Below are positions 1 to 64,000 of a stretch of DNA of 64,000 nt, piece by piece. The position numbers and the translations under genes are program-made. Positions within the stretch are counted from its first letter, which is position 1. Each line of letters starts with the position of its first letter. Location of the stretch: assembly GCF_014250475.1 (NCBI RefSeq), contig NZ_CP060204.1, forward strand, positions 1,625,001-1,689,000. Direction: 5' to 3'. Source of the stretch: Selenomonas timonae. GTDB taxonomy: Bacteria; Bacillota; Negativicutes; Selenomonadales; Selenomonadaceae. Under the pieces are notes generated by a model. That model worked only from the letters and a program-made list of their open reading frames with translations, was not told the origin of the DNA and ran no database searches.

Positions 1-1
1 G

Positions 2-178
2 GACAAAGAGGCACGGCGTGTCCTGTATCTCCGTTATATGGGTTACCGCTCGTGGGCAGAGATTGCGACGGAGATGAAACTTGGTCTTCGTCAAATCTAC
101 CGTCTGCATGGCGTTGGACTGAAAAATATTTCTCCGATGTCACTAAATGTCACTAAATGGCAGTCGATGTCGTCTTGA
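2..178 (+). CDS. DUF1492-like phage regulator, C-terminal part (prophage A)
   Basis: Partial: the reading frame enters from the window's left edge. The visible 58 residues match the C-terminal half of the complete copy at 54746-55150, including the helix-turn-helix-like segment SWAEIATEMKLGLRQIYRLHG. Proteins of this type are sigma-region-4-like and sit just before the late genes of Firmicutes phages, where they probably activate late transcription (inference from position). In this copy the codon that is TAA in prophage B is TCA, so the protein runs 12 residues further, reading through the first TGTCACTA repeat. Confidence 0.75.
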   Translation, partial: DKEARRVLYLRYMGYRSWAEIATEMKLGLRQIYRLHGVGLKNISPMSLNVTKWQSMSS

Positions 179-210
179 TGTCACTACCTTGACAGTGATA
201 TGATATACTC
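139..210 (+). promoter_or_regulatory. TGTCACTA repeat cluster and late promoter candidate
   Basis: TGTCACTA occurs at 139-146, 149-156 and 179-186, the first two exactly 10 bp apart. It is followed by TTGACAGTGATATGATATACT at 189-209, which has a good -10 match (TATACT) but no -35 at normal spacing. Poor -35 spacing plus phased repeats upstream is what an activator-dependent late promoter looks like. The block is conserved in prophage B (55146-55217). Operator function is inferred. Confidence 0.5.
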
Positions 211-232
211 AGCGAAAATAGGATATGGAATC

Positions 233-271
233 AGCCTTCTTGGAGAAGCAATTCTCCGTGAGGGCTTTTTT
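233..271 (+). terminator. Hairpin with T tract before HNH gene
   Basis: AGCCTTCTTGGAGAA pairs imperfectly (12 of 15) with TTCTCCGTGAGGGCT and is followed by six T. Prophage B has the same fold with different bases in the stem (55241-55279). It lies between the candidate late promoter and the first late gene, so it could act as an attenuator. Confidence 0.5.
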
Positions 272-285
272 GATGGAGAAACGCA

Positions 286-660
286 ATGCCGAGAAAACCA
301 AAGCGCCCTTGTCGAATGACAGGCTGTCCGAATCTTACAGACCGGAAAAGCTGTTACTGTGAGGAGCACGAGAAAGTCATGCAGCGACATTACGACCACT
401 TCACGCGTGGGTACGATCAGCACGAGCGGTATGGCAGCGTATGGCGCAGGATCCGTGACCGACATTTGGCAGGGCATCCGATCTGCGAGAAATGCAAAGA
501 GCAGGGGAGATATGTTCTCGCAACGCTTGTGCATCATATTCGACCTCTCGCCGACGGCGGCACGCACGGTGAGAGCAATTTGATGTCGCTCTGCGTGTCT
601 TGTCATGAGCGGATTCATCAGCGCGGCAGAGGCGATGGATACCCCCTAGGGGGCGGTTAA
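286..660 (+). CDS. HNH endonuclease (prophage A)
   Basis: A 124-residue phage HNH nuclease. It has an N-terminal zinc-finger-like cluster (CRMTGCPN, then CYCEEH) and a C-terminal HNH core with LVHHIRPLADGG, the Asn of ESNLMSLC and CHERIH. In HK97-like phages this gene lies just before the small terminase, and the nuclease works with terminase in DNA packaging, probably cutting at cos (family knowledge). The ATG at 286 follows a GGAGA site. The last seven residues (GDGYPLG region) are encoded by the first bases of the cos-like sequence. The prophage B copy ends differently because a toxin-antitoxin cassette is inserted there. Confidence 0.9.
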   Translation: MPRKPKRPCRMTGCPNLTDRKSCYCEEHEKVMQRHYDHFTRGYDQHERYGSVWRRIRDRHLAGHPICEKCKEQGRYVLATLVHHIRPLADGGTHGESNLMSLCVSCHERIHQRGRGDGYPLGGG

Positions 661-735
661 ATCTCTAAAACCACGCCGTTACTGGACCGGGGAGGGGGAG
701 TACGCACAAAAACGTCGGTTCAAACGGGGTATTAA
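642..735. other. Candidate cos/packaging region (prophage A)
   Basis: GC-rich non-coding stretch between the HNH gene and small terminase, starting CCCCCTAGG and containing CGGTTAAATCTCTAAAACC, a CCGGGGAGGGGG run and CACAAAAACGTC. It is almost identical in prophage B (56299-56392). Position between HNH and terminase small subunit is where cos lies in many phages of this type. No cleavage position can be read from sequence. Confidence 0.45.
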
Positions 736-752
736 AGGAAGGGGGCGAGAAG

Positions 753-1313
753 ATGGCGCGGGACGGAACAAATCGCGGAGGACGACGCATCCGGGCGGGA
801 GATAAGCCCGAACCACTCGCAGATAAGATTGCGGGCGGGCGCACGGCGCACATCATGGGGTTCCCAATGACGGAACTGGACGGCACAGACCTTGTGGATG
901 CCGCTAACCTCTACGGTGAGGAGATGCCAACGCCGAGTGAGTTCCTGTCGGCACGGCAGAGGAACGGAAAACCGCTCGGTGCGGATGAAATTTTCCGCGA
1001 GACATGGCTATGGCTGAAGGAGCGCGGCTGTGAGCGTCTCGTAAATCCTCGCCTCATCGAAAGCTATGCGCAGGCATTTGCCCGCTTCATCCAATGTGAG
1101 GAAGCAATGAGTCAATACGGACTCATTGGCAAGCATCCGACGACAGGAGGCGCGATTGCAAGCCCCTTCGTCCAGATGGGACAGGCGTTTCAGAAGCAGT
1201 CCAATCTGCTCTGGTATGAGATATTCGACATCGTAAAGCAGAACTGCACCACCACATTCGTCGGTTCTCCGCAGGAGGATCGGATGGAACGGCTGCTGCG
1301 TTCGAGGAAGTAA
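753..1313 (+). CDS. Terminase small subunit, P27 family (prophage A)
   Basis: 186 residues, a typical length for P27-family small terminases, which recognise phage DNA and recruit the large subunit for packaging. A basic N terminus (RDGTNRGGRRIRAGDKP) precedes a helical body; residues 60-130 carry the helices of the family (EFLSARQRNGKPL, then SYAQAFARFIQCEEAM). The ATG follows AAGGAAGGGGG. It leads the packaging module and is separated by 13 bp from the methyltransferase gene. The prophage B product differs by only a few substitutions near residues 22-52. Confidence 0.9.
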   Translation: MARDGTNRGGRRIRAGDKPEPLADKIAGGRTAHIMGFPMTELDGTDLVDAANLYGEEMPTPSEFLSARQRNGKPLGADEIFRETWLWLKERGCERLVNPRLIESYAQAFARFIQCEEAMSQYGLIGKHPTTGGAIASPFVQMGQAFQKQSNLLWYEIFDIVKQNCTTTFVGSPQEDRMERLLRSRK

Positions 1314-1326
1314 GGAGGGAAGTGAT

Positions 1327-2592
1327 TTGAATAAAACAACATCGGAGATGAAGCTCGTTCCAATCAGCAAGCTCGTCCCGTATGCCAACAATGCACGGAC
1401 GCACTCGCCCGAACAAATCAACAAGCTGCGCGGAAGTCTACGCGAGTTCGGATTCGTCAGTCCCGTCATCATCGACAAGGACTATGGCATTCTCGCAGGA
1501 CACGGACGTGTTGCGGCAGCGCGGGCGGAGGGGATAGAGAGCGTTCCCTGTGTCTTTGTCGATCATCTGACCGAGGCTCAGAAGAAAGCGTATATCCTCG
1601 CAGACAACCGTTTCGCCCTCGACGCAGGATGGGATGAAGATATGCTGCGCATCGAGATGGAAGCCTTGCAGGACATGGACTTCGATATCTCGCTCACGGG
1701 CTTCGACGAAGCTGAAATTGCTGACCTGCTCTCACTGGATGATGGTGAAGCGCAGGAAGACGACTTCGATGTGGACGCAGAACTGCAAAAGCCATGTGTC
1801 GCCAAAACAGGCGATGTATGGCATCTCGGCAAGCACCGTGTTATCTGCGGCGATTCGACGTTGCCGGAGACATACGAGCGGCTGCTCGGCAGTGAGAAAG
1901 TCAACCTTGTCTGTACGGACCCGCCGTATTTTGTGGCTCTGGAAAGTTCCTCCGGGAAGATCAAGAACGATGATCTGAATGACAAGGACGCCTACGAGTT
2001 CCTCAAATCTGCCTTTACCGCCTTCCACTCGGCAATGGCGACAGACGCCTCCATCTACGTTTTCTACGCAACGGCAAAAGCCCGCATCTTTCATGACGCT
2101 TATGAAGATGCGGGCTTTAAGGTTGGCGCGGGACTGGTGTGGAAGAAAGACCGTCTTGTCCTCACACGCACGGACTGGAAGTACATCCACGAGCCGATCA
2201 TCTGGGGATGGCGAAAGGACGGGCGGCACAGATGGTACGGCGACCAGAAGCAGACCACGGTCTTTGCATTTGATCGCATCAAGGACTCGAAGAAAGACGG
2301 CTGCGGTCATCCATCCTCAAAGCCCGTGCCGCTTATCGCGTACCTTGTCAAGCAGTGTACGCAGACAAACGGTGTCGTACTTGACGGCTTCCTCGGCTCG
2401 GCATCAACGCTCATTGCCTGTGAGCAGTTGGGGCGTATCTGTTACGGTGTGGAGGTTGAGCCGAAATTCGTGGATGTCGCTGTTGAGAGGTACATTCAGA
2501 GCAAAGACAGCAATGCCGAAGATGTGTTTTTGGAACGTGACGGTGAGCGCATTCCGTATGCGGACGTGCCGAAATCGAAGGAGGAATCGTGA
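1327..2592 (+). CDS. ParB-like nuclease / DNA N6-adenine methyltransferase fusion (prophage A)
   Basis: 421 residues in two domains. Residues about 8-100 are a ParB/Srx-like fold (PISKLVPYANNARTHS, then GHGRVAAARAEG). Residues about 160-400 are a DNA methyltransferase with catalytic TDPPY near residue 200 and the AdoMet-binding LDGFLGSAST near residue 355. DPPY before the AdoMet motif is the beta-class order typical of N6-adenine or N4-cytosine enzymes. Such fusions are common beside phage terminases and may modify phage DNA against restriction. The TTG start is chosen because GGAGGG lies 7 bases upstream. The stop overlaps the amidase ATG (TGATG). Confidence 0.9.
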   Translation: MNKTTSEMKLVPISKLVPYANNARTHSPEQINKLRGSLREFGFVSPVIIDKDYGILAGHGRVAAARAEGIESVPCVFVDHLTEAQKKAYILADNRFALDAGWDEDMLRIEMEALQDMDFDISLTGFDEAEIADLLSLDDGEAQEDDFDVDAELQKPCVAKTGDVWHLGKHRVICGDSTLPETYERLLGSEKVNLVCTDPPYFVALESSSGKIKNDDLNDKDAYEFLKSAFTAFHSAMATDASIYVFYATAKARIFHDAYEDAGFKVGAGLVWKKDRLVLTRTDWKYIHEPIIWGWRKDGRHRWYGDQKQTTVFAFDRIKDSKKDGCGHPSSKPVPLIAYLVKQCTQTNGVVLDGFLGSASTLIACEQLGRICYGVEVEPKFVDVAVERYIQSKDSNAEDVFLERDGERIPYADVPKSKEES

Positions 2593-3131
2593 TGCGTGTG
2601 TTTTTGAATCCGGGTCATGCGCCGGACGGGAATCCCGACCCCGGCGCGTGCGGGTATGGGCTGCGGGAATGCGACGTTGCAAAGAATGTCGCTGACCTTG
2701 TGGCGGGGTATCTCGCTGCCGCAGGTGTCGAGGTGGTCGGCTGTCTGCAATCTGATAGCCTCCATGAAGTAGTCTCGGCTTCCAACAACAGCGATGCGGA
2801 CGTATTCATCTCCATCCACTGCAACGCCTGTAACGGCGCGGCAAACGGAACGGAGGTCTGGCACTTCTACGGAAGCGGCGCAGGGGAGACCTTGGCAAGC
2901 TGCATTCAGAACCAGATTGTCACGTCATTGGGGACTACAGATCGCGGCACAAAGGGGGCAAAGCCCGGTGTCAACGGGCTGTACGTTCTAAGCAACACGG
3001 ATGCGGTCGCCGTACTCGTGGAGCTTGCATTTATCGACCATGAGGGCGATGCAGAGCTTCTTGGGACGCAGCAGGATGAATTTGCCCGTGCCATTGCGCG
3101 TGGGGTAACGGACTATGAAGGAGAGTGTTGA
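2592..3131 (+). CDS. N-acetylmuramoyl-L-alanine amidase endolysin (prophage A)
   Basis: 179-residue Amidase_3-family enzyme that cuts the bond between muramic acid and the peptide stem in peptidoglycan. Zinc ligands visible are H9 (NPGHAP), E26 (GLRECDVA) and H76 (SIHCNA); the catalytic Glu is in VELAFIDH near residue 145. There is no signal peptide, so release should depend on a holin. The gene overlaps the methyltransferase stop. Its place upstream of the large terminase is unusual: the holin gene is 18 kb away at 21275. Confidence 0.9.
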   Translation: MRVFLNPGHAPDGNPDPGACGYGLRECDVAKNVADLVAGYLAAAGVEVVGCLQSDSLHEVVSASNNSDADVFISIHCNACNGAANGTEVWHFYGSGAGETLASCIQNQIVTSLGTTDRGTKGAKPGVNGLYVLSNTDAVAVLVELAFIDHEGDAELLGTQQDEFARAIARGVTDYEGEC

Positions 3132-3133
3132 AG

Positions 3134-3415
3134 ATGAAACTGGAACACATTCAAAATGAACTGAAGAATCATGTGGGGGATTTTGTACGGACGGAGGCGA
3201 AGGAAGCGACCGTCCTCTGGCTGCACGAGAAGGGACTTCCCGCAGCGCGTGAGGTGTCGGCGGCGTACACGGCGGCACTGAAAGAGAGCGCGGAGAAGGA
3301 GACGGGATGGTGCAGATTCCGTGACCGCATCTTCCTACCGCTTGTCATTGATGGGGCGATCTGGATGACGGGCAAGATGCTTGAGCGCATGACCGCGCCC
3401 CATTCTGCGAAATGA
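3134..3415 (+). CDS. Conserved small phage protein after endolysin (prophage A)
   Basis: 93 residues, not recognised. The N-terminal half is charged and helical (KLEHIQNELKNHVGDF, then TEAKEATVLWLHEKG). The C-terminal half has a short hydrophobic patch (IFLPLVIDGAIWMTG) that is weak for a membrane span. It is nearly identical in prophage B (58791-59072) and starts 2 bases after the amidase stop, so the two are probably co-translated. An accessory lysis role is possible but unsupported. ATG at 3134 is preferred; in-frame GTG 3125 and TTG 3128 are closer to the AAGGAG site. Confidence 0.7.
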   Translation: MKLEHIQNELKNHVGDFVRTEAKEATVLWLHEKGLPAAREVSAAYTAALKESAEKETGWCRFRDRIFLPLVIDGAIWMTGKMLERMTAPHSAK

Positions 3416-3534
3416 TGGTATTCGGCAGTTTATCCTCCTAGATGGCTATGGTGTATACAACAGATTCTGCTTGCTAATTCTTCCCATACGAGTGATGAAT
3501 GTAATGACCAAAGTACATGAAGGAGGAAACCACC
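3416..3534 (+). promoter_or_regulatory. Leader of accessory cassette 1 with TTGCTA element
   Basis: Non-coding 119 bp conserved in prophage B (59073-59189) from GCTATGGTGTATACAACA onward. It contains TTGCTA at 3471-3476, the same hexamer that starts the promoter-like elements at 4816 and 7915. Here the downstream -10 candidate is poorly spaced (GAATGT, about 20 bp). It ends with AAGGAGG before the ATG at 3535. Confidence 0.35.
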
Positions 3535-4341
3535 ATGAAGGTCAATTACAACATCCAAAAGGAAGAGCGCAAGGCGATGGTCGGGATCATCGGCAAGGTG
3601 CTCGGTGAAAAGCCCGTCTACTGCGGCGCACCGACATTTTCCTACAAAATCGGCGCATTCGAGATCATGAAGGACGGCAGCCTTTGCTTCGACGATGCCA
3701 CCGATGAAGCGACCGTTGCGCGTGTGCGCATGGCACTGAGCGAGGATGGCTTTATGTCCGAGGATTGGGAGAACGAGGCTTCCTGTGCGGACACAGGGGC
3801 GAATGAGCCGATTCAGACGGAAGCGGCGGCAGATGATGAGCCGACACCGGCAGAAACGGTGGTAGAAGAACCTGCTCCAATGGAGGCAGTGATGGAAGAA
3901 CCCGATGAGGACAGCCTTTCCATCAGTCTCCCGCGCAGCCTTTTCACCGAGACGGCACTGCAGAATCTGGATGCACTTCTTCTGAGCAAGGGACGGCTGA
4001 TTCGCCACGCCTTTGACATCAGGGAAGCGACCTACACGCTGACCGATGACCGCATCACCTTCGCATGGCTGCACGGCACGATCACCGACGAGACGGCAAA
4101 GGCATACGCTGAGTTCATCAGTAAACTCTGCCTGATGGCACGGGCGCAAAAGCGCGTTACGGCAAAGGAGAAGATTGTGGACAACGAGAAATACGCATTC
4201 CGCTGCTTCCTCCTGCGCCTCGGCATGATCGGGAGCGCCTACAAGCAGTCGCGTAAGATTCTCCTGCAGAACCTCATCGGCAGCAGCGCGTTCAAGAGCG
4301 GACATCGGAAGGAGGCTGAGGATCATGCGGTTTCCGAGTAA
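3535..4341 (+). CDS. 'Virulence'-annotated phage/ICE protein (prophage A)
   Basis: 268 residues of a family often labelled virulence-related in Firmicutes phages and conjugative elements; molecular role unknown. Domains in order: N-terminal conserved block (residues 1-65, KVNYNIQKEERKAMVG and GAPTFSYKIGAFEI), an acidic Pro/Glu linker (about 85-125), and a C-terminal helical block (130-268) with SISLPRSLFTETALQNLD, KRVTAKEKIVDNEKYAFRC and LLQNLIGSSAF. The linker is nine residues longer in prophage B. The ATG at 3535 follows AAGGAGG; the ATG at 3517 has no such site. It overlaps the DUF4314 gene by 17 bp. Confidence 0.8.
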   Translation: MKVNYNIQKEERKAMVGIIGKVLGEKPVYCGAPTFSYKIGAFEIMKDGSLCFDDATDEATVARVRMALSEDGFMSEDWENEASCADTGANEPIQTEAAADDEPTPAETVVEEPAPMEAVMEEPDEDSLSISLPRSLFTETALQNLDALLLSKGRLIRHAFDIREATYTLTDDRITFAWLHGTITDETAKAYAEFISKLCLMARAQKRVTAKEKIVDNEKYAFRCFLLRLGMIGSAYKQSRKILLQNLIGSSAFKSGHRKEAEDHAVSE

Positions 4342-4561
4342 GGAACAGATCGCCGCACTTCGTAAGCGGTACCCGAACGGGGCAAAGGTGGAACTCCTCG
4401 GAATGGATGATCCGCAAGCCCCACCGATGGGAACGAGGGGCGAGGTTCTGGGCGTTGACGATGCGGGACAGCTTCTTGTCCGATGGGAGACAGGCTCGTC
4501 ACTCAGTCTGATCTCTGGTGTGGACTCCTTCCGCATCGTGCAGAAAGGGGGCAGATCATGA
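4325..4561 (+). CDS. DUF4314 protein (prophage A)
   Basis: 78 residues of the DUF4314 family, recognised from MRFPSKEQIAALRKRYPNG at the start, the MDDPQAPP segment and a small beta-rich body (GTRGEVLGVDDAGQLLVRW). Function unknown; the shape suggests a small beta-barrel. It lies between the virulence-family and DUF5049 genes, and this trio recurs in Firmicutes phages and integrative elements. The start overlaps the upstream gene, and the stop overlaps the next ATG (ATGA), indicating coupled translation. Confidence 0.85.
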   Translation: MRFPSKEQIAALRKRYPNGAKVELLGMDDPQAPPMGTRGEVLGVDDAGQLLVRWETGSSLSLISGVDSFRIVQKGGRS

Positions 4562-4734
4562 ACGAGAAGGTTTTCGCACAGATCATGGATATCCGCAACT
4601 CCGGGCGGGTGAATATGTTCGACGTCCCCAGAGTTCAGCGGATGGCGTTCGAGATGGGGTTCTACGAACTGGTCTGCTTCATCGAGGAAGACCGTGCGAC
4701 GTATGTACGATTTATCCTCACGGGTGAAAAATAG
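4558..4734 (+). CDS. DUF5049 protein (prophage A)
   Basis: 58 residues of the DUF5049 family: MNEKVFAQIMDIRNSGRVN, then NMFDVPRVQRMAFEMGFYE, LVCFIEEDR and a FILTGEK end. Function unknown. It is the last gene of cassette 1; a terminator hairpin follows 21 bp later. Nearly identical in prophage B, which suggests purifying selection or recent gene exchange. Confidence 0.85.
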   Translation: MNEKVFAQIMDIRNSGRVNMFDVPRVQRMAFEMGFYELVCFIEEDRATYVRFILTGEK

Positions 4735-4755
4735 CCGACGATTCTAGCGATTCTG

Positions 4756-4780
4756 CACAGCCTTTCGGGGCTGTGTTTCT
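4756..4780 (+). terminator. Terminator closing cassette 1
   Basis: CACAGCC / GGCTGTG perfect 7-bp stem with a TTTCGG loop, followed by TTTCTC. Same in prophage B at 60438. Confidence 0.7.
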
Positions 4781-4815
4781 CTCGAAATATAAGTGTGGTT
4801 TATCCGAAATATGAC

Positions 4816-4844
4816 TTGCTATATTCTGCGTTTAGAGACATATA
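4816..4844 (+). promoter_or_regulatory. Repeated promoter-like element (cassette 2)
   Basis: TTGCTA, exactly 17 bases, then CATATA. The same spacing occurs at 7915, 21944, 60498 and 63096. It stands 51 bp before the ATG at 4895. Confidence 0.55.
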
Positions 4845-4894
4845 TGTACATGGCCGAAGGAAATAACCTACACACAGAAAGCGAGGAACACAAA

Positions 4895-5173
4895 ATGAAG
4901 AACGCAGAAGCAAGATGGCCGAAGACCACCACGATGGAGCACCTCGATGAGATGCGGTTCGGGACAAGCGGCGCGATCCTTCGCTACGGCGAGCAGATCC
5001 TTGTCGTCGGGATGGAATGCTGGGGATTCCACGCAGCCGTCTACGAGATGGTTGAAACGCCGGAGGAGACGGGACTGGCAGACATTGAATGCCGCCTGAA
5101 CCTCGTCGAAGCCGCCACGGAGCTTTTTGAGGACGGCGGGCACGCGATGGCATGGTGCATGAAGCGCATCTAA
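4895..5173 (+). CDS. Conserved small phage protein, accessory cassette 2 (prophage A)
   Basis: 92 residues, not recognised. Soluble, mixed charge, with a beta-rich middle (GAILRYGEQILVVGMECWGFHAAVY would form strands) and a C-terminal helix (NLVEAATELFEDGGHAMAW). No catalytic motif seen. The ATG at 4895 follows GCGAGGA. It has its own upstream promoter-like element and two downstream hairpins, so it looks like an independently transcribed moron gene between the DUF5049 and terminase genes. The prophage B copy (60577-60855) is almost identical. Confidence 0.7.
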   Translation: MKNAEARWPKTTTMEHLDEMRFGTSGAILRYGEQILVVGMECWGFHAAVYEMVETPEETGLADIECRLNLVEAATELFEDGGHAMAWCMKRI

Positions 5174-5192
5174 GCCACGCCGAACAACAAAA

Positions 5193-5241
5193 CAGCCCTT
5201 CGGGGCTGCTTCTCGTATTGCCGCTATTGAGCGGCTTTTTT
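5193..5241 (+). terminator. Double hairpin closing cassette 2
   Basis: First stem CAGCCC/GGGCTG at 5193-5208 with TTCG loop. Second stem GCCGCT/AGCGGC at 5220-5235, loop ATTG, followed directly by six T. In prophage B the second hairpin has a different sequence but keeps the stem and T tract. Confidence 0.7.
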
Positions 5242-5256
5242 GATGGGGGTGATCGC

Positions 5257-7878
5257 TTGCGGAAACTGACGGATTACAAGCCGACGAGGTTCATGGCAGA
5301 GGACGCACACTATGACAAAGCCGCTGCGGACTATGCCGTCGGCTTCATCGAGTGCCTGTGCCATACGAAGGGGACGTGGGCAGGAAAGCCCTTCGAGCTG
5401 ATCGACTGGCAGGAGCGCATTATCCGAGACATTTTCGGAATTTTGAAACCGAACGGCTATCGGCAGTTCAACACGGCGTATGTTGAGATTCCCAAGAAAC
5501 AAGGAAAACAGCTTACTCTTGATACGAAAATCCCCACACCCGAGGGATTTACCACAATGGGCGATATTCGCGTCGGAGATACCGTTTTTGACGAAAACGG
5601 ACAGCCCTGCCGTGTTGTTGCAAAGAGCGATGTGGATGACACCGAGCAAGCCTATCGGCTGACTTTTCGTGACGGCTCGTCCATCGTCGCAGGGGAACGG
5701 CATCTCTGGAATGTGGAGCACATCATCGGCGAGCCGCGATCCATGCTTTGGACAACGGGTGAAATCTACAGCCGAACGATGAGGTACAGAGAAAAATATC
5801 GGGATAACGAGAAGGAGGCACGCCGTTCCATTATCCGAATCCCTGTGGCAAAATCGCTGAATCTCGCAGAGTGTGATCTTCCTGTTGATCCGTATCTTTA
5901 CGGATACTGGATCGGCAACGGATGTGCCACAAAGCCCGAAATTACTATCTGCGATAAGGACGTACAGGCGGTCACACAGAGTGTGCCGTATGCTCCATAC
6001 AACAGCATTCCTCAGCCGGGAAGTGTGCGCGTGTACTATGAGGAACTAAAGAGCATCCTCGTTCCGACATTCCGAGATAAGGTTATCCCAGTCGCATATC
6101 TAAGAGCCTCGGAGCGTCAGCGTTGGGAACTCTTGCAAGGTCTGATGGATTCTGACGGGTGCATCGGGAATCGGAAGGCGCAGAGCGTCTACGTCAGCAC
6201 CATCAAACAGCTTGCCGAATCGGTACGCGAACTCTTGTGGAGTCTCGGCATCAAGAATGCCATGACAGAAGCACCGTCTACGCGATGCGGAAAGCCGACA
6301 GGGGAAACCCTCTACATCATACGGTTCACTACATTTGACGATCAACCAACATCAAAACTGCATCGGAAAATCTGCCGGAAACGGGAGCGGGTTAAAGAAA
6401 CTCGCTCCTGTTTTCATTATCTGGCAGACATCGTGTCGCTCTCAGAGCGAGTCCCCATGCAGTGCATTCAAGTGGATAGTGCAAGTCACTGCTATCTGGT
6501 AGGGGAATCCTTCGTGCCAACGCACAACAGCGAACTCGCCGCCGCTGTCGCACTCCTCCTTTGTTGCGGCGATGGGGAGGAGCGAGCCGAGGTGTATGGC
6601 TGTGCTGCCGATCGTCAACAGGCGAGCATCGTGTTCGAGGTCGCAGCAGACATGGTGCGTATGTGTCCCGCCCTCAGCAAGCGAGTGAAGATCCTTGCCT
6701 CCCAGAAGCGGATGGTATATCTGCCGACGAACAGCTTCTATCAGGTGCTTTCGGCAGAGGCATATTCAAAGCACGGCTTCAACATTCACGGCGTGGTATT
6801 TGATGAGCTGCACACGCAGCCGAACCGCAAGCTCTTTGACGTTATGACGAAAGGCTCCGGCGATGCGCGAATGCAGCCGCTTTACTTCCTTATCACCACG
6901 GCAGGAACGGATATGCAGTCCATCTGCTACGAGACACATCAGAAAGCAGTGGATATTCTGGAAGGGCGAAAGATTGATTCGACCTTCTATCCCGTGATCT
7001 ACGGAGCGAAGGAAGATGAGGACTGGACAGACCCGGAGGTTTGGAAACGGTCGAATCCGTCGCTTGGTATCACAGTCGGCATCGACAAGGTACAGGCGGC
7101 TTGCGACTCTGCACGGCAGAATCCAGCCGAGGAGAACAGCTTCCGTCAGCTTCGACTGAACCAATGGGTGAAGCAGTCCGTGCGGTGGATGCCGATGGAC
7201 AAGTGGGATAGCTGTGACGCCCATGTTGACGCTGAGTCCTTAGAGGGCTGTGTCTGCTACGGCGGTCTTGACCTTTCCTCTACGATGGACATTACGGCGT
7301 TTGTCCTCGTGTTCCCTCCGACGGAGGAGGATGAGCCGTTTGCCGTGCTTCCGTATTTCTGGATTCCCGAGGAGAACATCGACCTTCGTGTGCGGCGTGA
7401 CCATGTGCCGTATGACGTGTGGGAGAGACAGGGCTACGTACAAACGACAGAGGGGAATGTCGTGCATTACGGATTCATCGAGGCGTTCATTGAGAAACTT
7501 GGCGAGAAGTACAACATTCGCGAGATTGCCTTCGACCGATGGGGTGCAGTGCAGATGGTGCAGAACCTCGAGGGGATGGGCTTCACCGTTGTTCCATTCG
7601 GTCAGGGCTTCAAGGATATGAGTCCGCCGACCAAGGAGCTGATGAAGCTGACCTTGGAAAAGAAAATAGCGCACGGCGGGCATCCCGTCATGCGCTGGAT
7701 GGCAGACAACATCTTCATTCGCACCGACCCTGCGGGGAACATCAAGGCAGATAAGGAGAAGTCCACCGAGAAGATCGACGGCGTGATTGCGCTCATCATG
7801 GCTCTGGATCGTGCGATCCGCTGCGGGAATGATACCTCGGAATCGGTGTACGAGAGTCGGGGGATGTGGGTGTTTTAG
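5257..7878 (+). CDS. Terminase large subunit with full-length class 3 intein (prophage A)
   Basis: 873-residue precursor; removing the 340-residue intein (85-424) leaves a 533-residue terminase, a normal length. Terminase is the ATPase-nuclease that packages DNA into the prohead. The Walker A motif is split by the intein: PKKQGK before it and SELAAAVALLLC after it. Downstream are AEVYGCAADRQQASIVFEVA, the Walker B region VVFDELHTQPN and the nuclease domain (YGGLDLSSTMDITAF, then AFDRWGA). Without splicing the P-loop cannot form, so packaging should depend on splicing. The TTG start is chosen because GGGGGTG lies about 7 bases upstream and the conserved MRKLTDYKPT begins there. Confidence 0.92.
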   Translation: MRKLTDYKPTRFMAEDAHYDKAAADYAVGFIECLCHTKGTWAGKPFELIDWQERIIRDIFGILKPNGYRQFNTAYVEIPKKQGKQLTLDTKIPTPEGFTTMGDIRVGDTVFDENGQPCRVVAKSDVDDTEQAYRLTFRDGSSIVAGERHLWNVEHIIGEPRSMLWTTGEIYSRTMRYREKYRDNEKEARRSIIRIPVAKSLNLAECDLPVDPYLYGYWIGNGCATKPEITICDKDVQAVTQSVPYAPYNSIPQPGSVRVYYEELKSILVPTFRDKVIPVAYLRASERQRWELLQGLMDSDGCIGNRKAQSVYVSTIKQLAESVRELLWSLGIKNAMTEAPSTRCGKPTGETLYIIRFTTFDDQPTSKLHRKICRKRERVKETRSCFHYLADIVSLSERVPMQCIQVDSASHCYLVGESFVPTHNSELAAAVALLLCCGDGEERAEVYGCAADRQQASIVFEVAADMVRMCPALSKRVKILASQKRMVYLPTNSFYQVLSAEAYSKHGFNIHGVVFDELHTQPNRKLFDVMTKGSGDARMQPLYFLITTAGTDMQSICYETHQKAVDILEGRKIDSTFYPVIYGAKEDEDWTDPEVWKRSNPSLGITVGIDKVQAACDSARQNPAEENSFRQLRLNQWVKQSVRWMPMDKWDSCDAHVDAESLEGCVCYGGLDLSSTMDITAFVLVFPPTEEDEPFAVLPYFWIPEENIDLRVRRDHVPYDVWERQGYVQTTEGNVVHYGFIEAFIEKLGEKYNIREIAFDRWGAVQMVQNLEGMGFTVVPFGQGFKDMSPPTKELMKLTLEKKIAHGGHPVMRWMADNIFIRTDPAGNIKADKEKSTEKIDGVIALIMALDRAIRCGNDTSESVYESRGMWVF
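5509..6528 (+). other. Class 3 intein coding segment, full length
   Basis: 340 residues inserted between Lys and Ser of the terminase P-loop. Position 1 is Gln, not Cys or Ser. Block A is QLTLDTKIPTPEGF. Block B has H65 and W67 (GERHLW). Block F has C319 (MQCIQVDS). Block G is VPTHN with T338, then Ser as +1. Trp-B12, Cys-F4 and Thr-G5 form the WCT triplet that defines class 3 inteins, which splice from the block F Cys (established for mycobacteriophage examples). It includes a LAGLIDADG endonuclease. Confidence 0.88.
5887..6399 (+). other. LAGLIDADG homing endonuclease domain within intein
   Basis: 171 codons absent from the prophage B intein. Two dodecapeptide-like motifs are visible: LYGYWIGNG and LLQGLMDSDG, each with an acidic or near-acidic catalytic position (the first has Asn where Asp is usual, the second has Asp). 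The domain would cut intein-free terminase genes to promote homing. Whether the first motif is still catalytic is uncertain. Confidence 0.8.
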
Positions 7879-7914
7879 GGCGATCGTATACACGCTTTAT
7901 CTTCACATATGGCC

Positions 7915-7943
7915 TTGCTATTTCTCGGATTATACGGGAATAT
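7915..7943 (+). promoter_or_regulatory. Repeated promoter-like element (cassette 3)
   Basis: TTGCTA, 17 bases, GAATAT, 51 bp before the ATG at 7994. Same layout at 63096 in prophage B. Confidence 0.6.
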
Positions 7944-7993
7944 ACACATACCGAAAGGGAAAACCGAAGGAGCCAGAAACGGAGGAAAAGAAA

Positions 7994-8320
7994 ATGAACA
8001 AGCAGGAAATCGCCAAGATCATCGAGAGCAAGGCTGCCGAGTACGGACTCAAGCTGCAGGAAAGCACGATGGGCTGGGCAAACGAGAGCAACCACGACAG
8101 CTACATCCGCATCGAGGTTCGCAAAGAGAGGGATTATGACAAGACGGATTGGGAAGCCCGCAAGGTTTTCTGGGACATCAAAGCCAACGCCGGCATTTGC
8201 CAGATGGGCGGAGATCCAACGCCGGAGGAACTTTTGAAAGCCGCCGACGAGATTGCGCGGGGCGCGAAATTCACAGCCGACATCAACAGCATGGAGCTTT
8301 CCTGCATCGAAATCTTCTAA
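7994..8320 (+). CDS. Conserved small phage protein, accessory cassette 3 (prophage A)
   Basis: 108 residues, not recognised. It begins with a helix (KQEIAKIIESKAAEYG) followed by a beta-rich middle (SYIRIEVRKERDYDK) and a helical end (PEELLKAADEIARG). Acidic overall, soluble, no signal peptide. The ATG follows GGAGGAAAAG. It lies between large terminase and portal, genes normally adjacent in HK97-like phages, and has its own promoter-like element upstream and a strong hairpin downstream. Copy in prophage B at 63175-63501. Confidence 0.7.
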   Translation: MNKQEIAKIIESKAAEYGLKLQESTMGWANESNHDSYIRIEVRKERDYDKTDWEARKVFWDIKANAGICQMGGDPTPEELLKAADEIARGAKFTADINSMELSCIEIF

Positions 8321-8332
8321 GCTGAAACTACG

Positions 8333-8360
8333 GAGCACCGCTCGAAAGGGCGGTGCTCTT
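8333..8360 (+). terminator. Hairpin closing cassette 3
   Basis: GAGCACCGC pairs perfectly with GCGGTGCTC (9 bp, 8-base loop). The following tail is only moderately T-rich. Prophage B has one G-T change in the stem. Confidence 0.6.
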
Positions 8361-8418
8361 GCTCTCATCATCTTCTGTGGTAAGGCTTTTTCATACCGTT
8401 TTGGAAATGGAGGTTTCC

Positions 8419-9648
8419 ATGAACTTCTTCACAAAACTCTTTCGTTCGCGGGACAAGCCCACAAATCACCTCGGTGGCTTGTCCTTTTTGTTCGGGCAGA
8501 CGGCGGCAGGAAAGGCGGTCAACGAACGGACGGCAATGCAGACGACGGCAGTCTATGCCTGTGTCCGCATCCTCGCAGAATCCATCGCAGGGCTGCCGCT
8601 TCACGTCTATGTCTACCAAGGGCAGGGCAAGGAGCGCGTGCCGGAGCACCCGTTGTATTTTCTGCTCCACGATGCGCCAAATCCCGAGATGACGAGTTTT
8701 GTCTTTCGTGAGACGCTTATGGCGCATCTCCTCCTGTGGGGGAATGCCTACGCACAAATTTTGCGGGATGGCAGAGGGCGTGTTCTCGGACTTTATCCGC
8801 TCCTCCCGGATAAGATGGAGGTCAGCCGCGACAGCCGCACGGGGGAACTCTACTACACCTATACGCGAAGCACGGAGGAGAATCCGAATTTTGCGGACAA
8901 GGGGCAGATTCGTCTGCGCCCTGAGGATGTGCTTCACATTCCGGGACTCGGCTTCGATGGTCTGGTTGGCTACAGTCCAATCGCTATGGCAAAGAACGCC
9001 ATCGGGATCGCGCTTGCAACGGAGGAATACGGTGCGGCATTCTTCAAGAACGGAGCGCGTCCGGGTGGCGTACTCGAACATCCGGGTGTCCTCAAAGACC
9101 CGTCGAAGCTCCGTGAGAGTTGGCACGCCGTTTACGGCGGCACGATGAACACGGGCAGGATTGCTGTTCTTGAGGAAGGTGTAAAGTATCAGCAGATTGC
9201 CATTCCACCCGAGGAGGCGCAGTTCCTAGAGACGAGGAAGTTCCAGATCGACGAGATCGCACGGCTCTATCGTGTGCCGCCGCATATGGTAGGAGACTTG
9301 GAGAAATCCTCATTTTCCAATATCGAGCAGCAGTCGCTTGAGTTCGTCAAATACACTTTGAATCCGTGGGTGGTTCGTTGGGAGCAGTCGCTTCAAAAGG
9401 CTCTGCTGACGGACAAGGAGCGGAAGGACTACTTCATCCGCTTCAATGTGGACGGGCTTCTGCGCGGAGATTACAAGAGCCGTATGGAGGGCTATGCCAT
9501 CGGGCGGCAGAACGGATGGCTCTCGGCGAACGACATCCGCAGTCTTGAGGACATGAACCCCATCGAAGCGGACGAGGGTGGCGATCTCTATCTCATCAAC
9601 GGGAATATGACGAAACTGAGGGACGCAGGGCTGTTTGCCGCTAGGTAG
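8419..9648 (+). CDS. Portal protein, HK97 family (prophage A)
   Basis: 409 residues. Forms the dodecameric ring at the capsid vertex through which DNA enters and leaves. Family features: VNERTAMQTTAVYACVRI near residue 40, GLPLHVY, LLLWGNAYAQI near 100, GLVGYSPI near 180, and the crown/stem segment with ETRKFQIDEIARLYRVPPH near 280. The ATG follows GGAGG with 7-base spacing. It opens the head operon and ends 13 bp before the protease gene. Confidence 0.95.
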   Translation: MNFFTKLFRSRDKPTNHLGGLSFLFGQTAAGKAVNERTAMQTTAVYACVRILAESIAGLPLHVYVYQGQGKERVPEHPLYFLLHDAPNPEMTSFVFRETLMAHLLLWGNAYAQILRDGRGRVLGLYPLLPDKMEVSRDSRTGELYYTYTRSTEENPNFADKGQIRLRPEDVLHIPGLGFDGLVGYSPIAMAKNAIGIALATEEYGAAFFKNGARPGGVLEHPGVLKDPSKLRESWHAVYGGTMNTGRIAVLEEGVKYQQIAIPPEEAQFLETRKFQIDEIARLYRVPPHMVGDLEKSSFSNIEQQSLEFVKYTLNPWVVRWEQSLQKALLTDKERKDYFIRFNVDGLLRGDYKSRMEGYAIGRQNGWLSANDIRSLEDMNPIEADEGGDLYLINGNMTKLRDAGLFAAR

Positions 9649-9661
9649 AAGGGAGAAAGCG

Positions 9662-10357
9662 ATGAAGCGTAAATTTTGGAACTGGGTACGGAACGAAGGA
9701 GAGAAGCGAATCTTGCTTCTGGACGGTGAAATCTCAGATGAAACATGGTGGGGCGATGAGGTCACACCTCAGATGTTCCGCTCTGAGCTGAACGCCACCG
9801 AGGGAGATATTGACCTCTGGATCAACTCACCGGGCGGCGACTGTTATGCAGCGGCACAGATCTACAATATGCTGATGGAATATCCCGGCGAGGTCACGGT
9901 CAAGATTGACGGGATTGCCGCTTCCGCCGCATCCGTCGTTGCGATGGCAGGATCGACCGTCGAGATTTCTCCTCTAGGTTTGTTGATGCTGCATAATCCG
10001 ATGACCGTTTCTATCGGAGACACGCACGAGATGGAGCGGACAATTACGTTCCTCTCTGAAATCAAGGAGAGCATTATCAATGCCTACGAACTCAAGACGG
10101 GACTTTCCCGTGCGAAGATTTCACGTCTCATGGATGCCGAGACATGGATGAATGCAAAGAAAGCAGTGGAACTTGGGTTTGCGGATTCCGTTCTCTATGA
10201 GAATAGGGAACATCTCACAAGTGCTGCGGCGGACGGGCTGATCTTCTCCCGCGCCGCCGTCACGAACTCTCTGCTCTCGAAATTCGGGCAGGGGACACAA
10301 ACAAATAATGTCGATGCAGAGCCGATCAAACGACGGCTCTTTTCTATTTCACATTAA
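9662..10357 (+). CDS. Head maturation protease, ClpP-like
   Basis: 231 residues of the S14 (ClpP-like) family used by many HK97-like phages to cleave scaffold or capsid precursors. Nucleophile S88 lies in GIAAS, catalytic H111 in MLHNP, and INSPGGDCYAAAQI near residue 55 is the oxyanion-side glycine loop. The protease lies between portal and capsid, as usual. The C-terminal 50 residues are not conserved in ClpP and may bind capsid. ATG at 9662 follows AGGGAG. Confidence 0.93.
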   Translation: MKRKFWNWVRNEGEKRILLLDGEISDETWWGDEVTPQMFRSELNATEGDIDLWINSPGGDCYAAAQIYNMLMEYPGEVTVKIDGIAASAASVVAMAGSTVEISPLGLLMLHNPMTVSIGDTHEMERTITFLSEIKESIINAYELKTGLSRAKISRLMDAETWMNAKKAVELGFADSVLYENREHLTSAAADGLIFSRAAVTNSLLSKFGQGTQTNNVDAEPIKRRLFSISH

Positions 10358-10373
10358 CGGAGGGAAAAAGATC

Positions 10374-11549
10374 ATGGATAAGATCATGGCAATGCGCGAG
10401 AAGCGTGCAGAAATGTGGGAACAGGCAAAGCAGTTTCTGGATTCTCACGAAAAGGACGGGCATCTTACAGCCGAAGATGCCAAGGCGTATGAGCAGATGG
10501 AGAACGAGGTACTCGCGCTTGGCAAGGACATCGAGCGCATAGAGCGTCAGGCGATTCTTGACGCGCAGCTTGCAAAGCCTGTAACGGCAGCAATCACCAA
10601 CACTCCGGGGGCTGCGTTCAATGCAGAAAAGACGGGGCGTGCAAGCGAGGCATACCGCTCTGCGATGCTCAAAGCTCTCCGTACGAACTTTCGGCAGGTG
10701 GAGAACGTCCTGCAGGAGGGGACGGATGCCAGCGGAGGCTATCTCGTTCCCGAGGAATATGACAAACGTCTCATCGACGTACTCAGCGAAGAGAATGTCC
10801 TGCGTCCGCTTGCGACGGTTATCACCACGAGCGGCGAACACAAGATCAACATTGCCGCCACCAAACCTGCGGCATCGTGGATCGAGGAGGGAGCTGCGCT
10901 TACCTTCGGCGACGCGACCTTTGACCAGATTGTTCTCGACGCACACAAGCTCCACGTCGCGGTCAAGGTGACGGAAGAGCTTCTCTACGACAACGCCTTC
11001 AACATTGAGAGCTATCTCATCGAGCAGTTCGGCAAGGCTCTCGGCAACGCAGAGGAGGATGCATTCCTGAGCGGCGACGGCACGCACAAGCCGAAGGGAC
11101 TTCTCACCTCGGCAAAGACATCCGTCACCACGGCGGCGGCAGACATCAAGGCGGACGAACTCGTGACGCTCGTCTACAGTCTCAAGCGTCCCTACCGCAA
11201 GAATGCGGCGTTCATCGTCAACGACCAGACGCTTGCAAGTATCCGAAAGCTCAAGGATGCCAACGGTGCATATTTTTGGCAGCCATCGTACCAGATGGGT
11301 GAACCAGACCGTCTGCTCGGCTACCCCGTCTACTCCTCGGCGTATATGCCCGCTGTCGAGGCGGGAAAGATCGTCATCGCATTCGGCGATTACTCCTACT
11401 ACAACATCGGCGACCGTGGGACACGTTCCCTGCAGGAACTCAAGGAGCTGTTTGCAGGCAACGGCATGGTCGGCTACGTCATGAAGGAGCGTGTAGACGG
11501 CAAACTCGTCCTCGAGGAAGCCGTGCAGACGCTCAAGATGAAGGGCTGA
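10374..11549 (+). CDS. Major capsid protein, HK97 gp5 family
   Basis: 391 residues. Residues 1-95 are a charged, coiled-coil-prone delta domain (AMREKRAEMWEQAKQFL, then EQMENEVLALGKDIERIE) that serves as built-in scaffold and is removed by the protease. The mature shell domain starts about residue 110, with NVLQEGTDASGGYLVPEEY and then IAATKPAASWIEEGA. The cleavage point cannot be fixed by eye. GGAGGGA precedes the ATG. Its stop overlaps the alternative ATG of the next frame. Confidence 0.95.
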   Translation: MDKIMAMREKRAEMWEQAKQFLDSHEKDGHLTAEDAKAYEQMENEVLALGKDIERIERQAILDAQLAKPVTAAITNTPGAAFNAEKTGRASEAYRSAMLKALRTNFRQVENVLQEGTDASGGYLVPEEYDKRLIDVLSEENVLRPLATVITTSGEHKINIAATKPAASWIEEGAALTFGDATFDQIVLDAHKLHVAVKVTEELLYDNAFNIESYLIEQFGKALGNAEEDAFLSGDGTHKPKGLLTSAKTSVTTAAADIKADELVTLVYSLKRPYRKNAAFIVNDQTLASIRKLKDANGAYFWQPSYQMGEPDRLLGYPVYSSAYMPAVEAGKIVIAFGDYSYYNIGDRGTRSLQELKELFAGNGMVGYVMKERVDGKLVLEEAVQTLKMKG

Positions 11550-11623
11550 TGTATGGAAGCGCTGATAAATTCAGCACCAATTTGACGGACTTTAGTTTTG
11601 CGGCAAAGAGGGGAGGTGGTTCT

Positions 11624-11899
11624 ATGCTTGTGCCACTTGCAGCAGTCAAGCAGTATCTGCGTGTAGATACCGACGATGAGGACGATCTCCTCATGCACTT
11701 TACGGAAACGGCAGAACAGATTTGTACGGCTCTCCTGCGTGTGAAGAAGCTGTCCAAGGTCGAAGATCAGGCAATCGTGCGTGTCGCGGTGCTCTATGCC
11801 GTGTCCTATCTCTATGAACATCGGGAGGAAGCGGATCACAGAGGGCTTGCGCTGACGCTTCGCTCCTTGCTTTTCGGTGTACGGAAGGAGGACTTTTAG
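11624..11899 (+). CDS. Head-tail connector, gp6-like
   Basis: 91 residues: MLVPLAAVKQYLRVDTDDED, then helices ending in AVLYAVSYLYEHREE. This matches the all-helical HK97 gp6-like adaptor family that docks under the portal. The start at 11624 is preferred over 11549 because GGGAGGTGG lies 6 bases upstream and homologous proteins begin at this Val-Pro-Leu segment. It ends one base before the next gene. Confidence 0.85.
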   Translation: MLVPLAAVKQYLRVDTDDEDDLLMHFTETAEQICTALLRVKKLSKVEDQAIVRVAVLYAVSYLYEHREEADHRGLALTLRSLLFGVRKEDF

Positions 11900-12238
11900 G
11901 TGAGAGTGTCCATGAGCGAACTGCGTCATCGAATCACTTTCCTGCGTCCCGTCACGGATACGGACGATGAGGGAAATATCCTCGCGCAAACAACACAGGA
12001 AGTCGGGAAAGCATGGGCACTCGTTCTGCCCTTTGCGGCAAAAATCTCCGACGGATATGCGGAGAAGGTGCAGGAGGTGGATTACCGCATCGTCATTCGT
12101 TATTGCAAAGATGTAAAAGTGACGGATCGTATTCGTTGGGGTGACAAAACGCTCACACCAATCGCGCCGCCGTATCCGCTTGGAGGGAAGAAGCGATGGC
12201 TCGTGATGGAATGCAGGGAGTTGGTGGAAGATGGCTAG
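11900..12238 (+). CDS. Head-tail joining protein (stopper)
   Basis: 112 residues, beta-rich, with SELRHRITFLRPVTDTDDEG at the start of the conserved part and VDYRIVIRYCKDV near residue 65. These are features of the SPP1 gp16/HK97 gp7-like head-closure family. The start is GTG at 11900, 6 bases after GGAGGAC; ATG at 11912 is an alternative. Overlaps the next gene by 8 bp. Confidence 0.85.
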   Translation: MRVSMSELRHRITFLRPVTDTDDEGNILAQTTQEVGKAWALVLPFAAKISDGYAEKVQEVDYRIVIRYCKDVKVTDRIRWGDKTLTPIAPPYPLGGKKRWLVMECRELVEDG

Positions 12239-12629
12239 ATATAGAGGTTTCGTCTCTGCCGAGAAGATCCTTTCGGAACTCGGCGCGGAGGCAACGACTG
12301 CGGCAAAGGAAGCCCTTGCGCATGGCGCGGACGATGTGGTCGCAGAGGCAAAGAACCGCTGTCCTGTCTATACGGGAACAGATAAGCGCGTGGTAAAGGG
12401 CGCACTCCGTGACTCAATCCATAAGCGACTGCGCAGGAAGGACGGTTCTGTTTGGCGCATAGCGGCAGATGCAGCGTCTCAGGATGGCGTATTCTACGGC
12501 GTGCTCGTTGAGTTCAGCCCACGTATTAACAAGCCGTTCCTCTATCCCGCGCTCGATGCCAAGAAGGACGGTATTCGTTCTGCCATCGTCGATGCTGTGC
12601 GTACGGCGATTCGGAGGAGGGGAAAATGA
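12231..12629 (+). CDS. HK97 gp10-like tail/neck protein
   Basis: 132 residues with the family pattern: an N-terminal helix rich in Ala/Glu (SELGAEATTAAKEALAHG), AEAKNRCPVYTG, TGTDKRVVKGALRDS, and a C-terminal YGVLVEFS block followed by KPFLYPALDAKK. HK97 gp10-like proteins join the tail to the head-closure ring. Overlaps both neighbours, consistent with a tightly coupled operon. Confidence 0.87.
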   Translation: MARYRGFVSAEKILSELGAEATTAAKEALAHGADDVVAEAKNRCPVYTGTDKRVVKGALRDSIHKRLRRKDGSVWRIAADAASQDGVFYGVLVEFSPRINKPFLYPALDAKKDGIRSAIVDAVRTAIRRRGK

Positions 12630-12988
12630 GTGTTGCCAAGATGGTGTATCAGGCACTTGTGCGCTCCAAGGAGCTGACGCAGCTTCTCGCGCATGGAAAG
12701 AAGAGCATCTACCACGGGCGCAGTCCCAATGCGGGGACGTATCCGATTCTCGTTTACTCCGTCATTTCCGACGTTCCCGCGCTCTCGGCAGACGGTGCGG
12801 AGTTGGAACGCCGAATCACGGTGCGTATCCATATTCTGACGAAGGATGGTAGATTCGGAGAGATTCATCACGCCGTGCAGAACGCGCTTTTGCCACTCGA
12901 CTTTGTCCGTGCGCAGACGCAGGAACTGACAGAGAAAGATATTTTCGTGGAAATCACAGATTACAGAACAGCAGTGGAGGGAGAATAA
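12626..12988 (+). CDS. Tail terminator-like protein (DUF3168 type)
   Basis: 120 residues. MVYQALVRSKELTQLLA, then YPILVYSVISDVPALSADG and ITVRIHILTKDGR follow the pattern of the DUF3168/tail-completion proteins that cap the tail tube at the head-proximal end. Assignment rests on pattern, length and position between gp10-like and tail tube genes. Its ATG overlaps the previous stop (ATGA). Confidence 0.75.
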   Translation: MSVAKMVYQALVRSKELTQLLAHGKKSIYHGRSPNAGTYPILVYSVISDVPALSADGAELERRITVRIHILTKDGRFGEIHHAVQNALLPLDFVRAQTQELTEKDIFVEITDYRTAVEGE

Positions 12989-12989
12989 A

Positions 12990-13589
12990 ATGCCAAGTCC
13001 AACACCAACAGCAAAGCCCGCAGGGAATCTTACAAGCGGACAGTTCATCAACATCCAGAAACTTCATATCGCGAAGATGCTCACCGATGTGCCAGGAGGA
13101 GCAGCGACCTACGAGGCTCCGATTCCCCTTGGGAAACTGCTCCGTAAGGTGGACATCAAGCCGCAGACGAATCAGGCGGAGCTTTTCGCGGACGGACAGT
13201 CCGTAGACACAGCATCCAACACCGCATCTTACGACCTTACCTTCGACACTACCGCATTGCCGCTCGAATATACGGCTTACCTTTTGGGGCACAGTATCGA
13301 GAACGGTGTGATGAAGGCGGGTAAGGATGATGTCGCACCATACTTTGCCGTCCTCTTCCAGTCAGACAAGCGCAACGGGAAGAAACGGTTCACTAAATTC
13401 TACAAAGTCCAATTCACGGAACCCTCGGAGAGCGGCAACTCGAAGCAGGAGAGCATTCAGTTCGATACGCCGACGCTGACGGCAAAGGCAATCTACCGTC
13501 TCTCGGACGGACTGTCCTACGCAAAGGCAGACGAGGAGGCGGCGGGCTTTGCCGCTGAGACGGGAACGAAGTGGTACGAGCAGGTCTGA
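12990..13589 (+). CDS. Major tail protein (phi13-type)
   Basis: 199 residues, beta-rich with a short charged linker near the C terminus. KLHIAKMLTDVPGGAATYE and ADGQSVDTASNTASYDLTF fit phage tail tube proteins of the phi13/TP901-1 group. The TPTLTAKAIYRLSDG end is characteristic. The tube protein polymerises around the tape measure. The gene is followed by the tail chaperone pair, the expected order. Confidence 0.88.
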   Translation: MPSPTPTAKPAGNLTSGQFINIQKLHIAKMLTDVPGGAATYEAPIPLGKLLRKVDIKPQTNQAELFADGQSVDTASNTASYDLTFDTTALPLEYTAYLLGHSIENGVMKAGKDDVAPYFAVLFQSDKRNGKKRFTKFYKVQFTEPSESGNSKQESIQFDTPTLTAKAIYRLSDGLSYAKADEEAAGFAAETGTKWYEQV

Positions 13590-13600
13590 GGGAGGTTACG

Positions 13601-13915
13601 ATGGATACACCGATACTGCATATTGCGGGCAAGGAGATCGTGCCGAATCCTCCGAAGATGAAGGTATGGCGCGAGTTCCTTGCTTTTTTTGATGCAGAGA
13701 AACAGGACATGGATCTTGAGGACTTTCTGGACGAGCACGTCCGTCTAATCGTTCTCGGCTTCGGACGTGAGGAAGTGACAAAGGAATCCGTGGAGGAGTA
13801 TGTCGATGTAGCGGACATTGTACCACTGACACGTGCGCTTTTCCGTTGGATTCAGTCACTGACCTTCTCCAAACTGGTAAACCTCCCAAACGGGGAAGCG
13901 GAGAAAGAGGTGTAG
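13601..13915 (+). CDS. Tail assembly chaperone, short form (gpG-like)
   Basis: 104 residues. Begins MDTPILHIAGKEIVPNPPKM, helical thereafter. Position between tail tube and tape measure genes and the overlapping downstream frame identify it as the short tail assembly chaperone, which coats the tape measure until tube assembly. A CCCAAAC slippery heptamer lies at 13885-13891 near its end. Confidence 0.85.
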   Translation: MDTPILHIAGKEIVPNPPKMKVWREFLAFFDAEKQDMDLEDFLDEHVRLIVLGFGREEVTKESVEEYVDVADIVPLTRALFRWIQSLTFSKLVNLPNGEAEKEV

Positions 13916-14088
13916 TTCTTTCTCCGTACCAGAATTTACTGCGTTACTACGAGCGGCTGCAGTCCACCTATGGATGGACGATGCACGAGGTTGATTCACA
14001 TGAGATTGGATTCCTGCTCGATCAGCTTGTGGTGACGGCGATCTGCGAAGAAAGATCGTCCGAGCGATTTATTGACGACGTGATGTAG
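13601..14088 (+). CDS. Tail assembly chaperone, frameshift form (gpGT-like)
   Basis: Predicted -1 frameshift product of about 162 residues: 97 from the gpG frame up to Asn in NLPN, then RGSGERGVVLSPYQ and the T domain (LLRYYERLQSTYGWTMHEV) to the stop at 14088. In lambda-like tails the fusion and the short form are both needed in a fixed ratio. The T domain has no convincing start of its own, supporting expression by frameshift. Confidence 0.85.
13885..13891 (+). promoter_or_regulatory. Programmed -1 frameshift site CCCAAAC
   Basis: C CCA AAC in the gpG frame is a canonical X XXY YYZ slippery heptamer. Slipping back one base re-pairs CCC AAA, and the next codon CGG enters the open T frame. 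The gpG stop lies 22 bases downstream, so the window for slippage is short. No pseudoknot was established. Confidence 0.88.
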
Positions 14089-14100
14089 GGAGGGGATAGA

Positions 14101-16641
14101 GTGGCAAAGCGCGGACAAAAGATTGATGAACTCTATCTCGACATCGGTCTCAACATTGCACAGCTGCAGCTGGATTTCGACACGGCGGGCAAGACCGTCT
14201 CGGATTCCATCGCACGGCTGAACGGCAAGGCAAACAACATTCACCTCAAACTGGATGCTGACCTTGCCAAACTCGACGGTGTGGGCACGGAGCTAGACAA
14301 GATCAAGGTGCGCCACCAGGCGATCAATCGCGAACTGGATATTCAGCGGCAGAAAGAACAGATTCTTGCCGCTGTCCTCCAATCCGCAAAGAAGAATGAT
14401 GGCGTGGACAGCGCATCCTATCGCCGTGCGGAGAGCAATCTCCTGCGTCAGCAACGAACCGTCGCACAGACCGAAGCCGAGGTGCGGAAACTGAATGCAC
14501 GGCTCAAAGAGAGCGCCGTCCTCTCCGGCACGCTCGGTGGGCGCATCTCAGCGGGCATGACGGCGGCACAGGCGGGTGTCAAGAATCTCACGAGCGGATT
14601 CAATATACTCTCCGCGAAGATGGCTGCGGTCATGGCAGTCGCCGCAACAGGCGCGGGACTGTTTAATATCACGAAAGACGCGATGCTTGCTGGCGAGAAC
14701 GTCTACAAGCTCACGCAGCGTCTTCATGTGTCCGCAGGTGAGGCGGCGACACTCAATCAGGTGTTTCAGCTTGCAGATACGGACATCAAGAGTGTCATTC
14801 CTCTGATTGCACGTCTGGACAAGCAGGTATCTGCTACGGGGGAGAGCGGGAATGACACCTCTCGCGCCCTCTCTCGTTTCGGGATTGCCCTCAAAGACCA
14901 ACAGGGGAATCTCCTGCCACTCAATGAGCAGCTGGCGCAGCTTGCCAAGGGATACAAGACCGCAAGCGAAGCGGGGATGGAGGAAGCGTATACCGCAGAA
15001 GTGCTCGGTGCGCGTGGTACGGCGCTCATTCCGATTCTCGAACAGTATGACGATCTGATGACCATTTCCTCGCAGGTCAAGACCACGGGATTGCTTGACC
15101 CGGCACAGGCGCACGAGACGTATCTCAAATGGCGCGAAATGGAGATGGAGGCGGGACAGCTGAAACTTGCCCTCGGCGCGGCACTCCTTCCTGCCGCCGA
15201 AGAACTCATGCCGGAGATCAATGACGGCTTCGAGTCTCTTGTTGAAACGATTCGCGACAACAAGGACGAGATCAAAGATGCCGTGCTCGGATGGGGCGAA
15301 GCTCTCAAGACCGTTGCAGAACTTGCGGGCTTTGTTGGGGAACAGATTCATACGGTCAATGAACACGCAGAAGCGAATTCGTGGCTCATGAAGAATCATC
15401 CTGTGGCATCTCCGCTGATTGCTGTTCCGTTCCTCGGCGGTACGGTTCTCGACGCTCTCTATGGGGACGAATACAAGCAATATCTGGAACAGCAGAAACT
15501 CGCAAAAGAAAAGGCTGCGGCAGAGGAGAAGGCGCGTGCCGAAGCGGAGAAGAACGCCAAAGCGCAGGAGCAGAATGCCAAAGCTGCGAAAATCCGTGCG
15601 GCAGCTGAGAAGGATGCCGCAAAGACGGTCAGTGAATCTGCAAAGGCGACCGCACAGCTGACGGACAATTTATATACACTGACACACACGGACATCCAGA
15701 ACACTCTACACGCTCTGGATCGCGAAGCCTTCGAATCCTTCCAGAAGGGCGCAGATCCGCATCTGATCGACGAATACCGTCTTGCGAAGGAAGCGAAAAT
15801 CTACGCTGACTTTCAGCGGGACGTTGTGGACAAGGCGGATGCGCTTTACAAGACGGATCTCCAAAACAAGCTGGACTCCATCGTTCGTGAAGCCGATGCC
15901 TTTCGCCAGAAGGGCTTGGATGAGGTACACACGCAGAACTGGCTCAGTGAGAGCAAGGCGCGTGTCATGGAGCAGTGGGAGCGTGATGTCGCTTCCAATA
16001 TTGACTCGATCTGGAAAACGGAACTCGAAAATCGCCTTGCAGAGATTGAGCGCGAGAAGGATGCGTGGGTACAGAAAGGTCTGGATGAGGTCGAGGCGAC
16101 ACGTTGGGCAGAGAAGCAGAAACTCGATGCCAAGCGCAACGCCGCGCTGGAAGTCCTCCGCTCCCAGAAAGAGGAGCTGAAGGTATTCAAGCAGTCCGGG
16201 CAAGTCGGGCTGATGGAGTATCTTCGCAAGAAGAATAAGTTCACAGCGGAGGACTTGGGGCTGACACCGGAACTCTTGCAGCAGTTTCAGTCCGGGCGTA
16301 AATGGGCGATGGAGAATCTCCTGCCGAATTTCGCTCCCGAGAAGCGTGAGGACAATTCACGCATTCGTGTCAATGGACAGGAGTTCTCCTATGCGGGGAT
16401 GATGTCGGAACTCGGGCGGCAGGTGCAAGGCGTTTCTTCCGCATCCGACGCGCGGAACAGCGGTCAGACTGCTCCATCCATGACAGACAACCGTCAGATT
16501 CACATACAGGTGCAAATCGAGAACGCCGTCACGGAGGACAACGAGGGAATGCGTATGCTTGCCGATCATGTTGCCGACCGCATTCGCCCTGCCGTCGAGA
16601 ACGCACTTGGAGGTGATTCCAATTCATATTCACATTGGTGA
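14101..16641 (+). CDS. Tail tape measure protein
   Basis: 846 residues, the longest gene, as expected for the protein that sets tail length. Segments: N-terminal helices (1-150), a hydrophobic stretch at about 170-200 (SAKMAAVMAVAATGAG), a central domain to about 440, a highly charged Ala/Glu/Lys coiled coil (about 460-520), then three imperfect repeats of 55-58 residues (522-690), and a variable end. GTG start follows AGGGAGGGG. Its 3' end overlaps the next gene. Confidence 0.92.
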   Translation: MAKRGQKIDELYLDIGLNIAQLQLDFDTAGKTVSDSIARLNGKANNIHLKLDADLAKLDGVGTELDKIKVRHQAINRELDIQRQKEQILAAVLQSAKKNDGVDSASYRRAESNLLRQQRTVAQTEAEVRKLNARLKESAVLSGTLGGRISAGMTAAQAGVKNLTSGFNILSAKMAAVMAVAATGAGLFNITKDAMLAGENVYKLTQRLHVSAGEAATLNQVFQLADTDIKSVIPLIARLDKQVSATGESGNDTSRALSRFGIALKDQQGNLLPLNEQLAQLAKGYKTASEAGMEEAYTAEVLGARGTALIPILEQYDDLMTISSQVKTTGLLDPAQAHETYLKWREMEMEAGQLKLALGAALLPAAEELMPEINDGFESLVETIRDNKDEIKDAVLGWGEALKTVAELAGFVGEQIHTVNEHAEANSWLMKNHPVASPLIAVPFLGGTVLDALYGDEYKQYLEQQKLAKEKAAAEEKARAEAEKNAKAQEQNAKAAKIRAAAEKDAAKTVSESAKATAQLTDNLYTLTHTDIQNTLHALDREAFESFQKGADPHLIDEYRLAKEAKIYADFQRDVVDKADALYKTDLQNKLDSIVREADAFRQKGLDEVHTQNWLSESKARVMEQWERDVASNIDSIWKTELENRLAEIEREKDAWVQKGLDEVEATRWAEKQKLDAKRNAALEVLRSQKEELKVFKQSGQVGLMEYLRKKNKFTAEDLGLTPELLQQFQSGRKWAMENLLPNFAPEKREDNSRIRVNGQEFSYAGMMSELGRQVQGVSSASDARNSGQTAPSMTDNRQIHIQVQIENAVTEDNEGMRMLADHVADRIRPAVENALGGDSNSYSHW

Positions 16642-16954
16642 GGTCAAAACGCTGAGTGTCGAGAACTGGCAGATTGTTCCCGACGACCGTCAGCAACTTC
16701 TCGAAATTGTTGGCGGCGTGGTCGTGCAGGATTTCGGGCATATCCCAGAGGGCGACCGTATTTCCTGCGCCGTTGTTGTGACTGCTGCTGACTGGGAGAA
16801 AATCAAGGGATACTGGGACAGCCGCGCGATGGTGTCCGTAACGGACGAGGGCGGGAATCTCCTGCCCTCTGTGCGTGTTGTGGTGAAGTCCTACGAGTAC
16901 GTGGCTCATTTCCCGAAGGTATATAAACTGTCTCTGGAATTTTGGAGGGTGTGA
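16613..16954 (+). CDS. Tail protein downstream of tape measure
   Basis: 113 residues, not firmly recognised. Beta-rich: IHIGEVKTLSVENWQIVP, then GGVVVQDFGHIPEGDRISC and SVTDEGGNLLPSVRVVVKS. Small proteins here in phages of this group are tail components of the distal tail or tube adaptor type (inference). The start overlaps the tape measure gene; GTG at 16613 is the best standard codon, though GGAGGTGA at 16609 would suit a start slightly further on. Confidence 0.6.
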   Translation: MIPIHIHIGEVKTLSVENWQIVPDDRQQLLEIVGGVVVQDFGHIPEGDRISCAVVVTAADWEKIKGYWDSRAMVSVTDEGGNLLPSVRVVVKSYEYVAHFPKVYKLSLEFWRV

Positions 16955-16956
16955 CA

Positions 16957-17370
16957 ATGGCAGAACTCTTGCATATCTATATGAACAATCCGACAGAGGG
17001 CAGCAAGGATGGGACGGAGGTCAGCTCCGGCACGGAACTTGCGCCCATCTCCGTCCTGCTCGATGCGGGCAAGGGTGAGCAGAAAGCCGTCAAGTGTGCC
17101 GTGCGGTGCGAGAGCGGCTTCCATATCGACGGAGTTTTGACAATCAAATTCGTCGGCGATCATGCGGATAAGTGGAAAGCCGCGACGGATAACAAATACA
17201 CTGCCGAGACCGCATTGGAGTCCGCCGAGTGGAAAGACAGTATCTCATTATCCAATGTCGGCGATACGAATACCGTCTTCTGGGTCAAGGCACTCAGTAG
17301 TGCAGATGAGCCGCCGCAGCAGGATGTGAGCGTGGACATTCAGGCAGAGGGGCTGCTTGTGTCGAATTGA
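16957..17370 (+). CDS. Tail-associated protein, unknown
   Basis: 137 residues, not recognised. Acidic and beta-rich, with TELAPISVLLDAGKGEQK and then SVNDVSVDIQAEG-like strands at the end (actual end QDVSVDIQAEGLLVSN). Resembles a small Ig-like or tail-decoration fold but no motif is decisive. It is preceded by GGAGGG 6 bases from the ATG and followed closely by another tail gene. Confidence 0.6.
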   Translation: MAELLHIYMNNPTEGSKDGTEVSSGTELAPISVLLDAGKGEQKAVKCAVRCESGFHIDGVLTIKFVGDHADKWKAATDNKYTAETALESAEWKDSISLSNVGDTNTVFWVKALSSADEPPQQDVSVDIQAEGLLVSN

Positions 17371-17380
17371 GGAGGTTCGT

Positions 17381-18289
17381 ATGGCATTCAAATACATCAA
17401 TCCGGGCTATGCGGAGCTGCTCTCAGTTGGTGGTGGCACGACGGTAACAGGGGAGCAGTACAGTAAGACGGGCATATCCTTCTGGCAGCCGACCAGTGAT
17501 AAAGGTCTGACGATTTCAGAATTCCCCACAGAGCTTTACGGGAAACTGGATCTGTACTTCAAAGCACCGGAGAATGCAGACCGCGCCAAACTTACCCTTG
17601 CGATTGGAGGCTACATCATCGTTAGCGCGGAAACGTCCTGGAGCAGGTGGCGCATGAAGGGGAATAACAATAACGATACCATTGCCACTTCCGACAGCAT
17701 TCGCGCAAATGCAGTCAATACTTTGTGGTTTCATGTCAAACCGGGGCAGAACCATGACGGTATCTTTCGGGCACTCCTGAACGAACGCGAGGTTTGCAAC
17801 AAGCAGGACTGCTCTTTTTGGTACGCCTACAGTTCCAGTGAAAAGACCATAACGGTTTACAGCAGAACCGAAGACATTCTCATCTCGAACCTCATCCTCT
17901 CGGATGAGGAGATCAGCCCACGGGAACAGGTTATCATACTGCCCGTCCAAGCGACACAGACGGATATGACCGACTGCAGCGATGGAAGCTATGAGGCGAT
18001 GGCTGCGAATCAGGAGATTCTGCAAACGGTGGATGTTGTCGCTCTATCCGCGCAGTATGGCGCGGACTCGCGTGTGACGGGGATTTCTCTTCTCGGCAAT
18101 CCCGCCTACCGCACGGCAGAGGGATTGTGTGCTCTGACGGCACTTGAAAAGAGTGGCGGGAATGTTACGGAATACGGAAGGCACATTGTAGAGCAGAATC
18201 CGAATTCCACCGTTATGGACACGCGCACTGTCTCTATGATCGTTGCAGAACTCACGGGACGGCAGTTCGGATGGAGAGCGGGGACATGA
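17381..18289 (+). CDS. Tail protein, unknown (302 aa)
   Basis: 302 residues, not recognised. N-terminal part has strand-rich segments (LTLAIGGYIIVSAETSW) suggesting a jelly-roll or carbohydrate-binding-like region around residues 25-190; the C-terminal part has helices and ends TVSMIVAELTGRQFG. It stands where distal tail or minor tail genes occur. GAGGAGG precedes the ATG. It overlaps the next gene by 4 bp (ATGA). Confidence 0.6.
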   Translation: MAFKYINPGYAELLSVGGGTTVTGEQYSKTGISFWQPTSDKGLTISEFPTELYGKLDLYFKAPENADRAKLTLAIGGYIIVSAETSWSRWRMKGNNNNDTIATSDSIRANAVNTLWFHVKPGQNHDGIFRALLNEREVCNKQDCSFWYAYSSSEKTITVYSRTEDILISNLILSDEEISPREQVIILPVQATQTDMTDCSDGSYEAMAANQEILQTVDVVALSAQYGADSRVTGISLLGNPAYRTAEGLCALTALEKSGGNVTEYGRHIVEQNPNSTVMDTRTVSMIVAELTGRQFGWRAGT

Positions 18290-19977
18290 GCATCAAGCTG
18301 AAACCCGCCGTCTGCATCGCATGGCTGCCGATGGGACGTATTCACCTAAAACCAATCATATACGCCACGGTGATTCCCGTATTCCGTCAATCCGTGCAGG
18401 TGCGCGGAGATACGTCGCGCCGTCTCAACACATCCATCGCCATGCGTGCAGATACCCTGCGCGATATTCGGATCGTTAAGAAAATCACAGTAATGGGCGA
18501 CACAGAGCGGCGCATTGGCCGCTGTGGTACGGTTCTCGTAGATACGAAGCGGACTCTTGTCAAACAGTCATGCATCGTTGCAGACACGAAAATCGAGATT
18601 CCTCATACACTGACCTATGCAGAGTTCAAGGAGCGGGGGATTCGCTCGTTCTCCGTGACGCTCGGCGAACTCAGTCTCTCGGATAACATTCAACTCGAAA
18701 CGGTGAATCCGCTCCCCATCGGCGCGTGTGTAGAAGGACGGGTGATGGATTATGCCTTCCGTTTTCTCGTGGAGGAAACAAGTCAGCGCGGCATCGTGCA
18801 GTCCGTCAAGGGGACGTACAGTAAGGACACTCTCCTCTACACGCCCATCCATATCTACGTCGAGCGGGCAAAGGTATCACGCTATGCTGCCGAGATTGCG
18901 GCGGCACTTGGTTTGAAATTACACCGTCTAACCGATGATTTCACGCCATCGCAGAACTTCGAGGGGAGTGGAATGACGTATCATGACTTCATCTCCGCGA
19001 TCTTCGGCTGGACAGCGAAACTGCCGCAGCAGCAGATCAACGTCTTTATTCGTGGAGATACGCTCCACATCATTCAGCGCGGCATGGAGGAATCCGTGGT
19101 CGATATTACGAACTGGCCGCACGCGCAGCCGACCATCGAACGGAAACTCGTTCGTTCCGTCTGGCACGGCTCTCACAACGATTCAAACGGAGCGCACAAC
19201 GAGGAGGACACTGTACCCGTTCCCTTCACGGGTACGATTTCCTTCAAAGAGATCAGCCGCACTTACTCCAACGGCTTTCTCGTCCGTGAGACAAATGAGA
19301 ACGGCTACAGTACCTATATCTACGATGGCGAATATCTTGCCGAAAAACGCACGCACAACGTGGATGGTTCTACAAGCCGCACGGATTATGCTTACGCCTC
19401 CACGGGGCGCGACGTATATCTCTTTAAGGAATGGGAACGTACCACCGAGGCGGTCAATGATGGGAAGAAGCACACGGAATATGAATGGGAGGATTGGAGC
19501 CGTGAGAAAGGAACGGAGCGTATCACCTATCACGCGCCGCTCGGCTACGGATGGTATGCGACCACGGTTTATGTCGATGGCGTGCTCGAAGGAAGCTCCC
19601 TCTCGCAGGGAAAACCCGGCGGCAAGGCGAGTCAGTTCACCGTCGAGCAGTCGAATCTCAGCCTTGGTGCAAGTTACGCGAGCGATGATGAGCTTCCGTA
19701 TTCTTCCCTCATCGACACCGAGTTTCCCGTTGTGGGTACGGACTATCTGCGTGCCTTGACACGAGAAATAGAGTGGCTCAACCGCAAAACGCAGGAAACA
19801 GTTACGGTGGAAATTCGCGCACGGATTCAAAACGGCGTTCCCGACATTGACCACATCGTCGATTTCACTGAGCGAATCCGATTCGAGGGACACGAATACT
19901 TCCTGCAGTCGAACACGGTGGAACTCACGCCGCGCCTTTTGCGGCAGACGATCAAGATGGTGAGGTGGTACGGATGA
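18286..19977 (+). CDS. Tail hub / baseplate-like protein (563 aa)
   Basis: 563 residues. Residues 30-100 hold several RxDT segments (VRGDTSRR, MRADTLRD, MGDTERR, LVDTKR), a short tandem motif about 20 residues apart. The middle (about 130-290) resembles tail hub proteins (RVMDYAFRFLVEE, then GMTYHDFISAIFGW). Residues 340-460 have YD/RHS-like strands (NENGYSTYIYDGEYLAEKR). Role as a tail-tip structural protein is inferred from size and position. Start at 18286 chosen for its GGAGAG site and stop overlap. Confidence 0.65.
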   Translation: MSIKLKPAVCIAWLPMGRIHLKPIIYATVIPVFRQSVQVRGDTSRRLNTSIAMRADTLRDIRIVKKITVMGDTERRIGRCGTVLVDTKRTLVKQSCIVADTKIEIPHTLTYAEFKERGIRSFSVTLGELSLSDNIQLETVNPLPIGACVEGRVMDYAFRFLVEETSQRGIVQSVKGTYSKDTLLYTPIHIYVERAKVSRYAAEIAAALGLKLHRLTDDFTPSQNFEGSGMTYHDFISAIFGWTAKLPQQQINVFIRGDTLHIIQRGMEESVVDITNWPHAQPTIERKLVRSVWHGSHNDSNGAHNEEDTVPVPFTGTISFKEISRTYSNGFLVRETNENGYSTYIYDGEYLAEKRTHNVDGSTSRTDYAYASTGRDVYLFKEWERTTEAVNDGKKHTEYEWEDWSREKGTERITYHAPLGYGWYATTVYVDGVLEGSSLSQGKPGGKASQFTVEQSNLSLGASYASDDELPYSSLIDTEFPVVGTDYLRALTREIEWLNRKTQETVTVEIRARIQNGVPDIDHIVDFTERIRFEGHEYFLQSNTVELTPRLLRQTIKMVRWYG

Positions 19978-20195
19978 ATGGCATTCTTGGACTTGCGGCA
20001 GCAATACGGGTGGGGATAAAGAACTCGAAGGTGGTTGAGTCACAGGCACAGCGCGGCAGGATTCAGAATGGACGTGTTCATATCGGCGAGCGATCCTACC
20101 CCTTCCGTGCCGCAGTGGACTGCAATACGTCAGATGGCAGTTTGGTGTGGGTACAGATTTCAAAGGGCGGTACCGCCGTTATCGTAGGAGCGTGA
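19974..20195 (+). CDS. Small tail-region protein
   Basis: 73 residues, not recognised. Basic N-terminal half (LAAAIRVGIKNSKVVE) and a strand-rich end (FRAAVDCNTSDGSLVWVQI). It may be a small oligonucleotide-binding-fold or tail-tip component. The ATG overlaps the stop of the hub gene (ATGA), so it is translationally coupled and probably real. Confidence 0.6.
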   Translation: MNGILGLAAAIRVGIKNSKVVESQAQRGRIQNGRVHIGERSYPFRAAVDCNTSDGSLVWVQISKGGTAVIVGA

Positions 20196-20199
20196 GCTT

Positions 20200-21273
20200 A
20201 TGCACAGAGCGATAGTAAAAGCTGTGAGCGGGAATCGGGTGCTTGCTGACGGATCGTGGCTTACCTGCATTGGGAATCGCTCCGTTCGGGAGGGCGAATG
20301 GATCTGGACGGATGGTCGATGCGTCTACGGACATGAATCCGAGGGTGGCAGCTGCTATGTTCCGACGAATGTTCTTTCCGGCATACCGCTCCTCCAAATA
20401 AAGTGGAAGGATCAAAAAAACCAGATGCTCCATTCGTACTACGCAAAAGGAAAGATCCATCCGCTCGGCTTTTCCCAAGAGGATATATGTATGGTCAACA
20501 GCAGCCGCCACTTCGCGTATGTCTCAGGCTATGGAATGCTCGATGCCGAAATGGATGAACGGGGAAATCTCTATACCCTCGAAGCTGTAAATGTTCTCGT
20601 GTTCCCGCTCATCGGGGCAGATCAGCGTGACAGTGTTCTCTCTGTCAAACGCAACGGAGAGATTATTGCCTCATACGATCTTGTGCAGATGTTTGGTGCT
20701 CCCGCCGTATCCGGTCCCACTGACCTCTATAGCTGTCAAACAGAAGGCGGGCGGGTGGATAAAGCTGGGAACTTCAAAGTGATGATATGGCACTCCATAT
20801 CAGAGCATGGGGAAAACGGAAGCCATGTCAGCACAGACCGTTATGTGTTCTTCGATGGCAGCAATCTTGAGCCTTGGATGGAGAAAACCAAAACAACGTC
20901 AAGAGACTCTGTTACAGGGGAATCCCATACTTCGGAAAGCAGATGGAGCGCACCGGATTACAGTGTCCGCTATCCGCTCCATGATGGAATGTATATGCGC
21001 TTTCCTGCAAATCTGGATTATCTTATCTCCGGGAAAAAGTATATTTCAAAGATTTACAGTGCAAAGGATGAGCTGCTTATGGAACTGGAAACGAATCCAA
21101 CTGCCCGTACAAGTCTCTGCCCACTGGGACAGGGGAAATATCTGGTCAGCACGGGATCGCCCTTATATTTATGGAAAGCCGGTCAGCTTACGCAGCTGCT
21201 GCGTGGATGCTATAACTACCGTCTGCGCAGGATGAATCATCTCGGGAAATGGAAAAAAGCAGGAGGTGTTTAG
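20200..21273 (+). CDS. Tail-tip protein, possible receptor-binding component
   Basis: 357 residues, not recognised. Beta-rich throughout with repeated Tyr/Gly/Asp turns (IYSAKDELLMELETN, KYLVSTGSPLYLWKAGQL), suggesting propeller-like or beta-prism blades near the C terminus. Last structural gene before the holin, where receptor-binding genes usually lie, so adsorption is a plausible role (inference). Start is 4 bp after the previous stop. Confidence 0.55.
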   Translation: MHRAIVKAVSGNRVLADGSWLTCIGNRSVREGEWIWTDGRCVYGHESEGGSCYVPTNVLSGIPLLQIKWKDQKNQMLHSYYAKGKIHPLGFSQEDICMVNSSRHFAYVSGYGMLDAEMDERGNLYTLEAVNVLVFPLIGADQRDSVLSVKRNGEIIASYDLVQMFGAPAVSGPTDLYSCQTEGGRVDKAGNFKVMIWHSISEHGENGSHVSTDRYVFFDGSNLEPWMEKTKTTSRDSVTGESHTSESRWSAPDYSVRYPLHDGMYMRFPANLDYLISGKKYISKIYSAKDELLMELETNPTARTSLCPLGQGKYLVSTGSPLYLWKAGQLTQLLRGCYNYRLRRMNHLGKWKKAGGV

Positions 21274-21274
21274 C

Positions 21275-21667
21275 ATGGATCATATTCTTACCATACGTCT
21301 TTATGCGGCAGGCATTGGTATCGTGGTCGGAGAGTTTCTTGGCAGCTTCGACGATCTGCTCTATGCACTTGTCGCATTTGTCGCGACGGATTACGTTACA
21401 GGTGTTCTCCGTGCGATTGTGGAGAAGAAGTTGTCCAGTGCGATCGGCTTCAAGGGAATCTGCAAGAAAGTCTGCATCTTCACCCTTGTCGGCGTGGCGA
21501 ATGTCCTCGATACCCACATCATCGGCAGCGGCTGTGTTTTGCGTTCCGCCGTGATCTTCTTCTACATCTCGAATGAAGGGATCTCGATCATCGAGAACGC
21601 AGCGCGGATGGGGCTTCCCATTCCGCAGAAATTGCAGGACATAATGCACAGCCTTCAAAATAAATAA
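21275..21667 (+). CDS. Phage holin
   Basis: 130 residues. Three hydrophobic segments: RLYAAGIGIVVGEFLG, LLYALVAFVATDYVTGVL and KVCIFTLVGVANVLD, with the DYVTGVL signature of the phi29-like/toxin-secretion holin 4 family. It would make inner-membrane holes that release the amidase endolysin. Unlike most such phages, the endolysin gene is not next to it. GGAGGTG precedes the ATG. Confidence 0.9.
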   Translation: MDHILTIRLYAAGIGIVVGEFLGSFDDLLYALVAFVATDYVTGVLRAIVEKKLSSAIGFKGICKKVCIFTLVGVANVLDTHIIGSGCVLRSAVIFFYISNEGISIIENAARMGLPIPQKLQDIMHSLQNK

Positions 21668-21684
21668 TTCGTTTAACCTCAACG

Positions 21685-21712
21685 CCCGGCGGCTTACCGT
21701 CGGGTTATTTTT
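21685..21712 (+). terminator. Terminator of late operon
   Basis: CCCGGCGG pairs with CCGTCGGG (one G-T), loop CTTA, followed by TTATTTTTAT. Confidence 0.75.
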
Positions 21713-21775
21713 ATGCCTGTAAGGGTGACCAAAAGAGCCGTTTTTGTCTGCTGTTCCATGAAGGGAGATGTTGAA

Positions 21776-21961
21776 ATGAGCAAGGAAGATGGTCTTCGGG
21801 AAATGACGTATCAGATGGTGATGCGTGCTTCATGGAAAATGCTGCAGAGCGGACTTTTGTCAGAGGACGAGTATCTTGCGTTTGAAGCGAAAATGCGCGA
21901 GAAATATCGTCCCGTTATTGGGCTTTTATTTTCGGATATTGACTTGCTATCGTGCGGATAG
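21776..21961 (+). CDS. Small SHOCT-like protein upstream of recombinase
   Basis: 61 residues. Helical, with LQSGLLSEDEYLAFEAKM, the short GL-x-x-x-E-Y/F motif of SHOCT-like domains, then REKYRPVIGLLF. Proteins like this are commonly found just upstream of serine recombinase genes in Firmicutes mobile elements; role unknown, possibly control of integration. The ATG at 21776 follows AAGGGAG. Its 3' end contains a promoter-like TTGCTA element. Confidence 0.7.
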   Translation: MSKEDGLREMTYQMVMRASWKMLQSGLLSEDEYLAFEAKMREKYRPVIGLLFSDIDLLSCG

Positions 21962-21972
21962 TACGGGAATAT
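21944..21972 (+). promoter_or_regulatory. Repeated promoter-like element before recombinase
   Basis: TTGCTA, 17 bases, GAATAT, inside the end of the SHOCT-like gene and 23 bp before the recombinase ATG. The spacer half GGATAGTACGG nearly equals that at 63096. Confidence 0.55.
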
Positions 21973-21995
21973 GGGACTGGAAAGGAGGGAGCACC

Positions 21996-23495
21996 ATGAA
22001 GATACGAAGAGTCCAACAAACTCAGACATTGCAGAAAAAGCTGCGTGTGGCTGCATACGCCCGTGTTTCTGTGGATGCGCTTCATCACTCTCTTGCGGCG
22101 CAGGTCAGTTACTACAGCAGTCTCATCCAGAAAAATCCCGCATGGGAATACGCAGGCGTGTATGCGGATGAAGGTATCACAGGCACAAGCACCACGCATC
22201 GGACGGAGTTCAAGCGGCTGATCGCCGACTGCAACGCCGGGAAGATTGATTTGGTGCTCGTTAAAAGCATCAGTCGTTTTGCCAGAGATACAGTGGATTG
22301 CCTTCATACCGTTCGACGGCTGAAAGAGAAGGGGATTGCCGTCCGCTTCGAACGCGAGAACATTGATTCCACATCCGAGGACGGAGAGCTGCTCTTGACG
22401 CTGCTTGCATCCTTTGCTCAAGAAGAGAGCAGAAGCATCGGCGACAACATCCGATGGGGCGTGCGGAGGCGGTTCGCACAGGGGATCCCGAACGGGCATA
22501 AAGCACCGTACGGCTACCGATGGGACGGTGAGATGTTCCGCATTATCCAAGCAGAGGGCGAGATCGTCAAGGAGATTTACCGCAGATACCTTGCAGGAGA
22601 ATCCGCATACGCCATCTCAAAGATACTCGCGGGACGTGGAATCACGGGGCGGCAGGGGAGACCAATCGAGCAGACCACAGTAAAGGACATCCTCTCCAAC
22701 ATCTCCTATACGGGCACAATGGCACTGCAGAAGAACTACATCAGCGAGGGGCATATCCGCAAACGGAATAAAGGCGAACTGCCGCTTTATCTGGTGGATG
22801 GAGTGTTCGAGCCTCTGGTGTCAAAGGAAGATTTCGACAAGGTGCAGGAGATACGGAAACGGAGAGCCGAAGGGGCGGCCAATCGGAATCCTGTTCTTCT
22901 TCCGTTTTCCGGAATGGTGAAATGCGGATGCTGCGGCAGCGGCTTCAGCAGAAGAACCGCTGGGAAGTACAGGCGATGGGGCTGCAACACAAGAGAGCGG
23001 AAAGGTAGGGAATCCTGTGACAGCCGTCCAATCAGGGAAGAGGAGCTTGTGGCTGCGGTCAGAGACGTCATGGAGAAGGAAGATTTCGATGCCACAAAAC
23101 TTCGGCGAAAGGTGTCCAAGATCGTCATTCACGGTGATCGAATCGACTTCCATCTTGTCAACGGACGCATAAAAAAGACTGCCCGCATCTACAACGGGCA
23201 GCGCGGCAGTAATCCCTTTACGAACAAAGTCTACTGTACTTCCTGCGGCAGCAAGTGTGAGCGGGATACATGGACGAAGGGAACTAAGGTGTGGTCTTGC
23301 AGTCAGCCACGCACAAAGTGCCAACTGAGGAGATTGCCCGAATCCGAGCTGAGGGAAGCTGCGGCATCCTTCTTTTGCAATGGCTACGAGGGCAAGATTG
23401 TGCAGAACGTCGAGCGGATCATCATATCCGACGATGAGGTCATATTTCAACTCAAAGAAGGAGGTGCCTACCGATGGCAAAGACAGTGCGGGTAA
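21996..23495 (+). CDS. Large serine recombinase 1 (integrase)
   Basis: 499 residues. N-terminal resolvase domain: YARVS with catalytic Ser at about residue 25, DEGITGTSTTHR, KSISRFARDTVD, and EESRSIGDNIRWG. The recombinase domain follows (ANGHKAPYGYRW-like, about 170-270). Then comes a zinc-ribbon region with CGCCGSGF about residue 310, and a second CxxC pair (CTSCGSKC) near 410. It should integrate or excise the prophage. The ATG follows AAGGAGGG. It overlaps a second recombinase gene by 22 bp, a pairing seen in Firmicutes phages and ICEs. Confidence 0.92.
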   Translation: MKIRRVQQTQTLQKKLRVAAYARVSVDALHHSLAAQVSYYSSLIQKNPAWEYAGVYADEGITGTSTTHRTEFKRLIADCNAGKIDLVLVKSISRFARDTVDCLHTVRRLKEKGIAVRFERENIDSTSEDGELLLTLLASFAQEESRSIGDNIRWGVRRRFAQGIPNGHKAPYGYRWDGEMFRIIQAEGEIVKEIYRRYLAGESAYAISKILAGRGITGRQGRPIEQTTVKDILSNISYTGTMALQKNYISEGHIRKRNKGELPLYLVDGVFEPLVSKEDFDKVQEIRKRRAEGAANRNPVLLPFSGMVKCGCCGSGFSRRTAGKYRRWGCNTRERKGRESCDSRPIREEELVAAVRDVMEKEDFDATKLRRKVSKIVIHGDRIDFHLVNGRIKKTARIYNGQRGSNPFTNKVYCTSCGSKCERDTWTKGTKVWSCSQPRTKCQLRRLPESELREAAASFFCNGYEGKIVQNVERIIISDDEVIFQLKEGGAYRWQRQCG

Positions 23496-23908
23496 TCCCG
23501 GCAAGCCCTAAAATCTTTCGTTCTGAGGTTACGGCAGAACCAAGGCGGCGCAGAACGGCAGGATATGCCAGAGTTTCGACCGATCATGAAGAACAGGCTT
23601 CCAGTTACGAAATGCAGATGGCGCATTACAAGAACTACATCGAGAGCCGTGCAGACTGGGATTTCGTCGGTATGTATTCGGACGAGGGCATCAGCGGCAC
23701 CAACACAAAGAAGCGTGACGGGTTCAACCAGATGATCGAGGATGCCCTTGCCGGCAAGATCGACCTCATCATCACAAAGTCTGTCAGCCGTTTCGCAAGA
23801 AACACCGTGGACTCGCTGCAGAATGTCCGTAAGCTCAAGGAAAACGGTGTAGAGATTTACTTCGAGAAGGAGAACATCTGGACGTTCGACACGCGCGGAG
23901 ATGTCTAA
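23474..23908 (+). pseudogene. Serine recombinase 2, truncated after resolvase domain
   Basis: 144 residues. Complete N-terminal catalytic region: GYARVSTDHEEQ with the catalytic Ser, DEGISGTNTKKR, TKSVSRFARNTVD and YFEKENIWT. The product then ends TFDTRGDV and stops; intact relatives continue for some 300-400 residues with recombinase, zinc-ribbon and coiled-coil parts. The gene therefore breaks at the prophage right end. Either the att junction or a deletion lies here. Whether the fragment is made and works with recombinase 1 is unknown. Confidence 0.8.
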
Positions 23909-24054
23909 TGCGTGAAAATGATACAAAGGAAATCGCCGCTATGCGGCGTAAATCCCCAGTTACAAGGGATTTCAGAGATTTCCTAGTCTGGAAGCCCCAT
24001 GATTTTTGACGTTGTTCAGCGATTTTTTGCTCGATGGAAGTTCGACCAACTGGC

Positions 24055-24081
24055 AGGGGTGTCAAAGCGTTTGACACCCCT
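24055..24081. repeat. Perfect 12-bp palindrome with 3-base loop
   Basis: AGGGGTGTCAAA, GCG, TTTGACACCCCT. Half-site TTTGACACCC recurs at 24164-24173. No T tract follows, so it is not an ordinary terminator; it could be an operator or recombinase site. Confidence 0.8.
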
Positions 24082-24200
24082 ATGGCGCACTCGAAAGGAA
24101 AGATGTCAGAGTTCATGAAGCCTTATGGGAACTGACTTCACGAGCATTTTTACGACTCGGATTTTTGACACCCATGGATGTTTTGCTGAAATTTTCAGCC

Positions 24201-24229
24201 TTGACAATCTTTGCCGTAGTGCATACTAT
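24201..24229 (+). promoter_or_regulatory. Sigma-70-type promoter for Rpn-like gene
   Basis: TTGACA, 17 bases, TACTAT. Transcription would begin near 24236, after the ATGs at 24165 and 24229, and so supports the downstream GTG start at 24264. Confidence 0.75.
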
Positions 24230-24263
24230 GATAGTAGAACAAGGTGAGGAGGATAGCGAGGCA

Positions 24264-25073
24264 GTGAAAATTATCAAGAAGGACATTCCTGCGGAATATG
24301 GCGTACTGATTCAGAAATTTCGTCTGATTGACGATACGTTTTTCAACGTGTGCTTTGACAACTATACCGAGGGAATGCAGCTCCTGCTACGTATCTTTTT
24401 TGGACGAGATGATCTCATTGTCAAACATGTTGTCACGCAGCAGAGCGCGGACAATCTCTATGGTCGCGGCGTGCGTTTCGACGTGTTGGCAGAAGACAGC
24501 GAGGGGAAGCTCTACGACTGCGAGGTGCAGCGTGCAAACGAAGGAGCGATCTCGCGTCGGGCGCGATACAACAGCAGCATGATGGACTCGCGTGCATTGG
24601 CAAAAGGAGAGGATTTTTCCAAACTGCCAGAAACATGGGTGATCTTCATCACGGAAAACGACATCTATGGAGCGGGTTGTCCGCTGTACCATGTGGAGCG
24701 AATCATCCAAGAGCTTCAGCGACCGTTTGATGATGGGGCGCATATCCTCTACGTCAATGGTGCAAACCGTGATGATACGCCACTCGGACGGTTGATGCAG
24801 GATTTTTTCTGCGAGAATCCAAACAAGATGAATTATAAGGAACTTGCCAAAAGAGCGGATTACTTTAAGGCAGAAGCAGAGGGGGTACATACCATGTGCG
24901 AACTGATGGAGAAATTCGGAGAGAAGAAATTGGAAGAGGGGCGTATGGAATCGGCTCGTCGAACGGCGACGGCTTTAATTGCTTTGGGGAAACTCACACT
25001 TTCCCAGATTGCTGAAGCAACACAGTTGTCTCAGGAAGAAGTTGAACGATTGGCAGGGTCAACAGGGGCATAA
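24264..25073 (+). CDS. PDDEXK_2 / Rpn-family nuclease-transposase
   Basis: 269 residues. The nuclease core is visible: FNVCFDNYTEGMQLLLRIF, GRGVRFDVLAEDSEGKLYDCEVQ with the D...ExQ active-site pattern, and ISRRARYNSSMMDS. A helical end follows (ALIALGKLTLSQIAEATQLS, an HTH-like segment). Family members are RecA-independent recombination-promoting nucleases or encoded by transposon-like elements. GAGGAGG precedes the GTG chosen as start. The gene stands alone with its own promoter and terminator. Confidence 0.85.
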   Translation: MKIIKKDIPAEYGVLIQKFRLIDDTFFNVCFDNYTEGMQLLLRIFFGRDDLIVKHVVTQQSADNLYGRGVRFDVLAEDSEGKLYDCEVQRANEGAISRRARYNSSMMDSRALAKGEDFSKLPETWVIFITENDIYGAGCPLYHVERIIQELQRPFDDGAHILYVNGANRDDTPLGRLMQDFFCENPNKMNYKELAKRADYFKAEAEGVHTMCELMEKFGEKKLEEGRMESARRTATALIALGKLTLSQIAEATQLSQEEVERLAGSTGA

Positions 25074-25102
25074 GAGAAGATCGCTTGTTCCTCAATATTT
25101 TG

Positions 25103-25155
25103 CCCGAGAGAAAGCCACTGGTTGCATTCGGTGTGTGGAATCTCTCGGGTTTTTG
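25103..25155 (+). terminator. Terminator after Rpn-like gene
   Basis: CCCGAGAGA pairs with TCTCTCGGG (9 bp) across a 29-base loop, followed by TTTTTG. Confidence 0.65.
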
Positions 25156-25397
25156 TTGCTAAAGGAAACACTGAAAAATTCTTTTGTGCACGATTGAGCT
25201 CCGAAATATTACAATAGAGGAAAACAGCAACACAACGAGAGAGAGGCAACTTCATGGTGCAGCAAACCTTTACCACTTCAGAGCGCACATGCGGCGGTTT
25301 TTTTGTGCGGACCTATCTCCGGTGAGAAAAAAATATTTTTAGAATAGGCAGGAAAATCCACGGGGGGGGGGGGAATAATATCACGAAAGGAGGATGC
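25156..25397 (+). other. Leader with homopolymer tract
   Basis: No gene seen. It contains CGCAC/GTGCG around a T7 run near 25285-25315, a -10-like TAGAAT at 25340, a run of 12 G and GGAGG before the ATG at 25398. Confidence 0.4.
25362..25373. repeat. Run of 12 G upstream of membrane protein gene
   Basis: C followed by twelve G and then AATAATATC, 24 bp before the start codon. Long homopolymers mutate by slippage and can vary expression of the next gene. Confidence 0.85.
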
Positions 25398-25733
25398 ATG
25401 TTGAAGATATTAGAGTGCATAGAGAGCAAGATGGCTCTGAAAGCTCTTGTCGCGCTTTTTGTGGGGATCGTTTTGTACTGCTTTCCGACGGTACTTGAGA
25501 TTAGTACCTGCATTGCCAAACAGAGTGGAGATCCTGCACTTGGCTATATCGCGCTTGCGGGGATACTGGTCGTTCTTGTCGCCGTCGCAGTAGCCGTGAT
25601 TCGATGTCTGTATCCCAAGGTTCAGCCAAAGGCTGAGCTAAGACTGCGGGAGATTGTCAGTCTTCTGATTGACCTAGCGATACAGTTTATGATGGCGGAG
25701 ATGATTGCACGGACTGCCGTAGCAATCAAGTAG
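25398..25733 (+). CDS. Small integral membrane protein (pair 1)
   Basis: 111 residues. Hydrophobic segments at about 13-32 (LKALVALFVGIVLYCF), 50-70 (AGILVVLVAVAVAVIR) and 85-105 (VSLLIDLAIQFMMAEMIA). A charged loop YPKVQPKAELRLRE lies between the second and third. The protein at 28468-28719 has the same layout and an alignable end (YAKAEPDDEKRIRE, then ILTVLTQLMLAV). Function unknown. It is followed by a gene for a secreted protein, as is its counterpart. Confidence 0.75.
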   Translation: MLKILECIESKMALKALVALFVGIVLYCFPTVLEISTCIAKQSGDPALGYIALAGILVVLVAVAVAVIRCLYPKVQPKAELRLREIVSLLIDLAIQFMMAEMIARTAVAIK

Positions 25734-25759
25734 GGAAGTTGTAAAAGGAGGATATCATT

Positions 25760-26359
25760 ATGTGGAAACAAATCGGGAAACTCTTCGCGCTGCTGCTCTG
25801 CAGCGTCATTTGCATCGGTATGAGTACAAACGTCGCGTCCGCGCAGAACTGGGTGGAGGTAGGACAATATACCCGCAGCTTTAAATATAAGAACGGTATT
25901 AATGATGATACGTACAAAATATCGATAGATACGGACGGTATTGAAAGTCACGCAGATGAGAACTACACATACTATTCTGCAGCGACCATGCGGTTATCAC
26001 CCGGTGTTAAGGAGGTATTCAATTATGACTTCCGTCATGACAACAAGACCGGTGAGTGGCGCTGTTTTGGGGGAAGAGACCATGAAAACACATTGGGGGA
26101 CAAAGTTTTTGAGAATTATATTTATGGATGGTATCGTGCGGGCGACCCGGATGGACCGCTGGGGTCGTGTTTTTTGACCTCGCCGAACAGCACCCCCGGG
26201 TATATTGCACGACACGAGGGGACGGTAGTTGACTCGTTCCAATTAGAGCAAGGTGAGGCCGCCTATGTGCTGCGCGCGATACTTGCGCGTCAAAACGGTC
26301 AGGCAATTACGCGTATCGATGAGGGACGCCTTACCGTAGATGATGTTCCTGTATTCTAG
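25760..26359 (+). CDS. Secreted protein, 199 aa (pair 1)
   Basis: 199 residues with a clear signal peptide (KLFALLLCSVICIGM, cleavage after ASA near residue 29). The mature part is beta-rich: WVEVGQYTRSFKYKNG, then YKISIDTDGIES, recalling surface-adhesin-E-like domains of Gram-negative-type envelopes (weak resemblance). Two Cys near residues 98 and 132 could form a disulfide outside the cytoplasm. GGAGG precedes the ATG. Confidence 0.7.
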   Translation: MWKQIGKLFALLLCSVICIGMSTNVASAQNWVEVGQYTRSFKYKNGINDDTYKISIDTDGIESHADENYTYYSAATMRLSPGVKEVFNYDFRHDNKTGEWRCFGGRDHENTLGDKVFENYIYGWYRAGDPDGPLGSCFLTSPNSTPGYIARHEGTVVDSFQLEQGEAAYVLRAILARQNGQAITRIDEGRLTVDDVPVF

Positions 26360-26394
26360 TTTAGGAATCTAAAAAATAAAGAAGATATTTTTTG

Positions 26395-26951
26395 ATGAAA
26401 CTATGGAAAATATTCATGATGGCGGGGGCGTTTGTGTCTTTGCTGCTGCTCTCGGCAGGAGGTATTGCATCTGCCGCCCTTTACAACGGGGATATTCCGG
26501 AGACGCGATTCACTGTTGCGGATACGGGCGAATACGTCTTGAAACGCTATGCGTGGGAGGTAGGGAATATCGAGGATGTGCTCATATCGGACGGGGATAT
26601 GCTCAGTTTACCTCTTTCGATGCCAAAACCTCCAACAGAGATTGTGCCGGAGCGCTACATCATCGTATCCTACATCGACCCGAGTTCTCCGTTTACTGCC
26701 GGGGGCGGGGACGTATTCAGCTACGATACGGAGACGGGCATCTTCACACTCTACGAGCCGAACAAAAACACGCCGTGGGCATCCTACGCGTCCTCAGGGA
26801 CGATAGAATCGAAGTAAGCAATACCGACGGTAGGAACGGCATCTACACGAAGGGGGATGGCGGTAACTATATCCTCCCCAATGTGCTCGGGGGACGTATT
26901 TCGTCGCAAACAGCCGCAGGGATAAAACTTTTCCTGCAACTCATCAAATAA
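26395..26951 (+). pseudogene. Secreted protein gene, probably frameshifted
   Basis: The upstream frame (26395-26817, 140 residues) has a signal peptide (AGAFVSLLLLSAGGIASA) and reads well to TPWASYASSG, then stops. The -1 frame continues from about 26790 to 26951 with protein-like sequence (VSNTDGRNGIYTKGDGG, then ILPNVLGGRISSQTAAG). One indel between 26780 and 26815 would restore about 185 residues. The short product may still be exported. Function unknown; no recognised domain. Confidence 0.5.
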
Positions 26952-27075
26952 AAAACATTGGGAGAGACGCGACAAGCGCAGCAAACCTTTCCATACGATG
27001 GAGGACGTGTAATCGTCCGAATCATGACCACCCGTCAAACGGGTGGTTCGCTCGCCCCTATAAGGGGCAGTTACC

Positions 27076-27099
27076 AGCCAGCGTCTAAAGACGCTGGCT
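27076..27099. repeat. Perfect 11-bp hairpin in IS200-like end
   Basis: AGCCAGCGTCT, AA, AGACGCTGGCT. Shorter hairpins ACCCTTAAAAGGGT and CGCCCTTAAAAGGGCG follow at 27135-27183; together they flank the transposase 3' end. Confidence 0.8.
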
Positions 27100-27158
27100 T
27101 CACTACGTTCAAGCCAGATTGCTCTTGACTCGTCACCGCCCTTAAAAGGGCGTTCGTA

Positions 27159-27618
27159 CTACTTGCTACCCTTAAAAGGGTCTTCGTATTCCTTTACACT
27201 CAACTTATCCATCGCGATATCATGACTTTCTTGCTCTTGGATATACTTGCGAATGGTTGCTTCATTTAACCCAACCGTACTCACGTAATATCCTTCTGCC
27301 CAAAAGTGCCGATTGCCAAATTTGTATTTCAAATTGGCGTGTTTGTCAAATATCATTAACGCACTTTTCCCTTTGAGATATCCCATAAATTGTGATACAC
27401 TAAGTTTCGGCGGAATACTTACCAACGTGCACATGGTCGACCATCAAGTGTCCTTCCAAAATCTCTACACCCTTATACGCACAAAGTTGCTTTAATATGT
27501 CACGGATGCTTTCTTCGTACTGGTTGTAGATGATTTTTCTGCGGTATTTAGGCGTAAACACAATGTGATACTTGCATAACCGCTTTGTGTGCGATAAACT
27601 ATTAGCTTTCTGTGCCAT
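27159..27618 (-). pseudogene. IS200-family transposase (TnpA), frameshifted
   Basis: Y1 HUH transposase read in two frames. The first frame gives AQKANSLSHTKRLCKYHIVF and LEGHLMVDHVH, which includes the HUH metal motif. The second gives LVSIPPKLSVSQFMGYLKGK and HFWAEGYYVSTVG with the catalytic Tyr region. Between them CAC-GTTGGT stands where CAC-ATGTTGGT is expected, a 2-base deletion at about 27430. The transposase should be inactive unless supplied in trans. Confidence 0.88.
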
Positions 27619-27726
27619 AAGCACCTTTCCTTTCGGTATACTGGCTTGAACAACCTTAGTATACTACCCGGAAAGGTGTTTTTGGTATAACCTTTTGGCT
27701 TCCACCCGCATAGCGGGTGGTTTATT

Positions 27727-27751
27727 GTGTCGCATGCTTTGCATGCGACAC
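27727..27751. repeat. Perfect 11-bp inverted repeat beside IS200-like element
   Basis: GTGTCGCATGC, TTT, GCATGCGACAC, just outside the right-hand hairpin. May be part of the element end or target. Confidence 0.8.
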
Positions 27752-27771
27752 TGGGTCACGACCCATAAAAT

Positions 27772-27808
27772 AAAGCACGCCTCCCTCTGCGCGGGAAACG
27801 TGCTTTTT
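27772..27808 (-). terminator. Bidirectional terminator
   Basis: AAAGCACG/CGTGCTTT stem flanked by T-rich tails on both strands; serves the leftward secreted-protein gene. Confidence 0.65.
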
Positions 27809-27835
27809 GATGGGTCTGTCTTATGGTATTGTTCG

Positions 27836-28435
27836 TTATATTTGGGTGACGGCTTCCCTGCCAGTAATAATCCCTGCCTTATACTGGATTACCTTTTTCA
27901 ATATGTTTGCATGGACATTTGCATAATTATAACCGTCTTTATCCGCTTCAGGGTCGTTCGTATTGAGATTGTGCATGTTCCACCCGGACAAATATATCTG
28001 CCACGTAAAGATGATGGGAGTAGCCTGACCGGTCTCTAACCCCTTTTTTTCTATCGCATCAATATCATCTACCTTGACATTATCCCAGTTTTCTATGTCA
28101 TACCATGAGACCTTGTCATTTTCGTATGTCCTGTGCGCATTCCAGATGTTCGGACGGGTGTCCACACATACAAAGAAATATTTTTGGTTGGAGGTACGAC
28201 CGTCCGGAGGGTAGACCATTTTTACCGGAACCATGTACCGCGTCCATGTCCCCTTCTGCGTCTCTTCCTTGGACTCCTGGATGCCTTCAAAATCAATATA
28301 AATGTCAGAATAATCGTTATCCGCTATGCTGTACACCGCATGGAATACATGCGTGTATTCGGCAGACGCGCTCCCGTAGCCGGCGAGGACGAAGACCGCC
28401 AGTGCCATCATGGACGTCAATAGTTTCTTGAACAT
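27836..28435 (-). CDS. Secreted protein, 199 aa (pair 2)
   Basis: 199 residues with a signal peptide (LLTSMMALAVFVLAGYG, cleavage after ASA near residue 26). Mature protein: YSDIYIDFEGIQESKEE, WTRYMVPVKMVYPPDG, then WNAHRTYENDKVSWYD and a helical C terminus. The D-I-Y-I-D-x-E-G-I segment parallels YKISIDTDGIES in the 25760 product. AAGGAGA precedes the ATG. It lies downstream of a small membrane protein gene on the same strand, mirroring pair 1. Function unknown. Confidence 0.7.
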   Translation of the reverse strand: MFKKLLTSMMALAVFVLAGYGSASAEYTHVFHAVYSIADNDYSDIYIDFEGIQESKEETQKGTWTRYMVPVKMVYPPDGRTSNQKYFFVCVDTRPNIWNAHRTYENDKVSWYDIENWDNVKVDDIDAIEKKGLETGQATPIIFTWQIYLSGWNMHNLNTNDPEADKDGYNYANVHANILKKVIQYKAGIITGREAVTQI

Positions 28436-28467
28436 GCTTTACATCTCCTTTGAATAGCTCTGCAACA

Positions 28468-28719
28468 TCATTGCCGCAGCATTTCATCAACGCGAGAAAT
28501 CGTCACTGCGAGCATCAACTGGGTCAGTACGGTCAGAATCAGATTGGTGAGTTCGCGTATTCTCTTCTCATCGTCCGGTTCTGCCTTGGCATACACACGC
28601 CCGACAATCACCGCAGATACAAGACACGCCGCCACCAGGAGGATACTCAATACGCCCCATGCGGTTATTTTCGTATCTAGTTGCCATTGTCCCTGGGCAA
28701 TCATCGCACGCCCACACAT
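28468..28719 (-). CDS. Small membrane protein (pair 2)
   Basis: 83 residues. Two hydrophobic segments, about 19-42 (AWGVLSILLVAACLVSAVIV) and 58-73 (NLILTVLTQLMLAV), joined by a charged loop with YAKAEPDDEKRIREL. This loop and the second helix align with the pair 1 protein. The N terminus may begin at 28719 or at the in-frame ATG at 28704. Ends 32 bp before the secreted protein gene, so the two are probably co-transcribed. Confidence 0.65.
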   Translation of the reverse strand: MCGRAMIAQGQWQLDTKITAWGVLSILLVAACLVSAVIVGRVYAKAEPDDEKRIRELTNLILTVLTQLMLAVTISRVDEMLRQ

Positions 28720-28817
28720 TTGTCTTTGAACTCCCGTAAAGACAATGACCTCCGCCTCCTTTCTCTATGACTCCAATCAATGTTCAATATAAATATAACA
28801 TGATGTTGTATAAATAA
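28720..28817. other. AT-rich gap before IS3-family element
   Basis: Holds the ribosome site of the leftward membrane protein gene and the flank of the IS. No gene seen. Confidence 0.4.
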
Positions 28818-28877
28818 AGTTGACAACTTCTCTGCAAGGATTTTAGATAAAGTCAAAGAGGAGAAGGAGAGATCAAA

Positions 28878-29216
28878 ATGGCAACAAACAGACAATACGA
28901 TCACGAATTTAAGGTGCAGGCAATCAAGCTGGCGCAGGAAATCGGTCAGGCGAAAGCCGCCAAAGAGCTGGGAATTTCCAAGAACACAATGTATACATGG
29001 ATGCGTGCTCATCGGCTTGGATATTTGGATCTTGGGTGTGGCACGCAAACACCGCAGAGTGCCCTAAGTCTGCACGAGGAACTCGTACAGCTTCGTGCAC
29101 AACTCAAAGCACAGGAGAAGGAAATTCGACGGCTAAAGAAAGAGAATGACTTTCTGGAGGAAGCAAGCGCTTTTTTCGCCGCGAGCCGTCTGAAGTCAAC
29201 AAAAACGAACGCATGA
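28878..29216 (+). CDS. IS3-family transposase OrfA
   Basis: 112 residues. Helix-turn-helix DNA-binding domain (YDHEFKVQAIKLAQEIGQ, then AAKELGISKNTMYTWMR) followed by a leucine-zipper-like coiled coil (HEELVQLRAQLKAQEKEI) that supports multimer formation. It binds the element's ends. The stop overlaps the orfB ATG by 4 bases. GAGAAGGAGAG precedes the ATG. Confidence 0.93.
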   Translation: MATNRQYDHEFKVQAIKLAQEIGQAKAAKELGISKNTMYTWMRAHRLGYLDLGCGTQTPQSALSLHEELVQLRAQLKAQEKEIRRLKKENDFLEEASAFFAASRLKSTKTNA

Positions 29217-30121
29217 AGTTGATTGCGTTCAAGACCTCAGATGGCGCCCTCAAAGGAAATATCAGCTTCTGCTGCAAGATGCTCCATGTCACGAGACAGG
29301 GATTTTATCAGTATTTGACGAGCAAAGACCGCCCATGGAAATATCAGGAACTTGCCGACGCCATGATGCAGATTCATGCAGAGGACGAATGCAACGACAC
29401 CTACGGAAGAATCCGCATGTATCAGGCACTCAAGATCAAACAGCCGGAAGGCGTCCGTATTCCGAGTGAACGAACTGTTTACCGTGTTATGGAAGAGATT
29501 GGCTTAAGTCATCGCCCCAATCATAGACCGAACGGTATCACCAAAACAGATCATAAGGCACAGATGTCAGAGGATCTCATGGGGCGCGATTTTACTGCCG
29601 ACACACCTCTTTCCAAGTGTGTCACTGACATGACAAAGATTCCGGCGTATGACGGAAAACTCTACATTTCAGCACTCTTTGACTGTTATGATGCCAGCGT
29701 GCTCGGACTGTCTATGGACACGAACATGAAGGCTTCTCTATGCGTAAGGATGCTGGATAACGCTATGCTCTCCTACCCAAAGCTCAGGGGAGCAATCCTG
29801 CACTCGGATCGCGGCAGCCAGTATACGAGTCAGCTGTATCGGGAGGCAATTCATACCTATGGGATTCGTCAAAGCATGAACAGTGCCGGTGGACGCTGTC
29901 ATGACAATGCGCGCTGTGAGAGTATGTGGGCGCGCATGAAGTCCGAGCTGCTCTATGGACGCTATGACACAAAGAAGATGACAATCGAAGAGTTGAAGGT
30001 ACTGGTTTGGCGATACTTCATGAGCTATTGGAACAACCGTCGGATTTGTTCAACAAACGGGGGGCTTCCTCCGATGGTGAAGCGGCGTCAGTTCTATGAC
30101 TCTATTGCCGCAGCTACTTAA
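29213..30121 (+). CDS. IS3-family transposase OrfB (DDE)
   Basis: 302 residues. HTH-like N-terminal part (YGRIRMYQALKIKQPEGV), then the rve integrase core with the DDE triad: Asp in VTDMTKIPAYDGKLY, Asp in ILHSDRGSQYTS, Glu in RCHDNARCESMWARMKSE. Ends in the usual YFMSYWNNRRI segment. All catalytic residues are present. Expressed by ATGA coupling or by frameshift fusion with OrfA. Confidence 0.95.
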   Translation: MKLIAFKTSDGALKGNISFCCKMLHVTRQGFYQYLTSKDRPWKYQELADAMMQIHAEDECNDTYGRIRMYQALKIKQPEGVRIPSERTVYRVMEEIGLSHRPNHRPNGITKTDHKAQMSEDLMGRDFTADTPLSKCVTDMTKIPAYDGKLYISALFDCYDASVLGLSMDTNMKASLCVRMLDNAMLSYPKLRGAILHSDRGSQYTSQLYREAIHTYGIRQSMNSAGGRCHDNARCESMWARMKSELLYGRYDTKKMTIEELKVLVWRYFMSYWNNRRICSTNGGLPPMVKRRQFYDSIAAAT

Positions 30122-30157
30122 GCGTTCATTCCCTTGTGAGAAATTTGTCAACTGTTC

Positions 30158-30259
30158 TTGACAATATCATCCGTTGTGGTAGAATGGGGGTAATCCATAG
30201 TGCTCCTTTGCTGATGTTTTGTAGCAGAACCATTATAGCACGGGATGTCACTATGGATT
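30158..30259 (+). promoter_or_regulatory. Promoter and inverted repeat upstream of cupin gene
   Basis: TTGACA, 16 bases, TAGAAT at 30158-30185. Downstream, AATCCATAGTG (30192-30202) and CACTATGGATT (30249-30259) form an 11-bp perfect inverted repeat around 46 bases, followed by a T-rich run. This could be a leader attenuator or a small mobile repeat. Confidence 0.5.
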
Positions 30260-30356
30260 TTGTTTTTGTTTAGCTGTTCAACTTCATTTTACAACGAACC
30301 GAATTATAATAACATGGAATATTTCAACCAATGATTGTACGAGAGGAGAAAACGTG

Positions 30357-30728
30357 ATGAGCAAGGCGATTACAAACGATTTCGAGACACGCCGTTATCG
30401 TCTCGCCGAAGTGGCGAAATCGGGCGATGTCGCGACGCGCACACCGATCTACGCGACGGAGTCGACGAGCGGGGTTGTTTGGGTGCTAAAGCCGGGGCAA
30501 ACAATCAAGCCGCACGGACACGCCAAAGCGGACGATATCTGGATCTGCATTCAAGGTGAGGGCGTTTTCTATCCAGCAATCGGCGAGGAACGCCCTATCG
30601 AAAAGGGGGATGTCATCGTCTCTGCAAAGGGGATGTGCCACGGCATGAAGAACACGGGCACAGAGGACTTCATTTTCGTTGGCATCCTTGCCCCCGTTCC
30701 GGCAGACTACTTTCCTATCGAAAAATAG
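30357..30728 (+). CDS. Single-domain cupin protein
   Basis: 123 residues, cupin_2 type. First cupin motif KPHGHAKADDIWICIQGEG, second motif near 85-100 with GDVIVSAKGMCHGMKN. Putative metal ligands are His of PHGH and His of CHG. Small cupins of this kind bind metal and act as isomerases, dioxygenases or sensors; the substrate cannot be told. Start ATG at 30357 or GTG at 30354, both after AGAGGAGA. Own promoter and terminator. Confidence 0.8.
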   Translation: MSKAITNDFETRRYRLAEVAKSGDVATRTPIYATESTSGVVWVLKPGQTIKPHGHAKADDIWICIQGEGVFYPAIGEERPIEKGDVIVSAKGMCHGMKNTGTEDFIFVGILAPVPADYFPIEK

Positions 30729-30841
30729 CTATTATTTTAATCGCTTAATTTTCTGTGGAAAATTCTCCAGTGGGAGTAGTAGAGCGTTCAAATAGCAAGG
30801 TTGAACTTTATTATCAGTATTTTACTAAGATTTCTCACCAC

Positions 30842-30886
30842 AGAGATTCCATTCGCTCTACCTGGACGTCTGGAATCTCTCTTTTT
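30842..30886 (+). terminator. Terminator after cupin gene
   Basis: AGAGATTCCA pairs with TGGAATCTCT (10 bp), followed by CTTTTTTG. Confidence 0.8.
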
Positions 30887-30923
30887 TGTTGCAAAGAATC
30901 ATTAGCCATCTTCCCCTATCCTG

Positions 30924-30932
30924 TGTTATAAT
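30924..30932 (+). promoter_or_regulatory. Extended -10 element for comM
   Basis: TGTTATAAT, 34 bp before the TTG start of comM; no good -35 is seen. Confidence 0.5.
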
Positions 30933-30965
30933 TTTCTTATATTTGAAACGTGGGAGGGAAGGCCG

Positions 30966-32063
30966 TTGTTTGCAAAGACCTATGGTGCGACGACCCTCGG
31001 GATAGATGGACGGATTATCGACGTGGAGGTGGATGTATCGCCGGGGCTGCCGGGCTTTGAACTGGTGGGGCTTCCCGATACGTCGGTGAAGGAGTCGAAG
31101 GAGCGGGTGCGGACTGCCATTCGCAACTCCGGTATTCAGCTGCGGCAGGAGCGTGTGACGGTGAATCTTGCGCCCGCCGATGTGCGAAAGGACAGTTCCG
31201 GGCTTGATCTGCCGATTGCCGTCGGACTTCTTGCATCCTACGGCATTGTTCCGGAGGCGGCGGTGCAGAGCGCACTCTTCTCTGCGGAACTCTCCCTTGA
31301 TGGAAACTGCCGTCCGATCAGCGGCATTCTCCCGATGGCAATCACGGCGCGTGAGCGGGGACTTACGGAGTTTTACGTTGCTCCCTCCAATGCAGATGAG
31401 GCACTCCTGATTGACGGGCTGAAGGTCTATGCGGTCGAGAATCTGGCGCAGCTTGTGCGCCATCTGACCGGCACAGAGGTGCTGACTCCTGCCGTGCCAC
31501 ATGCAACAGAACAGAAAAAGGATGCGGCCTTCACCGATGACTTTGCGGACGTACAGGGGCAGTATCAGGCGAAACGTGCGCTTGAGATTGCAGCGGCTGG
31601 CGGACATAATGTCCTCATGGTTGGCGTACCCGGTTCGGGCAAGACGATGCTGGCACGTCGGATGAGTTCGATCCTGCCGGAACTGACGAAGCAAGAAGCC
31701 ATCGAGATCACGAAGATTTACAGCATCTCGGGGCTGCTCGGCAAGGATACGGGGCTTGTAACCACGCGCCCCTTCCGCAGTCCGCATCATACATCCTCGA
31801 CGGTGGCGATGATCGGCGGCGGCAGCATCCCGCGTCCGGGCGAGGTGACACTTGCGCATCACGGCGTGCTCTTTCTCGATGAGCTGCCGGAGTTCAGTAA
31901 AAAGACCCTTGAGGTGCTGCGTGAGCCGATTGAGGATCGCCAGATTACGGTATCGCGTGCGAATGCGACGCTGACCTTTCCCTCTAGTATCATTTTGGTA
32001 GCGGCAATGAACGAAGTAACGTCAATAACGATACAATGTAATGATAGACGAAATGCCGCCTAA
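30966..32063 (+). pseudogene. comM: ComM / YifB Mg-chelatase-like ATPase, 3' truncated
   Basis: 365 residues, of which about 349 match ComM; the family is about 500-510. Present: the N-terminal Lon-like domain ([19 protein letters not shown], then [17 protein letters not shown]), Walker [12 protein letters not shown] near residue 225, [16 protein letters not shown], Walker [12 protein letters not shown]. The match ends at SIILVAAMN, then unrelated [13 protein letters not shown]. Sensor and lid regions are missing, so the helicase that helps integrate transforming DNA is probably dead. TTG start with GGGAGGG 7 bases upstream. Confidence 0.9.
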
Positions 32064-32157
32064 CTTTTCAGGATGAAGCAAGAGTGTCCTGATCGTGGTT
32101 CTTGCCAGCATCGTATGGAAATCAGAGGAAAAGGAGAAGAGCTGCGCGGTTATGTGA

Positions 32158-32163
32158 TATAAT
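32158..32163 (+). promoter_or_regulatory. -10 element for MntA/HepT pair
   Basis: TGATATAAT, an extended -10 (TG at 32155-32156), 26 bp before the start. Confidence 0.5.
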
Positions 32164-32189
32164 GATATGAGTGAATAGGAGGGATTATG

Positions 32190-32492
32190 ATGCAGAAGCC
32201 TGTATTTACAATGGAACATATCGTTGCGAAGGTAAAACCACTTGCTGATAAATACCGTGTGAAAGAAATTTATTTGTTTGGCTCATATGCGAGAGGTGAA
32301 GCAGATGAAAATAGTGATTTGGATTTTTTGGTTTACGGTGGAGAAAAGTTTAAGCGAACGATGATTTTTGCTCTGGCAGAGGATTTGCGAGAGACGTTAG
32401 AGAAAAAAGTAGATGTTTTTGAGATCGATGAAGTCAACCCGGACAGTAATTTCTACAAAACAATTATGAAAGAAAAGGTTTTGGTGGCATGA
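32190..32492 (+). CDS. MNT-domain nucleotidyltransferase antitoxin (MntA type)
   Basis: 100 residues. The minimal nucleotidyltransferase motif GS-x10-DLD is visible in FGSYARGEADENSDLDFLV. In characterised MntA-HepT systems this enzyme AMPylates a tyrosine on the HEPN toxin and silences it. AGGAGGG lies 6 bases before ATG 32190 (ATG 32187 also possible). The stop overlaps the HEPN gene start by 4 bases. Here the antitoxin gene precedes the toxin gene. Confidence 0.85.
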   Translation: MQKPVFTMEHIVAKVKPLADKYRVKEIYLFGSYARGEADENSDLDFLVYGGEKFKRTMIFALAEDLRETLEKKVDVFEIDEVNPDSNFYKTIMKEKVLVA

Positions 32493-32851
32493 AGTATTCC
32501 GATCGACAAAGAGTTCAAAAGATATATGGCTATGCTGCTCGCCTGCAGGAATATATCCTAAAAAATAGCATTGAAAAAGAAGCACTGATGACACAGCTGC
32601 CGTTGCAGTGGCTTGTCACAACGCCGCTATATAATATGGGGGAGCATAGCCATAATTTGACCCCGGAGTATAAAGCGAAACATAGTGAGATTCCATGGGC
32701 GATGATCGCAGGCTTGCGGCATCGTCTTGTGCATGATTATGATGGAACAAACTGGAATATTATAGCGGAAGTCGTTTTTGAAGAATTACCAATTTTGATA
32801 AGACAGTTAGAGGCGTGCTTGACGGAAAATGAGAATACGGATGCTGTATGA
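32489..32851 (+). CDS. HEPN-domain toxin (HepT type)
   Basis: 120 residues, helical. The RNase motif R-x4-H-x-Y is present in GLRHRLVHDYD; the Tyr is the expected AMPylation site. HepT toxins cleave tRNA or mRNA unless modified by MntA. Coupled to the MNT gene by ATGA overlap. The pair sits 120 bp after the comM break, so it may belong to DNA that entered there. Confidence 0.87.
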   Translation: MKYSDRQRVQKIYGYAARLQEYILKNSIEKEALMTQLPLQWLVTTPLYNMGEHSHNLTPEYKAKHSEIPWAMIAGLRHRLVHDYDGTNWNIIAEVVFEELPILIRQLEACLTENENTDAV

Positions 32852-32894
32852 CAGCAAATGACGATTCTCTAGGAAATTGTATCATCACATAAAA

Positions 32895-32940
32895 ATGACT
32901 GCTGCATAAGGATATGTACCTTGTGCAGCAGTCATTTTCT
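32895..32940. terminator. Bidirectional terminator
   Basis: ATGACTGCTGCA pairs with TGCAGCAGTCAT (12 bp) plus inner AAGG/CCTT, flanked by A5 and T4. It serves HepT rightward and the MerR gene leftward. Confidence 0.85.
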
Positions 32941-32947
32941 TATGGAA

Positions 32948-33382
32948 TCACCCATGTAGAGAGCTCTCTTCTGCAGATTCTGCATCCGCTTCATTCGGGA
33001 GAAGATTGCTGATGTAGGGCGTGCGCCCTGCGAGCACGTCGTCATAGAATCCTTGCTTCCAGTCGATGTAGTCGATGGATGCTTGGACAGCAGTGAGCCG
33101 ATCGACGAGTTCCGCACGCTTGCCTGCAAGGATTTCTTTGCGCTCTGGGATGGTGGGGACGCCGCCGAGGCAGAGTGCGAGGTATTCCTTCATTTCGGCG
33201 AGACTCATGCCGCAGTTTCTGAGGCAGGTAAGGCTTTTCAGCCATCCAATATCGTGATTGTCGAAGATACGGTGATTGTGTGCATCACGCTTGACGTTCG
33301 GCAGAAGCCCCTGATTGCAGTAGAATTTCAGCGTCTCATAGCTCATTCCTGTCGCTTCACAGGCGCCCTTCATTGTATACAT
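32948..33382 (-). CDS. MerR-family regulator
   Basis: 144 residues. N-terminal winged helix (YTMKGACEATGMSYETLKFY, then NQGLLPNVKRD and DIGWLKSLTCLRNCGMS) and a long dimerisation helix (about 80-115). C30-type Cys residues in the DNA-binding half are not an obvious metal site, so the effector may be an organic compound or redox change. Divergent from the hydrolase operon, with a MerR-type operator-promoter between them, which makes it the likely regulator of that operon. Confidence 0.9.
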   Translation of the reverse strand: MYTMKGACEATGMSYETLKFYCNQGLLPNVKRDAHNHRIFDNHDIGWLKSLTCLRNCGMSLAEMKEYLALCLGGVPTIPERKEILAGKRAELVDRLTAVQASIDYIDWKQGFYDDVLAGRTPYISNLLPNEADAESAEESSLHG

Positions 33383-33413
33383 GATTTTCCTCCAAAAAAT
33401 TTCAAAAAGGGCT

Positions 33414-33444
33414 TGCGCGGTAGCGGCTACCGCCTGTTATGATA
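33414..33444 (+). promoter_or_regulatory. MerR-type promoter with long spacer and palindromic operator
   Basis: TTGCGC, 19 bases, TATGAT. The spacer carries the palindrome GCGGTAG-CGG-CTACCGC (33418-33434). A 19-bp spacer with a dyad between -35 and -10 is the hallmark of promoters twisted open by MerR proteins. Confidence 0.85.
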
Positions 33445-33513
33445 GCATTGTACTACGGATGACAGGGCAGGGCAAGTCCTCTCCGAGGAGATCTGTTTTA
33501 GGAGGATGATATC

Positions 33514-34590
33514 ATGCGAACACAGTATGCTTTGACGGCAGCACTTTTGGTGAGTCTATTTATGGGGAGTGTCGAGGCACTGAGCCGTCCCGTGACAATC
33601 GAGGATCAAGGCAGCTTTATGGCGGGCGGCGTGACAATTACCGCGCCCGGCGTATACAAGGACAGCGAACCGACGAACTACGACGGTGAGACACTGCACG
33701 GCGATGCTGCCTATGTGTTCTGGCAGCGTCCCGTAAAGGCGAAGAAGAACGCGCTCATTTTCCTGCACGGCTACGGACAGTCGGGCAAGACGTGGGAGAC
33801 GACACCCGACGGGCGCGACGGCTTCCAGAACATCTTCCTCGCAAAGGGGTGGGCGACCTACATCGTGGATGAACCGCGCCGCGGGCGTGCAGGACAGTCG
33901 ACCGTGCCCGCAGAGCTCAAAGCACAGCCGCAGGATCAACTCTGGTTCAACAACTTCCGCATCGGGCAGTACCCGATGATCTTCGATGGCATGGCGTTCC
34001 CGCGCGACGAGGAGTCGCTGCGGCAGTTCTTCCATCAGATGACACCCGACACGGGAAAATTCGATGTGGAGGTTGTCGCAAAGGCAATGGAGGCGGTCAT
34101 TGACCATACGGGCGATAATGTCCTCATCACGCACTCGGCGGGCGGCGGTCCGGGGTGGCTCGCGGCGATTCGCAGTCCCAAAGTGAAGGGCGTGATCGCT
34201 CTCGAACCGGGTACGTTCCCGTTCCCGCCGGGCGAGGTGCCTGTGGTTGAGGAGACAACAAGCCCGTTCCCCGCGCGCGGAATGGAGGTGACGGCGGAGG
34301 AGTTCGAGGCTCTTCTGAAAACGCCGATGGTCGTCTATTTCGGCGACAAGATCCCGACGGGCGATAAGCCGCACGAAATCTGGGGGCTCGACAACTGGCG
34401 CACGCGGCTGAACCTCGCAAGCCGCTGGGCGGAGGTCGTGCGGACACATGGCGGCGATGCGGAGATTATCGTTCTGCCCGATGTTGGCATCAAAGGAAAC
34501 ACGCACTTCCTCATGTCCGACCTCAACAACGCAGAGGTCGCGGCGGAGATGGAGCGATGGATGCACGAGAAGGGCTTGGATAAAAAGTAA
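33514..34590 (+). CDS. Exported alpha/beta hydrolase 1
   Basis: 358 residues with a signal peptide (LTAALLVSLFMGSVEALS). Alpha/beta hydrolase fold: oxyanion region LIFLHGYGQSGKTWE, nucleophile elbow ITHSAGGGPGW (G/S-x-S-x-G type), and a late His in GNTHFLMSD. Substrate unknown; resembles esterases of the PimeloylACP/lipase-like superfamily. First gene of the MerR-controlled operon, with TAGGAGG before the ATG. Confidence 0.85.
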   Translation: MRTQYALTAALLVSLFMGSVEALSRPVTIEDQGSFMAGGVTITAPGVYKDSEPTNYDGETLHGDAAYVFWQRPVKAKKNALIFLHGYGQSGKTWETTPDGRDGFQNIFLAKGWATYIVDEPRRGRAGQSTVPAELKAQPQDQLWFNNFRIGQYPMIFDGMAFPRDEESLRQFFHQMTPDTGKFDVEVVAKAMEAVIDHTGDNVLITHSAGGGPGWLAAIRSPKVKGVIALEPGTFPFPPGEVPVVEETTSPFPARGMEVTAEEFEALLKTPMVVYFGDKIPTGDKPHEIWGLDNWRTRLNLASRWAEVVRTHGGDAEIIVLPDVGIKGNTHFLMSDLNNAEVAAEMERWMHEKGLDKK

Positions 34591-34626
34591 TAATCATTTG
34601 GGGATTTGGGAAAGGAAGTTTTACCA

Positions 34627-35721
34627 ATGAAAAAATCAATCATGAAATCAGCACTTTTGATGTCTCTCGGACTCTTTGCATTCGGGGGCGGCGGTGCCTC
34701 GGCGAGCGAGAGCAAGCGTCCGAACGAGAATCCGTTCGGGCTCGTCTATCAGGGCGCACTGACGGAGAATGTCACGGGCAAGGTGAACATCCGCCCCGTA
34801 ACGTACGAAGTGGAGGGCATCGAGGTTGCCGCGAATCTCTACCTTCCCGCAGACTACGATGAAACGAGCGACAAGAAATATGCTGCCGTGACCGTGGCGC
34901 ATCCCAACGGCGCGAGCAAGGAGCAGGTGGCAGGGCTGTATGCACAGCGACTGGCGGAGCTTGGATACATCGCCCTTGCCTGCGATGCACGCTATCAGGG
35001 CGCGAGTGGCGGCACGCCGAGACTGAGGGACTATCCCTCGAACCGCATCGAGGATGTCAGCGGCATGGTGGACTATCTGTCTCAGCTGCCGAAGGTGGAC
35101 AAGACCCGCATCGGTGCGCTCGGCATTTGCGGCGGCGGCGGCTATACACTCGCGGCGGCGCAGACCGACAAGCGCATCAAGGCGGTTGCCGCGCTGTCGA
35201 TGTTCAACTCCGGCAGGGTGCGTCGGAACGGTTTCCAGGATGCGGACATCAAGGGCATCCAGACACGTCTGCAAAAGGCAGCGGATGCACGGGAGAAGGA
35301 GCTCGCAGGGGAAATTGTCTATGAGGGATTCCTCCCGCCGAACGCCACCGATGAACAGCTCCGCGCCAAGATGGCGGAGCTTCCCGAAAACACGCTCTAT
35401 CGCGACGGCATCGAATACTACGGCCTCTCCCACCGTCATCCGAACGCTACGGGAATCTACACCACCGAATCCTTTATGAAGCTCATGGCGTTTGATGTGG
35501 AGGATCGTATGGAGCTGATCAATCAGCCCCTCCTGATGATTGCAGGCGAGAAGGCGGACACCCTCTATATGACGAAGGATGCCTTTGCCAAGGCGACCGG
35601 CACGGAAAACAAAGAGCTTTTCCTGATTCCGAGCGCGAGCCACATCCGTACCTACTGGGTGCCTGAGTACGTGGATCAGGCGGTGGCGCAGCTCCAGATG
35701 TTCTACGCAAAGAATCTTTGA
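34627..35721 (+). CDS. Exported alpha/beta hydrolase 2 with Cys nucleophile
   Basis: 364 residues. Signal peptide at 1-27 (SALLMSLGLFAFGG, then ASA). The fold matches dienelactone hydrolase/peptidase S9-like enzymes: ANLYLPADYD, TVAHPNGASKEQ, LACDARYQGASGG, DYLSQLPKVDKTRIGALG. The elbow GICGGGG places Cys where most relatives have Ser. The Asp is near ADTLY and the His in SASHI. The Cys suggests a dienelactone-hydrolase-type mechanism. Starts 36 bp after hydrolase 1. Confidence 0.83.
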   Translation: MKKSIMKSALLMSLGLFAFGGGGASASESKRPNENPFGLVYQGALTENVTGKVNIRPVTYEVEGIEVAANLYLPADYDETSDKKYAAVTVAHPNGASKEQVAGLYAQRLAELGYIALACDARYQGASGGTPRLRDYPSNRIEDVSGMVDYLSQLPKVDKTRIGALGICGGGGYTLAAAQTDKRIKAVAALSMFNSGRVRRNGFQDADIKGIQTRLQKAADAREKELAGEIVYEGFLPPNATDEQLRAKMAELPENTLYRDGIEYYGLSHRHPNATGIYTTESFMKLMAFDVEDRMELINQPLLMIAGEKADTLYMTKDAFAKATGTENKELFLIPSASHIRTYWVPEYVDQAVAQLQMFYAKNL

Positions 35722-35730
35722 TGGAATGAG

Positions 35731-36639
35731 ATGATGTCAATGAAAAAGGGCAAGAGCTTTATCGCGGCGGCGACTATGTCGCTCGGCCTCACTGTCGGCT
35801 CCGCATGGGCAATGCCGCTTCCCCTCAGCACAGATATATCGGATCGCTTTCATGGGACGGTACACAAAAATGACCTCATTGCCACCGATGAGACATACAA
35901 CCTTCCGCAGACGAATGTGATTTCCTTTGAAGCCGGTAGTTACAGCGGCTGGCACGTGCACGGGGCGATGACCGTCATCGGCATCGCAGGGACGGGACTT
36001 TATCAGGAGTGGGGCAAGGAGGCGGTTCTGATTCGTCCCGGGGATGTGGTGAATATTCCCGCAGGAGTGCCGCATTTCCACGGCGCGGCAAAGGATGCCG
36101 CGTTCCAGCAGTTCGTCATCTATGACAGCACATGGAAAGCGCCCGAAGGACACGCGGCACATACCGGCGCGCTCACCGAGGAGCAGTACGAGGAGGCGAA
36201 TGAGAACGCCGCCGCCCCAAGCGCAATGCAGAACAATGACAGCGAGTTTTTGTTTGGCACTGGGATGACGGAGCTGACAACGCCCAATTTCAACTCTGCG
36301 GTATACCTCAGAAAGATTCTGGGTACGCCGAATGCCGCAAATTCGCCCGAGTGGGTCTATGTTGCCTTTCCTGCAGGAACGTACAACCGCTGGCACAGTC
36401 ACAAAACGGGGCAGGTGCTCATTGCGACCGACGGCATCGGCTATCATCAGATCAAGGGCGGTGCGTTGGAGGTTCTGCATCCGGGGGATGTGGTTTTCTG
36501 TCCGCCCAATGTCGTTCATTAGCACGGTGCATCTCCCACAAGCAAATTCGCCCACATCGCGATCAGTCCGCAGGATAATCACGATGTTACATGGTACGAT
36601 TTCCCTACGGCGGAATATGAGGCAATCGTACCCGAATGA
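35731..36639 (+). pseudogene. Exported bicupin, interrupted by an amber codon
   Basis: Reads MMSMKKGKS with a signal peptide, then two cupin domains: first with GWHVHGAMTVIGIAG and GVPHFHGAA, second with RWHSHKTGQVLIATDGIG and PPNVVH. A TAG at 36520-36522 stops the frame at 263 residues. The same frame continues for 38 residues (HGASPTSKFAHIAIS, to TGA at 36639), which is the expected end of a cupin. The codon between the two His is probably a mutated TGG. The truncated product lacks part of the second metal site. Confidence 0.85.
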
Positions 36640-36662
36640 TTCCGTAAAAAGGAGAATAACGA

Positions 36663-38375
36663 ATGAAAACAGCACGAACAAAAAAGACGTTCCTGTCGCT
36701 GCTTTCGCTCGGTCTGCTCATGTGCATGCCCTTTTCCGAGGGGCAGGTATTTGCCGCAGATGGAATGAAGGCAAATACGGTTCGCATGGAGCAGGGCGAT
36801 TTCCTTGCGGGACCCGGCATTGCTGTGGCATCGACCGAGAGCGGTCTGGTGCAGGGCTATGTGCGCAAGGGCATCTACACCTATCACGGCGTTCCCTATG
36901 CCGAGGCAAAGGAGCGTTTCGTCCGCGCCGAGCGCGTAACGCCGTGGCAGGGGGTACGTCTCGCGTTTGACTACGGAGCGATTGCGCCGCAGGAAAAGGG
37001 CGGTTTTCTGAATACGACATGGGAAGACCCCGCGCGTGAGTTCCCGATGGACAACAACTGCCAGAATCTCAACATCTGGACACCCGGCATCGCGGACGGC
37101 AAGAACCGCCCCGTCATGGTCTGGCTGCATGGCGGCGGGTTCTCCGCAGGTTCGTCTGCTGAGATTCCCGCCTATGACGGTGCCAATCTCAGCCGTGAGG
37201 GCGACGTTGTCGTTGTTTCCGTTAATCATCGTCTGAATGTGCTCGGACATTTCGACCTCTCCGCCTATGGGGAGAAATACCGCAATGCGGACAATGTCGG
37301 TATCTATGACCTCGTTGACGCGCTGCGCTGGGTGCGGGACAACATCGCACAATTCGGCGGTGATCCTGCAAACGTCACGATCTTTGGTGAGTCGGGCGGC
37401 GGTGCAAAAGTACTCGCACTGATGACAACCCCATATGCAAAGGGGCTGTTCCACAAGGGCATCGTCGAAAGCGGTGCGGCTCCGACCATGGGACCGGTAT
37501 TCATGCCAAAAGAAGCGGCAGCGCGTGTGACGGAGCTGACGCTGGAAAAACTCGGCATTACGGCAGAACGCATTGAGGAGATTCAGACCATTCCCTATGA
37601 GCATCTCACGACAGCATCGAATGAGGCACTCAAACAAGCAGGGGAGGAATTCAAGGTTCCACAGGCACTCGGAACAGGCTATGGTATGAGCTGGGAGCCG
37701 GTGATTGACGGCGACTTCATGCCGACGAATCCTGTGACGGCAGACGGCTTTGCCGCCGCAGGGAAGGACATCCCACTGCTCATTGGTTCGAATCGGACGG
37801 AGTGGACGAATTTCTCCGACATCATGCAGATGGAGAGAGCACAGTCCGACAACAAGAATACCTGGAGCACAGAGGAAGTTGACCGCCGTCTGAGGGACGC
37901 ATACGGCGATAAGGCGGAGAAAATCGCGGCGGCATTCCTGCGCGCCTATCCGCAGAAGAAACGTGCAGATGCACTCTACGTCGACACGATGATCCGCCTG
38001 CCGATCAAAGAGATCATGGATCACAAGGCAATGCAGGGCGGCGTACCTGTCTACGCCTATCTCTTCGCGTGGGATTCGCCGATGATGGGCGGAGTCTATA
38101 TGTCCTACCACACGGCAGAGATTCCCTTTGTATTTCACAACATTGACCGCGCGGAGAAAAGCATCGGCACAAGCGCGGAGGCAAAGAAACTCGAAGCGCA
38201 GATGAGCCGCGCTTGGATTAATTTCGCCCGCACGGGAAAACCCGAAACGCCCGGCATGCCGAATTGGGATGCCTATACACTGCAAGGAGGCGCAACCATG
38301 ATGTTTGACGCTGATACGAAGCTCGTACATCACCACGATGCAGAATTATTGAAACTGCTCGCACCTGCGCAATAG
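36663..38375 (+). CDS. Exported carboxylesterase, type B
   Basis: 570 residues with a signal peptide (1-32). Carboxylesterase B family: GVPYAEAKERF, QNLNIWTPG, VMVWLHGGGFSAGS (oxyanion hole), VVSVNHRLNVLGHF, FGESGGGAKV with the nucleophile Ser near residue 245, and a late AYLFAWDSPM region; catalytic His near TAEIPFVFHN. It should hydrolyse ester substrates outside the cytoplasm. GGAGA precedes the ATG. Confidence 0.9.
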   Translation: MKTARTKKTFLSLLSLGLLMCMPFSEGQVFAADGMKANTVRMEQGDFLAGPGIAVASTESGLVQGYVRKGIYTYHGVPYAEAKERFVRAERVTPWQGVRLAFDYGAIAPQEKGGFLNTTWEDPAREFPMDNNCQNLNIWTPGIADGKNRPVMVWLHGGGFSAGSSAEIPAYDGANLSREGDVVVVSVNHRLNVLGHFDLSAYGEKYRNADNVGIYDLVDALRWVRDNIAQFGGDPANVTIFGESGGGAKVLALMTTPYAKGLFHKGIVESGAAPTMGPVFMPKEAAARVTELTLEKLGITAERIEEIQTIPYEHLTTASNEALKQAGEEFKVPQALGTGYGMSWEPVIDGDFMPTNPVTADGFAAAGKDIPLLIGSNRTEWTNFSDIMQMERAQSDNKNTWSTEEVDRRLRDAYGDKAEKIAAAFLRAYPQKKRADALYVDTMIRLPIKEIMDHKAMQGGVPVYAYLFAWDSPMMGGVYMSYHTAEIPFVFHNIDRAEKSIGTSAEAKKLEAQMSRAWINFARTGKPETPGMPNWDAYTLQGGATMMFDADTKLVHHHDAELLKLLAPAQ

Positions 38376-38423
38376 ATTTGGCAAAGTAAACATATGGGAA
38401 TCGAATGAAATGGAGGTCATGAC

Positions 38424-39077
38424 ATGAGAACCCTATTGACAATCCTGATGACGACGATGATGCTGTTGCTGACAGCGTGCGGCGGAGGCAATGCGCAAAC
38501 GGGCGCAGATACTTCTGCACAGAAAGAAACACAGACGACAGCATCTGCACGAAGCGATCAGCGTGTCCTTGTCGTGTACTTCTCGCGCGCCGACGAAAAC
38601 ACAGGCGGTGTCGGCTACATCGAGAAGGGAAACACAAAGATTCTTGCAGAGATGATCGCCGAACGCATGCACGGTGACATCTTTGAAATCAAGACCGTCA
38701 AGCCGTATCCGAAGGAATACCGTCCCGCGACAGAAGCCGCCAAGCAAGAGAAGGAAGAAAACGCCCGTCCTGAAATCGTCGGCGAGCTGCCCGATCTCAG
38801 CAAGTACGATGTCGTCTTTCTCGGTTATCCGATTTGGTGGAGCGACATGCCGATGCCTATCTACACCTTCCTCGATCGGGAGAATTTCGTGGGCAAGATC
38901 ATCCTGCCGTTTTGCACACATGAAGGGAGCGGGCTCTCTGATACGCAGCGGTCGATTGCGGATGTGACAAAGGCGGATGTCAGGGAGGGCTTTGCGCTCC
39001 AGGGACATATCGCGCAGAAGTCGCCCGAGGAGGCGCGGACGGCACTCTATGAATGGATGTCGAAACAAGGATATTAA
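38424..39077 (+). CDS. Flavodoxin-domain lipoprotein
   Basis: 217 residues. Signal with lipobox LLLTAC (Cys near 20), a Thr/Ser/Gln-rich linker, then a flavodoxin_4 domain: VLVVYFSRADENTGG (phosphate loop), VVFLGYPIWWSDMPM and CTHEGSGLSDT (isoalloxazine loops). A membrane-anchored flavodoxin is unusual and points to redox work at the cell surface or periplasm. Lies between the carboxylesterase and aldo/keto reductase genes. Confidence 0.87.
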   Translation: MRTLLTILMTTMMLLLTACGGGNAQTGADTSAQKETQTTASARSDQRVLVVYFSRADENTGGVGYIEKGNTKILAEMIAERMHGDIFEIKTVKPYPKEYRPATEAAKQEKEENARPEIVGELPDLSKYDVVFLGYPIWWSDMPMPIYTFLDRENFVGKIILPFCTHEGSGLSDTQRSIADVTKADVREGFALQGHIAQKSPEEARTALYEWMSKQGY

Positions 39078-39089
39078 GGAGGATTTCAA

Positions 39090-39947
39090 ATGGCAGTGGA
39101 AAATGTAAAACTCAATAATGGTGTAATGATGCCGCTTGAGGGCTCCGGCGTGTTCCAGATTCCCGACCTTGCAGAGTGTGAGCGCGTGACCATCGAGGCG
39201 ATTCGGCAGGGCTACCGCCTGATCGACACGGCGGCAGCATATCAGAACGAGGAGGCGGTGGGTGCGGCGATTGCAAAGTCGGGTGTGCCGCGTGAGGAAC
39301 TGTTCATCACAACGAAGCTCTGGGTGCAGGATATCTCCTATGAGGCGGCGGGTACGGCGTTTGAGCGTTCCCTGCAAAAACTCGGGTTGGACTATCTCGA
39401 TCTCTACCTCATTCATCAGCCGATGGGGGATTTCTTCGGCGCGTGGCGGCGGCTCGAGGAGCTGCACCGCGCGGGGAAGATTCGGGCGATCGGCGTGTCG
39501 AACTTCTATCCTGCCGTGCTTGCGAACTTCTGTGAGACGGTGGAGATAAAGCCAATGGTGAATCAGGTGGAGCTGCATCCGTTCTTCCAACAGGAGGAGG
39601 CACTCACGAATATGAAGGCGTATGGTGTTCACCCACAGGCATGGGGACCTCTCGCCGAAGGCAAGCACGGCATCTTCAGCCATCCCGTGCTGACAGCGAT
39701 CGGGGAGAAGTATGGAAAGACAGCGGCGCAGGCGGCGCTGCGCTGGAACACGCAGCGCGGCGTCTCCATCCTGCCGAAGTCTGTGCGCACCGAGCGGATC
39801 GCAGCAAATCTCGACATCTGGGATTTCTCGCTGACCGAGGCGGAAATGGAAGAGATCGCAAATCTTGACCTCGGGCACAGCGAGATTGTCAACCACGATG
39901 ACCCTGCGTTTGTGAAATGGCTGCACGAGCGCAGGATTCACGATTGA
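39090..39947 (+). CDS. Aldo/keto reductase
   Basis: 285 residues, normal for the family, no signal peptide. Catalytic tetrad D46, Y51, K76, H109 seen in LIDTAAAY, TTKLW and LIHQP. NADPH-binding end with GVSILPKSVRTERIAANL. Reduces aldehydes or ketones with NAD(P)H in the cytoplasm. AGGAGG precedes the ATG; 12 bp after the flavodoxin gene. Confidence 0.93.
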   Translation: MAVENVKLNNGVMMPLEGSGVFQIPDLAECERVTIEAIRQGYRLIDTAAAYQNEEAVGAAIAKSGVPREELFITTKLWVQDISYEAAGTAFERSLQKLGLDYLDLYLIHQPMGDFFGAWRRLEELHRAGKIRAIGVSNFYPAVLANFCETVEIKPMVNQVELHPFFQQEEALTNMKAYGVHPQAWGPLAEGKHGIFSHPVLTAIGEKYGKTAAQAALRWNTQRGVSILPKSVRTERIAANLDIWDFSLTEAEMEEIANLDLGHSEIVNHDDPAFVKWLHERRIHD

Positions 39948-39966
39948 GGCATAGCGAAGAATAGAA

Positions 39967-40980
39967 ATGAGGGAACGTAGTGGTGACGGTATGCGGCTTT
40001 TCGTCTGCGGCATCATTGCAGCAGCGGCGGCTATGCTGTGCTTCGGCAGCTGTTTATCCTTTGCGCGGGAGGCAGAAAACATACAGACCGGCACCGATGC
40101 AGAGGAGGAGATGAGCGTGTTTTCAGCAGAGTCCCGCGTGGAGGATGTGGCAAGGGCACTCCTGTTTGCACCGTACGGTCGGCTGCTCTTTCCCGTACAG
40201 AGCGGGTACATGGATGGCGATACGCTCGGCAGTCTGCGCCTGGCATGGTATTCTCACATCTCGCCTGCGCGAACCGTGGCAGTTGTGAATCGGCTTGCGG
40301 CAGACGCAGCGGCGGGGCATCGGATTTTCTATCCGATCTACACAGAGGAGGAGATGCGGCGCGACCCCGCGAAGCGTGATACAGGGCTGTTTTTCTTTCG
40401 TGGGCGAACGGGAGCGCCTGTCGCCGTCGTGAGTGCGGGCGGCGGATTTGCCTATGTGGGGGCGATGCAGGACAGTTTTCCACATGCGCTCGTCCTCTCT
40501 GAGCGCGGAGTGAACGCCTTTGCACTGATCTATCGACCGCGTGCGCAGACGGCGTGCGAAGATCTTTCACGCGCAGTTGCCTTTCTCCACGAACATGCGG
40601 CAGAACTGGGCGTTGACATGCGTGGTTACTCCCTCTGGGGCGGCTCGGCGGGAGCGCGTATGGCAGCATGGGTCGGTTCGCATGGAACGGAGGCGTTTGG
40701 ACAGCGTTCATATCCGCGTCCTGCCGCCGTCATTATGCTGTATACGGACTTGTCGGAGGTCTATGGTACAGAGCCGCCGACATACAGCTGTGTCGGGACG
40801 GCCGATGGCATTGCCTCATGGCAGACGATGCAGCGGCGTACACAGGCGATCCGCAGAAACGGACAGGCGGCAGAGATCGAAGTGTTTGAAGGTCTGCCGC
40901 ATGGCTTCGGGCTTGGTGAGGGCACTGCTGCCGAAGGATGGCTGAACCGTGCCGCAGATTTTTGGATAGCACAAAGATAA
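39967..40980 (+). CDS. Alpha/beta hydrolase 3
   Basis: 337 residues. N-terminal hydrophobic segment (LFVCGIIAAAAAMLCFG) suggests export. The elbow LWGGSAGARMAAWVG fits G-x-S-x-G, with VVSAGGGFAYVG upstream as the oxyanion region and GLPHGFGLGEG near the end carrying the catalytic His. Layout resembles BD-FAE/esterase-type hydrolases. ATG 39967 or 39991 may be the start; neither has a strong ribosome site. Confidence 0.8.
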   Translation: MRERSGDGMRLFVCGIIAAAAAMLCFGSCLSFAREAENIQTGTDAEEEMSVFSAESRVEDVARALLFAPYGRLLFPVQSGYMDGDTLGSLRLAWYSHISPARTVAVVNRLAADAAAGHRIFYPIYTEEEMRRDPAKRDTGLFFFRGRTGAPVAVVSAGGGFAYVGAMQDSFPHALVLSERGVNAFALIYRPRAQTACEDLSRAVAFLHEHAAELGVDMRGYSLWGGSAGARMAAWVGSHGTEAFGQRSYPRPAAVIMLYTDLSEVYGTEPPTYSCVGTADGIASWQTMQRRTQAIRRNGQAAEIEVFEGLPHGFGLGEGTAAEGWLNRAADFWIAQR

Positions 40981-40997
40981 AATGAGGAGGCAACGGT

Positions 40998-41447
40998 ATG
41001 AATATTCTGTTTATCAACGGCAGTCCGAACAGAGACGGAAATACGGCAGCTCTTGCAGCGAGGTTTCTGCAAGGGCACACCTATGAGACGCTGAATCTTA
41101 CGGACTATCGGATCAATGTTTATGGACAGGAGCTGCCAGGCGATCAATTCTCTGAGGTGCTTGAAAAAGTGCGGGCGGCGGATTTTATCGTCATCGGTTC
41201 GCCGCTTTATTGGCACAATATCTGTGGCGCTGTGCGCAATCTGCTGGATCGATTCTACGGTCCTGTCGAGGCGGGGAGTCTTCACGGGCAGATTGCCTTC
41301 CTTTTCCAAGGTGCAGCACCTGAGAAGTGGATGCTGGAGGCGGGCGAATACACAATGCGCCCTTTTGCTGATCTCTACGGATTGACGTATCTCGGCATAG
41401 TGACATCGGTACGCGAGGCAGATGTGCTTGCGGCGAAGATCGGCTAA
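40998..41447 (+). CDS. NADPH-dependent FMN reductase-like protein
   Basis: 149 residues, flavodoxin-like fold: INGSPNRDGNTAAL (phosphate loop), IVIGSPLYWHNICGAVRN, LFQGAAPEK. Small flavoproteins of this type move electrons from NAD(P)H to quinones, azo or nitro compounds. It ends the operon, 15 bp before a strong bidirectional terminator. Slightly shorter than most relatives (170-190). Confidence 0.88.
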   Translation: MNILFINGSPNRDGNTAALAARFLQGHTYETLNLTDYRINVYGQELPGDQFSEVLEKVRAADFIVIGSPLYWHNICGAVRNLLDRFYGPVEAGSLHGQIAFLFQGAAPEKWMLEAGEYTMRPFADLYGLTYLGIVTSVREADVLAAKIG

Positions 41448-41462
41448 GAATATTTTAGAATC

Positions 41463-41500
41463 AAAAACCTCGGACTGAGAGCATGCAGTCCGAGGTTTTT
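41463..41500. terminator. Strong bidirectional terminator
   Basis: AAAAACCTCGGACTG pairs perfectly with CAGTCCGAGGTTTTT (15 bp). Confidence 0.9.
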
Positions 41501-41570
41501 ACATAAGAACTCCGTTGCGGTGCTCCATTTCATGTTGACTGATTTATGTCGTAAAGCTGAAGAAAAAATG
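41499..41570 (-). pseudogene. Remnant of peptide deformylase 3' end
   Basis: On the minus strand the sequence translates FSFTT-stop-ISQHEMEHRNGVLM-stop, matching the C-terminal motif of the intact deformylase at 49392 (FSGFTAQIIQHEIDHCNG). An in-frame TAA and loss of everything upstream make it a dead fragment. It has the same kind of AAAACCTCGG terminator as the intact gene. Confidence 0.75.
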
Positions 41571-41774
41571 TTAACTTTATTGACATAACATCAGATTTTT
41601 AATGAATATAAGTAGGGATATTACTTATATGAGCATCTTGGGTGATAATATAGAAAATATTGTAGAGTTAATCATGAAACAAAGATTATTGATGAAAATA
41701 TAAAAGTAATAAAACGATTGACGAATGCATAAATGTTTGATAAAATGAGATCATAATTGAAAGAGGTGACAAAA
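41571..41774 (+). other. AT-rich left edge of prophage B with promoter and inverted repeat
   Basis: ATATAAGTA/TACTTATAT inverted repeat at 41606-41630 (operator candidate). Promoter TTGACG, 17 bases, TAAAAT at 41718-41746. The prophage B left boundary is probably in this stretch; its GC content is far lower than that of the operon before it. Confidence 0.6.
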
Positions 41775-42581
41775 ATGCCAACAGATTTCGATAGAACCTT
41801 GTTTTTTGATAATATCTCCTATTTGATAAAGAAGTATGATCTAAAAATAGGTGAGATTGAGAACAGTGCAGGAGTTAGTACCGGATATATTTCTCGTGCC
41901 AGCAAGGACGAAAAGTCAAAGCCGGGGGTCGAGTTTGTAATGAAGATCGCAGAGTTGCTGCAGATCAATGTCGACACTTTACTGCGGGCAGATTTGACAA
42001 ATGCTACGCCGACCGAGAAGTATCTTATGTCGTTCTTGGGCAAGCTCAATAGTGATACCGTCGCAGATAGCCTTAATTGGATTCGGGAACCGAAGGTAGA
42101 GTTAAATCGGATACAGGCCGATGAATATGGTGATACTGGGCATCCACTATTCAAATTGCGTACATACGATGCGCCCAATGATTATGATGGCTCGATCGAA
42201 GAAGTTACACAGGTTGTCTTTGCGTCACATAATTTTGATTACCAGACGGGGATACATAAGGATTGTTATTCCTTACGAATGAAGAACGGTACACTTTTGC
42301 ATTTGATGAATATTTTTAAAGTGTACTCATCTATTTCGGATCCTGATACCTTTGCGATAGAAATTTGGATGACTCCGCCGAAAGCGGAAGCTCAGTTTCT
42401 TTGCGACAACAAGGGAGAAGTTACAATTTCCAGCCTTATTGATGGTCTATATACGACCGTCAGTGAAAATATGAGACATCCCAAAATTGATAAGAACTTA
42501 CAGTATGTGATTGATGCATTCATGCAGAATGACTTGGAAGATGATCCCCCAGTGTTCGACGAAGATGATATCCCCTTTTGA
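41775..42581 (+). CDS. XRE-family DNA-binding protein
   Basis: 268 residues. HTH at about 12-65: YLIKKYDLKIGEIENSAGVS, TGYISRASKDEKSKPG, then KIAELLQINVDTLLRADL, the Cro/CI pattern. The long C-terminal part (about 110-268) is unfamiliar, ending acidic (DPPVFDEDDIPF). Probably a phage regulator or repressor. It has the 41718 promoter upstream and AAGAGGTG before the ATG. It reads rightward, the same way as the early genes. Confidence 0.75.
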   Translation: MPTDFDRTLFFDNISYLIKKYDLKIGEIENSAGVSTGYISRASKDEKSKPGVEFVMKIAELLQINVDTLLRADLTNATPTEKYLMSFLGKLNSDTVADSLNWIREPKVELNRIQADEYGDTGHPLFKLRTYDAPNDYDGSIEEVTQVVFASHNFDYQTGIHKDCYSLRMKNGTLLHLMNIFKVYSSISDPDTFAIEIWMTPPKAEAQFLCDNKGEVTISSLIDGLYTTVSENMRHPKIDKNLQYVIDAFMQNDLEDDPPVFDEDDIPF

Positions 42582-42596
42582 GGAGGTTCCTAGTGT

Positions 42597-42803
42597 ATGA
42601 AGATACAAATTCGTAGCCTATGCAGCGACTGTGCCAATCCTCCACGCTTCTGCGATGCAATCCTTGAAGAGGATGCGCAAATTTATCTGGTTCGCAAGGA
42701 TCAGAAAACAAATCGGTATGTCAAAATCCTTTGGGAAGATGTCGTTTACCAAGTGAATAAATTGAAACCACGAAACATGAAGCTACCGCAACATGCCCCG
42801 TAA
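42597..42803 (+). CDS. Small hypothetical protein after XRE gene
   Basis: 68 residues, not recognised. Three Cys in the first 20 residues (LCSDCANPPRFC) could bind metal; the rest is short strands and a basic tail. GAGGAGG lies upstream of the ATG. Co-transcribed with the XRE gene and followed by a strong terminator. Confidence 0.6.
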   Translation: MKIQIRSLCSDCANPPRFCDAILEEDAQIYLVRKDQKTNRYVKILWEDVVYQVNKLKPRNMKLPQHAP

Positions 42804-42816
42804 ATAACGTGGAGCT

Positions 42817-42877
42817 AACCGCCGGAGTTATCTGATTCAGCCATAAGGCTAAATGGATAACTCCGGCGGTTTTTTAT
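42817..42877 (+). terminator. Strong terminator
   Basis: AACCGCCGGAGTTATC pairs perfectly with GATAACTCCGGCGGTT (16 bp), followed by TTTTTA. Confidence 0.92.
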
Positions 42878-43189
42878 TTGTCAAAAACTCGCGGCCTTCA
42901 ATTGTAATTAAGGTAGGAGAGGGGAAGTCTTTTTGAGGAGGAGAGAATAATGAGGTCGTAAATTCTTATATCAAGTGATTCAGTTTAAAACCTCAAAGCC
43001 TTGAGATGGCCATTAAAGGCGGCGGGAACATACGAAGACCACATTGCAAAAAAATGCAATGAATACGGCACTTCGATGTCCCACCGTTTACCGCTATGTC
43101 CATTTTTAGGTAATTGCGGCCGGTGTACCTCAAGTGCATCGGCCTTCGTTGTATCCCGCTGACCTTGTCTTGTCAGAAAGGATACGACG
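42878..43189 (+). other. 312-bp gene-free leader with hairpins
   Basis: No credible ORF. It includes CATTGCA/TGCAATG with an A6 loop (43041-43060) and GGCCG/CGGCC around 43117-43143. The region may be a structured 5' leader of the sigma-like gene at 43190, or may carry the early promoter. Confidence 0.4.
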
Positions 43190-43780
43190 ATGAAAGAATT
43201 TATTTTAATGGAAGTCACTGCTGAGACAATTCGTGATTATGGTATTTCCCGCAATGAAGTTGAGTGGTGTCGGATCGGTAATCGTAGGGTACAGGCCGTG
43301 AAAGTCTTAGCTACATACGAGGTCTTCACGTTCTATAAACGTTCAGTATTACGTGAACAACAGCAAGAATGTCGAGCAAAGTATTCGTGTATATACAAGA
43401 ATCGCAAGAATATGTGCGACCACAACTGCGAGAGTTGTACACATCCTGTGTACCGAGAATCGTGGGTTGGTGTTGTGAAAGAAGAAATATTCATTTCAGA
43501 GTCGCTGGAGACTACTTGCATAAAGAGGCTGCTGATTGAAGCACTCATCACTGAAGTCAATAAACTTGCTCCGATGGATCAGCTCCTCCTTAAATTAATT
43601 GGCGAAGCTGTGTCGGAACGTGAGATTGCAAGAATTATGGGTGGGAGATCAAAGACGGCCATCCACAAGAGGAAAGAAAAACTCTTCGTGATGCTCCGAA
43701 AAAAACTTGAAAATACGGTGACCATTAAGCCCCGTTCTGTCTGCACCCTAGTGAAAGGGGGAAAGCAGAATGTGAGTTAA
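43190..43780 (+). CDS. Sigma-factor-like protein with Cys cluster
   Basis: 196 residues. The C-terminal part has a region-4-like HTH (LIGEAVSEREIARIMGG, then SKTAIHKRKEKLFVML). The middle has six Cys and His (CRAKYSCIYKNRKNMCDHNC, then ESCTHP), a likely zinc site. Such proteins control early or replication genes in Firmicutes phages and ICEs (family context). GAAAGGATAC region precedes the ATG. Confidence 0.7.
   Translation: MKEFILMEVTAETIRDYGISRNEVEWCRIGNRRVQAVKVLATYEVFTFYKRSVLREQQQECRAKYSCIYKNRKNMCDHNCESCTHPVYRESWVGVVKEEIFISESLETTCIKRLLIEALITEVNKLAPMDQLLLKLIGEAVSEREIARIMGGRSKTAIHKRKEKLFVMLRKKLENTVTIKPRSVCTLVKGGKQNVS
43717..43762 (+). promoter_or_regulatory. Conserved hairpin motif, copy 1
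   Basis: GGTGACCA, a C-rich arm, TTCTGTCTGCAC, CCTAGTGAAA and a GGGG arm. The same order occurs at 49932-49975. It lies inside the 3' end of the sigma-like gene and 94 bp before the next gene. Confidence 0.5.
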
Positions 43781-43855
43781 AATTCACAGCTAATCTTCTG
43801 GCAATCAGACAGATTGCCAAACTGCCGAAAGAAATTCTGTTTATGAAAGGGACTA

Positions 43856-44113
43856 ATGAATATGATTCATGTGAACGAAATCTCCAAAATGCTGCGTGAG
43901 GCAGCAGATGCACTTGAAGCTGCAATCCCGCAGCTTGAAAAACCAAACGAAGGTGTGCGGCTCGAAGATGTCCGTATTGTTCTCATCCGTAAGAGTACGG
44001 AGGGAAAACGCGAGGCGGTCAAGGATCTTATCACAAAGTATGGAGCGGAGCGTCTGAGCGACATCTCGCCCGATGCCTTCGTTGCTCTTCTCCGGGAAGC
44101 GGAGGCACTCTGA
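43856..44113 (+). CDS. Small phage protein before DUF2800 gene
   Basis: 85 residues. Helical, with EISKMLREAADALEAAIPQ, VRLEDVRIVLIRKSTEGK and KYGAERLSDISPDAFVALL. Similar small proteins precede DUF2800 in related phages and resemble rIIA-like C-terminal or HeH/LEM-like segments; role unknown. ATG overlaps into the DUF2800 start (ATG at 44113 within TGATGG). Confidence 0.7.
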   Translation: MNMIHVNEISKMLREAADALEAAIPQLEKPNEGVRLEDVRIVLIRKSTEGKREAVKDLITKYGAERLSDISPDAFVALLREAEAL

Positions 44114-45240
44114 TGGGGGCGCACGCACTGCTCTCACCGTCGGCGGCGCATCGGTGGATACGCTGTCCACCGTCTGCTTGCCTTGAGCGCGAGTTTCCAT
44201 CTTCGTCGAGCGAAGCCGCCGCTGAAGGGACAGCGGCGCATGCGCTCTGTGAGCACAAGCTGCGTAAGTTTCTAAAACTGCGCAGCAAACGACCGCACTC
44301 GGATTTCGAGGACGATGAGATGGACCGCTGTTCCGATGCGTATGTTTCATTCGTGCAGGAGCAGATGGGAGACATCCCGTCCCCGATGGTGCTGGTTGAG
44401 CAGTGGCTCGATCTCACACGCTATGTCCCGGAAGCATTCGGGACGGCGGACTGCATCATTGTCGGCGGGGATATGCTCCATGTCATTGACTTCAAGTATG
44501 GCATGGGCGTGCTTGTGGAGGCGGAGCACAATCCGCAGATGATGCTCTACGCGCTTGGTGCACTGCATCTTCTCGACGGGATCTACGACATCCAAACGAT
44601 CTCCATGAGCATCTTCCAACCCCGCAGAGAAAATGTGTGCACATGGTCACTCACAAAAGAAGACCTCCTCCGTTGGGCGAGGGATGATCTTGTGGAGAAA
44701 GCACGTCTCGCTTATGCGGGCGAGGGCGCGTTCTGTGCGGGAGAATGGTGTACGTTCTGCCGTGCCGCTGTCCGCTGCAGGGCGCGTTCGGAAGAGAAAC
44801 TTCGCCTTGCGAGGGAAGAGTTCAGACTCCCTCCGCTCATTACGGACGAAGAGATCGAGGAAGTTCTCAGCGAGATTCCTGACCTAATCAAGTGGGCGAA
44901 TGCAATTCTCGTCTACGCAACGGATGCTGCCGTCAATCACGGTAAGGCTTGGAAAGGCTTCAAAGTGGTGGAAGGCCGCTCCGTCCGAAAGTACAAAGAT
45001 GAAGATGCCGTTGCAAGGGAGGCAAAAGCGGCAGGTTATACGGACATCTTCGATAAGAAACTCATTCCACTGACGCAAATGGAGAAACTCATGGGAAAAG
45101 AAATGTTTGCAAAAACACTTGGCGGTCTTATTGAAAAGCCGCTCGGCAAGCCGGCGCTCGTTCCTCTTTCGGACAAGCGTCCGGCGATTCACACAGATAA
45201 TGTCCGGTCCGAATTCAAAACTATTATGGAGGAAAACTAA
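44113..45240 (+). CDS. DUF2800 nuclease-like protein
   Basis: 375 residues of the DUF2800 family (PD-(D/E)XK superfamily, RecB/Cas4-like). SPSAAHRWIRCPPSACLE at the start, then AEGTAAHALCEHKLR. ADCIIVGGDMLHVIDFKYGMG carries the D...D-x-K core, and YALGALHLLDG follows. Cys pairs at about 215-225 (CTFCRAAVRCRAR) resemble the Fe-S cluster ligands of Cas4-like nucleases. It is the first gene of the replication block and probably processes DNA ends for recombination. Confidence 0.87.
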   Translation: MGAHALLSPSAAHRWIRCPPSACLEREFPSSSSEAAAEGTAAHALCEHKLRKFLKLRSKRPHSDFEDDEMDRCSDAYVSFVQEQMGDIPSPMVLVEQWLDLTRYVPEAFGTADCIIVGGDMLHVIDFKYGMGVLVEAEHNPQMMLYALGALHLLDGIYDIQTISMSIFQPRRENVCTWSLTKEDLLRWARDDLVEKARLAYAGEGAFCAGEWCTFCRAAVRCRARSEEKLRLAREEFRLPPLITDEEIEEVLSEIPDLIKWANAILVYATDAAVNHGKAWKGFKVVEGRSVRKYKDEDAVAREAKAAGYTDIFDKKLIPLTQMEKLMGKEMFAKTLGGLIEKPLGKPALVPLSDKRPAIHTDNVRSEFKTIMEEN

Positions 45241-45241
45241 A

Positions 45242-45799
45242 ATGGCAACGAAGAACAAGAACACGAAGGTTATCACGGGCAAGGTTCGTCTCTCTTACGC
45301 ACATGTATGGGAGCCGGTATCCATCAACGGAGGCGAGGAGAAATACTCCGTCAGCCTCATCATTCCAAAGTCGGATACCAAGACCGTCAAGGATATCAAT
45401 GCAGCGGTGGAGGCCGCCATCGAAGTGGGCATCGGTAAGTTCGGCGGGAAGAAGCCGAACAAGGGAGCGATCAAGCTGCCGCTGCGCGACGGCGATGTGG
45501 AGCGTCCCGATGACGAGAACTACAAGGATGCATACTTCATCAACGCAAATTCACGGACGGCTCCGCAGATTGTCGATTCGAAGGTACAGCCGATTCTGGA
45601 TCGTGACGAGGTCTACTCCGGATGCTATGCCCATGTAAGCATTACGCTCTATGCGTTCAACAGCAATGGGAACAAAGGCATTGCTTGCGGTCTCGGAAAC
45701 ATCCAGAAAGTTGCGGACGGCGAACCACTCGGCGGGCGTACAACGGCAGCATCGGATTTCCGGAACCTTGACGATGCGGACGAGGACTTTCTCAGCTAA
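45242..45799 (+). CDS. DUF2815 protein (ssDNA-binding-like)
   Basis: 185 residues of DUF2815. TGKVRLSYAHVWEP, KYSVSLIIPKSD, then YFINANSRTAPQIVDSK and VSITLYAFNSNGNKGIACG. The family is considered ssDNA-binding-like (OB-fold) and pairs with DUF2800 and polymerase in phage replication modules. Begins 1 bp after the DUF2800 stop; ends with an acidic tail (DADEDFLS) typical of ssDNA-binding proteins that recruit partners. Confidence 0.87.
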   Translation: MATKNKNTKVITGKVRLSYAHVWEPVSINGGEEKYSVSLIIPKSDTKTVKDINAAVEAAIEVGIGKFGGKKPNKGAIKLPLRDGDVERPDDENYKDAYFINANSRTAPQIVDSKVQPILDRDEVYSGCYAHVSITLYAFNSNGNKGIACGLGNIQKVADGEPLGGRTTAASDFRNLDDADEDFLS

Positions 45800-45821
45800 C
45801 CAAGCGGAATTTGCAGGAATG

Positions 45822-45850
45822 GGCGGCGGCGTAAGCCGTCGCCTGTTTTT
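45822..45850 (+). terminator. Hairpin before polymerase gene
   Basis: GGCGGCGGC pairs with GCCGTCGCC (one G-T), loop GTAA, followed by TGTTTTT. Confidence 0.7.
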
Positions 45851-45864
45851 ATGGGAGAACAGAT

Positions 45865-47802
45865 ATGAAGTCAATCAGTATCGATATTGAGACATTTTCA
45901 AGCGTCCCGCTTGCAAAGGCGGGCGTATATAAATATGCGGAGGCAGAGGACTTTGAAATCCTGCTGTTCGGATATTCTGTGGATGGAGGAGAAGTGCAGG
46001 TTGTGGATCTGGCGAATGGGGAAGAAATCCCAAAAGAGATTCTTGCAGTACTGACGGATGAGACTGTCACAAAATGGGCATTCAACGCAATGTTTGAGCG
46101 CGTATGTCTATCTCGCCATCTGGGCATTCACCTGAAACCGAACGCATGGCGTTGCTCCATGATTTGGGCGGCAACGCTCGGACTCCCGTTATCTCTGAAA
46201 GACGTAGGGGCGGTACTGCGTCTTGATCGACAGAAATTGGAAGAGGGGAAAGACCTCATACGGTATTTCTGTGTTCCGTGCAAGGCGACCAAGAGCAACG
46301 GCGGCAGGACACGTAATCTTCCTGAGGATGCCTCGGAAAAGTGGGAACTGTTTAAGGCATACAACAAACGGGATGTGGAAACGGAGATGGAAATTCAAGC
46401 ACGGCTGCAGAAATTTCCCGTATCGGAGAGTGAGTGGGAGAACTACGTCATCGACCAAGAAATCAATGACCGTGGAATTTCGGTAGATACCACATTTGTC
46501 TCACAGGCGATTCGTTGCGATGAGCGCAGCAAGGTAATTTGTCTTGAGCGGGCGCAGAATCTCACTGGTCTTGCAAATCCGAACTCTCCGCTGCAGCTTA
46601 TGGACTGGCTGCGCGGGAAAGGACTCTCTGTGGAATCTCTTGCAAAAAGTGAAGTGAGCAAAATGCTCAAAACAGCCGTGGGAGACGTGCGGGAGGTATT
46701 GGAACTTCGGCAGCGGCTTGCCAAGACGAGTGTAAAGAAATATATGGCGATGGAAGCAGTCACGGGAGCGGATCACCGTGCGCGTGGATTGTTCCAATTC
46801 TACGGTGCAAACAGAACGGGGCGCTTCGCAGGGCGGCTCATTCAGTTACAGAATCTGCCCCAAAACCATCTCGCGCAACTGAAGGAGGTTCGCACCCTTG
46901 TCAAAAACGGTGACTTCGACCTTCTGGATATGCTCTATGACAGCACCTCGGATGTGCTCTCTCAGCTTATTCGTACCTCATTTGTTCCACGGTCCGGTTG
47001 CCGCTTCATTGTCGCCGACTACGCTGCCATCGAAGCAAGAGTCCTCGCATGGCTTGCGGGGGAGCGGTGGGTACTTGATGTGTTTCAAAAGAACGGAGAT
47101 ATTTACTGCGAAACGGCATCTCGGATGTTTCACTGCAAGGTCGAAAAGCATGGCGAGAATGCAGATCTGCGCCAGAAAGGAAAGCAGGCGGTTTTGAGTT
47201 GTGGATACGGCGGCTCCGTCGGTGCTCTTATTGCGATGGGCGCGGTCGAGTCCGGCATGAAGGAGGAGGAACTTCAACCGCTCGTGGATTTGTGGCGTGC
47301 ATCGAATCCACATATCGTGCAATTCTGGTGGGATGTGGATCGTGCCGTCAAGACCTGTGTGAAACGGCGCGTTGAAGTAGAAACACATGGCATTCGTTGT
47401 GCGTATAAGAGCGGCGTTTTGTTTATACGATTGCCGAGCGGCAGAGAACTCGCGTATGTGAAGCCGCGCATCGGAGAGAATCGATTCGGAGGGGAATCTG
47501 TCGCCTATGAAGGTCTCGGTATGACGAAGAAGTGGGAGCGGATTGAAACCTTCGGCGGGAAACTTGTTGAGAATATCACACAGGCGACGGCACGAGATCT
47601 GCTTGTCTTTGCAATGAAACAGTTGCGAAACAGGGGATTTGACATCGTGATGCACGTTCATGATGAAATCGTGCTCGAAGTGCCGCATGGAGTCTCCTCG
47701 GTCGAGGAAATATGTTCTGTCATGGCCGAGAGCCCTCCGTGGTCGAAGGACCTGCCGCTCAAGGCGGACGGGTATGCGTGTGAGTTCTATCGGAAGGACT
47801 GA
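45865..47802 (+). CDS. Phage DNA polymerase, family A
   Basis: 645 residues. N-terminal 3'-5' exonuclease (SIDIETFSSVPLA with the DxE pair, then WAFNAMFER). Polymerase motifs: A (FIVADYAAIEARVLAWLAG) near residue 390, B (KQAVLSCGYGGSVGAL) near 440, C (VMHVHDEIVLEVP) near 600. All catalytic acids are present. This replicates phage DNA with the primase-helicase encoded downstream. No 5'-nuclease domain. Confidence 0.95.
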   Translation: MKSISIDIETFSSVPLAKAGVYKYAEAEDFEILLFGYSVDGGEVQVVDLANGEEIPKEILAVLTDETVTKWAFNAMFERVCLSRHLGIHLKPNAWRCSMIWAATLGLPLSLKDVGAVLRLDRQKLEEGKDLIRYFCVPCKATKSNGGRTRNLPEDASEKWELFKAYNKRDVETEMEIQARLQKFPVSESEWENYVIDQEINDRGISVDTTFVSQAIRCDERSKVICLERAQNLTGLANPNSPLQLMDWLRGKGLSVESLAKSEVSKMLKTAVGDVREVLELRQRLAKTSVKKYMAMEAVTGADHRARGLFQFYGANRTGRFAGRLIQLQNLPQNHLAQLKEVRTLVKNGDFDLLDMLYDSTSDVLSQLIRTSFVPRSGCRFIVADYAAIEARVLAWLAGERWVLDVFQKNGDIYCETASRMFHCKVEKHGENADLRQKGKQAVLSCGYGGSVGALIAMGAVESGMKEEELQPLVDLWRASNPHIVQFWWDVDRAVKTCVKRRVEVETHGIRCAYKSGVLFIRLPSGRELAYVKPRIGENRFGGESVAYEGLGMTKKWERIETFGGKLVENITQATARDLLVFAMKQLRNRGFDIVMHVHDEIVLEVPHGVSSVEEICSVMAESPPWSKDLPLKADGYACEFYRKD

Positions 47803-47804
47803 AA

Positions 47805-47845
47805 AAGCGGTATCTGCCTGACTGACAGATGCCGCTTGCTTTTCA
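47805..47845. terminator. Terminator between polymerase and leftward abiEii
   Basis: AAGCGGTATCTG pairs with CAGATGCCGCTT (one G-T), with A5 and CTTTTC flanks. Confidence 0.75.
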
Positions 47846-47847
47846 GT

Positions 47848-48684
47848 TCAACGAATTGAGTCCATAATCTTGATAATGGTTTCGCAGGCCGAGGAAAATT
47901 CGACTTCTCTCGCATATTCATAATCGCGCTGATATGTTTTCCAGTGTTGCTGCATTGCACTGCTCTTTACAATCTGCCCCATGATACTGTGATACTGCGG
48001 GATTAGGTCACCGGAATGGCGCTTTTGGGCAGTTTCGGACAATGCTTTACGCAAAATATCACGGTCTATCTCATTTTCTTTCAGCTTGCTGAGAATGAAA
48101 ATATCGTAGTAGTCTCTTGGACGTGTGTTTTGGTCGCTGCGAGAGATTACCGTCTCCAATTTTTCGGCGAGAATCGTCTCAAGATTGTACGCAAAAATCT
48201 CCAACGTATCGTCGCTGAACATCATCGGATAGTTGTATTCGATTGCTTCAGGGGTGATCTTATCGCCGGTTGTAATGTCCAGTTTCAGTGGAACTCTCAT
48301 AGGGGGAAAGTTTGCGGTCAGTGAGATGCGGTATCCACCGTAGGCATCGTTTTTTCGGATTTTTCCTACACCTTGGAAGCTGAAGCTTATATCATCGTCG
48401 ATGGGGATGGAGACGATCTCCTCGAACATTGTTTTTATGCTGTTTTCGTTCACGGGATGATTTCGGATGGTGGCGTCCATATCCATTGTGGCACGCGAAT
48501 GAAGACCAACCATGGAGGCGATCAACAGTCCGCCTTTGAGGATGAAGTTCCCTTGATATTTTGAACGAGAGATGCGCTCCAACAGGCGTTCCAACATATA
48601 ATTTTGCATCACAAGCTGGGCAGGAATGTGCTTGTCCTTTGCCATTTTGCTGATGGCCGCTTTTAATTGCATGGCATTCTTCAC
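47848..48684 (-). CDS. AbiEii-type nucleotidyltransferase toxin
   Basis: 278 residues of the AbiEii/AbiGii family. NFILKGGLLIASMVGLHSRATMDMD holds the KGG and the D-x-D of the nucleotidyltransferase core. FAYNLETILAEKLET and TRPRDYYDIFIL are the conserved downstream motifs. AbiE systems abort phage infection through tRNA modification by the toxin. It overlaps the antitoxin gene by 4 bases. It lies against the direction of the phage replication genes, as cargo. Confidence 0.92.
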   Translation of the reverse strand: MKNAMQLKAAISKMAKDKHIPAQLVMQNYMLERLLERISRSKYQGNFILKGGLLIASMVGLHSRATMDMDATIRNHPVNENSIKTMFEEIVSIPIDDDISFSFQGVGKIRKNDAYGGYRISLTANFPPMRVPLKLDITTGDKITPEAIEYNYPMMFSDDTLEIFAYNLETILAEKLETVISRSDQNTRPRDYYDIFILSKLKENEIDRDILRKALSETAQKRHSGDLIPQYHSIMGQIVKSSAMQQHWKTYQRDYEYAREVEFSSACETIIKIMDSIR

Positions 48685-49274
48685 AGCAGGACCTCCAAAT
48701 ACGTCCGTATTTTTTTCTCTACGCCGAGACGCTGCGCATACTCGGAGAGCAGAGGAATGTTTTTTTGCGGACTGTCCATGTAGCGTTTGAACGCCTCTGC
48801 GGTGATCTGAATATCAGCAGCGTGGTGTGGGCGCAGAATGTCGCAGAGTGTCCGTTCTATCGAGTAGCAGTGCACCGAATTGCCGGCAGGAGATTTTATC
48901 TCTGCTATACCGAGTGCATACCACTCCGGCTTCACCTGTGCGCAGCGAACGCCTTCCTTTTTCGGATTCGCCAGATTGTAGTTCGTTGGGAAGGTCATAT
49001 GGTAGGCGATCGGCGTTCGATCCGTCAGATCCCAGAGAAAGAGTGCTGTTTCGTGTGAAAAGATGCCACGTTTGAATCGTGTTTGCAGATTGAGAAACTC
49101 ATCCTCCCATATCTCGGGCAGCGTGTATAGCCCGCGAGTGGGACGGAGCAACTGTCCTTGTTTGACGAGATGTGCCAACATACTGCGGGACATGCCGAAA
49201 GACACAGCTTTCGCTGTTGTCAGCATGCCGTTATTTTGATGGATGAGGTTCATAATAGTCGTTTGCTGCGTCAT
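48681..49274 (-). CDS. AbiEi-type antitoxin
   Basis: 197 residues. Winged-helix N terminus (MLTTAKAVSFGMSRSMLAHLV, then KQGQLLRPTRGLYTLP) and the AbiEi C-terminal domain (FSHETALFLWDL, CYSIERTLCDILRP). It neutralises the toxin and represses its own promoter. ATG at 49274 is preferred over GTG 49283 because GGAGGTGG lies 4-5 bases before it. A 14-bp inverted repeat surrounds the promoter just upstream. Confidence 0.92.
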   Translation of the reverse strand: MTQQTTIMNLIHQNNGMLTTAKAVSFGMSRSMLAHLVKQGQLLRPTRGLYTLPEIWEDEFLNLQTRFKRGIFSHETALFLWDLTDRTPIAYHMTFPTNYNLANPKKEGVRCAQVKPEWYALGIAEIKSPAGNSVHCYSIERTLCDILRPHHAADIQITAEAFKRYMDSPQKNIPLLSEYAQRLGVEKKIRTYLEVLL

Positions 49275-49292
49275 GTGAACCACCTCCTATAA

Positions 49293-49336
49293 ACTTTTTT
49301 GCTTGTATTATATATATAAACAAGCAAAAAAGTCAA
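49293..49336 (-). promoter_or_regulatory. abiE promoter inside a perfect inverted repeat
   Basis: On the minus strand TTGACT, 18 bases, TATAAT (plus-strand 49331-49336 and 49307-49312). ACTTTTTTGCTTGT (49293-49306) and ACAAGCAAAAAAGT (49320-49333) form a 14-bp perfect inverted repeat that overlaps both elements, the expected site of AbiEi autoregulation. Confidence 0.85.
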
Positions 49337-49355
49337 TAAAGTATCAATGAAGCTT

Positions 49356-49392
49356 AAAACCTCGGACTACCATAAACGCAGCCCGAGGTTTT
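49356..49392 (-). terminator. Terminator of deformylase gene
   Basis: AAAACCTCGG/CCGAGGTTTT stem (10 bp) directly after the stop, similar to the hairpin at 41463. Confidence 0.75.
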
Positions 49393-49805
49393 CATATCAA
49401 GACGCCATTGCAGTGGTCAATCTCATGTTGAATAATCTGTGCCGTAAATCCTGAGAACTTGTTTTTCTGTTTGCGGAACTTTATATCACGGTATACGACT
49501 TCAACCCATTCATGCCGCAGCGTTTTTCTCTGTCCAGGGAGGGACAGGCATCCTTCCTCTGCTTCATATTGTTCCGTGGACGATTTTACAATCTCCGGAT
49601 TCAGCATAACAAGATGAGATTTTCCAACGCATACAGCGATGATGCGCTTCTTCTCTCCGATCATGTTGGCAGCAAGTCCGACGCAATGTCCGACGTGAGC
49701 TTTGAGTGTGTCGATCAGGTCGTTTGCAATGGAGAGATCGGATTTTGCCGCTTCCTCCGAGGGCTGCCCTAGAAACATGGCATCTTTGACAATAGGTCGT
49801 ACCAT
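49392..49805 (-). CDS. Peptide deformylase-like protein
   Basis: 137 residues. Motif 2 EEGCLSLPG and motif 3 QHEIDHCNG carry the metal-binding Cys and two His plus the catalytic Glu. Motif 1 is VGLAANMIG, with Asn-Met instead of Pro-Gln, as in a short deformylase subgroup of Firmicutes. It would remove the N-formyl group from new proteins. It stands on the opposite strand between phage replication genes, next to AbiE. A remnant of a similar gene is at 41499. Confidence 0.88.
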   Translation of the reverse strand: MVRPIVKDAMFLGQPSEEAAKSDLSIANDLIDTLKAHVGHCVGLAANMIGEKKRIIAVCVGKSHLVMLNPEIVKSSTEQYEAEEGCLSLPGQRKTLRHEWVEVVYRDIKFRKQKNKFSGFTAQIIQHEIDHCNGVLI

Positions 49806-50010
49806 CTGCCTCCTCCTTTATTCGTTTTAATATTCGCGTGTACAAACAAGTTTTCCTGCAAACATCTATGAAGGAATCCGAAGCATATGTATTTATCAAA
49901 ATAAATTTGATTGAAAAAACTTTTAAGAAATGGTGACCACTTCCCCTTTTTCTGTCTGCACTCTTATGAAAAGGGCATGTGATTTCCCCGTGATTAAAAA
50001 GGAGAAATTT
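49806..50010 (+). other. Gap with second conserved hairpin motif
   Basis: At 49932-49975: GGTGACCA, CCCCTTTT arm, TCTGTCTGCACTCT loop, TGAAAAGGG arm. It matches the motif at 43717. Located 36 bp before the next ATG. The rest is AT-rich without a gene. Confidence 0.5.
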
Positions 50011-50418
50011 ATGCAGCATTTCAACGAATCTCACTATCCGGATCCGACGGCGGGGGCGGCAATGAGGACTCTCGAGAGGGAGATGAACGCCGCTTTCCCG
50101 ATCATCTACATATGTTCGGCATACCGTAACAATCTGCGTGTCAATATCATGCGGGCGCGGGAGTATTGCCGCTTTGCCGTTCGGCGTGGGTGTATTCCTC
50201 TGGCACCTCATCTGCTGTTCCCACAGTTCATGTCCGAGGAGCAGGATCGCGCTCTTGCGATTCACATGAATTTTGTTCTCCTGCGCAAGTGCAGGGAACT
50301 CTGGGCATTCGGTACGGAAATCACCGAAGGGATGGAGGAAGAGATCGCCAAGGCGCGTTCTCTTTGCATCCCGATACGGTATTTCAACACGAAATGCGAG
50401 GAGGTCGTATGGGGATGA
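50011..50418 (+). CDS. DUF4406-like (nucleoside deoxyribosyltransferase-fold) protein
   Basis: 135 residues. FPIIYICSAYRNN, REYCRFAVRRGCIPLAPHLL, then ELWAFGTEITEGMEEEI. This is the pattern of DUF4406/DUF7768, related to nucleoside 2-deoxyribosyltransferases and common in phage replication blocks; it may act on nucleotides. AAGGAG precedes the ATG at 50011. Overlaps the primase gene by 4 bases. Confidence 0.83.
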   Translation: MQHFNESHYPDPTAGAAMRTLEREMNAAFPIIYICSAYRNNLRVNIMRAREYCRFAVRRGCIPLAPHLLFPQFMSEEQDRALAIHMNFVLLRKCRELWAFGTEITEGMEEEIAKARSLCIPIRYFNTKCEEVVWG

Positions 50419-52688
50419 CCGTCGACGAACTCAAGAAAGAGAAAATCTGGGTCTGTTGGAAGTATGTCCAAAAGGATGGAAAGTCCACGAAGAAGCCCTG
50501 TGCCGCAGACGGCGGTATCACGGGATCGAATCATGCATTTCGGGCAAGTTGGGTGACGTTCGAGGAAGCCCGGCATGCGGCAGAGGCATCGTCCTACAGC
50601 GGTGTCGGCTTCATTATCCCGAAGGGAATGTATTTCTTGGACATTGACCACAGGGACGAAGCGGATGCGATGGTGCAGCTGCAGATCCGCAGACATGACA
50701 CCTACGCCGAGAAGTCCATCAGTGGAAATGGAATCCACATCTATGGATGCTGTGATTATGACCGCATCCCGAAAACAAAGGACAAGGACGGTAAGGAAAA
50801 ACTCGATCCGAAATTCTACGTCAAAAATCCGCACAACAAAATGGAACTCTACGTTGGAGGGCTGACCAACCGTTTTGCGGTATTCATGGGTGATGTATTC
50901 CACGATGCACCTCTTAACGATGGGACAGAAGCCGTACTTACCACACTCAGGAAGGATATGCTGCGCAAGCAGCCTGTGAACTACCGTCCAAATGAGGACG
51001 GCGACCGTGCCATCTTCGACATTGTTTGTTCTTTGCGAAAAGCGAAGAATGGTGGGAAGTTTGCGCGGCTCTTTGACCGTGGCGACATCTCGGAGTATGG
51101 CAGTGCTTCGGAAGCAGATGCCGCCCTCTGTGCCCTGATTGCCTTTCGTACAGGTGACGATCCAGCCCTGATCGATGCTGTCTTTCGCCAGTCCGCGCTT
51201 TACCGCCGTAAGTGGGAGCGCGAGGACTACAAGGCAGCGACCATCCGTACGGGCGTGGAAGCGTGTCATGGCGTGTTCCATGCAGCAGCGATGGAGCATC
51301 CGGACTTCATTCACTTCAACGCAAAGGGAAATCCCGTCATCAGCTGTCCGGCACTTGCAGATTACATTCGGCAGAACCTGCACTACATCTTTGTTCGCGA
51401 CAGTGCGCGGCATGGCGTGCTGCGTTATGTCTACGAGGGCGGTGTATACCGACTCTATGCCGACGATATGCTGAAAGGTCTCATCAAAAACTGCATTGCA
51501 TCCTACGATTCAGAGATGATTGAGATGCGAAAGGTGGATGAGACGTTTCGCATCCTCACAACGGATCTGAACTATATCAAGGACTCCGACCTCAATGCAG
51601 ATGAGGACATCATCAACTTCCAAAACGGAATCCTTCATCTCTCCACGATGGAACTGACCGAACATGCTTCCGACCTGTTATCCACCATACAGATTCCGTG
51701 CGAGTGGGCGTGTGAAGAGATTGCGACACCTGTGTTCGATGCATTCATGCAGACACTCACAGATGGCGACACCGAGATTGAGCGACTGTTGCTTGAGTTC
51801 ATCGGTGCGTGTCTGTCCAACGTCAAAGGATGGCGTATGAAGAAGGCTCTCTTTATGTACGGAGCGGGGGATACGGGGAAATCCCGTCTCAAATGTCTCG
51901 TGGAGCAGCTGCTCGGCAGAGGGAACTACGTCGGCATTGACCTTCGTGAGATCGAGGCACGGTTCGGCACGGGGCTGATTTACGGAATGCGCCTTGCGGG
52001 CAGTTCCGACATGAGCTTCATCACTGTGGATGAACTTAAGACCTTCAAGAAATGCACGGGCGGGGACAGCATCTTCGCAGAGTTCAAGGGGCAGAACGGA
52101 TTCGAGTTCACTTTCAACGGACTGTTCTGGTTCTGCATGAATCAGCTGCCGAGGTTCGGCGGCGATGACGGGCAGTGGGTGCATGACCGTATCATGCAGG
52201 TACATTGCAAAAATGCCATTCCCATCGACAAGCAGGACAGGCTTCTCGGAGAAAAGCTCTATGCCGAGCGTGACGGGATCGTCCGCAAAGCCGTCCATGC
52301 GCTGCGTGCGGTCATCCAAAACGGCTACCGGTTCACAGAGCCGCAGTCGGTTCTGTCGGCAAGAGAGGAATACATGGTCGAGAACAACTCCGTGCTTGCC
52401 TTCCATGCAGAGTGCATGATGAAACGTCCCGAGGGAGCAAAATGCAGCGAGGTCACAACGGGCAAGGTCTACCGCATCTATCAGGCATGGTGCAGGGACA
52501 ACAACAATGGCTTTGCCAAGACCGCACGGGAGTTCAGAACCACACTGGCTCGGTATTACAAGACGGATTTCAGCTCAATGACCATACGCCGGAGTTACGG
52601 CAGCGTGTATAAGGATTTGATTCTGAATGAGGACGCTGTCCGCGAATACACAGTGCCCTACAACGGATCGGAAGAAGATTTTTTGTGA
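50415..52688 (+). CDS. Phage primase-helicase (prim-pol and D5-like ATPase)
   Basis: 757 residues. N-terminal prim-pol domain (about 1-165): GVGFIIPKGMYFLDIDH with the metal-binding DxD, SISGNGIHIYG, then MELYVGG. A linker follows. The C-terminal D5/SF3-type helicase (about 430-700) has Walker A MYGAGDTGKSRL and a late DDGQWVHDRIMQV. It makes primers and unwinds DNA at the phage origin. ATG at 50415 gives the ATGA overlap; ATG 50409 is nearer to the AGGAGG. The open frame extends upstream to 50166 without a start signal. Confidence 0.88.
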   Translation: MTVDELKKEKIWVCWKYVQKDGKSTKKPCAADGGITGSNHAFRASWVTFEEARHAAEASSYSGVGFIIPKGMYFLDIDHRDEADAMVQLQIRRHDTYAEKSISGNGIHIYGCCDYDRIPKTKDKDGKEKLDPKFYVKNPHNKMELYVGGLTNRFAVFMGDVFHDAPLNDGTEAVLTTLRKDMLRKQPVNYRPNEDGDRAIFDIVCSLRKAKNGGKFARLFDRGDISEYGSASEADAALCALIAFRTGDDPALIDAVFRQSALYRRKWEREDYKAATIRTGVEACHGVFHAAAMEHPDFIHFNAKGNPVISCPALADYIRQNLHYIFVRDSARHGVLRYVYEGGVYRLYADDMLKGLIKNCIASYDSEMIEMRKVDETFRILTTDLNYIKDSDLNADEDIINFQNGILHLSTMELTEHASDLLSTIQIPCEWACEEIATPVFDAFMQTLTDGDTEIERLLLEFIGACLSNVKGWRMKKALFMYGAGDTGKSRLKCLVEQLLGRGNYVGIDLREIEARFGTGLIYGMRLAGSSDMSFITVDELKTFKKCTGGDSIFAEFKGQNGFEFTFNGLFWFCMNQLPRFGGDDGQWVHDRIMQVHCKNAIPIDKQDRLLGEKLYAERDGIVRKAVHALRAVIQNGYRFTEPQSVLSAREEYMVENNSVLAFHAECMMKRPEGAKCSEVTTGKVYRIYQAWCRDNNNGFAKTAREFRTTLARYYKTDFSSMTIRRSYGSVYKDLILNEDAVREYTVPYNGSEEDFL

Positions 52689-52920
52689 CAGCAGTGAGCG
52701 TTCGGTGGCAGTAAAAGCAAAGAACTGTCACCGGCTCAACCCCTTGTCATTATTGGGATTACGGAACATGAGTGATAGTAGTGACAGTTCTTTTATCTTT
52801 TATATATAGGGAAAAAAGAAAACTTAGGAAGAAAGAAAAAATAAAAATATTTATATATATAAAGATATAGGCGGCAACCATCACTACCATCACTTCATGC
52901 CTTGAAAGTGAGGAATATCA
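52689..52920. other. Candidate replication origin: inverted repeat plus AT-rich tract
   Basis: AAAGAACTGTCAC (52719-52731) and GTGACAGTTCTTT (52781-52793) form a 13-bp inverted repeat. TAGTGACA at 52779 is the exact reverse complement of the late-region 8-mer TGTCACTA. Then about 70 bp almost pure A+T (52795-52870), and ATCACTACCATCACTTCA. It directly follows the primase-helicase gene. Origin function is inferred; the stem could also terminate transcription. Confidence 0.45.
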
Positions 52921-53193
52921 ATGCGAGAGCGTGATTTGGAAAGATACACCACAATGGTCATAAAATCGCACGGCGGGCTTGCACTGAAGTTCATATCTCC
53001 GGGATGTGCAGGTGTACCGGATCGACTTGTGCTCATGCCGGGCGGCAAGATGTGCTTTATGGAACTTAAGGCTCCGGGCAGGAAGCCGCGCCCCTTGCAG
53101 GTGTGGCGTATCGAGCAACTGCGTGCGCTCGGATTCAAGGTCTATGTGGTCGATGGGAAAGAAGAGATCGGAGGAATTATCAATGCGCTATGA
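52921..53193 (+). CDS. VRR-NUC domain nuclease
   Basis: 90 residues, the usual size for stand-alone phage VRR-NUC proteins. GGLALKFISPGCAGVPDRLV holds the catalytic Asp, MCFMELKAPGRKPRPLQ the E-x-K, and QVWRIEQLRALGFKVYVVD the closing part. Structure-specific nuclease, probably for Holliday or flap intermediates. GTGAGGA precedes the ATG. Overlaps the helicase gene by 11 bp. Confidence 0.92.
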   Translation: MRERDLERYTTMVIKSHGGLALKFISPGCAGVPDRLVLMPGGKMCFMELKAPGRKPRPLQVWRIEQLRALGFKVYVVDGKEEIGGIINAL

Positions 53194-54547
53194 ACCGCAT
53201 TTTTACCAGACATACGCCAAGGATTTTATCCTGCATCACAAGGAAGCCGCGATTTTCTTGGATTGTGGGCTTGGGAAGACAGTCGTCACGCTTACGGCAA
53301 TCGAGGAACTCCTGCATGACTTCTTTGAGATCGGCAAGGTGCTCGTTATCGCTCCGCTGCGTGTGGCGCGAGATACATGGCCGTCGGAGATCATAAAGTG
53401 GGAGCACACGAAAAACATCCGCGCCTCTGTGGTTATGGGAACACCGAGGGAGCGGACGGCGGCACTCATGCAGCATGCGGATGTGTATATTATCAACCGA
53501 GAAAATGTAAAGTGGCTGATTGAGGAGAGCGGCGCAGTGTTGGATTTTGATATGATCGTCATAGATGAACTCTCATCGTTCAAATCTCATCAGGCAAAAA
53601 GATTCCGCTCTCTCCTGAAGCTGCGTCCCTCGGTCAAGCGAATTGTGGGGCTGACGGGAACACCGTCGGCAAATGGACTCATGGATCTCTGGGCACAGTT
53701 TCGTCTTCTGGATATGGGCAAACGGCTCGGCAAATTCATCTCCCATTACCGCAATGACTTCTTCCTTCCCGACAAACGGAATCAACAGATGGTGTTCAGC
53801 TACAAGCCCCGCGAGGGCGCGGAGGATGAAATTTACCGACGAATTGAGGACATCACCATCTCCATGCGTTCCAAGGATTATCTCAAAATGCCGCAGCTCA
53901 TCTCAAATAGCGTATGTGTTGCTATGGATGAGCGTGAGCGGGAACTCTATGACCGGATGAAGCGGGACATGGTGGTTGCCCTTGGTGGTACGGAGGTTGA
54001 TGCCGTCAGTGCGGCGGCACTTTCCGGGAAACTCCTCCAGATGGCAAACGGAGCCGTCTATACGGAGGACGGGAAATCCGTCCACCTGCATGACCGCAAA
54101 CTGGATGCACTCGAAGATCTTGTCGAGAGTGCGAATGGAAAGCCCGTACTCGTTGCGTACTGGTATCGGCATGATCTTGAGAGGATCAAGGCGCGGATTC
54201 CTGTTCGAGAGATTCGGTCGAGTGCAGATATTGCGGACTGGAATACGGGCAAAATCCCAATCGCCGTGATTCATCCAGCGAGTGCGGGACATGGACTCAA
54301 CCTTCAGTTCGGCGGTTCGACGCTCATCTGGTTTGGTCTGACGTGGAGTTTGGAACTCTACCAACAGACCAATGCGCGTCTCTATCGGCAGGGGCAGACA
54401 GGGACCGTGGTCATTCACCATATCATCACGGCAGGGACGATGGATGAGAATGTTATGCAAGCTCTTGAACGGAAAGACAAGATCCAGACGGCTCTGATCG
54501 ATGCTGTCAAAGCGAATCTGGAGGTGGCTTCCCATGATGAACTGTGA
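53183..54547 (+). CDS. SNF2-family DEAD-like helicase
   Basis: 454 residues. Motif I FLDCGLGKTVVTL, motif Ia APLRVARDTW, motif II VIDELSSFKS (DEx type), motif III GLTGTPSANGLMDLW, then motifs V and VI (IHPASAGHGLNLQ, QQTNARLYRQGQT). Translocates on DNA in replication or repair. GGAGGA precedes ATG 53183, inside the VRR-NUC gene end. The ORF opens further upstream but without a start signal. Confidence 0.93.
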   Translation: MRYEPHFYQTYAKDFILHHKEAAIFLDCGLGKTVVTLTAIEELLHDFFEIGKVLVIAPLRVARDTWPSEIIKWEHTKNIRASVVMGTPRERTAALMQHADVYIINRENVKWLIEESGAVLDFDMIVIDELSSFKSHQAKRFRSLLKLRPSVKRIVGLTGTPSANGLMDLWAQFRLLDMGKRLGKFISHYRNDFFLPDKRNQQMVFSYKPREGAEDEIYRRIEDITISMRSKDYLKMPQLISNSVCVAMDERERELYDRMKRDMVVALGGTEVDAVSAAALSGKLLQMANGAVYTEDGKSVHLHDRKLDALEDLVESANGKPVLVAYWYRHDLERIKARIPVREIRSSADIADWNTGKIPIAVIHPASAGHGLNLQFGGSTLIWFGLTWSLELYQQTNARLYRQGQTGTVVIHHIITAGTMDENVMQALERKDKIQTALIDAVKANLEVASHDEL

Positions 54548-54749
54548 GGTTCTTGCCAATGCAATCATCGAACAGGCGGCAAAGGATTATCGGTGGGCGC
54601 GGACGGTTCTTCGCAAAGCGGTGGAGAATGTCGAGGCGATGGCGATGCGCAGCGACACGGAGCGGTTCTTTCGTTCCGCATGGTTTGGTCAGTTGACGAG
54701 TATAAACGGAGAATGGCTTCTGCAACAGTTAGAGGGGGAGTTTGTGTGA
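54534..54749 (+). CDS. Small phage protein between helicase and DUF1492
   Basis: 71 residues, not recognised. Helical: CEVLANAIIEQAAKDYRWA, then TVLRKAVENVEAMAMRSD, FFRSAWFGQLT and a NGEWLLQQLEGEF end. Proteins of this type precede the DUF1492-like gene in related phages. GGAGGTGG precedes the ATG pair at 54534/54537. Overlaps helicase and regulator genes. Confidence 0.7.
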   Translation: MMNCEVLANAIIEQAAKDYRWARTVLRKAVENVEAMAMRSDTERFFRSAWFGQLTSINGEWLLQQLEGEFV

Positions 54750-55150
54750 CAGCAAAAGAGTATCTCAGTCAGGCATGGAACATTGACAATGAAATCCAGA
54801 GTATGTTGGAGGAGGTCGCAGTTCTCCGCAGCATGGCAGAAAAGACCACGGCGGTCATTACTGGAATGCCGGGCAATGCAACGAGGAACACATCGCAGCT
54901 TTCCGATACCATCGCGAAAATCATCGACCGAGAAGAGAAGATCGACCGTGAGATTGACCGTCTTGTTGATCTACGCTCTGAGATTTACGAAAGGGTGCAG
55001 CAGGTAGAGGACAGGGATGCGCGACGTGTGCTGTATCTCCGCTACATGAACTATCACTCGTGGGCAGAGATTGCATCGAAAATGAAACTGGGGCTGCGTC
55101 AAATCTATCGGCTCCATGGCGAGGGACTGAAAAATATTTCTCCGATGTAA
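54746..55150 (+). CDS. DUF1492-like late regulator, complete (prophage B)
   Basis: 134 residues. Helical N-terminal part (YLSQAWNIDNEIQSMLEEV, then long coiled coil to about 85) and a sigma-region-4-like end: RRVLYLRYMNYHSWAEIASK, then LGLRQIYRLHGEGLKNI. This likely binds DNA to activate late genes; the adjacent TGTCACTA repeats are the natural candidate site (inference). GTG start overlaps the previous stop, with AGAGGGGGAG before it. Stops at TAA, 12 residues earlier than the prophage A protein. Confidence 0.8.
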   Translation: MTAKEYLSQAWNIDNEIQSMLEEVAVLRSMAEKTTAVITGMPGNATRNTSQLSDTIAKIIDREEKIDREIDRLVDLRSEIYERVQQVEDRDARRVLYLRYMNYHSWAEIASKMKLGLRQIYRLHGEGLKNISPM

Positions 55151-55217
55151 CTAAATGTCACTAAATGGCAGTCGATGTCGTCTTGATGTCACTACCTTGA
55201 CAGTGATATGATATACT
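55146..55217 (+). promoter_or_regulatory. TGTCACTA repeats and late promoter candidate (prophage B)
   Basis: TGTCACTA at 55156 and 55187; the first copy is degenerate (TGTAACTA at 55146), its TAA being the stop of the regulator gene. TATACT at 55212-55217 region and TTGACAG match prophage A. Confidence 0.5.
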
Positions 55218-55240
55218 CAGCAAGAATAGGATATGGAATC

Positions 55241-55279
55241 AGCCTTCTCGGAGAAGCAATTCTCTGCGAGGGCTTTTTT
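55241..55279 (+). terminator. Hairpin with T tract before HNH gene (prophage B)
   Basis: AGCCTTCTCGGAGAA against TTCTCTGCGAGGGCT, then six T. Stem bases differ from prophage A while pairing is kept. Confidence 0.5.
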
Positions 55280-55301
55280 CATGCCATCGAGGAGGTGCGC
55301 G

Positions 55302-55655
55302 ATGCCGAGAAAGCCGAAGCGCCCCTGCCGCATGACAGGATGCCCGAATCTTACAGATCGAAAAAGCTGTTATTGCGAGGAGCACGAGAAAACGATGCAG
55401 CGGCACTATGACCACTTCACGCGTGGGTACGATCAGCACGAGAGATACGGCAGTGCATGGCGCAGGATTCGCGACCGTCACTTGTCAGCGCATCCGCTGT
55501 GTGAGTGTTGCAAGGAGCGAGGCAGATACGTTCTCGCGACGCTTGTGCATCATATTCGACCTCTCGCCGACGGCGGCACGCACGATGAGAGCAATTTGAT
55601 GTCGCTCTGCGTGTCTTGTCATGAGCGGATTCATCAACGGAAAGCACCAAAATAA
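55302..55655 (+). CDS. HNH endonuclease (prophage B)
   Basis: 117 residues. Same core as the prophage A enzyme (LVHHIRPLADGG, CHERIH, zinc-finger-like N terminus). Differences cluster at LSAHPLCECCKERG versus LAGHPICEKCKEQG. It ends HQRKAPK, seven residues shorter, because the TA cassette replaces the cos-side end of the gene. GAGGAGGTG precedes the ATG. Probably still active in packaging, but the distance to the cos-like region has grown by about 640 bp. Confidence 0.9.
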   Translation: MPRKPKRPCRMTGCPNLTDRKSCYCEEHEKTMQRHYDHFTRGYDQHERYGSAWRRIRDRHLSAHPLCECCKERGRYVLATLVHHIRPLADGGTHDESNLMSLCVSCHERIHQRKAPK

Positions 55656-55679
55656 AAAGCCGACTCCAATGAATCGGCT
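55650..55679 (-). terminator. Terminator of toxin-antitoxin cassette
   Basis: AGCCGA/TCGGCT stem with a minus-strand tail of T5 and further T, overlapping the toxin stop codon. Confidence 0.7.
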
Positions 55680-55950
55680 AGAAGAGATCGCTATGTGAAC
55701 CCGTGCGGGAAGCGGTCAGAATCAGTTTTCCTTTGTCGATGGCATATAGGAGTAGCCAGTCCGGCATGATGTGGCATTCGCGAAAACCAATGTAATCACC
55801 AACGAGTGCGTGATCCCGATACCTTTCGGGCAGTTGTTTTTCCGCGCAGAGCATTTTCAGAACATCATCCAGCTTTTGTATATCTGCCCCACGTTTGCGC
55901 AGCTTCTTTAAATCCTTGCGGAACTGCGTGGTGGTGACGAGATCAAGCAT
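55678..55950 (-). CDS. RelE/YafQ-family mRNA interferase toxin
   Basis: 90 residues. LVTTTQFRKDLKKLRKRG, then LPERYRDHALVGDYIGFREC and MPDWLLLYAIDKGKLIL, ending RTGSHSDLF with the catalytic His of the YafQ type. It cleaves mRNA in the ribosome. The start at 55950 is chosen because GGAGG lies 6 bases upstream and it overlaps the antitoxin stop by 8 bp. Absent from prophage A. Confidence 0.9.
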   Translation of the reverse strand: MLDLVTTTQFRKDLKKLRKRGADIQKLDDVLKMLCAEKQLPERYRDHALVGDYIGFRECHIMPDWLLLYAIDKGKLILTASRTGSHSDLF

Positions 55951-56236
55951 GGGCATCCTCCGCATCCAGATCATCCATCAGTGCGGACAGCGACGGATAA
56001 CGCTTCGGCTCAATTTTACCATCCATGATGTCGCGTGCTTCCTGCATGGCAAGAAGTGTTTCCCTATTATAACGGGGCTGTTTCGGTTGGAAGGGAAAGC
56101 CTCCCTCCATGATGGATGCGTGCAGGAAGATGTTAATGGCGTCGGTCACGGAGATACCGAAACTGGAAAAAACGGTTTCAGCTTGCGCTTTGATTGTCGG
56201 TTCGATGCGCATATTGATTGTTGCGGTCTTGGACAT
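55943..56236 (-). CDS. RelB/DinJ-family antitoxin
   Basis: 97 residues. Ribbon-helix-helix start (SKTATINMRIEPTIKAQAET, then FSSFGISVTDAINIFL) and a toxin-binding C-terminal half (ETLLAMQEARDIMDGK). It represses its own promoter and neutralises the toxin. AAGGAGG lies before the ATG at 56236; the upstream ATG at 56287 lies in the promoter. Confidence 0.92.
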   Translation of the reverse strand: MSKTATINMRIEPTIKAQAETVFSSFGISVTDAINIFLHASIMEGGFPFQPKQPRYNRETLLAMQEARDIMDGKIEPKRYPSLSALMDDLDAEDAHA

Positions 56237-56258
56237 GATGCATAACCTCCTTTTGTTT

Positions 56259-56287
56259 ATTGTAACGCGAAAGTGAAGCAAATGCAA
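56259..56287 (-). promoter_or_regulatory. Promoter of toxin-antitoxin cassette
   Basis: On the minus strand TTGCAT, exactly 17 bases, TACAAT. It is 11 bp from the start of the cos-like block, so the cassette includes its own promoter. Confidence 0.75.
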
Positions 56288-56298
56288 TACTTTTTATT

Positions 56299-56392
56299 CC
56301 CCCTAGGGCGCGGTTAAATCTCTAAAACCGCGCCGTTACTGGACCGGGGAGGGGGCGCACGCACAAAAACGTCAGTTCAAACGGGGTATTAA
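56299..56392. other. Candidate cos/packaging region (prophage B)
   Basis: Same block as 642-735. Here GCGCGGTT (56308-56315) and AACCGCGC (56326-56333) form an 8-bp perfect inverted repeat. Homology with prophage A restarts exactly at CCCCCTAGG. Confidence 0.45.
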
Positions 56393-56409
56393 AGGAAGGG
56401 GGCGAGAAG

Positions 56410-56970
56410 ATGGCGCGTGACGGAACAAATCGCGGAGGACGGCGCATCCGGGCGGGAGACAAACCCGAAGCACTGGCAGACAAGATTGCGGGCGGGCGCA
56501 CCGCGCACATCATGGAGTTTCCAATGACAGAACTGGATGGAACAGACCTTGTGGATGTCGCCGATCTCTACGGCGAGGAAATGCCAACCCCGAGTGAGTT
56601 CCTGTCGGCACGGCAGCGCAACGGCAAGCCGCTCGGTGCAGATGAGATTTTCCGTGAGACATGGCTGTGGCTGAAAGAGCGCGGCTGTGAGCGGCTCGTG
56701 AATCCACGGCTCATTGAAAGCTACGCGCAGGCATTTGCCCGCTTCATCCAGTGCGAGGAGGCAATGAGTCAATACGGGCTCATCGGCAAGCATCCGACCA
56801 CAGGAGGGGCGATTGCAAGCCCCTTTGTCCAGATGGGGCAGGCATTCCAGAAGCAGTCCAATCTGCTCTGGTATGAGATATTCGACATCGTAAAGCAGAA
56901 CTGCACCACCACATTCGTCGGTTCTCCGCAGGAGGATCGGATGGAACGGCTTCTGCGTTCGAGGAAGTAA
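56410..56970 (+). CDS. Terminase small subunit, P27 family (prophage B)
   Basis: 186 residues, differing from the prophage A protein at a handful of sites near the N terminus (KPEALADK, MEFPM, LVDVADL). The last two thirds are identical. Same AAGGAAGGGGG ribosome site and same 13-bp gap to the methyltransferase gene. Confidence 0.9.
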   Translation: MARDGTNRGGRRIRAGDKPEALADKIAGGRTAHIMEFPMTELDGTDLVDVADLYGEEMPTPSEFLSARQRNGKPLGADEIFRETWLWLKERGCERLVNPRLIESYAQAFARFIQCEEAMSQYGLIGKHPTTGGAIASPFVQMGQAFQKQSNLLWYEIFDIVKQNCTTTFVGSPQEDRMERLLRSRK

Positions 56971-56983
56971 GGAGGGAAGTCAT

Positions 56984-58249
56984 TTGAATAAAACAACATC
57001 GGAGATGAAGCTAGTTCCAATCAGCAAGCTCGTCCCGTATGCCAACAATGCACGGACGCACTCGCCCGAACAGATCAACAAGCTGCGCGGAAGTCTACGC
57101 GAGTTCGGATTCGTCAGTCCCGTCATCATCGACAAGGACTATGGCATTCTCGCAGGACACGGACGTGTTGCGGCAGCGCGGGCGGAGGGGATAGAGAGCG
57201 TTCCCTGTGTCTTTGTCGATCATCTGACCGAGGCTCAGAAGAAAGCGTACATCCTCGCAGACAACCGCTTCGCACTTGACGCGGGCTGGGATGAAGATAT
57301 GCTGCGCGTTGAGATGGAAGCCCTGCAGGGGATGGACTACGACATCTCACTCACAGGCTTCGACGAAGCCGAGATTGCCGACCTGCTCTCACTGGATGAC
57401 GGTGATGCGCAGGAAGATGACTTCGACGTGGATGCAGAACTCGCAAAGCCTTGTGTCGCTCGGTCGGGTGATGTGTGGCATCTCGGCAAGCACCGTGTTA
57501 TCTGTGGCGATTCCACACTGCCGGAGACATATGAGCGGCTGCTCGGCAGTGAGAAAGTCAACCTTGTCTGCACGGACCCGCCGTACATGATCCAGCTTGA
57601 AAGCACGTCCGGGAAGATCAAGAACGATGATCTGAATGACAAGGACGCCTACGAGTTCCTCAAATCTGCCTTTATCGCCTTTCACTCGGCGATGGCGACG
57701 GACGCATCCATCTACGTTTTCTACGCAACAGCAAAAGCCCGCATCTTTCATGACGCTTATGAGGATGCGGGCTTTAAAGTTGGTGCGGGACTCGTTTGGA
57801 AGAAAGACCGCCTTGTCCTCACACGGACGGACTGGAAATACATCCACGAGCCAATCATCTGGGGATGGAGGAAGGACGGACGGCATAGGTGGTACGGCGA
57901 TCAGAAGCAGACCACTGTCTTTGCATTCGATCGCATCAAGGACTCGAAGAAGGACGGATGCGGACATCCGTCCTCGAAGCCCGTTCCGCTCATCGCGTAT
58001 CTCGTCAAGCAGTGTACACAGACGAATGGTATCGTTCTCGACGGATTCCTTGGTTCGGCATCGACACTGATTGCCTGTGAGCAGTTGAACCGTATCTGCT
58101 ACGGCGTGGAACTTGAGCCGAAATTCGTGGATGTCGCTGTCGAGCGATACATTCAGAGCAAAGGCGGGAATGCCGAAGATGTGTTTTTGGAACGTGACGG
58201 TGAGCGCATTCCGTATGCGGATGTGTTAAAAGCGAAGGAGGAATCGTGA
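56984..58249 (+). CDS. ParB-like / DNA methyltransferase fusion (prophage B)
   Basis: 421 residues, same domains as the prophage A enzyme: ParB-like part about 8-100, DPPY near residue 200, LDGFLGSAST near 355. A local difference follows the catalytic motif (DPPYMIQLES against DPPYFVALES in A), beside the target-base pocket; the two could differ slightly in site preference. TTG start with the same GGAGGG spacing; stop overlaps the amidase ATG. Confidence 0.9.
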   Translation: MNKTTSEMKLVPISKLVPYANNARTHSPEQINKLRGSLREFGFVSPVIIDKDYGILAGHGRVAAARAEGIESVPCVFVDHLTEAQKKAYILADNRFALDAGWDEDMLRVEMEALQGMDYDISLTGFDEAEIADLLSLDDGDAQEDDFDVDAELAKPCVARSGDVWHLGKHRVICGDSTLPETYERLLGSEKVNLVCTDPPYMIQLESTSGKIKNDDLNDKDAYEFLKSAFIAFHSAMATDASIYVFYATAKARIFHDAYEDAGFKVGAGLVWKKDRLVLTRTDWKYIHEPIIWGWRKDGRHRWYGDQKQTTVFAFDRIKDSKKDGCGHPSSKPVPLIAYLVKQCTQTNGIVLDGFLGSASTLIACEQLNRICYGVELEPKFVDVAVERYIQSKGGNAEDVFLERDGERIPYADVLKAKEES

Positions 58250-58788
58250 TGCGTGTGTTTTTGAATCCGGGTCATGCACCGAACGGGAATCCAGATCCCG
58301 GTGCGTTTGGGTATGGGCTGCGAGAGTGTGATGTGGCAAAGAACGTCGCTGACCTTGTTGCGGGCTATCTGAGTGCCGCAGGTGTCGAGGTGGTCGGCAA
58401 CTTGCAGTCCGATAGTCTGCATGAGGTCGTATCGGCCTCCAACCGTGTGGATGCCGATGTGTTTGTCTCCATTCACTGCAACGCCTGTAACGGCACGGCA
58501 AACGGAACGGAGGTCTGGCACTACTACGGAAGCGGAGAGGGAGAGAAACTGGCACAGTGCATCCAGAATCAGATTGTGGATGCACTCGGAACCGTGGATC
58601 GCGGCGTGAAGGGGGCAAAGCCCGGTGTCAACGGTCTGTACGTTCTGAGCAACACCGATGCGGTCGCTGTGCTCGTGGAACTTGCGTTTATCGACCATGC
58701 GGGTGACGCAGAGCTTCTGCGTTCGCAGCAGGATGAATTTGCCCGCGCCATTGCGCGTGGGGTAACGGACTATGAAGGAGAGTGTTGA
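58249..58788 (+). CDS. N-acetylmuramoyl-L-alanine amidase endolysin (prophage B)
   Basis: 179 residues with the same ligands as in prophage A: His in NPGHAP, Glu in LRECDVA, His in SIHCNA, Glu in VELAFIDH. More diverged than the terminase genes in the middle (GEGEKLAQCIQNQIVDALG). Same unusual place before the large terminase. Confidence 0.9.
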   Translation: MRVFLNPGHAPNGNPDPGAFGYGLRECDVAKNVADLVAGYLSAAGVEVVGNLQSDSLHEVVSASNRVDADVFVSIHCNACNGTANGTEVWHYYGSGEGEKLAQCIQNQIVDALGTVDRGVKGAKPGVNGLYVLSNTDAVAVLVELAFIDHAGDAELLRSQQDEFARAIARGVTDYEGEC

Positions 58789-58790
58789 AG

Positions 58791-59072
58791 ATGAAACTGG
58801 AACACATTCAAAACGAACTGAAGAATCATGTGGGAGATTTCGTGCGGACGGAGGCGAAGGAAGCGACCGTCCTATGGCTGCATGAGAAGGGGCTTCCTGC
58901 GGCGCGTGAAGTGTCGGCGGCGTATACGGCGGCACTGAAAGAGAGTGCCGAGAAGGAGTCAGGATGGTGCAGATTCCGTGACCGCATCTTCCTGCCGCTT
59001 GTCATTGACGGGGCGATCTGGATGACGGGCAAGATGCTCGAGCGGATGACTGCTCCTCATTCTGTGAAATGA
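58791..59072 (+). CDS. Conserved small phage protein after endolysin (prophage B)
   Basis: 93 residues, nearly identical to the 3134-3415 product (KETGW becomes KESGW; PHSAK becomes PHSVK). Unknown function. Strong conservation beside a less conserved amidase suggests selection on its own role or a recent exchange between prophages. Confidence 0.7.
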   Translation: MKLEHIQNELKNHVGDFVRTEAKEATVLWLHEKGLPAAREVSAAYTAALKESAEKESGWCRFRDRIFLPLVIDGAIWMTGKMLERMTAPHSVK

Positions 59073-59189
59073 TAATACTCTGTGGTTTATCTCACTGAGG
59101 CTATGGTGTATACAACACAATCCGCTTGCTAATTCTTCCCATACGAGTGATGAATGTAATGACCAAAGTTCATAAAGGAGGTTTTCAAA

Positions 59190-60023
59190 ATGAAGGTCAA
59201 TTACAACATCCAGAAGGAAGAGCGCAAGGCGATGGTCGGGATCGTCGGCAAGGTGCTTGAGACGAAGCCCACATACTGCGGCGCACCGAGCTTTTCCTAC
59301 AAGGTCGGTGCGTTCGAAATCACGAAGGACGGCATCCTTTGCTTCGATGATGCCGCAGACGAAGCGACTGTTACGCGTGTGCGCACGGCACTACGCGAGG
59401 CAGGTTTCACGTCCGAGGATGGGGAGAACGAGGCTTTCTGCGGGGACACAGGGGCGAATGAGCCGAGCCGACCGGAAGCGGCGGTGGAAGAGCCTAGCGA
59501 AGTTGATCCGGCAGAGGATAAGCTGACACCAACAGAAACGCCGGCAGAAGTTACTGCGATGGAGGAAGCTGTCGTTGCAGCAACCGATGAGGACAACCTT
59601 TCCATCAGTCTCCCACGCAGCCTTTTCACCGAGACGGCACTGAAGAATCTGGACGCACTCCTTCGGAGCAAGGGGCGGCTGATTCGCCACGCCTTTGACA
59701 TCAAAGAGGCAACCTACACACTCATCGATGACCGCATCACCTTTGCATGGCTACACGGCACAATCACCGACGAGACGGCAAAGGCATACGCCGAGTTTAT
59801 CAGTAAGCTCTGCGAGATGGCACGGACGCAGAAGCGCGTCACGGCAAAGGAGAAGATCGTGGACAACGAGAAATACGCATTCCGCTGTTTCCTCCTGCGC
59901 CTCGGCATGATCGGCAGCGCCTACAAGGAGAGCCGCAAGATCCTCCTGCAGAACCTCATCGGCAGCAGCGCGTTCAAGAGCGGACATCGGAAGGAGGCTG
60001 AAGATCATGCGGTTTCCGAGTAG
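59190..60023 (+). CDS. 'Virulence'-annotated phage/ICE protein (prophage B)
   Basis: 277 residues. Conserved N and C blocks as in prophage A; the acidic linker (about 85-135) is nine residues longer and differs in sequence (EEPSEVDPAEDKLTPTE). Linker drift with conserved ends suggests two folded domains on a flexible tether. A TTGCTA element lies in the leader (59131 region). AAAGGAGG precedes the ATG. Confidence 0.8.
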   Translation: MKVNYNIQKEERKAMVGIVGKVLETKPTYCGAPSFSYKVGAFEITKDGILCFDDAADEATVTRVRTALREAGFTSEDGENEAFCGDTGANEPSRPEAAVEEPSEVDPAEDKLTPTETPAEVTAMEEAVVAATDEDNLSISLPRSLFTETALKNLDALLRSKGRLIRHAFDIKEATYTLIDDRITFAWLHGTITDETAKAYAEFISKLCEMARTQKRVTAKEKIVDNEKYAFRCFLLRLGMIGSAYKESRKILLQNLIGSSAFKSGHRKEAEDHAVSE

Positions 60024-60243
60024 AGAGCAGATTGCCGCACTTCGAGAGCGGTACCCGCACGGGACGAGAGTGGAACTCCTCTCGATGGACGATCCGCAAG
60101 CCCCGCCGACGGGGACGAGGGGCGAGGTCATGGGCGTCGATGACGCGGGACAGCTTCTCGTTCGGTGGGAGACAGGATCGTCACTGAGCCTGATCCCCGG
60201 TGTGGACTCTTTCCACATCGTGCAGAAAGGCGACAGATCATGA
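60007..60243 (+). CDS. DUF4314 protein (prophage B)
   Basis: 78 residues; MRFPSREQIAALRERYPHG, MDDPQAPP, GTRGEVMGVDDAGQLLVRW. Unknown function. Overlaps both neighbours as in prophage A. Confidence 0.85.
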   Translation: MRFPSREQIAALRERYPHGTRVELLSMDDPQAPPTGTRGEVMGVDDAGQLLVRWETGSSLSLIPGVDSFHIVQKGDRS

Positions 60244-60416
60244 ACGAGAAGGTTGTTTCCCAGATCATGGACATCCGCAACTCCGGGCGGGTGAATATGT
60301 TCGACGTCCCCAGAGTTCAGCGGATGGCGTTCGAGATGGGGTTCTACGAACTGGTCTGCTTCATCGAGGAAGACCGTGCGACGTATGTACGATTTATCCT
60401 CACGGGTGAAAAATAG
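60240..60416 (+). CDS. DUF5049 protein (prophage B)
   Basis: 58 residues; differs from the prophage A protein only at residues 6-8 (VVSQ against VFAQ). The gene from 60280 on is base-for-base the same as in A, which suggests a recent gene-conversion tract. Confidence 0.85.
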   Translation: MNEKVVSQIMDIRNSGRVNMFDVPRVQRMAFEMGFYELVCFIEEDRATYVRFILTGEK

Positions 60417-60437
60417 CTTACGATTCTAGGGATTTAG

Positions 60438-60462
60438 CACAGCCTTTCGGGGCTGTGTTTCT
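60438..60462 (+). terminator. Terminator closing cassette 1 (prophage B)
   Basis: CACAGCC/GGCTGTG, followed by TTTCTC, as at 4756. Confidence 0.7.
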
Positions 60463-60497
60463 CTCGAAAAATAAGTGTAGTTTATTCAAAATACGAC

Positions 60498-60526
60498 TTG
60501 CTATATTCTGCGTTTAGATGCATATA
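60498..60526 (+). promoter_or_regulatory. Repeated promoter-like element (cassette 2, prophage B)
   Basis: TTGCTA, 17 bases, CATATA, 51 bp before the ATG at 60577. Confidence 0.55.
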
Positions 60527-60576
60527 TGTACATGACCAAAGGGAACAACCTACACACAGAAAGCGAGGAACACAAA

Positions 60577-60855
60577 ATGAGAAACGCAGAAGCAAGATGG
60601 CCGAAGACCACCACGATGGAGCACCTCGATGAGATGCGGTTCGGAACGAGCGGCGCGATCCTTCGCTACGGCGAGCAGATCCTTGTCGTCGGGATGGAAT
60701 GCTGGGGCTTCCACGCAGCCGTCTACGAGATGGTCGAAACGCCAGAGGAGACAGGCTTCGCGGACATTGAATGCCGCTTGAACCTTGTCGAAGCCGCCAC
60801 CGAGCTTTTCGAGGACGGCGGTCACGCGATGGCTTGGTGCATGAAGCGCATCTAA
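60577..60855 (+). CDS. Conserved small phage protein, accessory cassette 2 (prophage B)
   Basis: 92 residues, differing from the 4895-5173 product at only two or three positions (MRNAEA at the start, TGFADIE). Unknown function. Same promoter-gene-hairpin arrangement. Confidence 0.7.
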   Translation: MRNAEARWPKTTTMEHLDEMRFGTSGAILRYGEQILVVGMECWGFHAAVYEMVETPEETGFADIECRLNLVEAATELFEDGGHAMAWCMKRI

Positions 60856-60874
60856 GCCACGCCGAACAACAAAA

Positions 60875-60935
60875 CAGCCCTTCGGGGCTGCTTCTCGTTT
60901 CTGTGTTTTTGAGTCGCTGACGGCGGCTCTTTTTT
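60875..60935 (+). terminator. Double hairpin closing cassette 2 (prophage B)
   Basis: CAGCCC/GGGCTG at 60875-60890, then GAGTCG/CGGCTC (one G-T) followed by T6. The second hairpin differs in sequence from prophage A but keeps structure. Confidence 0.65.
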
Positions 60936-60950
60936 GATGGGGGTGATTGC

Positions 60951-63059
60951 TTGCGGAAACTGACGGACTACAAGCCGACAAAGTTCATGGCAGAGGAATC
61001 GCACTATGACAAAGCCGCTGCGGACTATGCTGTGGGCTTTATCGAGTGCCTGTGCCATACGAAGGGGACGTGGGCAGGAAAGCCCTTCGAACTCATCGAC
61101 TGGCAGGAGCGCATTATCCGAGACATTTTCGGAATTTTGAAGCCGAGCGGGTATCGCCAGTTCAACACGGCGTATGTTGAGATTCCCAAGAAACAGGGAA
61201 AACAGTTGGCACTCAATACGAAAATCCCGACACCGAACGGATTCACTACAATGGGTGATATTCGTGTGGGAGATACCGTTTTTGACGAAAACGGACAGCC
61301 CTGCCGAGTTGTCGCCAAGAGCGATGTGGATGATACGGAGCAAGCCTATCGATTGACCTTCCGCGACGGATCGTCCATCGTGGCAGGGGAGCGGCATCTC
61401 TGGAATGTGGATTACATCATCGGTGAGCCGCGCTCCGTACTTTGGACAACGGGCGAAATCTACCGTCGGACGATGGAATATCGCGAGCGATATAGGGGGA
61501 ATGCAAAAGATGTGCATCGCTCTGTTATCCGTATCCCTGCGGCAAAGACGCTGCAGATCGAGAAAAGAAACCTGCCCGTCACTCGCTCCTGTTTTCATTA
61601 TCTGGCAGACATTGTGCCGCTCTCAGAGAGAGTCCCCATGCAGTGCATTCAAGTGGACAGCAGAAGCCATTGTTATCTGGTAGGGGAATCCTTCGTTCCA
61701 ACGCACAACAGCGAACTTGCCGCCGCCGTTGCACTTCTTCTTTGCTGCGGCGATGGGGAGGAGCGTGCCGAGGTGTATGGCTGTGCTGCTGATCGTCAGC
61801 AAGCAAGCATCGTATTCGAGGTCGCAGCAGATATGGTGCGGATGTGTCCCGCACTCGGCAAGCGGGTGAAGATCCTCGCCTCCCAGAAGCGGATGGTGTA
61901 TCTGCCGACGAACAGCTTCTATCAGGTGCTTTCGGCAGAGGCGTACTCGAAACACGGCTTCAATATACACGGGGTTGTGTTTGACGAGCTGCATACACAG
62001 CCGAACCGCAAGCTCTTTGACGTTATGACGAAAGGCTCCGGCGATGCGCGTATGCAGCCGCTCTACTTCCTCATCACTACGGCGGGGACGGATACGCAGT
62101 CCATCTGCTACGAGACACACCAGAAAGCAAAGGATATTCTCGAAGGGCGAAAGATTGATCCGACCTTCTATCCCGTGATCTACGGAGCGAAGGAGGATGA
62201 GGATTGGACAGACCCGGAGGTCTGGAAACGATCGAATCCGTCGCTCGGGATTACAGTCGGCATCGACAAGGTACAGGCAGCCTGTGACTCTGCACGGCAG
62301 AATCCCGCCGAGGAGAACAGCTTCCGTCAGCTGCGTTTGAATCAGTGGGTGAAGCAGTCTGTACGGTGGATGCCGATGGATAAGTGGGATGCGTGCGCCA
62401 CACCTGTGGATGCCGAGTCCTTGGAGGGGCGCGTCTGCTACGGCGGTCTTGACCTTTCCTCCACGATGGATATTACGGCATTTGTTCTTGTATTCCCTCC
62501 GACGGAGGAAAATGAGCCGTTTGCCGTGCTTCCGTATTTCTGGATTCCCGAGGAGAACATTGACCTGCGTGTGCGGCGTGATCATGTGCCGTATGACGTG
62601 TGGGAGAGGCAAGGTTTCCTGCAAACGACAGAGGGAAATGTGGTTCACTACGGATTCATCGAGATGTTCATCGAGAAACTGGGTGAGAAGTACAATATCC
62701 GCGAGATTGCCTTCGACCGATGGGGCGCGGTGCAGATGGTGCAGAACCTTGAGGGCATGGGATTCACCGTTGTTCCATTCGGGCAGGGCTTCAAGGATAT
62801 GAGCCCGCCGACCAAGGAACTGATGAAGCTGACCTTGGAAAAGACAATAGCGCACGGCGGGCATCCCGTCATGCGCTGGATGGCAGACAACATCTTCATT
62901 CGCACCGACCCTGCGGGGAACATCAAGGCAGATAAGGAGAAATCTATGGAGAAGATCGACGGTGTGATCGCACTTATCATGGCACTGGATCGTGCGATCC
63001 GTTGCGGGAATGATACGTCGGAATCGGTGTATGAGAGCCGTGGTGTGTGGGTGTTTTAG
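60951..63059 (+). CDS. Terminase large subunit with class 3 mini-intein (prophage B)
   Basis: 702-residue precursor; excision of the 169-residue mini-intein (85-253) leaves a 533-residue terminase, the same length as in prophage A. Same split P-loop (PKKQGK and SELAAAV), Walker B region VVFDELHTQPN and nuclease domain. The flanking extein is nearly identical to A. TTG start after GGGGGTG. Function depends on splicing because the intein sits inside the ATP-binding loop. Confidence 0.92.
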   Translation: MRKLTDYKPTKFMAEESHYDKAAADYAVGFIECLCHTKGTWAGKPFELIDWQERIIRDIFGILKPSGYRQFNTAYVEIPKKQGKQLALNTKIPTPNGFTTMGDIRVGDTVFDENGQPCRVVAKSDVDDTEQAYRLTFRDGSSIVAGERHLWNVDYIIGEPRSVLWTTGEIYRRTMEYRERYRGNAKDVHRSVIRIPAAKTLQIEKRNLPVTRSCFHYLADIVPLSERVPMQCIQVDSRSHCYLVGESFVPTHNSELAAAVALLLCCGDGEERAEVYGCAADRQQASIVFEVAADMVRMCPALGKRVKILASQKRMVYLPTNSFYQVLSAEAYSKHGFNIHGVVFDELHTQPNRKLFDVMTKGSGDARMQPLYFLITTAGTDTQSICYETHQKAKDILEGRKIDPTFYPVIYGAKEDEDWTDPEVWKRSNPSLGITVGIDKVQAACDSARQNPAEENSFRQLRLNQWVKQSVRWMPMDKWDACATPVDAESLEGRVCYGGLDLSSTMDITAFVLVFPPTEENEPFAVLPYFWIPEENIDLRVRRDHVPYDVWERQGFLQTTEGNVVHYGFIEMFIEKLGEKYNIREIAFDRWGAVQMVQNLEGMGFTVVPFGQGFKDMSPPTKELMKLTLEKTIAHGGHPVMRWMADNIFIRTDPAGNIKADKEKSMEKIDGVIALIMALDRAIRCGNDTSESVYESRGVWVF
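61203..61709 (+). other. Class 3 mini-intein coding segment
   Basis: 169 residues without endonuclease. Gln at position 1, H65 and W67 in GERHLW, C148 in MQCIQVDS, T167 in VPTHN, then Ser +1: the WCT triplet is complete, so splicing is expected. It lacks exactly the 171 codons that encode the LAGLIDADG domain in prophage A (between NLPV and TRSCFHYL). Confidence 0.88.
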
Positions 63060-63095
63060 GGCGATCGTATACACTCTTTATCTTCACATATGGCC

Positions 63096-63124
63096 TTGCT
63101 ATTTTGCCGATAGTACGGGAATAT
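63096..63124 (+). promoter_or_regulatory. Repeated promoter-like element (cassette 3, prophage B)
   Basis: TTGCTA, 17 bases, GAATAT, 51 bp before the ATG at 63175. Confidence 0.6.
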
Positions 63125-63174
63125 ACACATACCGAAAGGGAAAACCGAAGAACCAAGAAACGGAGGAAAAGAAA

Positions 63175-63501
63175 ATGACGAAGAAGGAAATTGCCGAGAT
63201 CATCGAGAGCAAGGCCGCCGCATACGGATTCGCGATGCAGGAAAACACGATGGGCTGGGCGAACGAAAGCGACCGCGACACCTGCATCCGCATCGAGATT
63301 CGCAAAGAAACGGATTACGAGAAGACGGATTGGGAAGCCCGCAAGGTTTTCCGAGACATCAAAGCCAATGCCAGCATTTGCCAGATGGGTGGAAATCCCA
63401 CGCCGGAGGAGCTTTTGAAAGCCGCCGACGAGATTGCGCGGGGCGCGAAATTCACAGCCGACATCAACAGCATGGGGCTTTCCTGCATCGAAAACTTCTA
63501 A
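63175..63501 (+). CDS. Conserved small phage protein, accessory cassette 3 (prophage B)
   Basis: 108 residues, homologous to 7994-8320 with scattered changes in the first half (KKEIAEIIESKAAAYGFAM). Unknown function. More changes than in the cassette 2 protein, with the C-terminal half (PEELLKAADEIARGAKF) unchanged. Confidence 0.7.
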   Translation: MTKKEIAEIIESKAAAYGFAMQENTMGWANESDRDTCIRIEIRKETDYEKTDWEARKVFRDIKANASICQMGGNPTPEELLKAADEIARGAKFTADINSMGLSCIENF

Positions 63502-63513
63502 ACCGAAATGAGG

Positions 63514-63541
63514 GAGTGCCGCTCGGAAGGGCGGTGCTCTT
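63514..63541 (+). terminator. Hairpin closing cassette 3 (prophage B)
   Basis: GAGTGCCGC pairs with GCGGTGCTC with one G-T pair. Confidence 0.55.
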
Positions 63542-63600
63542 ACTCTCATCATCTTCTGTGGCGAGATTTTTTACATGCCGTTTTGGAAATGGAGGATTCC

Positions 63601-64000
63601 ATGAACCTATTTAGCAAACTCTTCCGTTCGCGGGACAAGCCTACGAATCATCTTGGCGGCTTGTCCTTTTTGTTTGGGCAGACGGCGGCGGGCAAGGCAG
63701 TCAACGAACGGACGGCAATGCAGACGACGGCAGTATACGCCTGTGTCCGCATCCTCGCTGAATCCATCGCAGGACTGCCGCTTCACGTATATAAATACAA
63801 AGGGCAGGGCAAAGAGCGCGTGCCGGAACATCCGCTGTACTTCCTGCTCCACGATGCGCCTAATCCCGAGATGACGAGTTTCGTATTCCGCGAGACACTT
63901 ATGGCACATCTCCTTCTGTGGGGAAATGCCTATGCCCAGATACTTCGGGATGGCAGGGGGCGTGTCCTTGGACTCTATCCGATGCTCCCGGACAAGATGG
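63601..64000 (+). CDS. Portal protein, HK97 family, N-terminal part (prophage B)
   Basis: First 133 residues; the gene continues past the window. VNERTAMQTTAVYACVRI and LLLWGNAYAQI match the prophage A portal, with minor changes (NLFSKLF, HVYKYKG, YPMLPDK). GGAGG precedes the ATG. Confidence 0.92.
   Translation, partial: MNLFSKLFRSRDKPTNHLGGLSFLFGQTAAGKAVNERTAMQTTAVYACVRILAESIAGLPLHVYKYKGQGKERVPEHPLYFLLHDAPNPEMTSFVFRETLMAHLLLWGNAYAQILRDGRGRVLGLYPMLPDKM

Follow-up and report, generated by a model that had tools for sequence, protein, structure and literature searches.

A putative promoter element shared by serine recombinase and accessory genes in two Selenomonas timonae prophages and in many other phages

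The question raised by this stretch of the Selenomonas timonae chromosome is whether a recurring pair of hexamers marks a promoter class that accessory and integration genes have in common, as the initial annotation proposed, and what might read it. The window (the whole 64,000-nucleotide stretch analysed, positions 1,625,001 to 1,689,000 of NZ_CP060204.1) contains TTGCTA at positions 4816, 7915, 21944, 60498 and 63096, followed after 17 bases by GAATAT at 7915, 21944 and 63096 and by CATATA at 4816 and 60498. From the end of the second hexamer to the ATG there are 50 bases at four small genes and 23 bases at the serine recombinase gene (ATG at 21996) that follows the 21944 site. Bare TTGCTA occurs in 13 copies in the window, which is not above its frequency in shuffled sequence.

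Comparison of the window and its flanks with themselves reveals two related prophages that are ~88% identical over the motif regions, prophage A at approximately -9 to 25 kb and prophage B at approximately 43 to 79 kb (all positions are in window coordinates unless stated otherwise). The sites at 4816 and 60498 occupy the same position (P1) in the two prophages, as do those at 7915 and 63096 (P2), whereas P3 is represented by 21944 in prophage A and by a partner at genome position 1702137, beyond the window. Thus, the hexamers and sites are present as initially described, but the five are not independent and correspond to three independent sites per prophage; two additional members, P0 at 3470 and 59125 (CTTGCTAATTCTTCCCATACGAGTGATGAA), had been overlooked. 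When the window is scanned with a model whose training set consisted of accessory-gene sites, most of them taken from other genomes, these seven sites are recovered with scores from 45.9 to 18.8, followed by a gap to the next score of 12.2. The seven sites, with the classes defined below, are as follows.

3470–3499, + strand: P0 of prophage A, class II (CTTGCTAA...CGAGTGATGAA)
4815–4844, + strand: P1 of prophage A, class II (CTTGCTAT...AGAGACATATA)
7914–7943, + strand: P2 of prophage A, class I (CTTGCTAT...TACGGGAATAT)
21943–21972, + strand: P3 of prophage A, class I, upstream of the integrase gene
59125–59154, + strand: P0 of prophage B, class II
60497–60526, + strand: P1 of prophage B, class II
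63095–63124, + strand: P2 of prophage B, class I

At ~94–98 kb (L010 and L011) the packaging module recurs a third time in partial form, ~87% identical, so that the chromosome also carries what is left of another related phage. A comM-like (Mg chelatase) gene is likewise represented three times by its 5' part; these ~90% identical copies (-17.9 to -16.7, 30.8–32.1 and 107.6–108.8 kb) alternate with the prophages.

The gene order of prophage A is HNH nuclease, small terminase, ParB–methyltransferase fusion, endolysin-like gene, P0 with the MKVNYN gene, DUF5049 gene, P1 with the Nmad4 gene, large terminase, P2 with a 108-residue accessory gene, portal, protease, capsid and tail genes, holin, SHOCT_2 gene and, finally, P3 with the large serine recombinase. 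The sites therefore front cargo-like genes among the packaging genes and, in addition, the distally placed recombinase. The large terminase gene, with the portal gene after it, has P1 on one side and P2 on the other, so that each accessory gene sits among phage genes with a promoter-like element of its own. P0 lies 35 bases before the gene at 3535 in prophage A and equally before its copy at 59190 in prophage B; P3 overlaps the 3' end of the SHOCT_2 coding gene. A hairpin with a T-rich tail (seen by eye) precedes P1 at ~4755–4785. The genes concerned are the following.

3535–4341, + strand: accessory gene of the MKVNYN... family, C-terminal part resembling amidoligase PHROG 2443
4895–5173, + strand: accessory gene with an Nmad4 domain (PF18756), followed by the terminase large subunit
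5152–7878, + strand: terminase large subunit with a LAGLIDADG-containing intein-like insertion
7994–8320, + strand: accessory gene of 108 residues, followed by the portal gene
21776–21961, + strand: SHOCT_2 gene, 3' end overlapping P3
21996–23495, + strand: large serine recombinase (Resolvase, Recombinase and zinc-ribbon domains)
23474–23908, + strand: second, short resolvase-domain ORF overlapping the end of the recombinase gene
59190–60023, + strand: MKVNYN accessory gene, prophage B copy
60577–60855, + strand: Nmad4 gene, prophage B
63175–63501, + strand: 108-residue accessory gene, prophage B copy

The 108-residue product of 7994–8320 has no match in Pfam or PHROG. The MKVNYN family is also found behind many sites in other genomes; its C-terminal region is also present in neighbouring amidoligases (seen for 3535–4341 and at L103, L091 and L057), which suggests a common domain. 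The large terminase has 908 residues in prophage A (5152–7878) and 702 in prophage B (60951–63059), the shorter form being without ~170–200 residues of the LAGLIDADG-containing intein-like insertion. An apparent intein start (CIAEGQLVLTNEGLVPIEYV) is also seen in a DNA polymerase-like ORF of prophage A (L007, -8907 to -6028).

The full element is longer than TTGCTA-N17-GAATAT and consists of CTTG(C/A)TA(T/A), 11 bases and then either TACGGGAATAT (class I) or AGAGTGATRTATA (class II), with a start codon 20–55 bases downstream. In more detail, the conserved pattern is CTTG(C/A)TA(T/A), 8–11 variable bases and (GATAG)TACGGGAATAT or TTTAGAGTGATRTATA, with a weakly conserved ACCgAAA ~7 bases after the second block; the class II form, to which P0 and P1 belong, is CTTGATAA...TTTAGAGTGATRTATA. 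The spacing of exactly 17 bases that had been proposed holds for class I and fails for class II, in which the ATAT core of the 4816 and 60498 sites lies at 18 once the block is aligned. Nor are the spacers arbitrary in sequence, since class I sites have GATAGTACGG in common and class II sites GCGTTTAGAG. This spacer block differs between the two classes although the types of gene served are alike.

Two blocks at fixed spacing, on the same strand as the gene and just upstream of start codons, are the general features of a promoter, and a start codon with a ribosome-binding site is present within 140 nt at 237 of 244 collected sites (median distances to the start 24 and 34 nt). The housekeeping sigma-A consensus (-35 TTGACA, -10 TATAAT, spacing 16–18) is matched by TTGCTA at only four of six positions and by GAATAT at three of six, and a generic promoter scan of positions 1–10000 did not report the element sites. 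A search for a conserved RNA fold over the element and leader produced no consensus structure (23 class I and 94 class II sites). A CTAT-N7-ATAG hairpin or palindrome in class I was considered and found not to be essential, since the pairing at any one position is retained in just 14 to 22 of the 26 sites. At a single site (L075) a LexA-like palindrome (GGGAACATGTTCCC) is present.

The genome-wide search for the GAATAT form that the initial annotation had called for returned five places in the 2.35-Mb genome, four of them within these two prophages and the fifth at 703031 on the reverse strand, without the TACGG block. Among 189 genomes of the family, the class I pattern (CTTGCTAT, 11 bases, TACGGGAATAT) has 40 matches in 23 genomes and the reversed control pattern has none; together with the three exact GAATAT matches in the window, this exceeds chance. 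The pattern also occurs in 34 viral-contig stretches, and exact class I was found in 39 stretches of the GTDB set (~85,000 species genomes), where by our own estimate about two would be expected by chance. Nearly all 39 lie in front of a large serine recombinase gene or a small accessory gene of a phage, and their hosts include Selenomonas, Centipeda, Eubacterium, Peptostreptococcus, Parvimonas, Atopobacter, Lachnospiraceae and others. Large serine recombinases from several clades are encoded behind class I, as are small accessory proteins, amidoligases, YspA/SLOG proteins and members of the MKVNYN family; the downstream reading is ambiguous at one match (L106) and at one broken locus (L107). 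Class II was first met upstream of recombinases in gut phages placed in Ca. Heliusvirales and in Streptococcus phages; it is the commoner form, with more than 120 viral stretches among the matches listed, and is present in 12 of 149 genomes across the phylum (reversed pattern, 0). Matches in 19 whole genomes fall at one or two loci each, besides scattered two-mismatch matches. In the genomes searched, the class I element was not found before ordinary host genes and its matches lie almost only at mobile genes, so that it has the appearance of a regulatory signal common to these viruses.

The proposal of a shared class for accessory and integration genes is supported, and its scope is far broader than originally claimed. 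The 244 sites, which come partly from pattern searches and are phylogenetically related despite redundancy filters, comprise 93 before large serine recombinases, 144 before other genes (mostly small phage accessory families) and seven without a start codon within 140 nt. Position weight models built from accessory-gene sites only were applied to 78 recombinase loci picked by protein similarity alone, with the better of two controls (inside the gene and on the reverse strand) as the threshold; 58 loci score above it, and several of those below the control line still have a recognizable element. Loci L129–L142 were scored with class I only, which misses class II sites, and some of their 'no motif' labels are accordingly too strict. 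The recombinases of TP901-1, A118, phi105, phiFL1A, pneumococcal IPP15 and the Faecalibacterium phage Pioen are without the element, which therefore marks one large phage group and not serine integrases generally.

In Negativicutes, accessory sites carry in addition the palindrome GTATAC upstream of CTTG at a gap of exactly 11 or 21–22 bp. All 24 copies among 60 filtered sites are at gap 11, 21 or 22 (shuffled sequences give a mean of 1.2 at any position), as are 12 of 14 copies in a wider site set. The copies in the window are as follows.

3453–3458, + strand: GTATAC, 11 bp before the P0 box, prophage A
7886–7891, + strand: GTATAC, 22 bp before the P2 box, prophage A
59108–59113, + strand: GTATAC, 11 bp before the P0 box, prophage B
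63067–63072, + strand: GTATAC, 22 bp before the P2 box, prophage B

Before the same gene, the distance from GTATAC to CTTG differs by exactly 11 bp between P2 of prophages A and B and two relatives (L057 and L027), the relatives being shorter. GTATAC shows no over-representation across the prophages as a whole and is absent from recombinase sites; it is thus a module of one group of accessory sites. The idea that it is a universal part of the element was rejected, sites without an exact copy showing no preference. The 11-bp phasing suggests a regulator kept on one helix face, and an activator may bind at GTATAC.

The conservation, fixed geometry, orientation, gene association and distribution of the element, together with the phased GTATAC, suggest that it acts in transcription, probably as a promoter class dedicated to a wide range of tailed phages and small satellite-like elements whose hosts are mainly Firmicutes. 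Against this reading stand the poor agreement of the hexamers with housekeeping promoters, the different spacer blocks of the two classes and the restriction of GTATAC to one group of accessory sites. It is very unlikely that the similarity merely reflects the shared descent of leaders copied with cargo cassettes and carries no regulatory meaning: a leader sequence (ACACATACCGAAAGGGAAAAC) is indeed common to some accessory sites well past the boxes, but recombinases from deeply separated clades, and accessory genes that are unrelated, have the two blocks alone in common, at fixed spacing, and the phased GTATAC and the exact 11-bp deletion indicate constraint. Recombinases of different clades are known to use different att sites. 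The adjacency of the element to the recombinase gene might suggest an integration site, yet the element is common to recombinases of different clades and, within prophages, also precedes genes that do not encode recombinases, invariably ahead of a start codon and oriented with the gene; this gene context makes an att site scarcely credible and that reading was rejected.

As to what would read such a promoter, either host RNA polymerase with a specific regulator or a phage-encoded sigma-like factor is possible, the host enzyme being at least as likely. Recognition by host RNA polymerase with its main sigma factor, the conserved spacer block then serving a widespread regulator as its operator or as an extended contact, is a serious candidate, if somewhat short of an even chance. 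The -35 box of some recombinase sites grades into canonical TTGACT and the occurrence in many host families suits a conserved host enzyme, but plain housekeeping promoters need no conserved block of 11–16 bases and the absence of the pattern before host genes in the genomes searched speaks against it. More tentative is the proposal that the reader is an alternative sigma-like factor, namely a small protein that is encoded early in these phages and satellites and has a helix-turn-helix resembling sigma region 4. A protein recognized by the combined profile is encoded in most motif-bearing elements for which enough sequence was read (the zinc-finger pair profile A1 alone matched only close relatives), its relatives match phage sigma-factor PHROGs, and in one Streptococcus phage record a neighbour of the recombinase is annotated as a sigma-70 subunit of RNA polymerase. 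In the ~9-kb satellite-like G242 and G232, the motif is accompanied by one sigma-like gene as the only evident positive regulator. However, the helix-turn-helix is very divergent among elements with an identical -35 box, the gene is also present in a phage without a detected motif (G212), and some of the matches are weak and could be unrelated region 4-like proteins, ArpU-like ones included; the copies in prophages A and B have no match in Pfam, and the single-sequence structure model (mean pLDDT 52.9) is of low confidence and was used for the helix pattern only. We take the phage sigma-like factor of the PBSX Xpf type to be a possible example of such a trans-acting factor. Sporulation sigma factors were dropped because class II does not fit and several of the hosts are not known to form spores. 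The two candidate regulators in prophage B are listed here.

43190–43780, + strand: early gene with a sigma region 4-like C-terminal helix-turn-helix, candidate trans-acting factor
54593–55150, + strand: ArpU/DUF1492-like late regulator, with different repeats in its own downstream promoter

An ArpU/DUF1492-like late activator that reads these promoters along with the late operon is decidedly unlikely. The family is present in 15 of 16 class I viral records and in two of 19 others, a co-occurrence that is confounded by phage relatedness. Just 3' of the ArpU-like gene, where known relatives act, seven phages have different direct repeats (TTTGGTA-like or AAATGTCC-like), which vary among phages while the motif is constant; the element is thus not the same as the promoter downstream of the ArpU gene, and G242 and G232 have the motif and no ArpU-like gene. 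ArpU was rejected as the reader on these grounds despite the co-occurrence: its own promoter looks different and it is probably not the protein involved. The late promoters of L197, L198, L199, L200 and L214 have 2–4 direct repeats of ~10–11 bp followed by a TATAAT-like box, the repeats likely being ArpU operators. G242 (L202) and G232 (L203) carry genes for primase-like and capsid-like proteins and for a TndX-type recombinase, and look like capsid-carrying satellites.

A limited search of the open-access literature could not find a description of the motif. ArpU/DUF1492 late promoters resemble the element in belonging to the same phages and in being dedicated phage promoters outside the housekeeping consensus, and differ from it in having variable direct repeats and a TATAAT-like box instead of CTTGCTAT...TACGGGAATAT. 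The arrangement is also reminiscent of moron promoters, in which small cargo genes between packaging and structural genes each have their own promoter-like element; here, however, one sequence class extends across many phage groups and to the integrase gene. The integrase promoters of TP901-1, A118, phi105 and phiFL1A likewise serve a serine integrase gene, but the element is absent upstream of these genes (scores -17 to -0.1), and in TP901-1 int lies beside cI on the lysogeny side, whereas here the recombinase lies behind the lysis genes. Temperate-phage accessory loci are reported to be often expressed in lysogens (PMC7067206).

Under the preferred reading of the element as a dedicated phage promoter class, CTTG(C/A)TA(T/A) would be the -35 contact and the TACGGGAATAT or TTTAGAGTGATRTATA block would provide the -10 together with a further specific spacer contact, with an extra protein possibly bound in one group at GTATAC, one or two helical turns upstream. 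Such a promoter would drive two kinds of gene in or behind the late operon (packaging, structure and lysis), namely the large serine recombinase, which lies distally, and moron-like cargo between the packaging genes. Integrase and cargo could then be expressed while the late operon is silent, in lysogeny or early infection. A bolder extension, which we regard as rather doubtful, is that Firmicutes phages and satellites form a regulon in which the integrases and cargo of unrelated elements depend on one promoter class with an exchangeable element-encoded sigma-like reader, so that co-resident elements could cross-activate these genes.

With the phased GTATAC and the existence of two spacer classes, the search for the regulator can be put to a direct test. 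If the element is a promoter, a short signature would predict genes that are independent of the late operon in phages very common in gut, rumen and oral communities, and control of the integrase would be tied to control of the cargo. Hidden cargo genes and integrases could then be found in metagenomes by sequence alone, and the sites would constitute ready-made natural promoters for serine integrases.

Follow-up and report, generated by a model that had tools for sequence, protein, structure and literature searches.

A class 3 intein in the terminases of two Selenomonas timonae prophages: full-length and mini forms, and a probable single deletion behind the minis

Two neighbouring prophages of Selenomonas timonae carry a full-length and a mini form of one intein in their terminase large subunits. 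Comparison with related genomes and viral contigs makes it very probable that both forms belong to one mobile class 3 terminase intein family, in which the mini goes back to a single old 513-bp deletion that phage exchange and recombination carried across the genus. One mini deletion would then be traceable through several recombined terminase alleles of one genus, beside full and empty genes. This would offer a datable system for studying the persistence of an endonuclease-free intein and the ways in which it continues to spread.

The two inteins and their class 3 signature

The window, i.e. the whole stretch of DNA that was analysed, is 64,000 nucleotides long. The ORF of terminase A spans positions 5152-7878 and is followed by portal, ClpP-like protease and capsid genes; terminase B is encoded at 60951-63059. 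Between both prophages, the 30-41 kb part of the window holds Mg-chelatase and esterase-type genes among others. Seven 300-nt blocks, 55.0-55.7 kb apart, are repeated between prophages A and B with 85-92% identity. The closest named phage record carries the label Ca. Heliusvirales. An IS-type transposase gene (rve domain) is located at the far end of prophage A (29213-30118, + strand), and the early region of prophage B contains an AbiEii-type nucleotidyltransferase gene (47851-48684, - strand, E 2.8e-41) of the type IV toxin-antitoxin or abortive-infection kind. The features of the two terminase genes are the following.

5257..5508 (+): N-extein of terminase large subunit A; the start is a TTG matching the start of terminase B, and the ORF is open from 5152
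5509..6528 (+): full-length 340-aa class 3 intein A (Q1 ... THN), 1020 bp, within the Walker A motif between GK and S
5707..5709 (+): W67 codon of full intein A (block B Trp of the WCT motif), W in 114/114 distinct inteins
5887..6399 (+): endonuclease segment, 513 bp, residues 127-297, missing from mini B; Pfam LAGLIDADG_3, 6.1e-07
5896..5922 (+): first LAGLIDADG motif, LYGYWIGNG, with an Asn codon (5917-5919) at the usual place of the catalytic Asp
6130..6159 (+): second LAGLIDADG motif, LLQGLMDSDG, with Asp216 retained
6463..6465 (+): C319 codon of full intein A (block F Cys of the WCT motif), C in 114/114
6529..7878 (+): C-extein of terminase A, comprising the rest of the ATPase and the nuclease (TerL_ATPase and TerL_nuclease domains)
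60951..61202 (+): N-extein of terminase large subunit B
61203..61709 (+): 169-aa class 3 mini-intein B, 507 bp
61551..61589 (+): deletion junction of mini B; tract CTGCAGATCGAG...CCCGTC (61551-61580), then ACTCGCTCC; in the other minis GCTCGCTCC
61644..61646 (+): C148 codon (block F Cys of mini B)
61710..63059 (+): C-extein of terminase B, by domain search

Both inteins are inserted in the Walker A loop between PKKQGK and SELAA, in terminases that share 95% of their amino acids in the N-extein and 96% in the C-extein. Their sole length difference is one gap of 513 bp (171 codons, full residues 127-297). Both LAGLIDADG motifs fall inside this segment, which in the predicted folds spans from the last strand before the endonuclease domain to the first strand after it, and LAGLIDADG_3 passes the Pfam cut-off in full intein A only. 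Mini B is a mini-intein in that the endonuclease is gone and the splicing blocks are retained: Q1, H65, W67, the block F Cys148 (Cys319 in the full form) and T-H-N before the +1 Ser. The original prediction of one intein at one site in both terminases, with exactly the LAGLIDADG domain lost from prophage B and the splicing blocks kept, is confirmed, and its coordinates are exact. Chance is excluded, since this 507-bp insert recurs at the identical position in further genomes and contigs. These comparisons support the assignment of full A and mini B to the same intein family, the mini being its endonuclease-deletion form.

H65, W67, C319, T338, H339 and N340 are invariant in all 114 distinct in-frame inteins of the window and related terminases. 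The WCT motif (Trp in block B, Cys in block F, Thr in block G) is thus present in 114/114, including both window copies. Residue 1 is Gln in 99 of these inteins (both window copies among them), Glu in 9, Leu in 4, Ala in 1 and Ser in 1; a Cys/Ser nucleophile at this position is absent from 113, the exception being L254 (Ser). Class 3 inteins are reportedly the subject of a 2011 paper by Tori and Perler. The WCT motif combined with a non-nucleophilic residue 1 is described as the class 3 signature (PMC5050341, PMC7664689). With this signature and their modelled structures, both window inteins look like class 3 inteins. Mean pLDDT is 95.1 for the full and 93.5 for the mini model, in which residues 125-127 at the junction are the only ones with pLDDT <50. 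The top seven PDB matches of the mini model are class 3 DnaB inteins (best 6bs8, E 1.3e-11). The full form has an intein-endonuclease fold with two LAGLIDADG helices as judged from Pfam LAGLIDADG_3 and from the matches of its model to the I-DmoI fold and, best of all, to PI-SceI (1vde, E 2.3e-18). PI-SceI is the closest solved fold (TM 0.72), and its second-motif region can also be aligned by sequence; unlike the window full intein, it belongs to class 1 and has Asp in each of its motifs.

Among known systems, BAKA TerL1-b, a mycobacteriophage class 3 TerL intein, shares with the full form a terminase host, insertion in the ATPase domain, the WCT motif and a LAGLIDADG domain (PMC5050341), with 32% identity over the whole length. 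The window family differs from it by a first residue that is mostly Gln and by its hosts, which are Firmicutes phages. Mini B finds its best structural match in the Mycobacterium class 3 DnaB mini-inteins (6bs8, 6rix), and MchDnaB1 is described with the same Cys-His-Thr triad and Trp67 (PMC7664689); however, the DnaB forms reside in a different host protein, are shorter and have ~30% identity.

In the splicing scheme that we infer for these inteins, Gln1 offers no nucleophile, so that the block F Cys (Cys319 of full A, Cys148 of mini B), with His65, Trp67 and Thr338/167, would attack the upstream junction. The N-extein would then pass to the +1 Ser, and Asn cyclisation would free the intein. 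In an unspliced terminase the ATP-binding loop would remain interrupted.

Origin of the mini-intein

As judged from sequence comparison, the mini deletion is older than the S. timonae window genome and is not derived from the neighbouring full intein A. The 507-bp insert is common to 5 of the 14 genus genomes (G000, G001, G008, G010 and G011) and is also found in IMG/VR contigs, some of which represent the same strains as the genomes. Six distinct mini gene alleles share an identical junction and the 30-nt tract upstream of it, a tract absent from the three full alleles of the genus; directly after the junction, window B has ACT and the other minis have GCT. A scan with the upstream tract retrieved five viral contigs, 5/5 with the deletion (two of the five had been included as loci before). 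The same scan of 189 family genomes found the tract in five, precisely those carrying minis. A flank scan of the viral contigs and the 189 family genomes found no full-length allele in which the junction flank of the minis is present. Since junction and tract are common to the minis of 5/14 genus genomes, the deletion is probably old.

The sequences around this junction are mosaic. The mini L090 is 100% identical to B in the N-extein and 87.9% in the C-extein. The mini L088 is 96.5% identical to B in the C-extein, yet 95.2% identical to full A in intein residues 1-90. Between the window terminases themselves, 68 of the 203 fourfold-degenerate sites of the C-exteins differ, and the DNA identity of the two inteins is 91.5% in residues 298-340 and 61% in residues 91-126 beside the gap. 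In the trees, minis are scattered among fulls. In the splicing-domain DNA tree, full A clusters with mini L088 (95/97), and mini B falls in the L090/L012 group, next to L090 (98/99); mini B is thus not nearest to its neighbour, full A. A single mini clade is rejected in the splicing-domain tree (p-AU 0.001) and not rejected in the extein tree (p-AU 0.276). A single deletion combined with this rejection requires recombination, and one deletion followed by recombination around the junction block best explains the mosaic. That the event was a deletion and not a gain is suggested by the nesting of minis among fulls and by a leftover 'NLPV' preceding the mini junction.

It is improbable that a deletion at the same nucleotides arose several times, the minis being parallel losses. 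The rejection of one mini clade by the splicing-domain tree is in line with such losses, and three other short forms, L016, L072 and L097, are plainly separate shortening events at this site; however, the six mini alleles share an upstream tract that the three genus fulls lack, and no obvious repeat flanks the gap. An ancestral mini from which the fulls gained their endonuclease is very improbable. Change counts on the trees cannot separate gain from loss, but fulls are widespread and deep (110/225 gene records, in a similarity-biased sample), their splicing and endonuclease parts vary together, and the few minis are nested. Hardly credible is a mini B made from intein A, or from a direct copy of it, by deletion in this lineage under selection relaxed at filled sites: the two share a genome, one clean in-frame gap and a closely similar intein end, but the divergence beside the gap and in the C-exteins, the same junction in five genus genomes and the occurrence of minis with empty sites or alone all speak against it.

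The original prediction had seen in the pair the before and after states of endonuclease loss in one genome. Given the shared junction, the mosaic minis and trees that split A from B, the window does not appear to hold a parent and its own deletion product. Relaxed selection had been explained by a homing copy lying beside an already filled site. This idea is unneeded and ill-fitting, since empty terminases accompany the minis in G008, G010 and G011, and G001 has a mini with no other copy. Separate acquisition of the two inteins, seen in a splicing-block phylogeny, had been named as the outcome that would refute a deletion derivative. On this point the answer is split: A and B stand apart in the tree, but this seems to be due to recombination around a single shared deletion and not to separate acquisition. 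Under the preferred single deletion, the mini would be a long-lived endonuclease-minus state that predates the S. timonae window genome, carried across the genus as phages were exchanged and terminase regions underwent homologous recombination, and retained since any failure to splice would be fatal to packaging.

Full, mini and empty states

All three states, for which a search among relatives had been suggested, were found. The 225 gene records, a similarity-biased sample in which L302 repeats the gene of L122, comprise 110 full, 101 empty, 9 short and 3 broken genes, and 2 rows of one relic. For the viral contigs, the best 80 of at least 595 and the best 80 of at least 501 confirmed stretches were used. 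Fragments without both flanks were dropped, as were terminases below the length cut-offs from the trees and +1 codons lacking serine from the codon-pair test. Besides the six genus minis, the short forms are L016 (144 aa), L072 (157 aa) and L097 (283 aa), which represent separate events. L097 retains both LAGLIDADG motifs and misses 48 residues between them; this intein (L097/L165/L248) belongs to Propionispora sp. 2/2-37 and is possibly a half-eroded endonuclease. Intact full copies are restricted to window A in the 14 genus genomes, and two more (L004, L005) are found among the IMG/VR matches listed. On a tree of 208 terminases, the distribution of filled and empty genes takes at least 26 changes.

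Coexistence of large, mini and empty states of one intein is established as the homing cycle, e.g. in Halobacteria (PMC4071816). The full, mini and empty states reported here are this already known cycle, and the window pair alone is a textbook case. The Halobacteria inteins likewise show three states of one allele in related lineages, with minis that lack the endonuclease (PMC4071816). In contrast to these, the alleles of the window family ride in prophages, with several states within one bacterial genome, and the same mini deletion is found on several recombined backgrounds.

AGY encodes the +1 Ser in 100 of 121 filled genes versus 27 of 88 empty ones. A synonymous target site, with TCN alleles resisting homing, was considered as an explanation and rejected except as a lead, the trend being not significant in independent pairs that control for relatedness (means of 4.7 versus 1.7 pairs, median p 0.45).

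The full intein, endonuclease included, seems to have moved horizontally as a unit. Among 99 fulls (4851 pairs), extein identity correlates poorly with splicing-domain identity (rho 0.28) and with endonuclease identity (rho 0.31), and the identities of the splicing and endonuclease parts correlate well with each other (rho 0.79). It is this low correlation outside and high correlation inside the intein that points to joint transfer, although the low values could also reflect saturation and uneven sampling. In 559 pairs, endonuclease identity exceeds extein identity by more than 5 points. Among the close relatives examined, purifying selection acts on the endonuclease domain: in the three full pairs formed by window A, L004 and L005, dN/dS is 0.03-0.06 for the endonuclease segment, 0.07-0.18 for the splicing segments and 0.02-0.04 for the C-extein, more distant pairs being saturated. 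The LAGLIDADG domain of the full form may carry the intein into empty terminase genes.

Two other arrangements were observed among these records. Allobaculum mucilyticum strain 128 has three full-length inteins (L151, L154, L155) in three prophages of one chromosome. In S. artemidis DSM 19719 (L164:5749-9792, NZ_AUFU01000015.1), a dead terminase copy is followed by a reverse-strand HNH_5 gene (E 3.7e-11, no PADLOC match) and then by an intact intein-free terminase. The dead copy has an in-frame stop near the splice site, an intein truncated at about residue 159 and LGNR as first motif. The same arrangement occurs in L070, L246 and L261/L269. In such phages, an intein-ruined terminase seems to have been replaced by a new empty gene.

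The Asn in the first LAGLIDADG motif

What sets the full form apart as an unusual, family-wide variant is, from its alignment, the conserved Asn of the first motif. Instead of an acidic residue in each LAGLIDADG motif, the full form has Asn137 and Asp216, positions which we take to be catalytic from PI-SceI, an assignment that rests on alignment. Of 107 distinct family members, 105 have Asn at the last-acid position of the first motif, and only L009 and L010 have Asp there; Lys191 of block D is invariant in an alignment of 61 sequences. In the wider set of 15 phage inteins, of which 14 were hand-picked from 60 of 720 records and BAKA was added for its published activity, Asp is found in 14 (13 of the 14 picked, and BAKA) and Asn in that of phage ACF1; these inteins are not independent, since BAKA resembles Thibault. 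Three changes between Asp and Asn are needed on a quick tree, which came with long-branch warnings and in which the outgroup is not monophyletic: one D-to-N change for the family, one reversal (L009/L010) and one change in ACF1. At the aligned position, BAKA has LGDG where the window family has LGNG. In published assays, the intein of BAKA underwent splicing and also cleaved an intein-free target with 75% identity over the 20 nt to either side (mBio 2016, PMC5050341). We found nothing in the open-licence PMC literature on LGNG in LAGLIDADG inteins and nothing relevant there on D218/D326 of PI-SceI, an absence that is weak evidence for either. The original prediction of a homing-competent full copy is not supported by an Asn at the usual catalytic Asp, despite the purifying selection on the domain.

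The full form may be an Asn-tolerant cutter, a natural nickase or a non-cutter conserved for another reason. The K227M mutant of I-AniI, with one active site disabled, is described as a nickase that still nicks and initiates gene conversion (PMC3164693). We tentatively consider that the fulls of this Firmicutes-phage family could be natural single-active-site nickases acting on one strand of empty terminase genes, with nick-primed recombination, and no double-strand break, spreading the intein from phage to phage. A single gain of Asn at the root of the family would have been followed by its maintenance under selection and by a return to Asp in the small lineage of L009 and L010.

It is also possible, though rather doubtful, that the endonuclease of the whole family is dead, the domain being kept as a fold or DNA-binding part that aids splicing or regulation. 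The near-universal Asn at the first catalytic position agrees with a dead enzyme, as does the presence of an empty terminase alongside an intact full intein in 9 (including 5 isolates) of the 33 other intein-bearing genomes searched. The closest such pair belongs to an isolate of Acidaminococcus provencensis (L123/L295): its empty gene shows 93% identity over 600 nt, with 35 of 40 nt matching around the site. However, most co-resident empty sites differ at 6-16 of the 40 nt. Phage late genes are normally silent in prophages, and terminase should be so as well. Such sites are therefore weak evidence, and as proof of a dead endonuclease they were rejected; the enzyme is either not made in lysogens or non-cutting. 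Against a dead enzyme, moreover, no other part of the intein is as constrained as this domain in close pairs, and the family looks horizontally spread. The three short-form lineages besides the genus minis lack all or part of the domain, and splicing would thus not need it.

If the family has indeed stayed mobile with Asn, the rule that homing needs both LAGLIDADG acids becomes testable. The window family, the Asp-bearing L009 and L010, and BAKA form a natural test set for this two-acid rule. L009 and L010, both from IMG/VR, are nested among the Asn forms and provide a natural Asp-bearing control.
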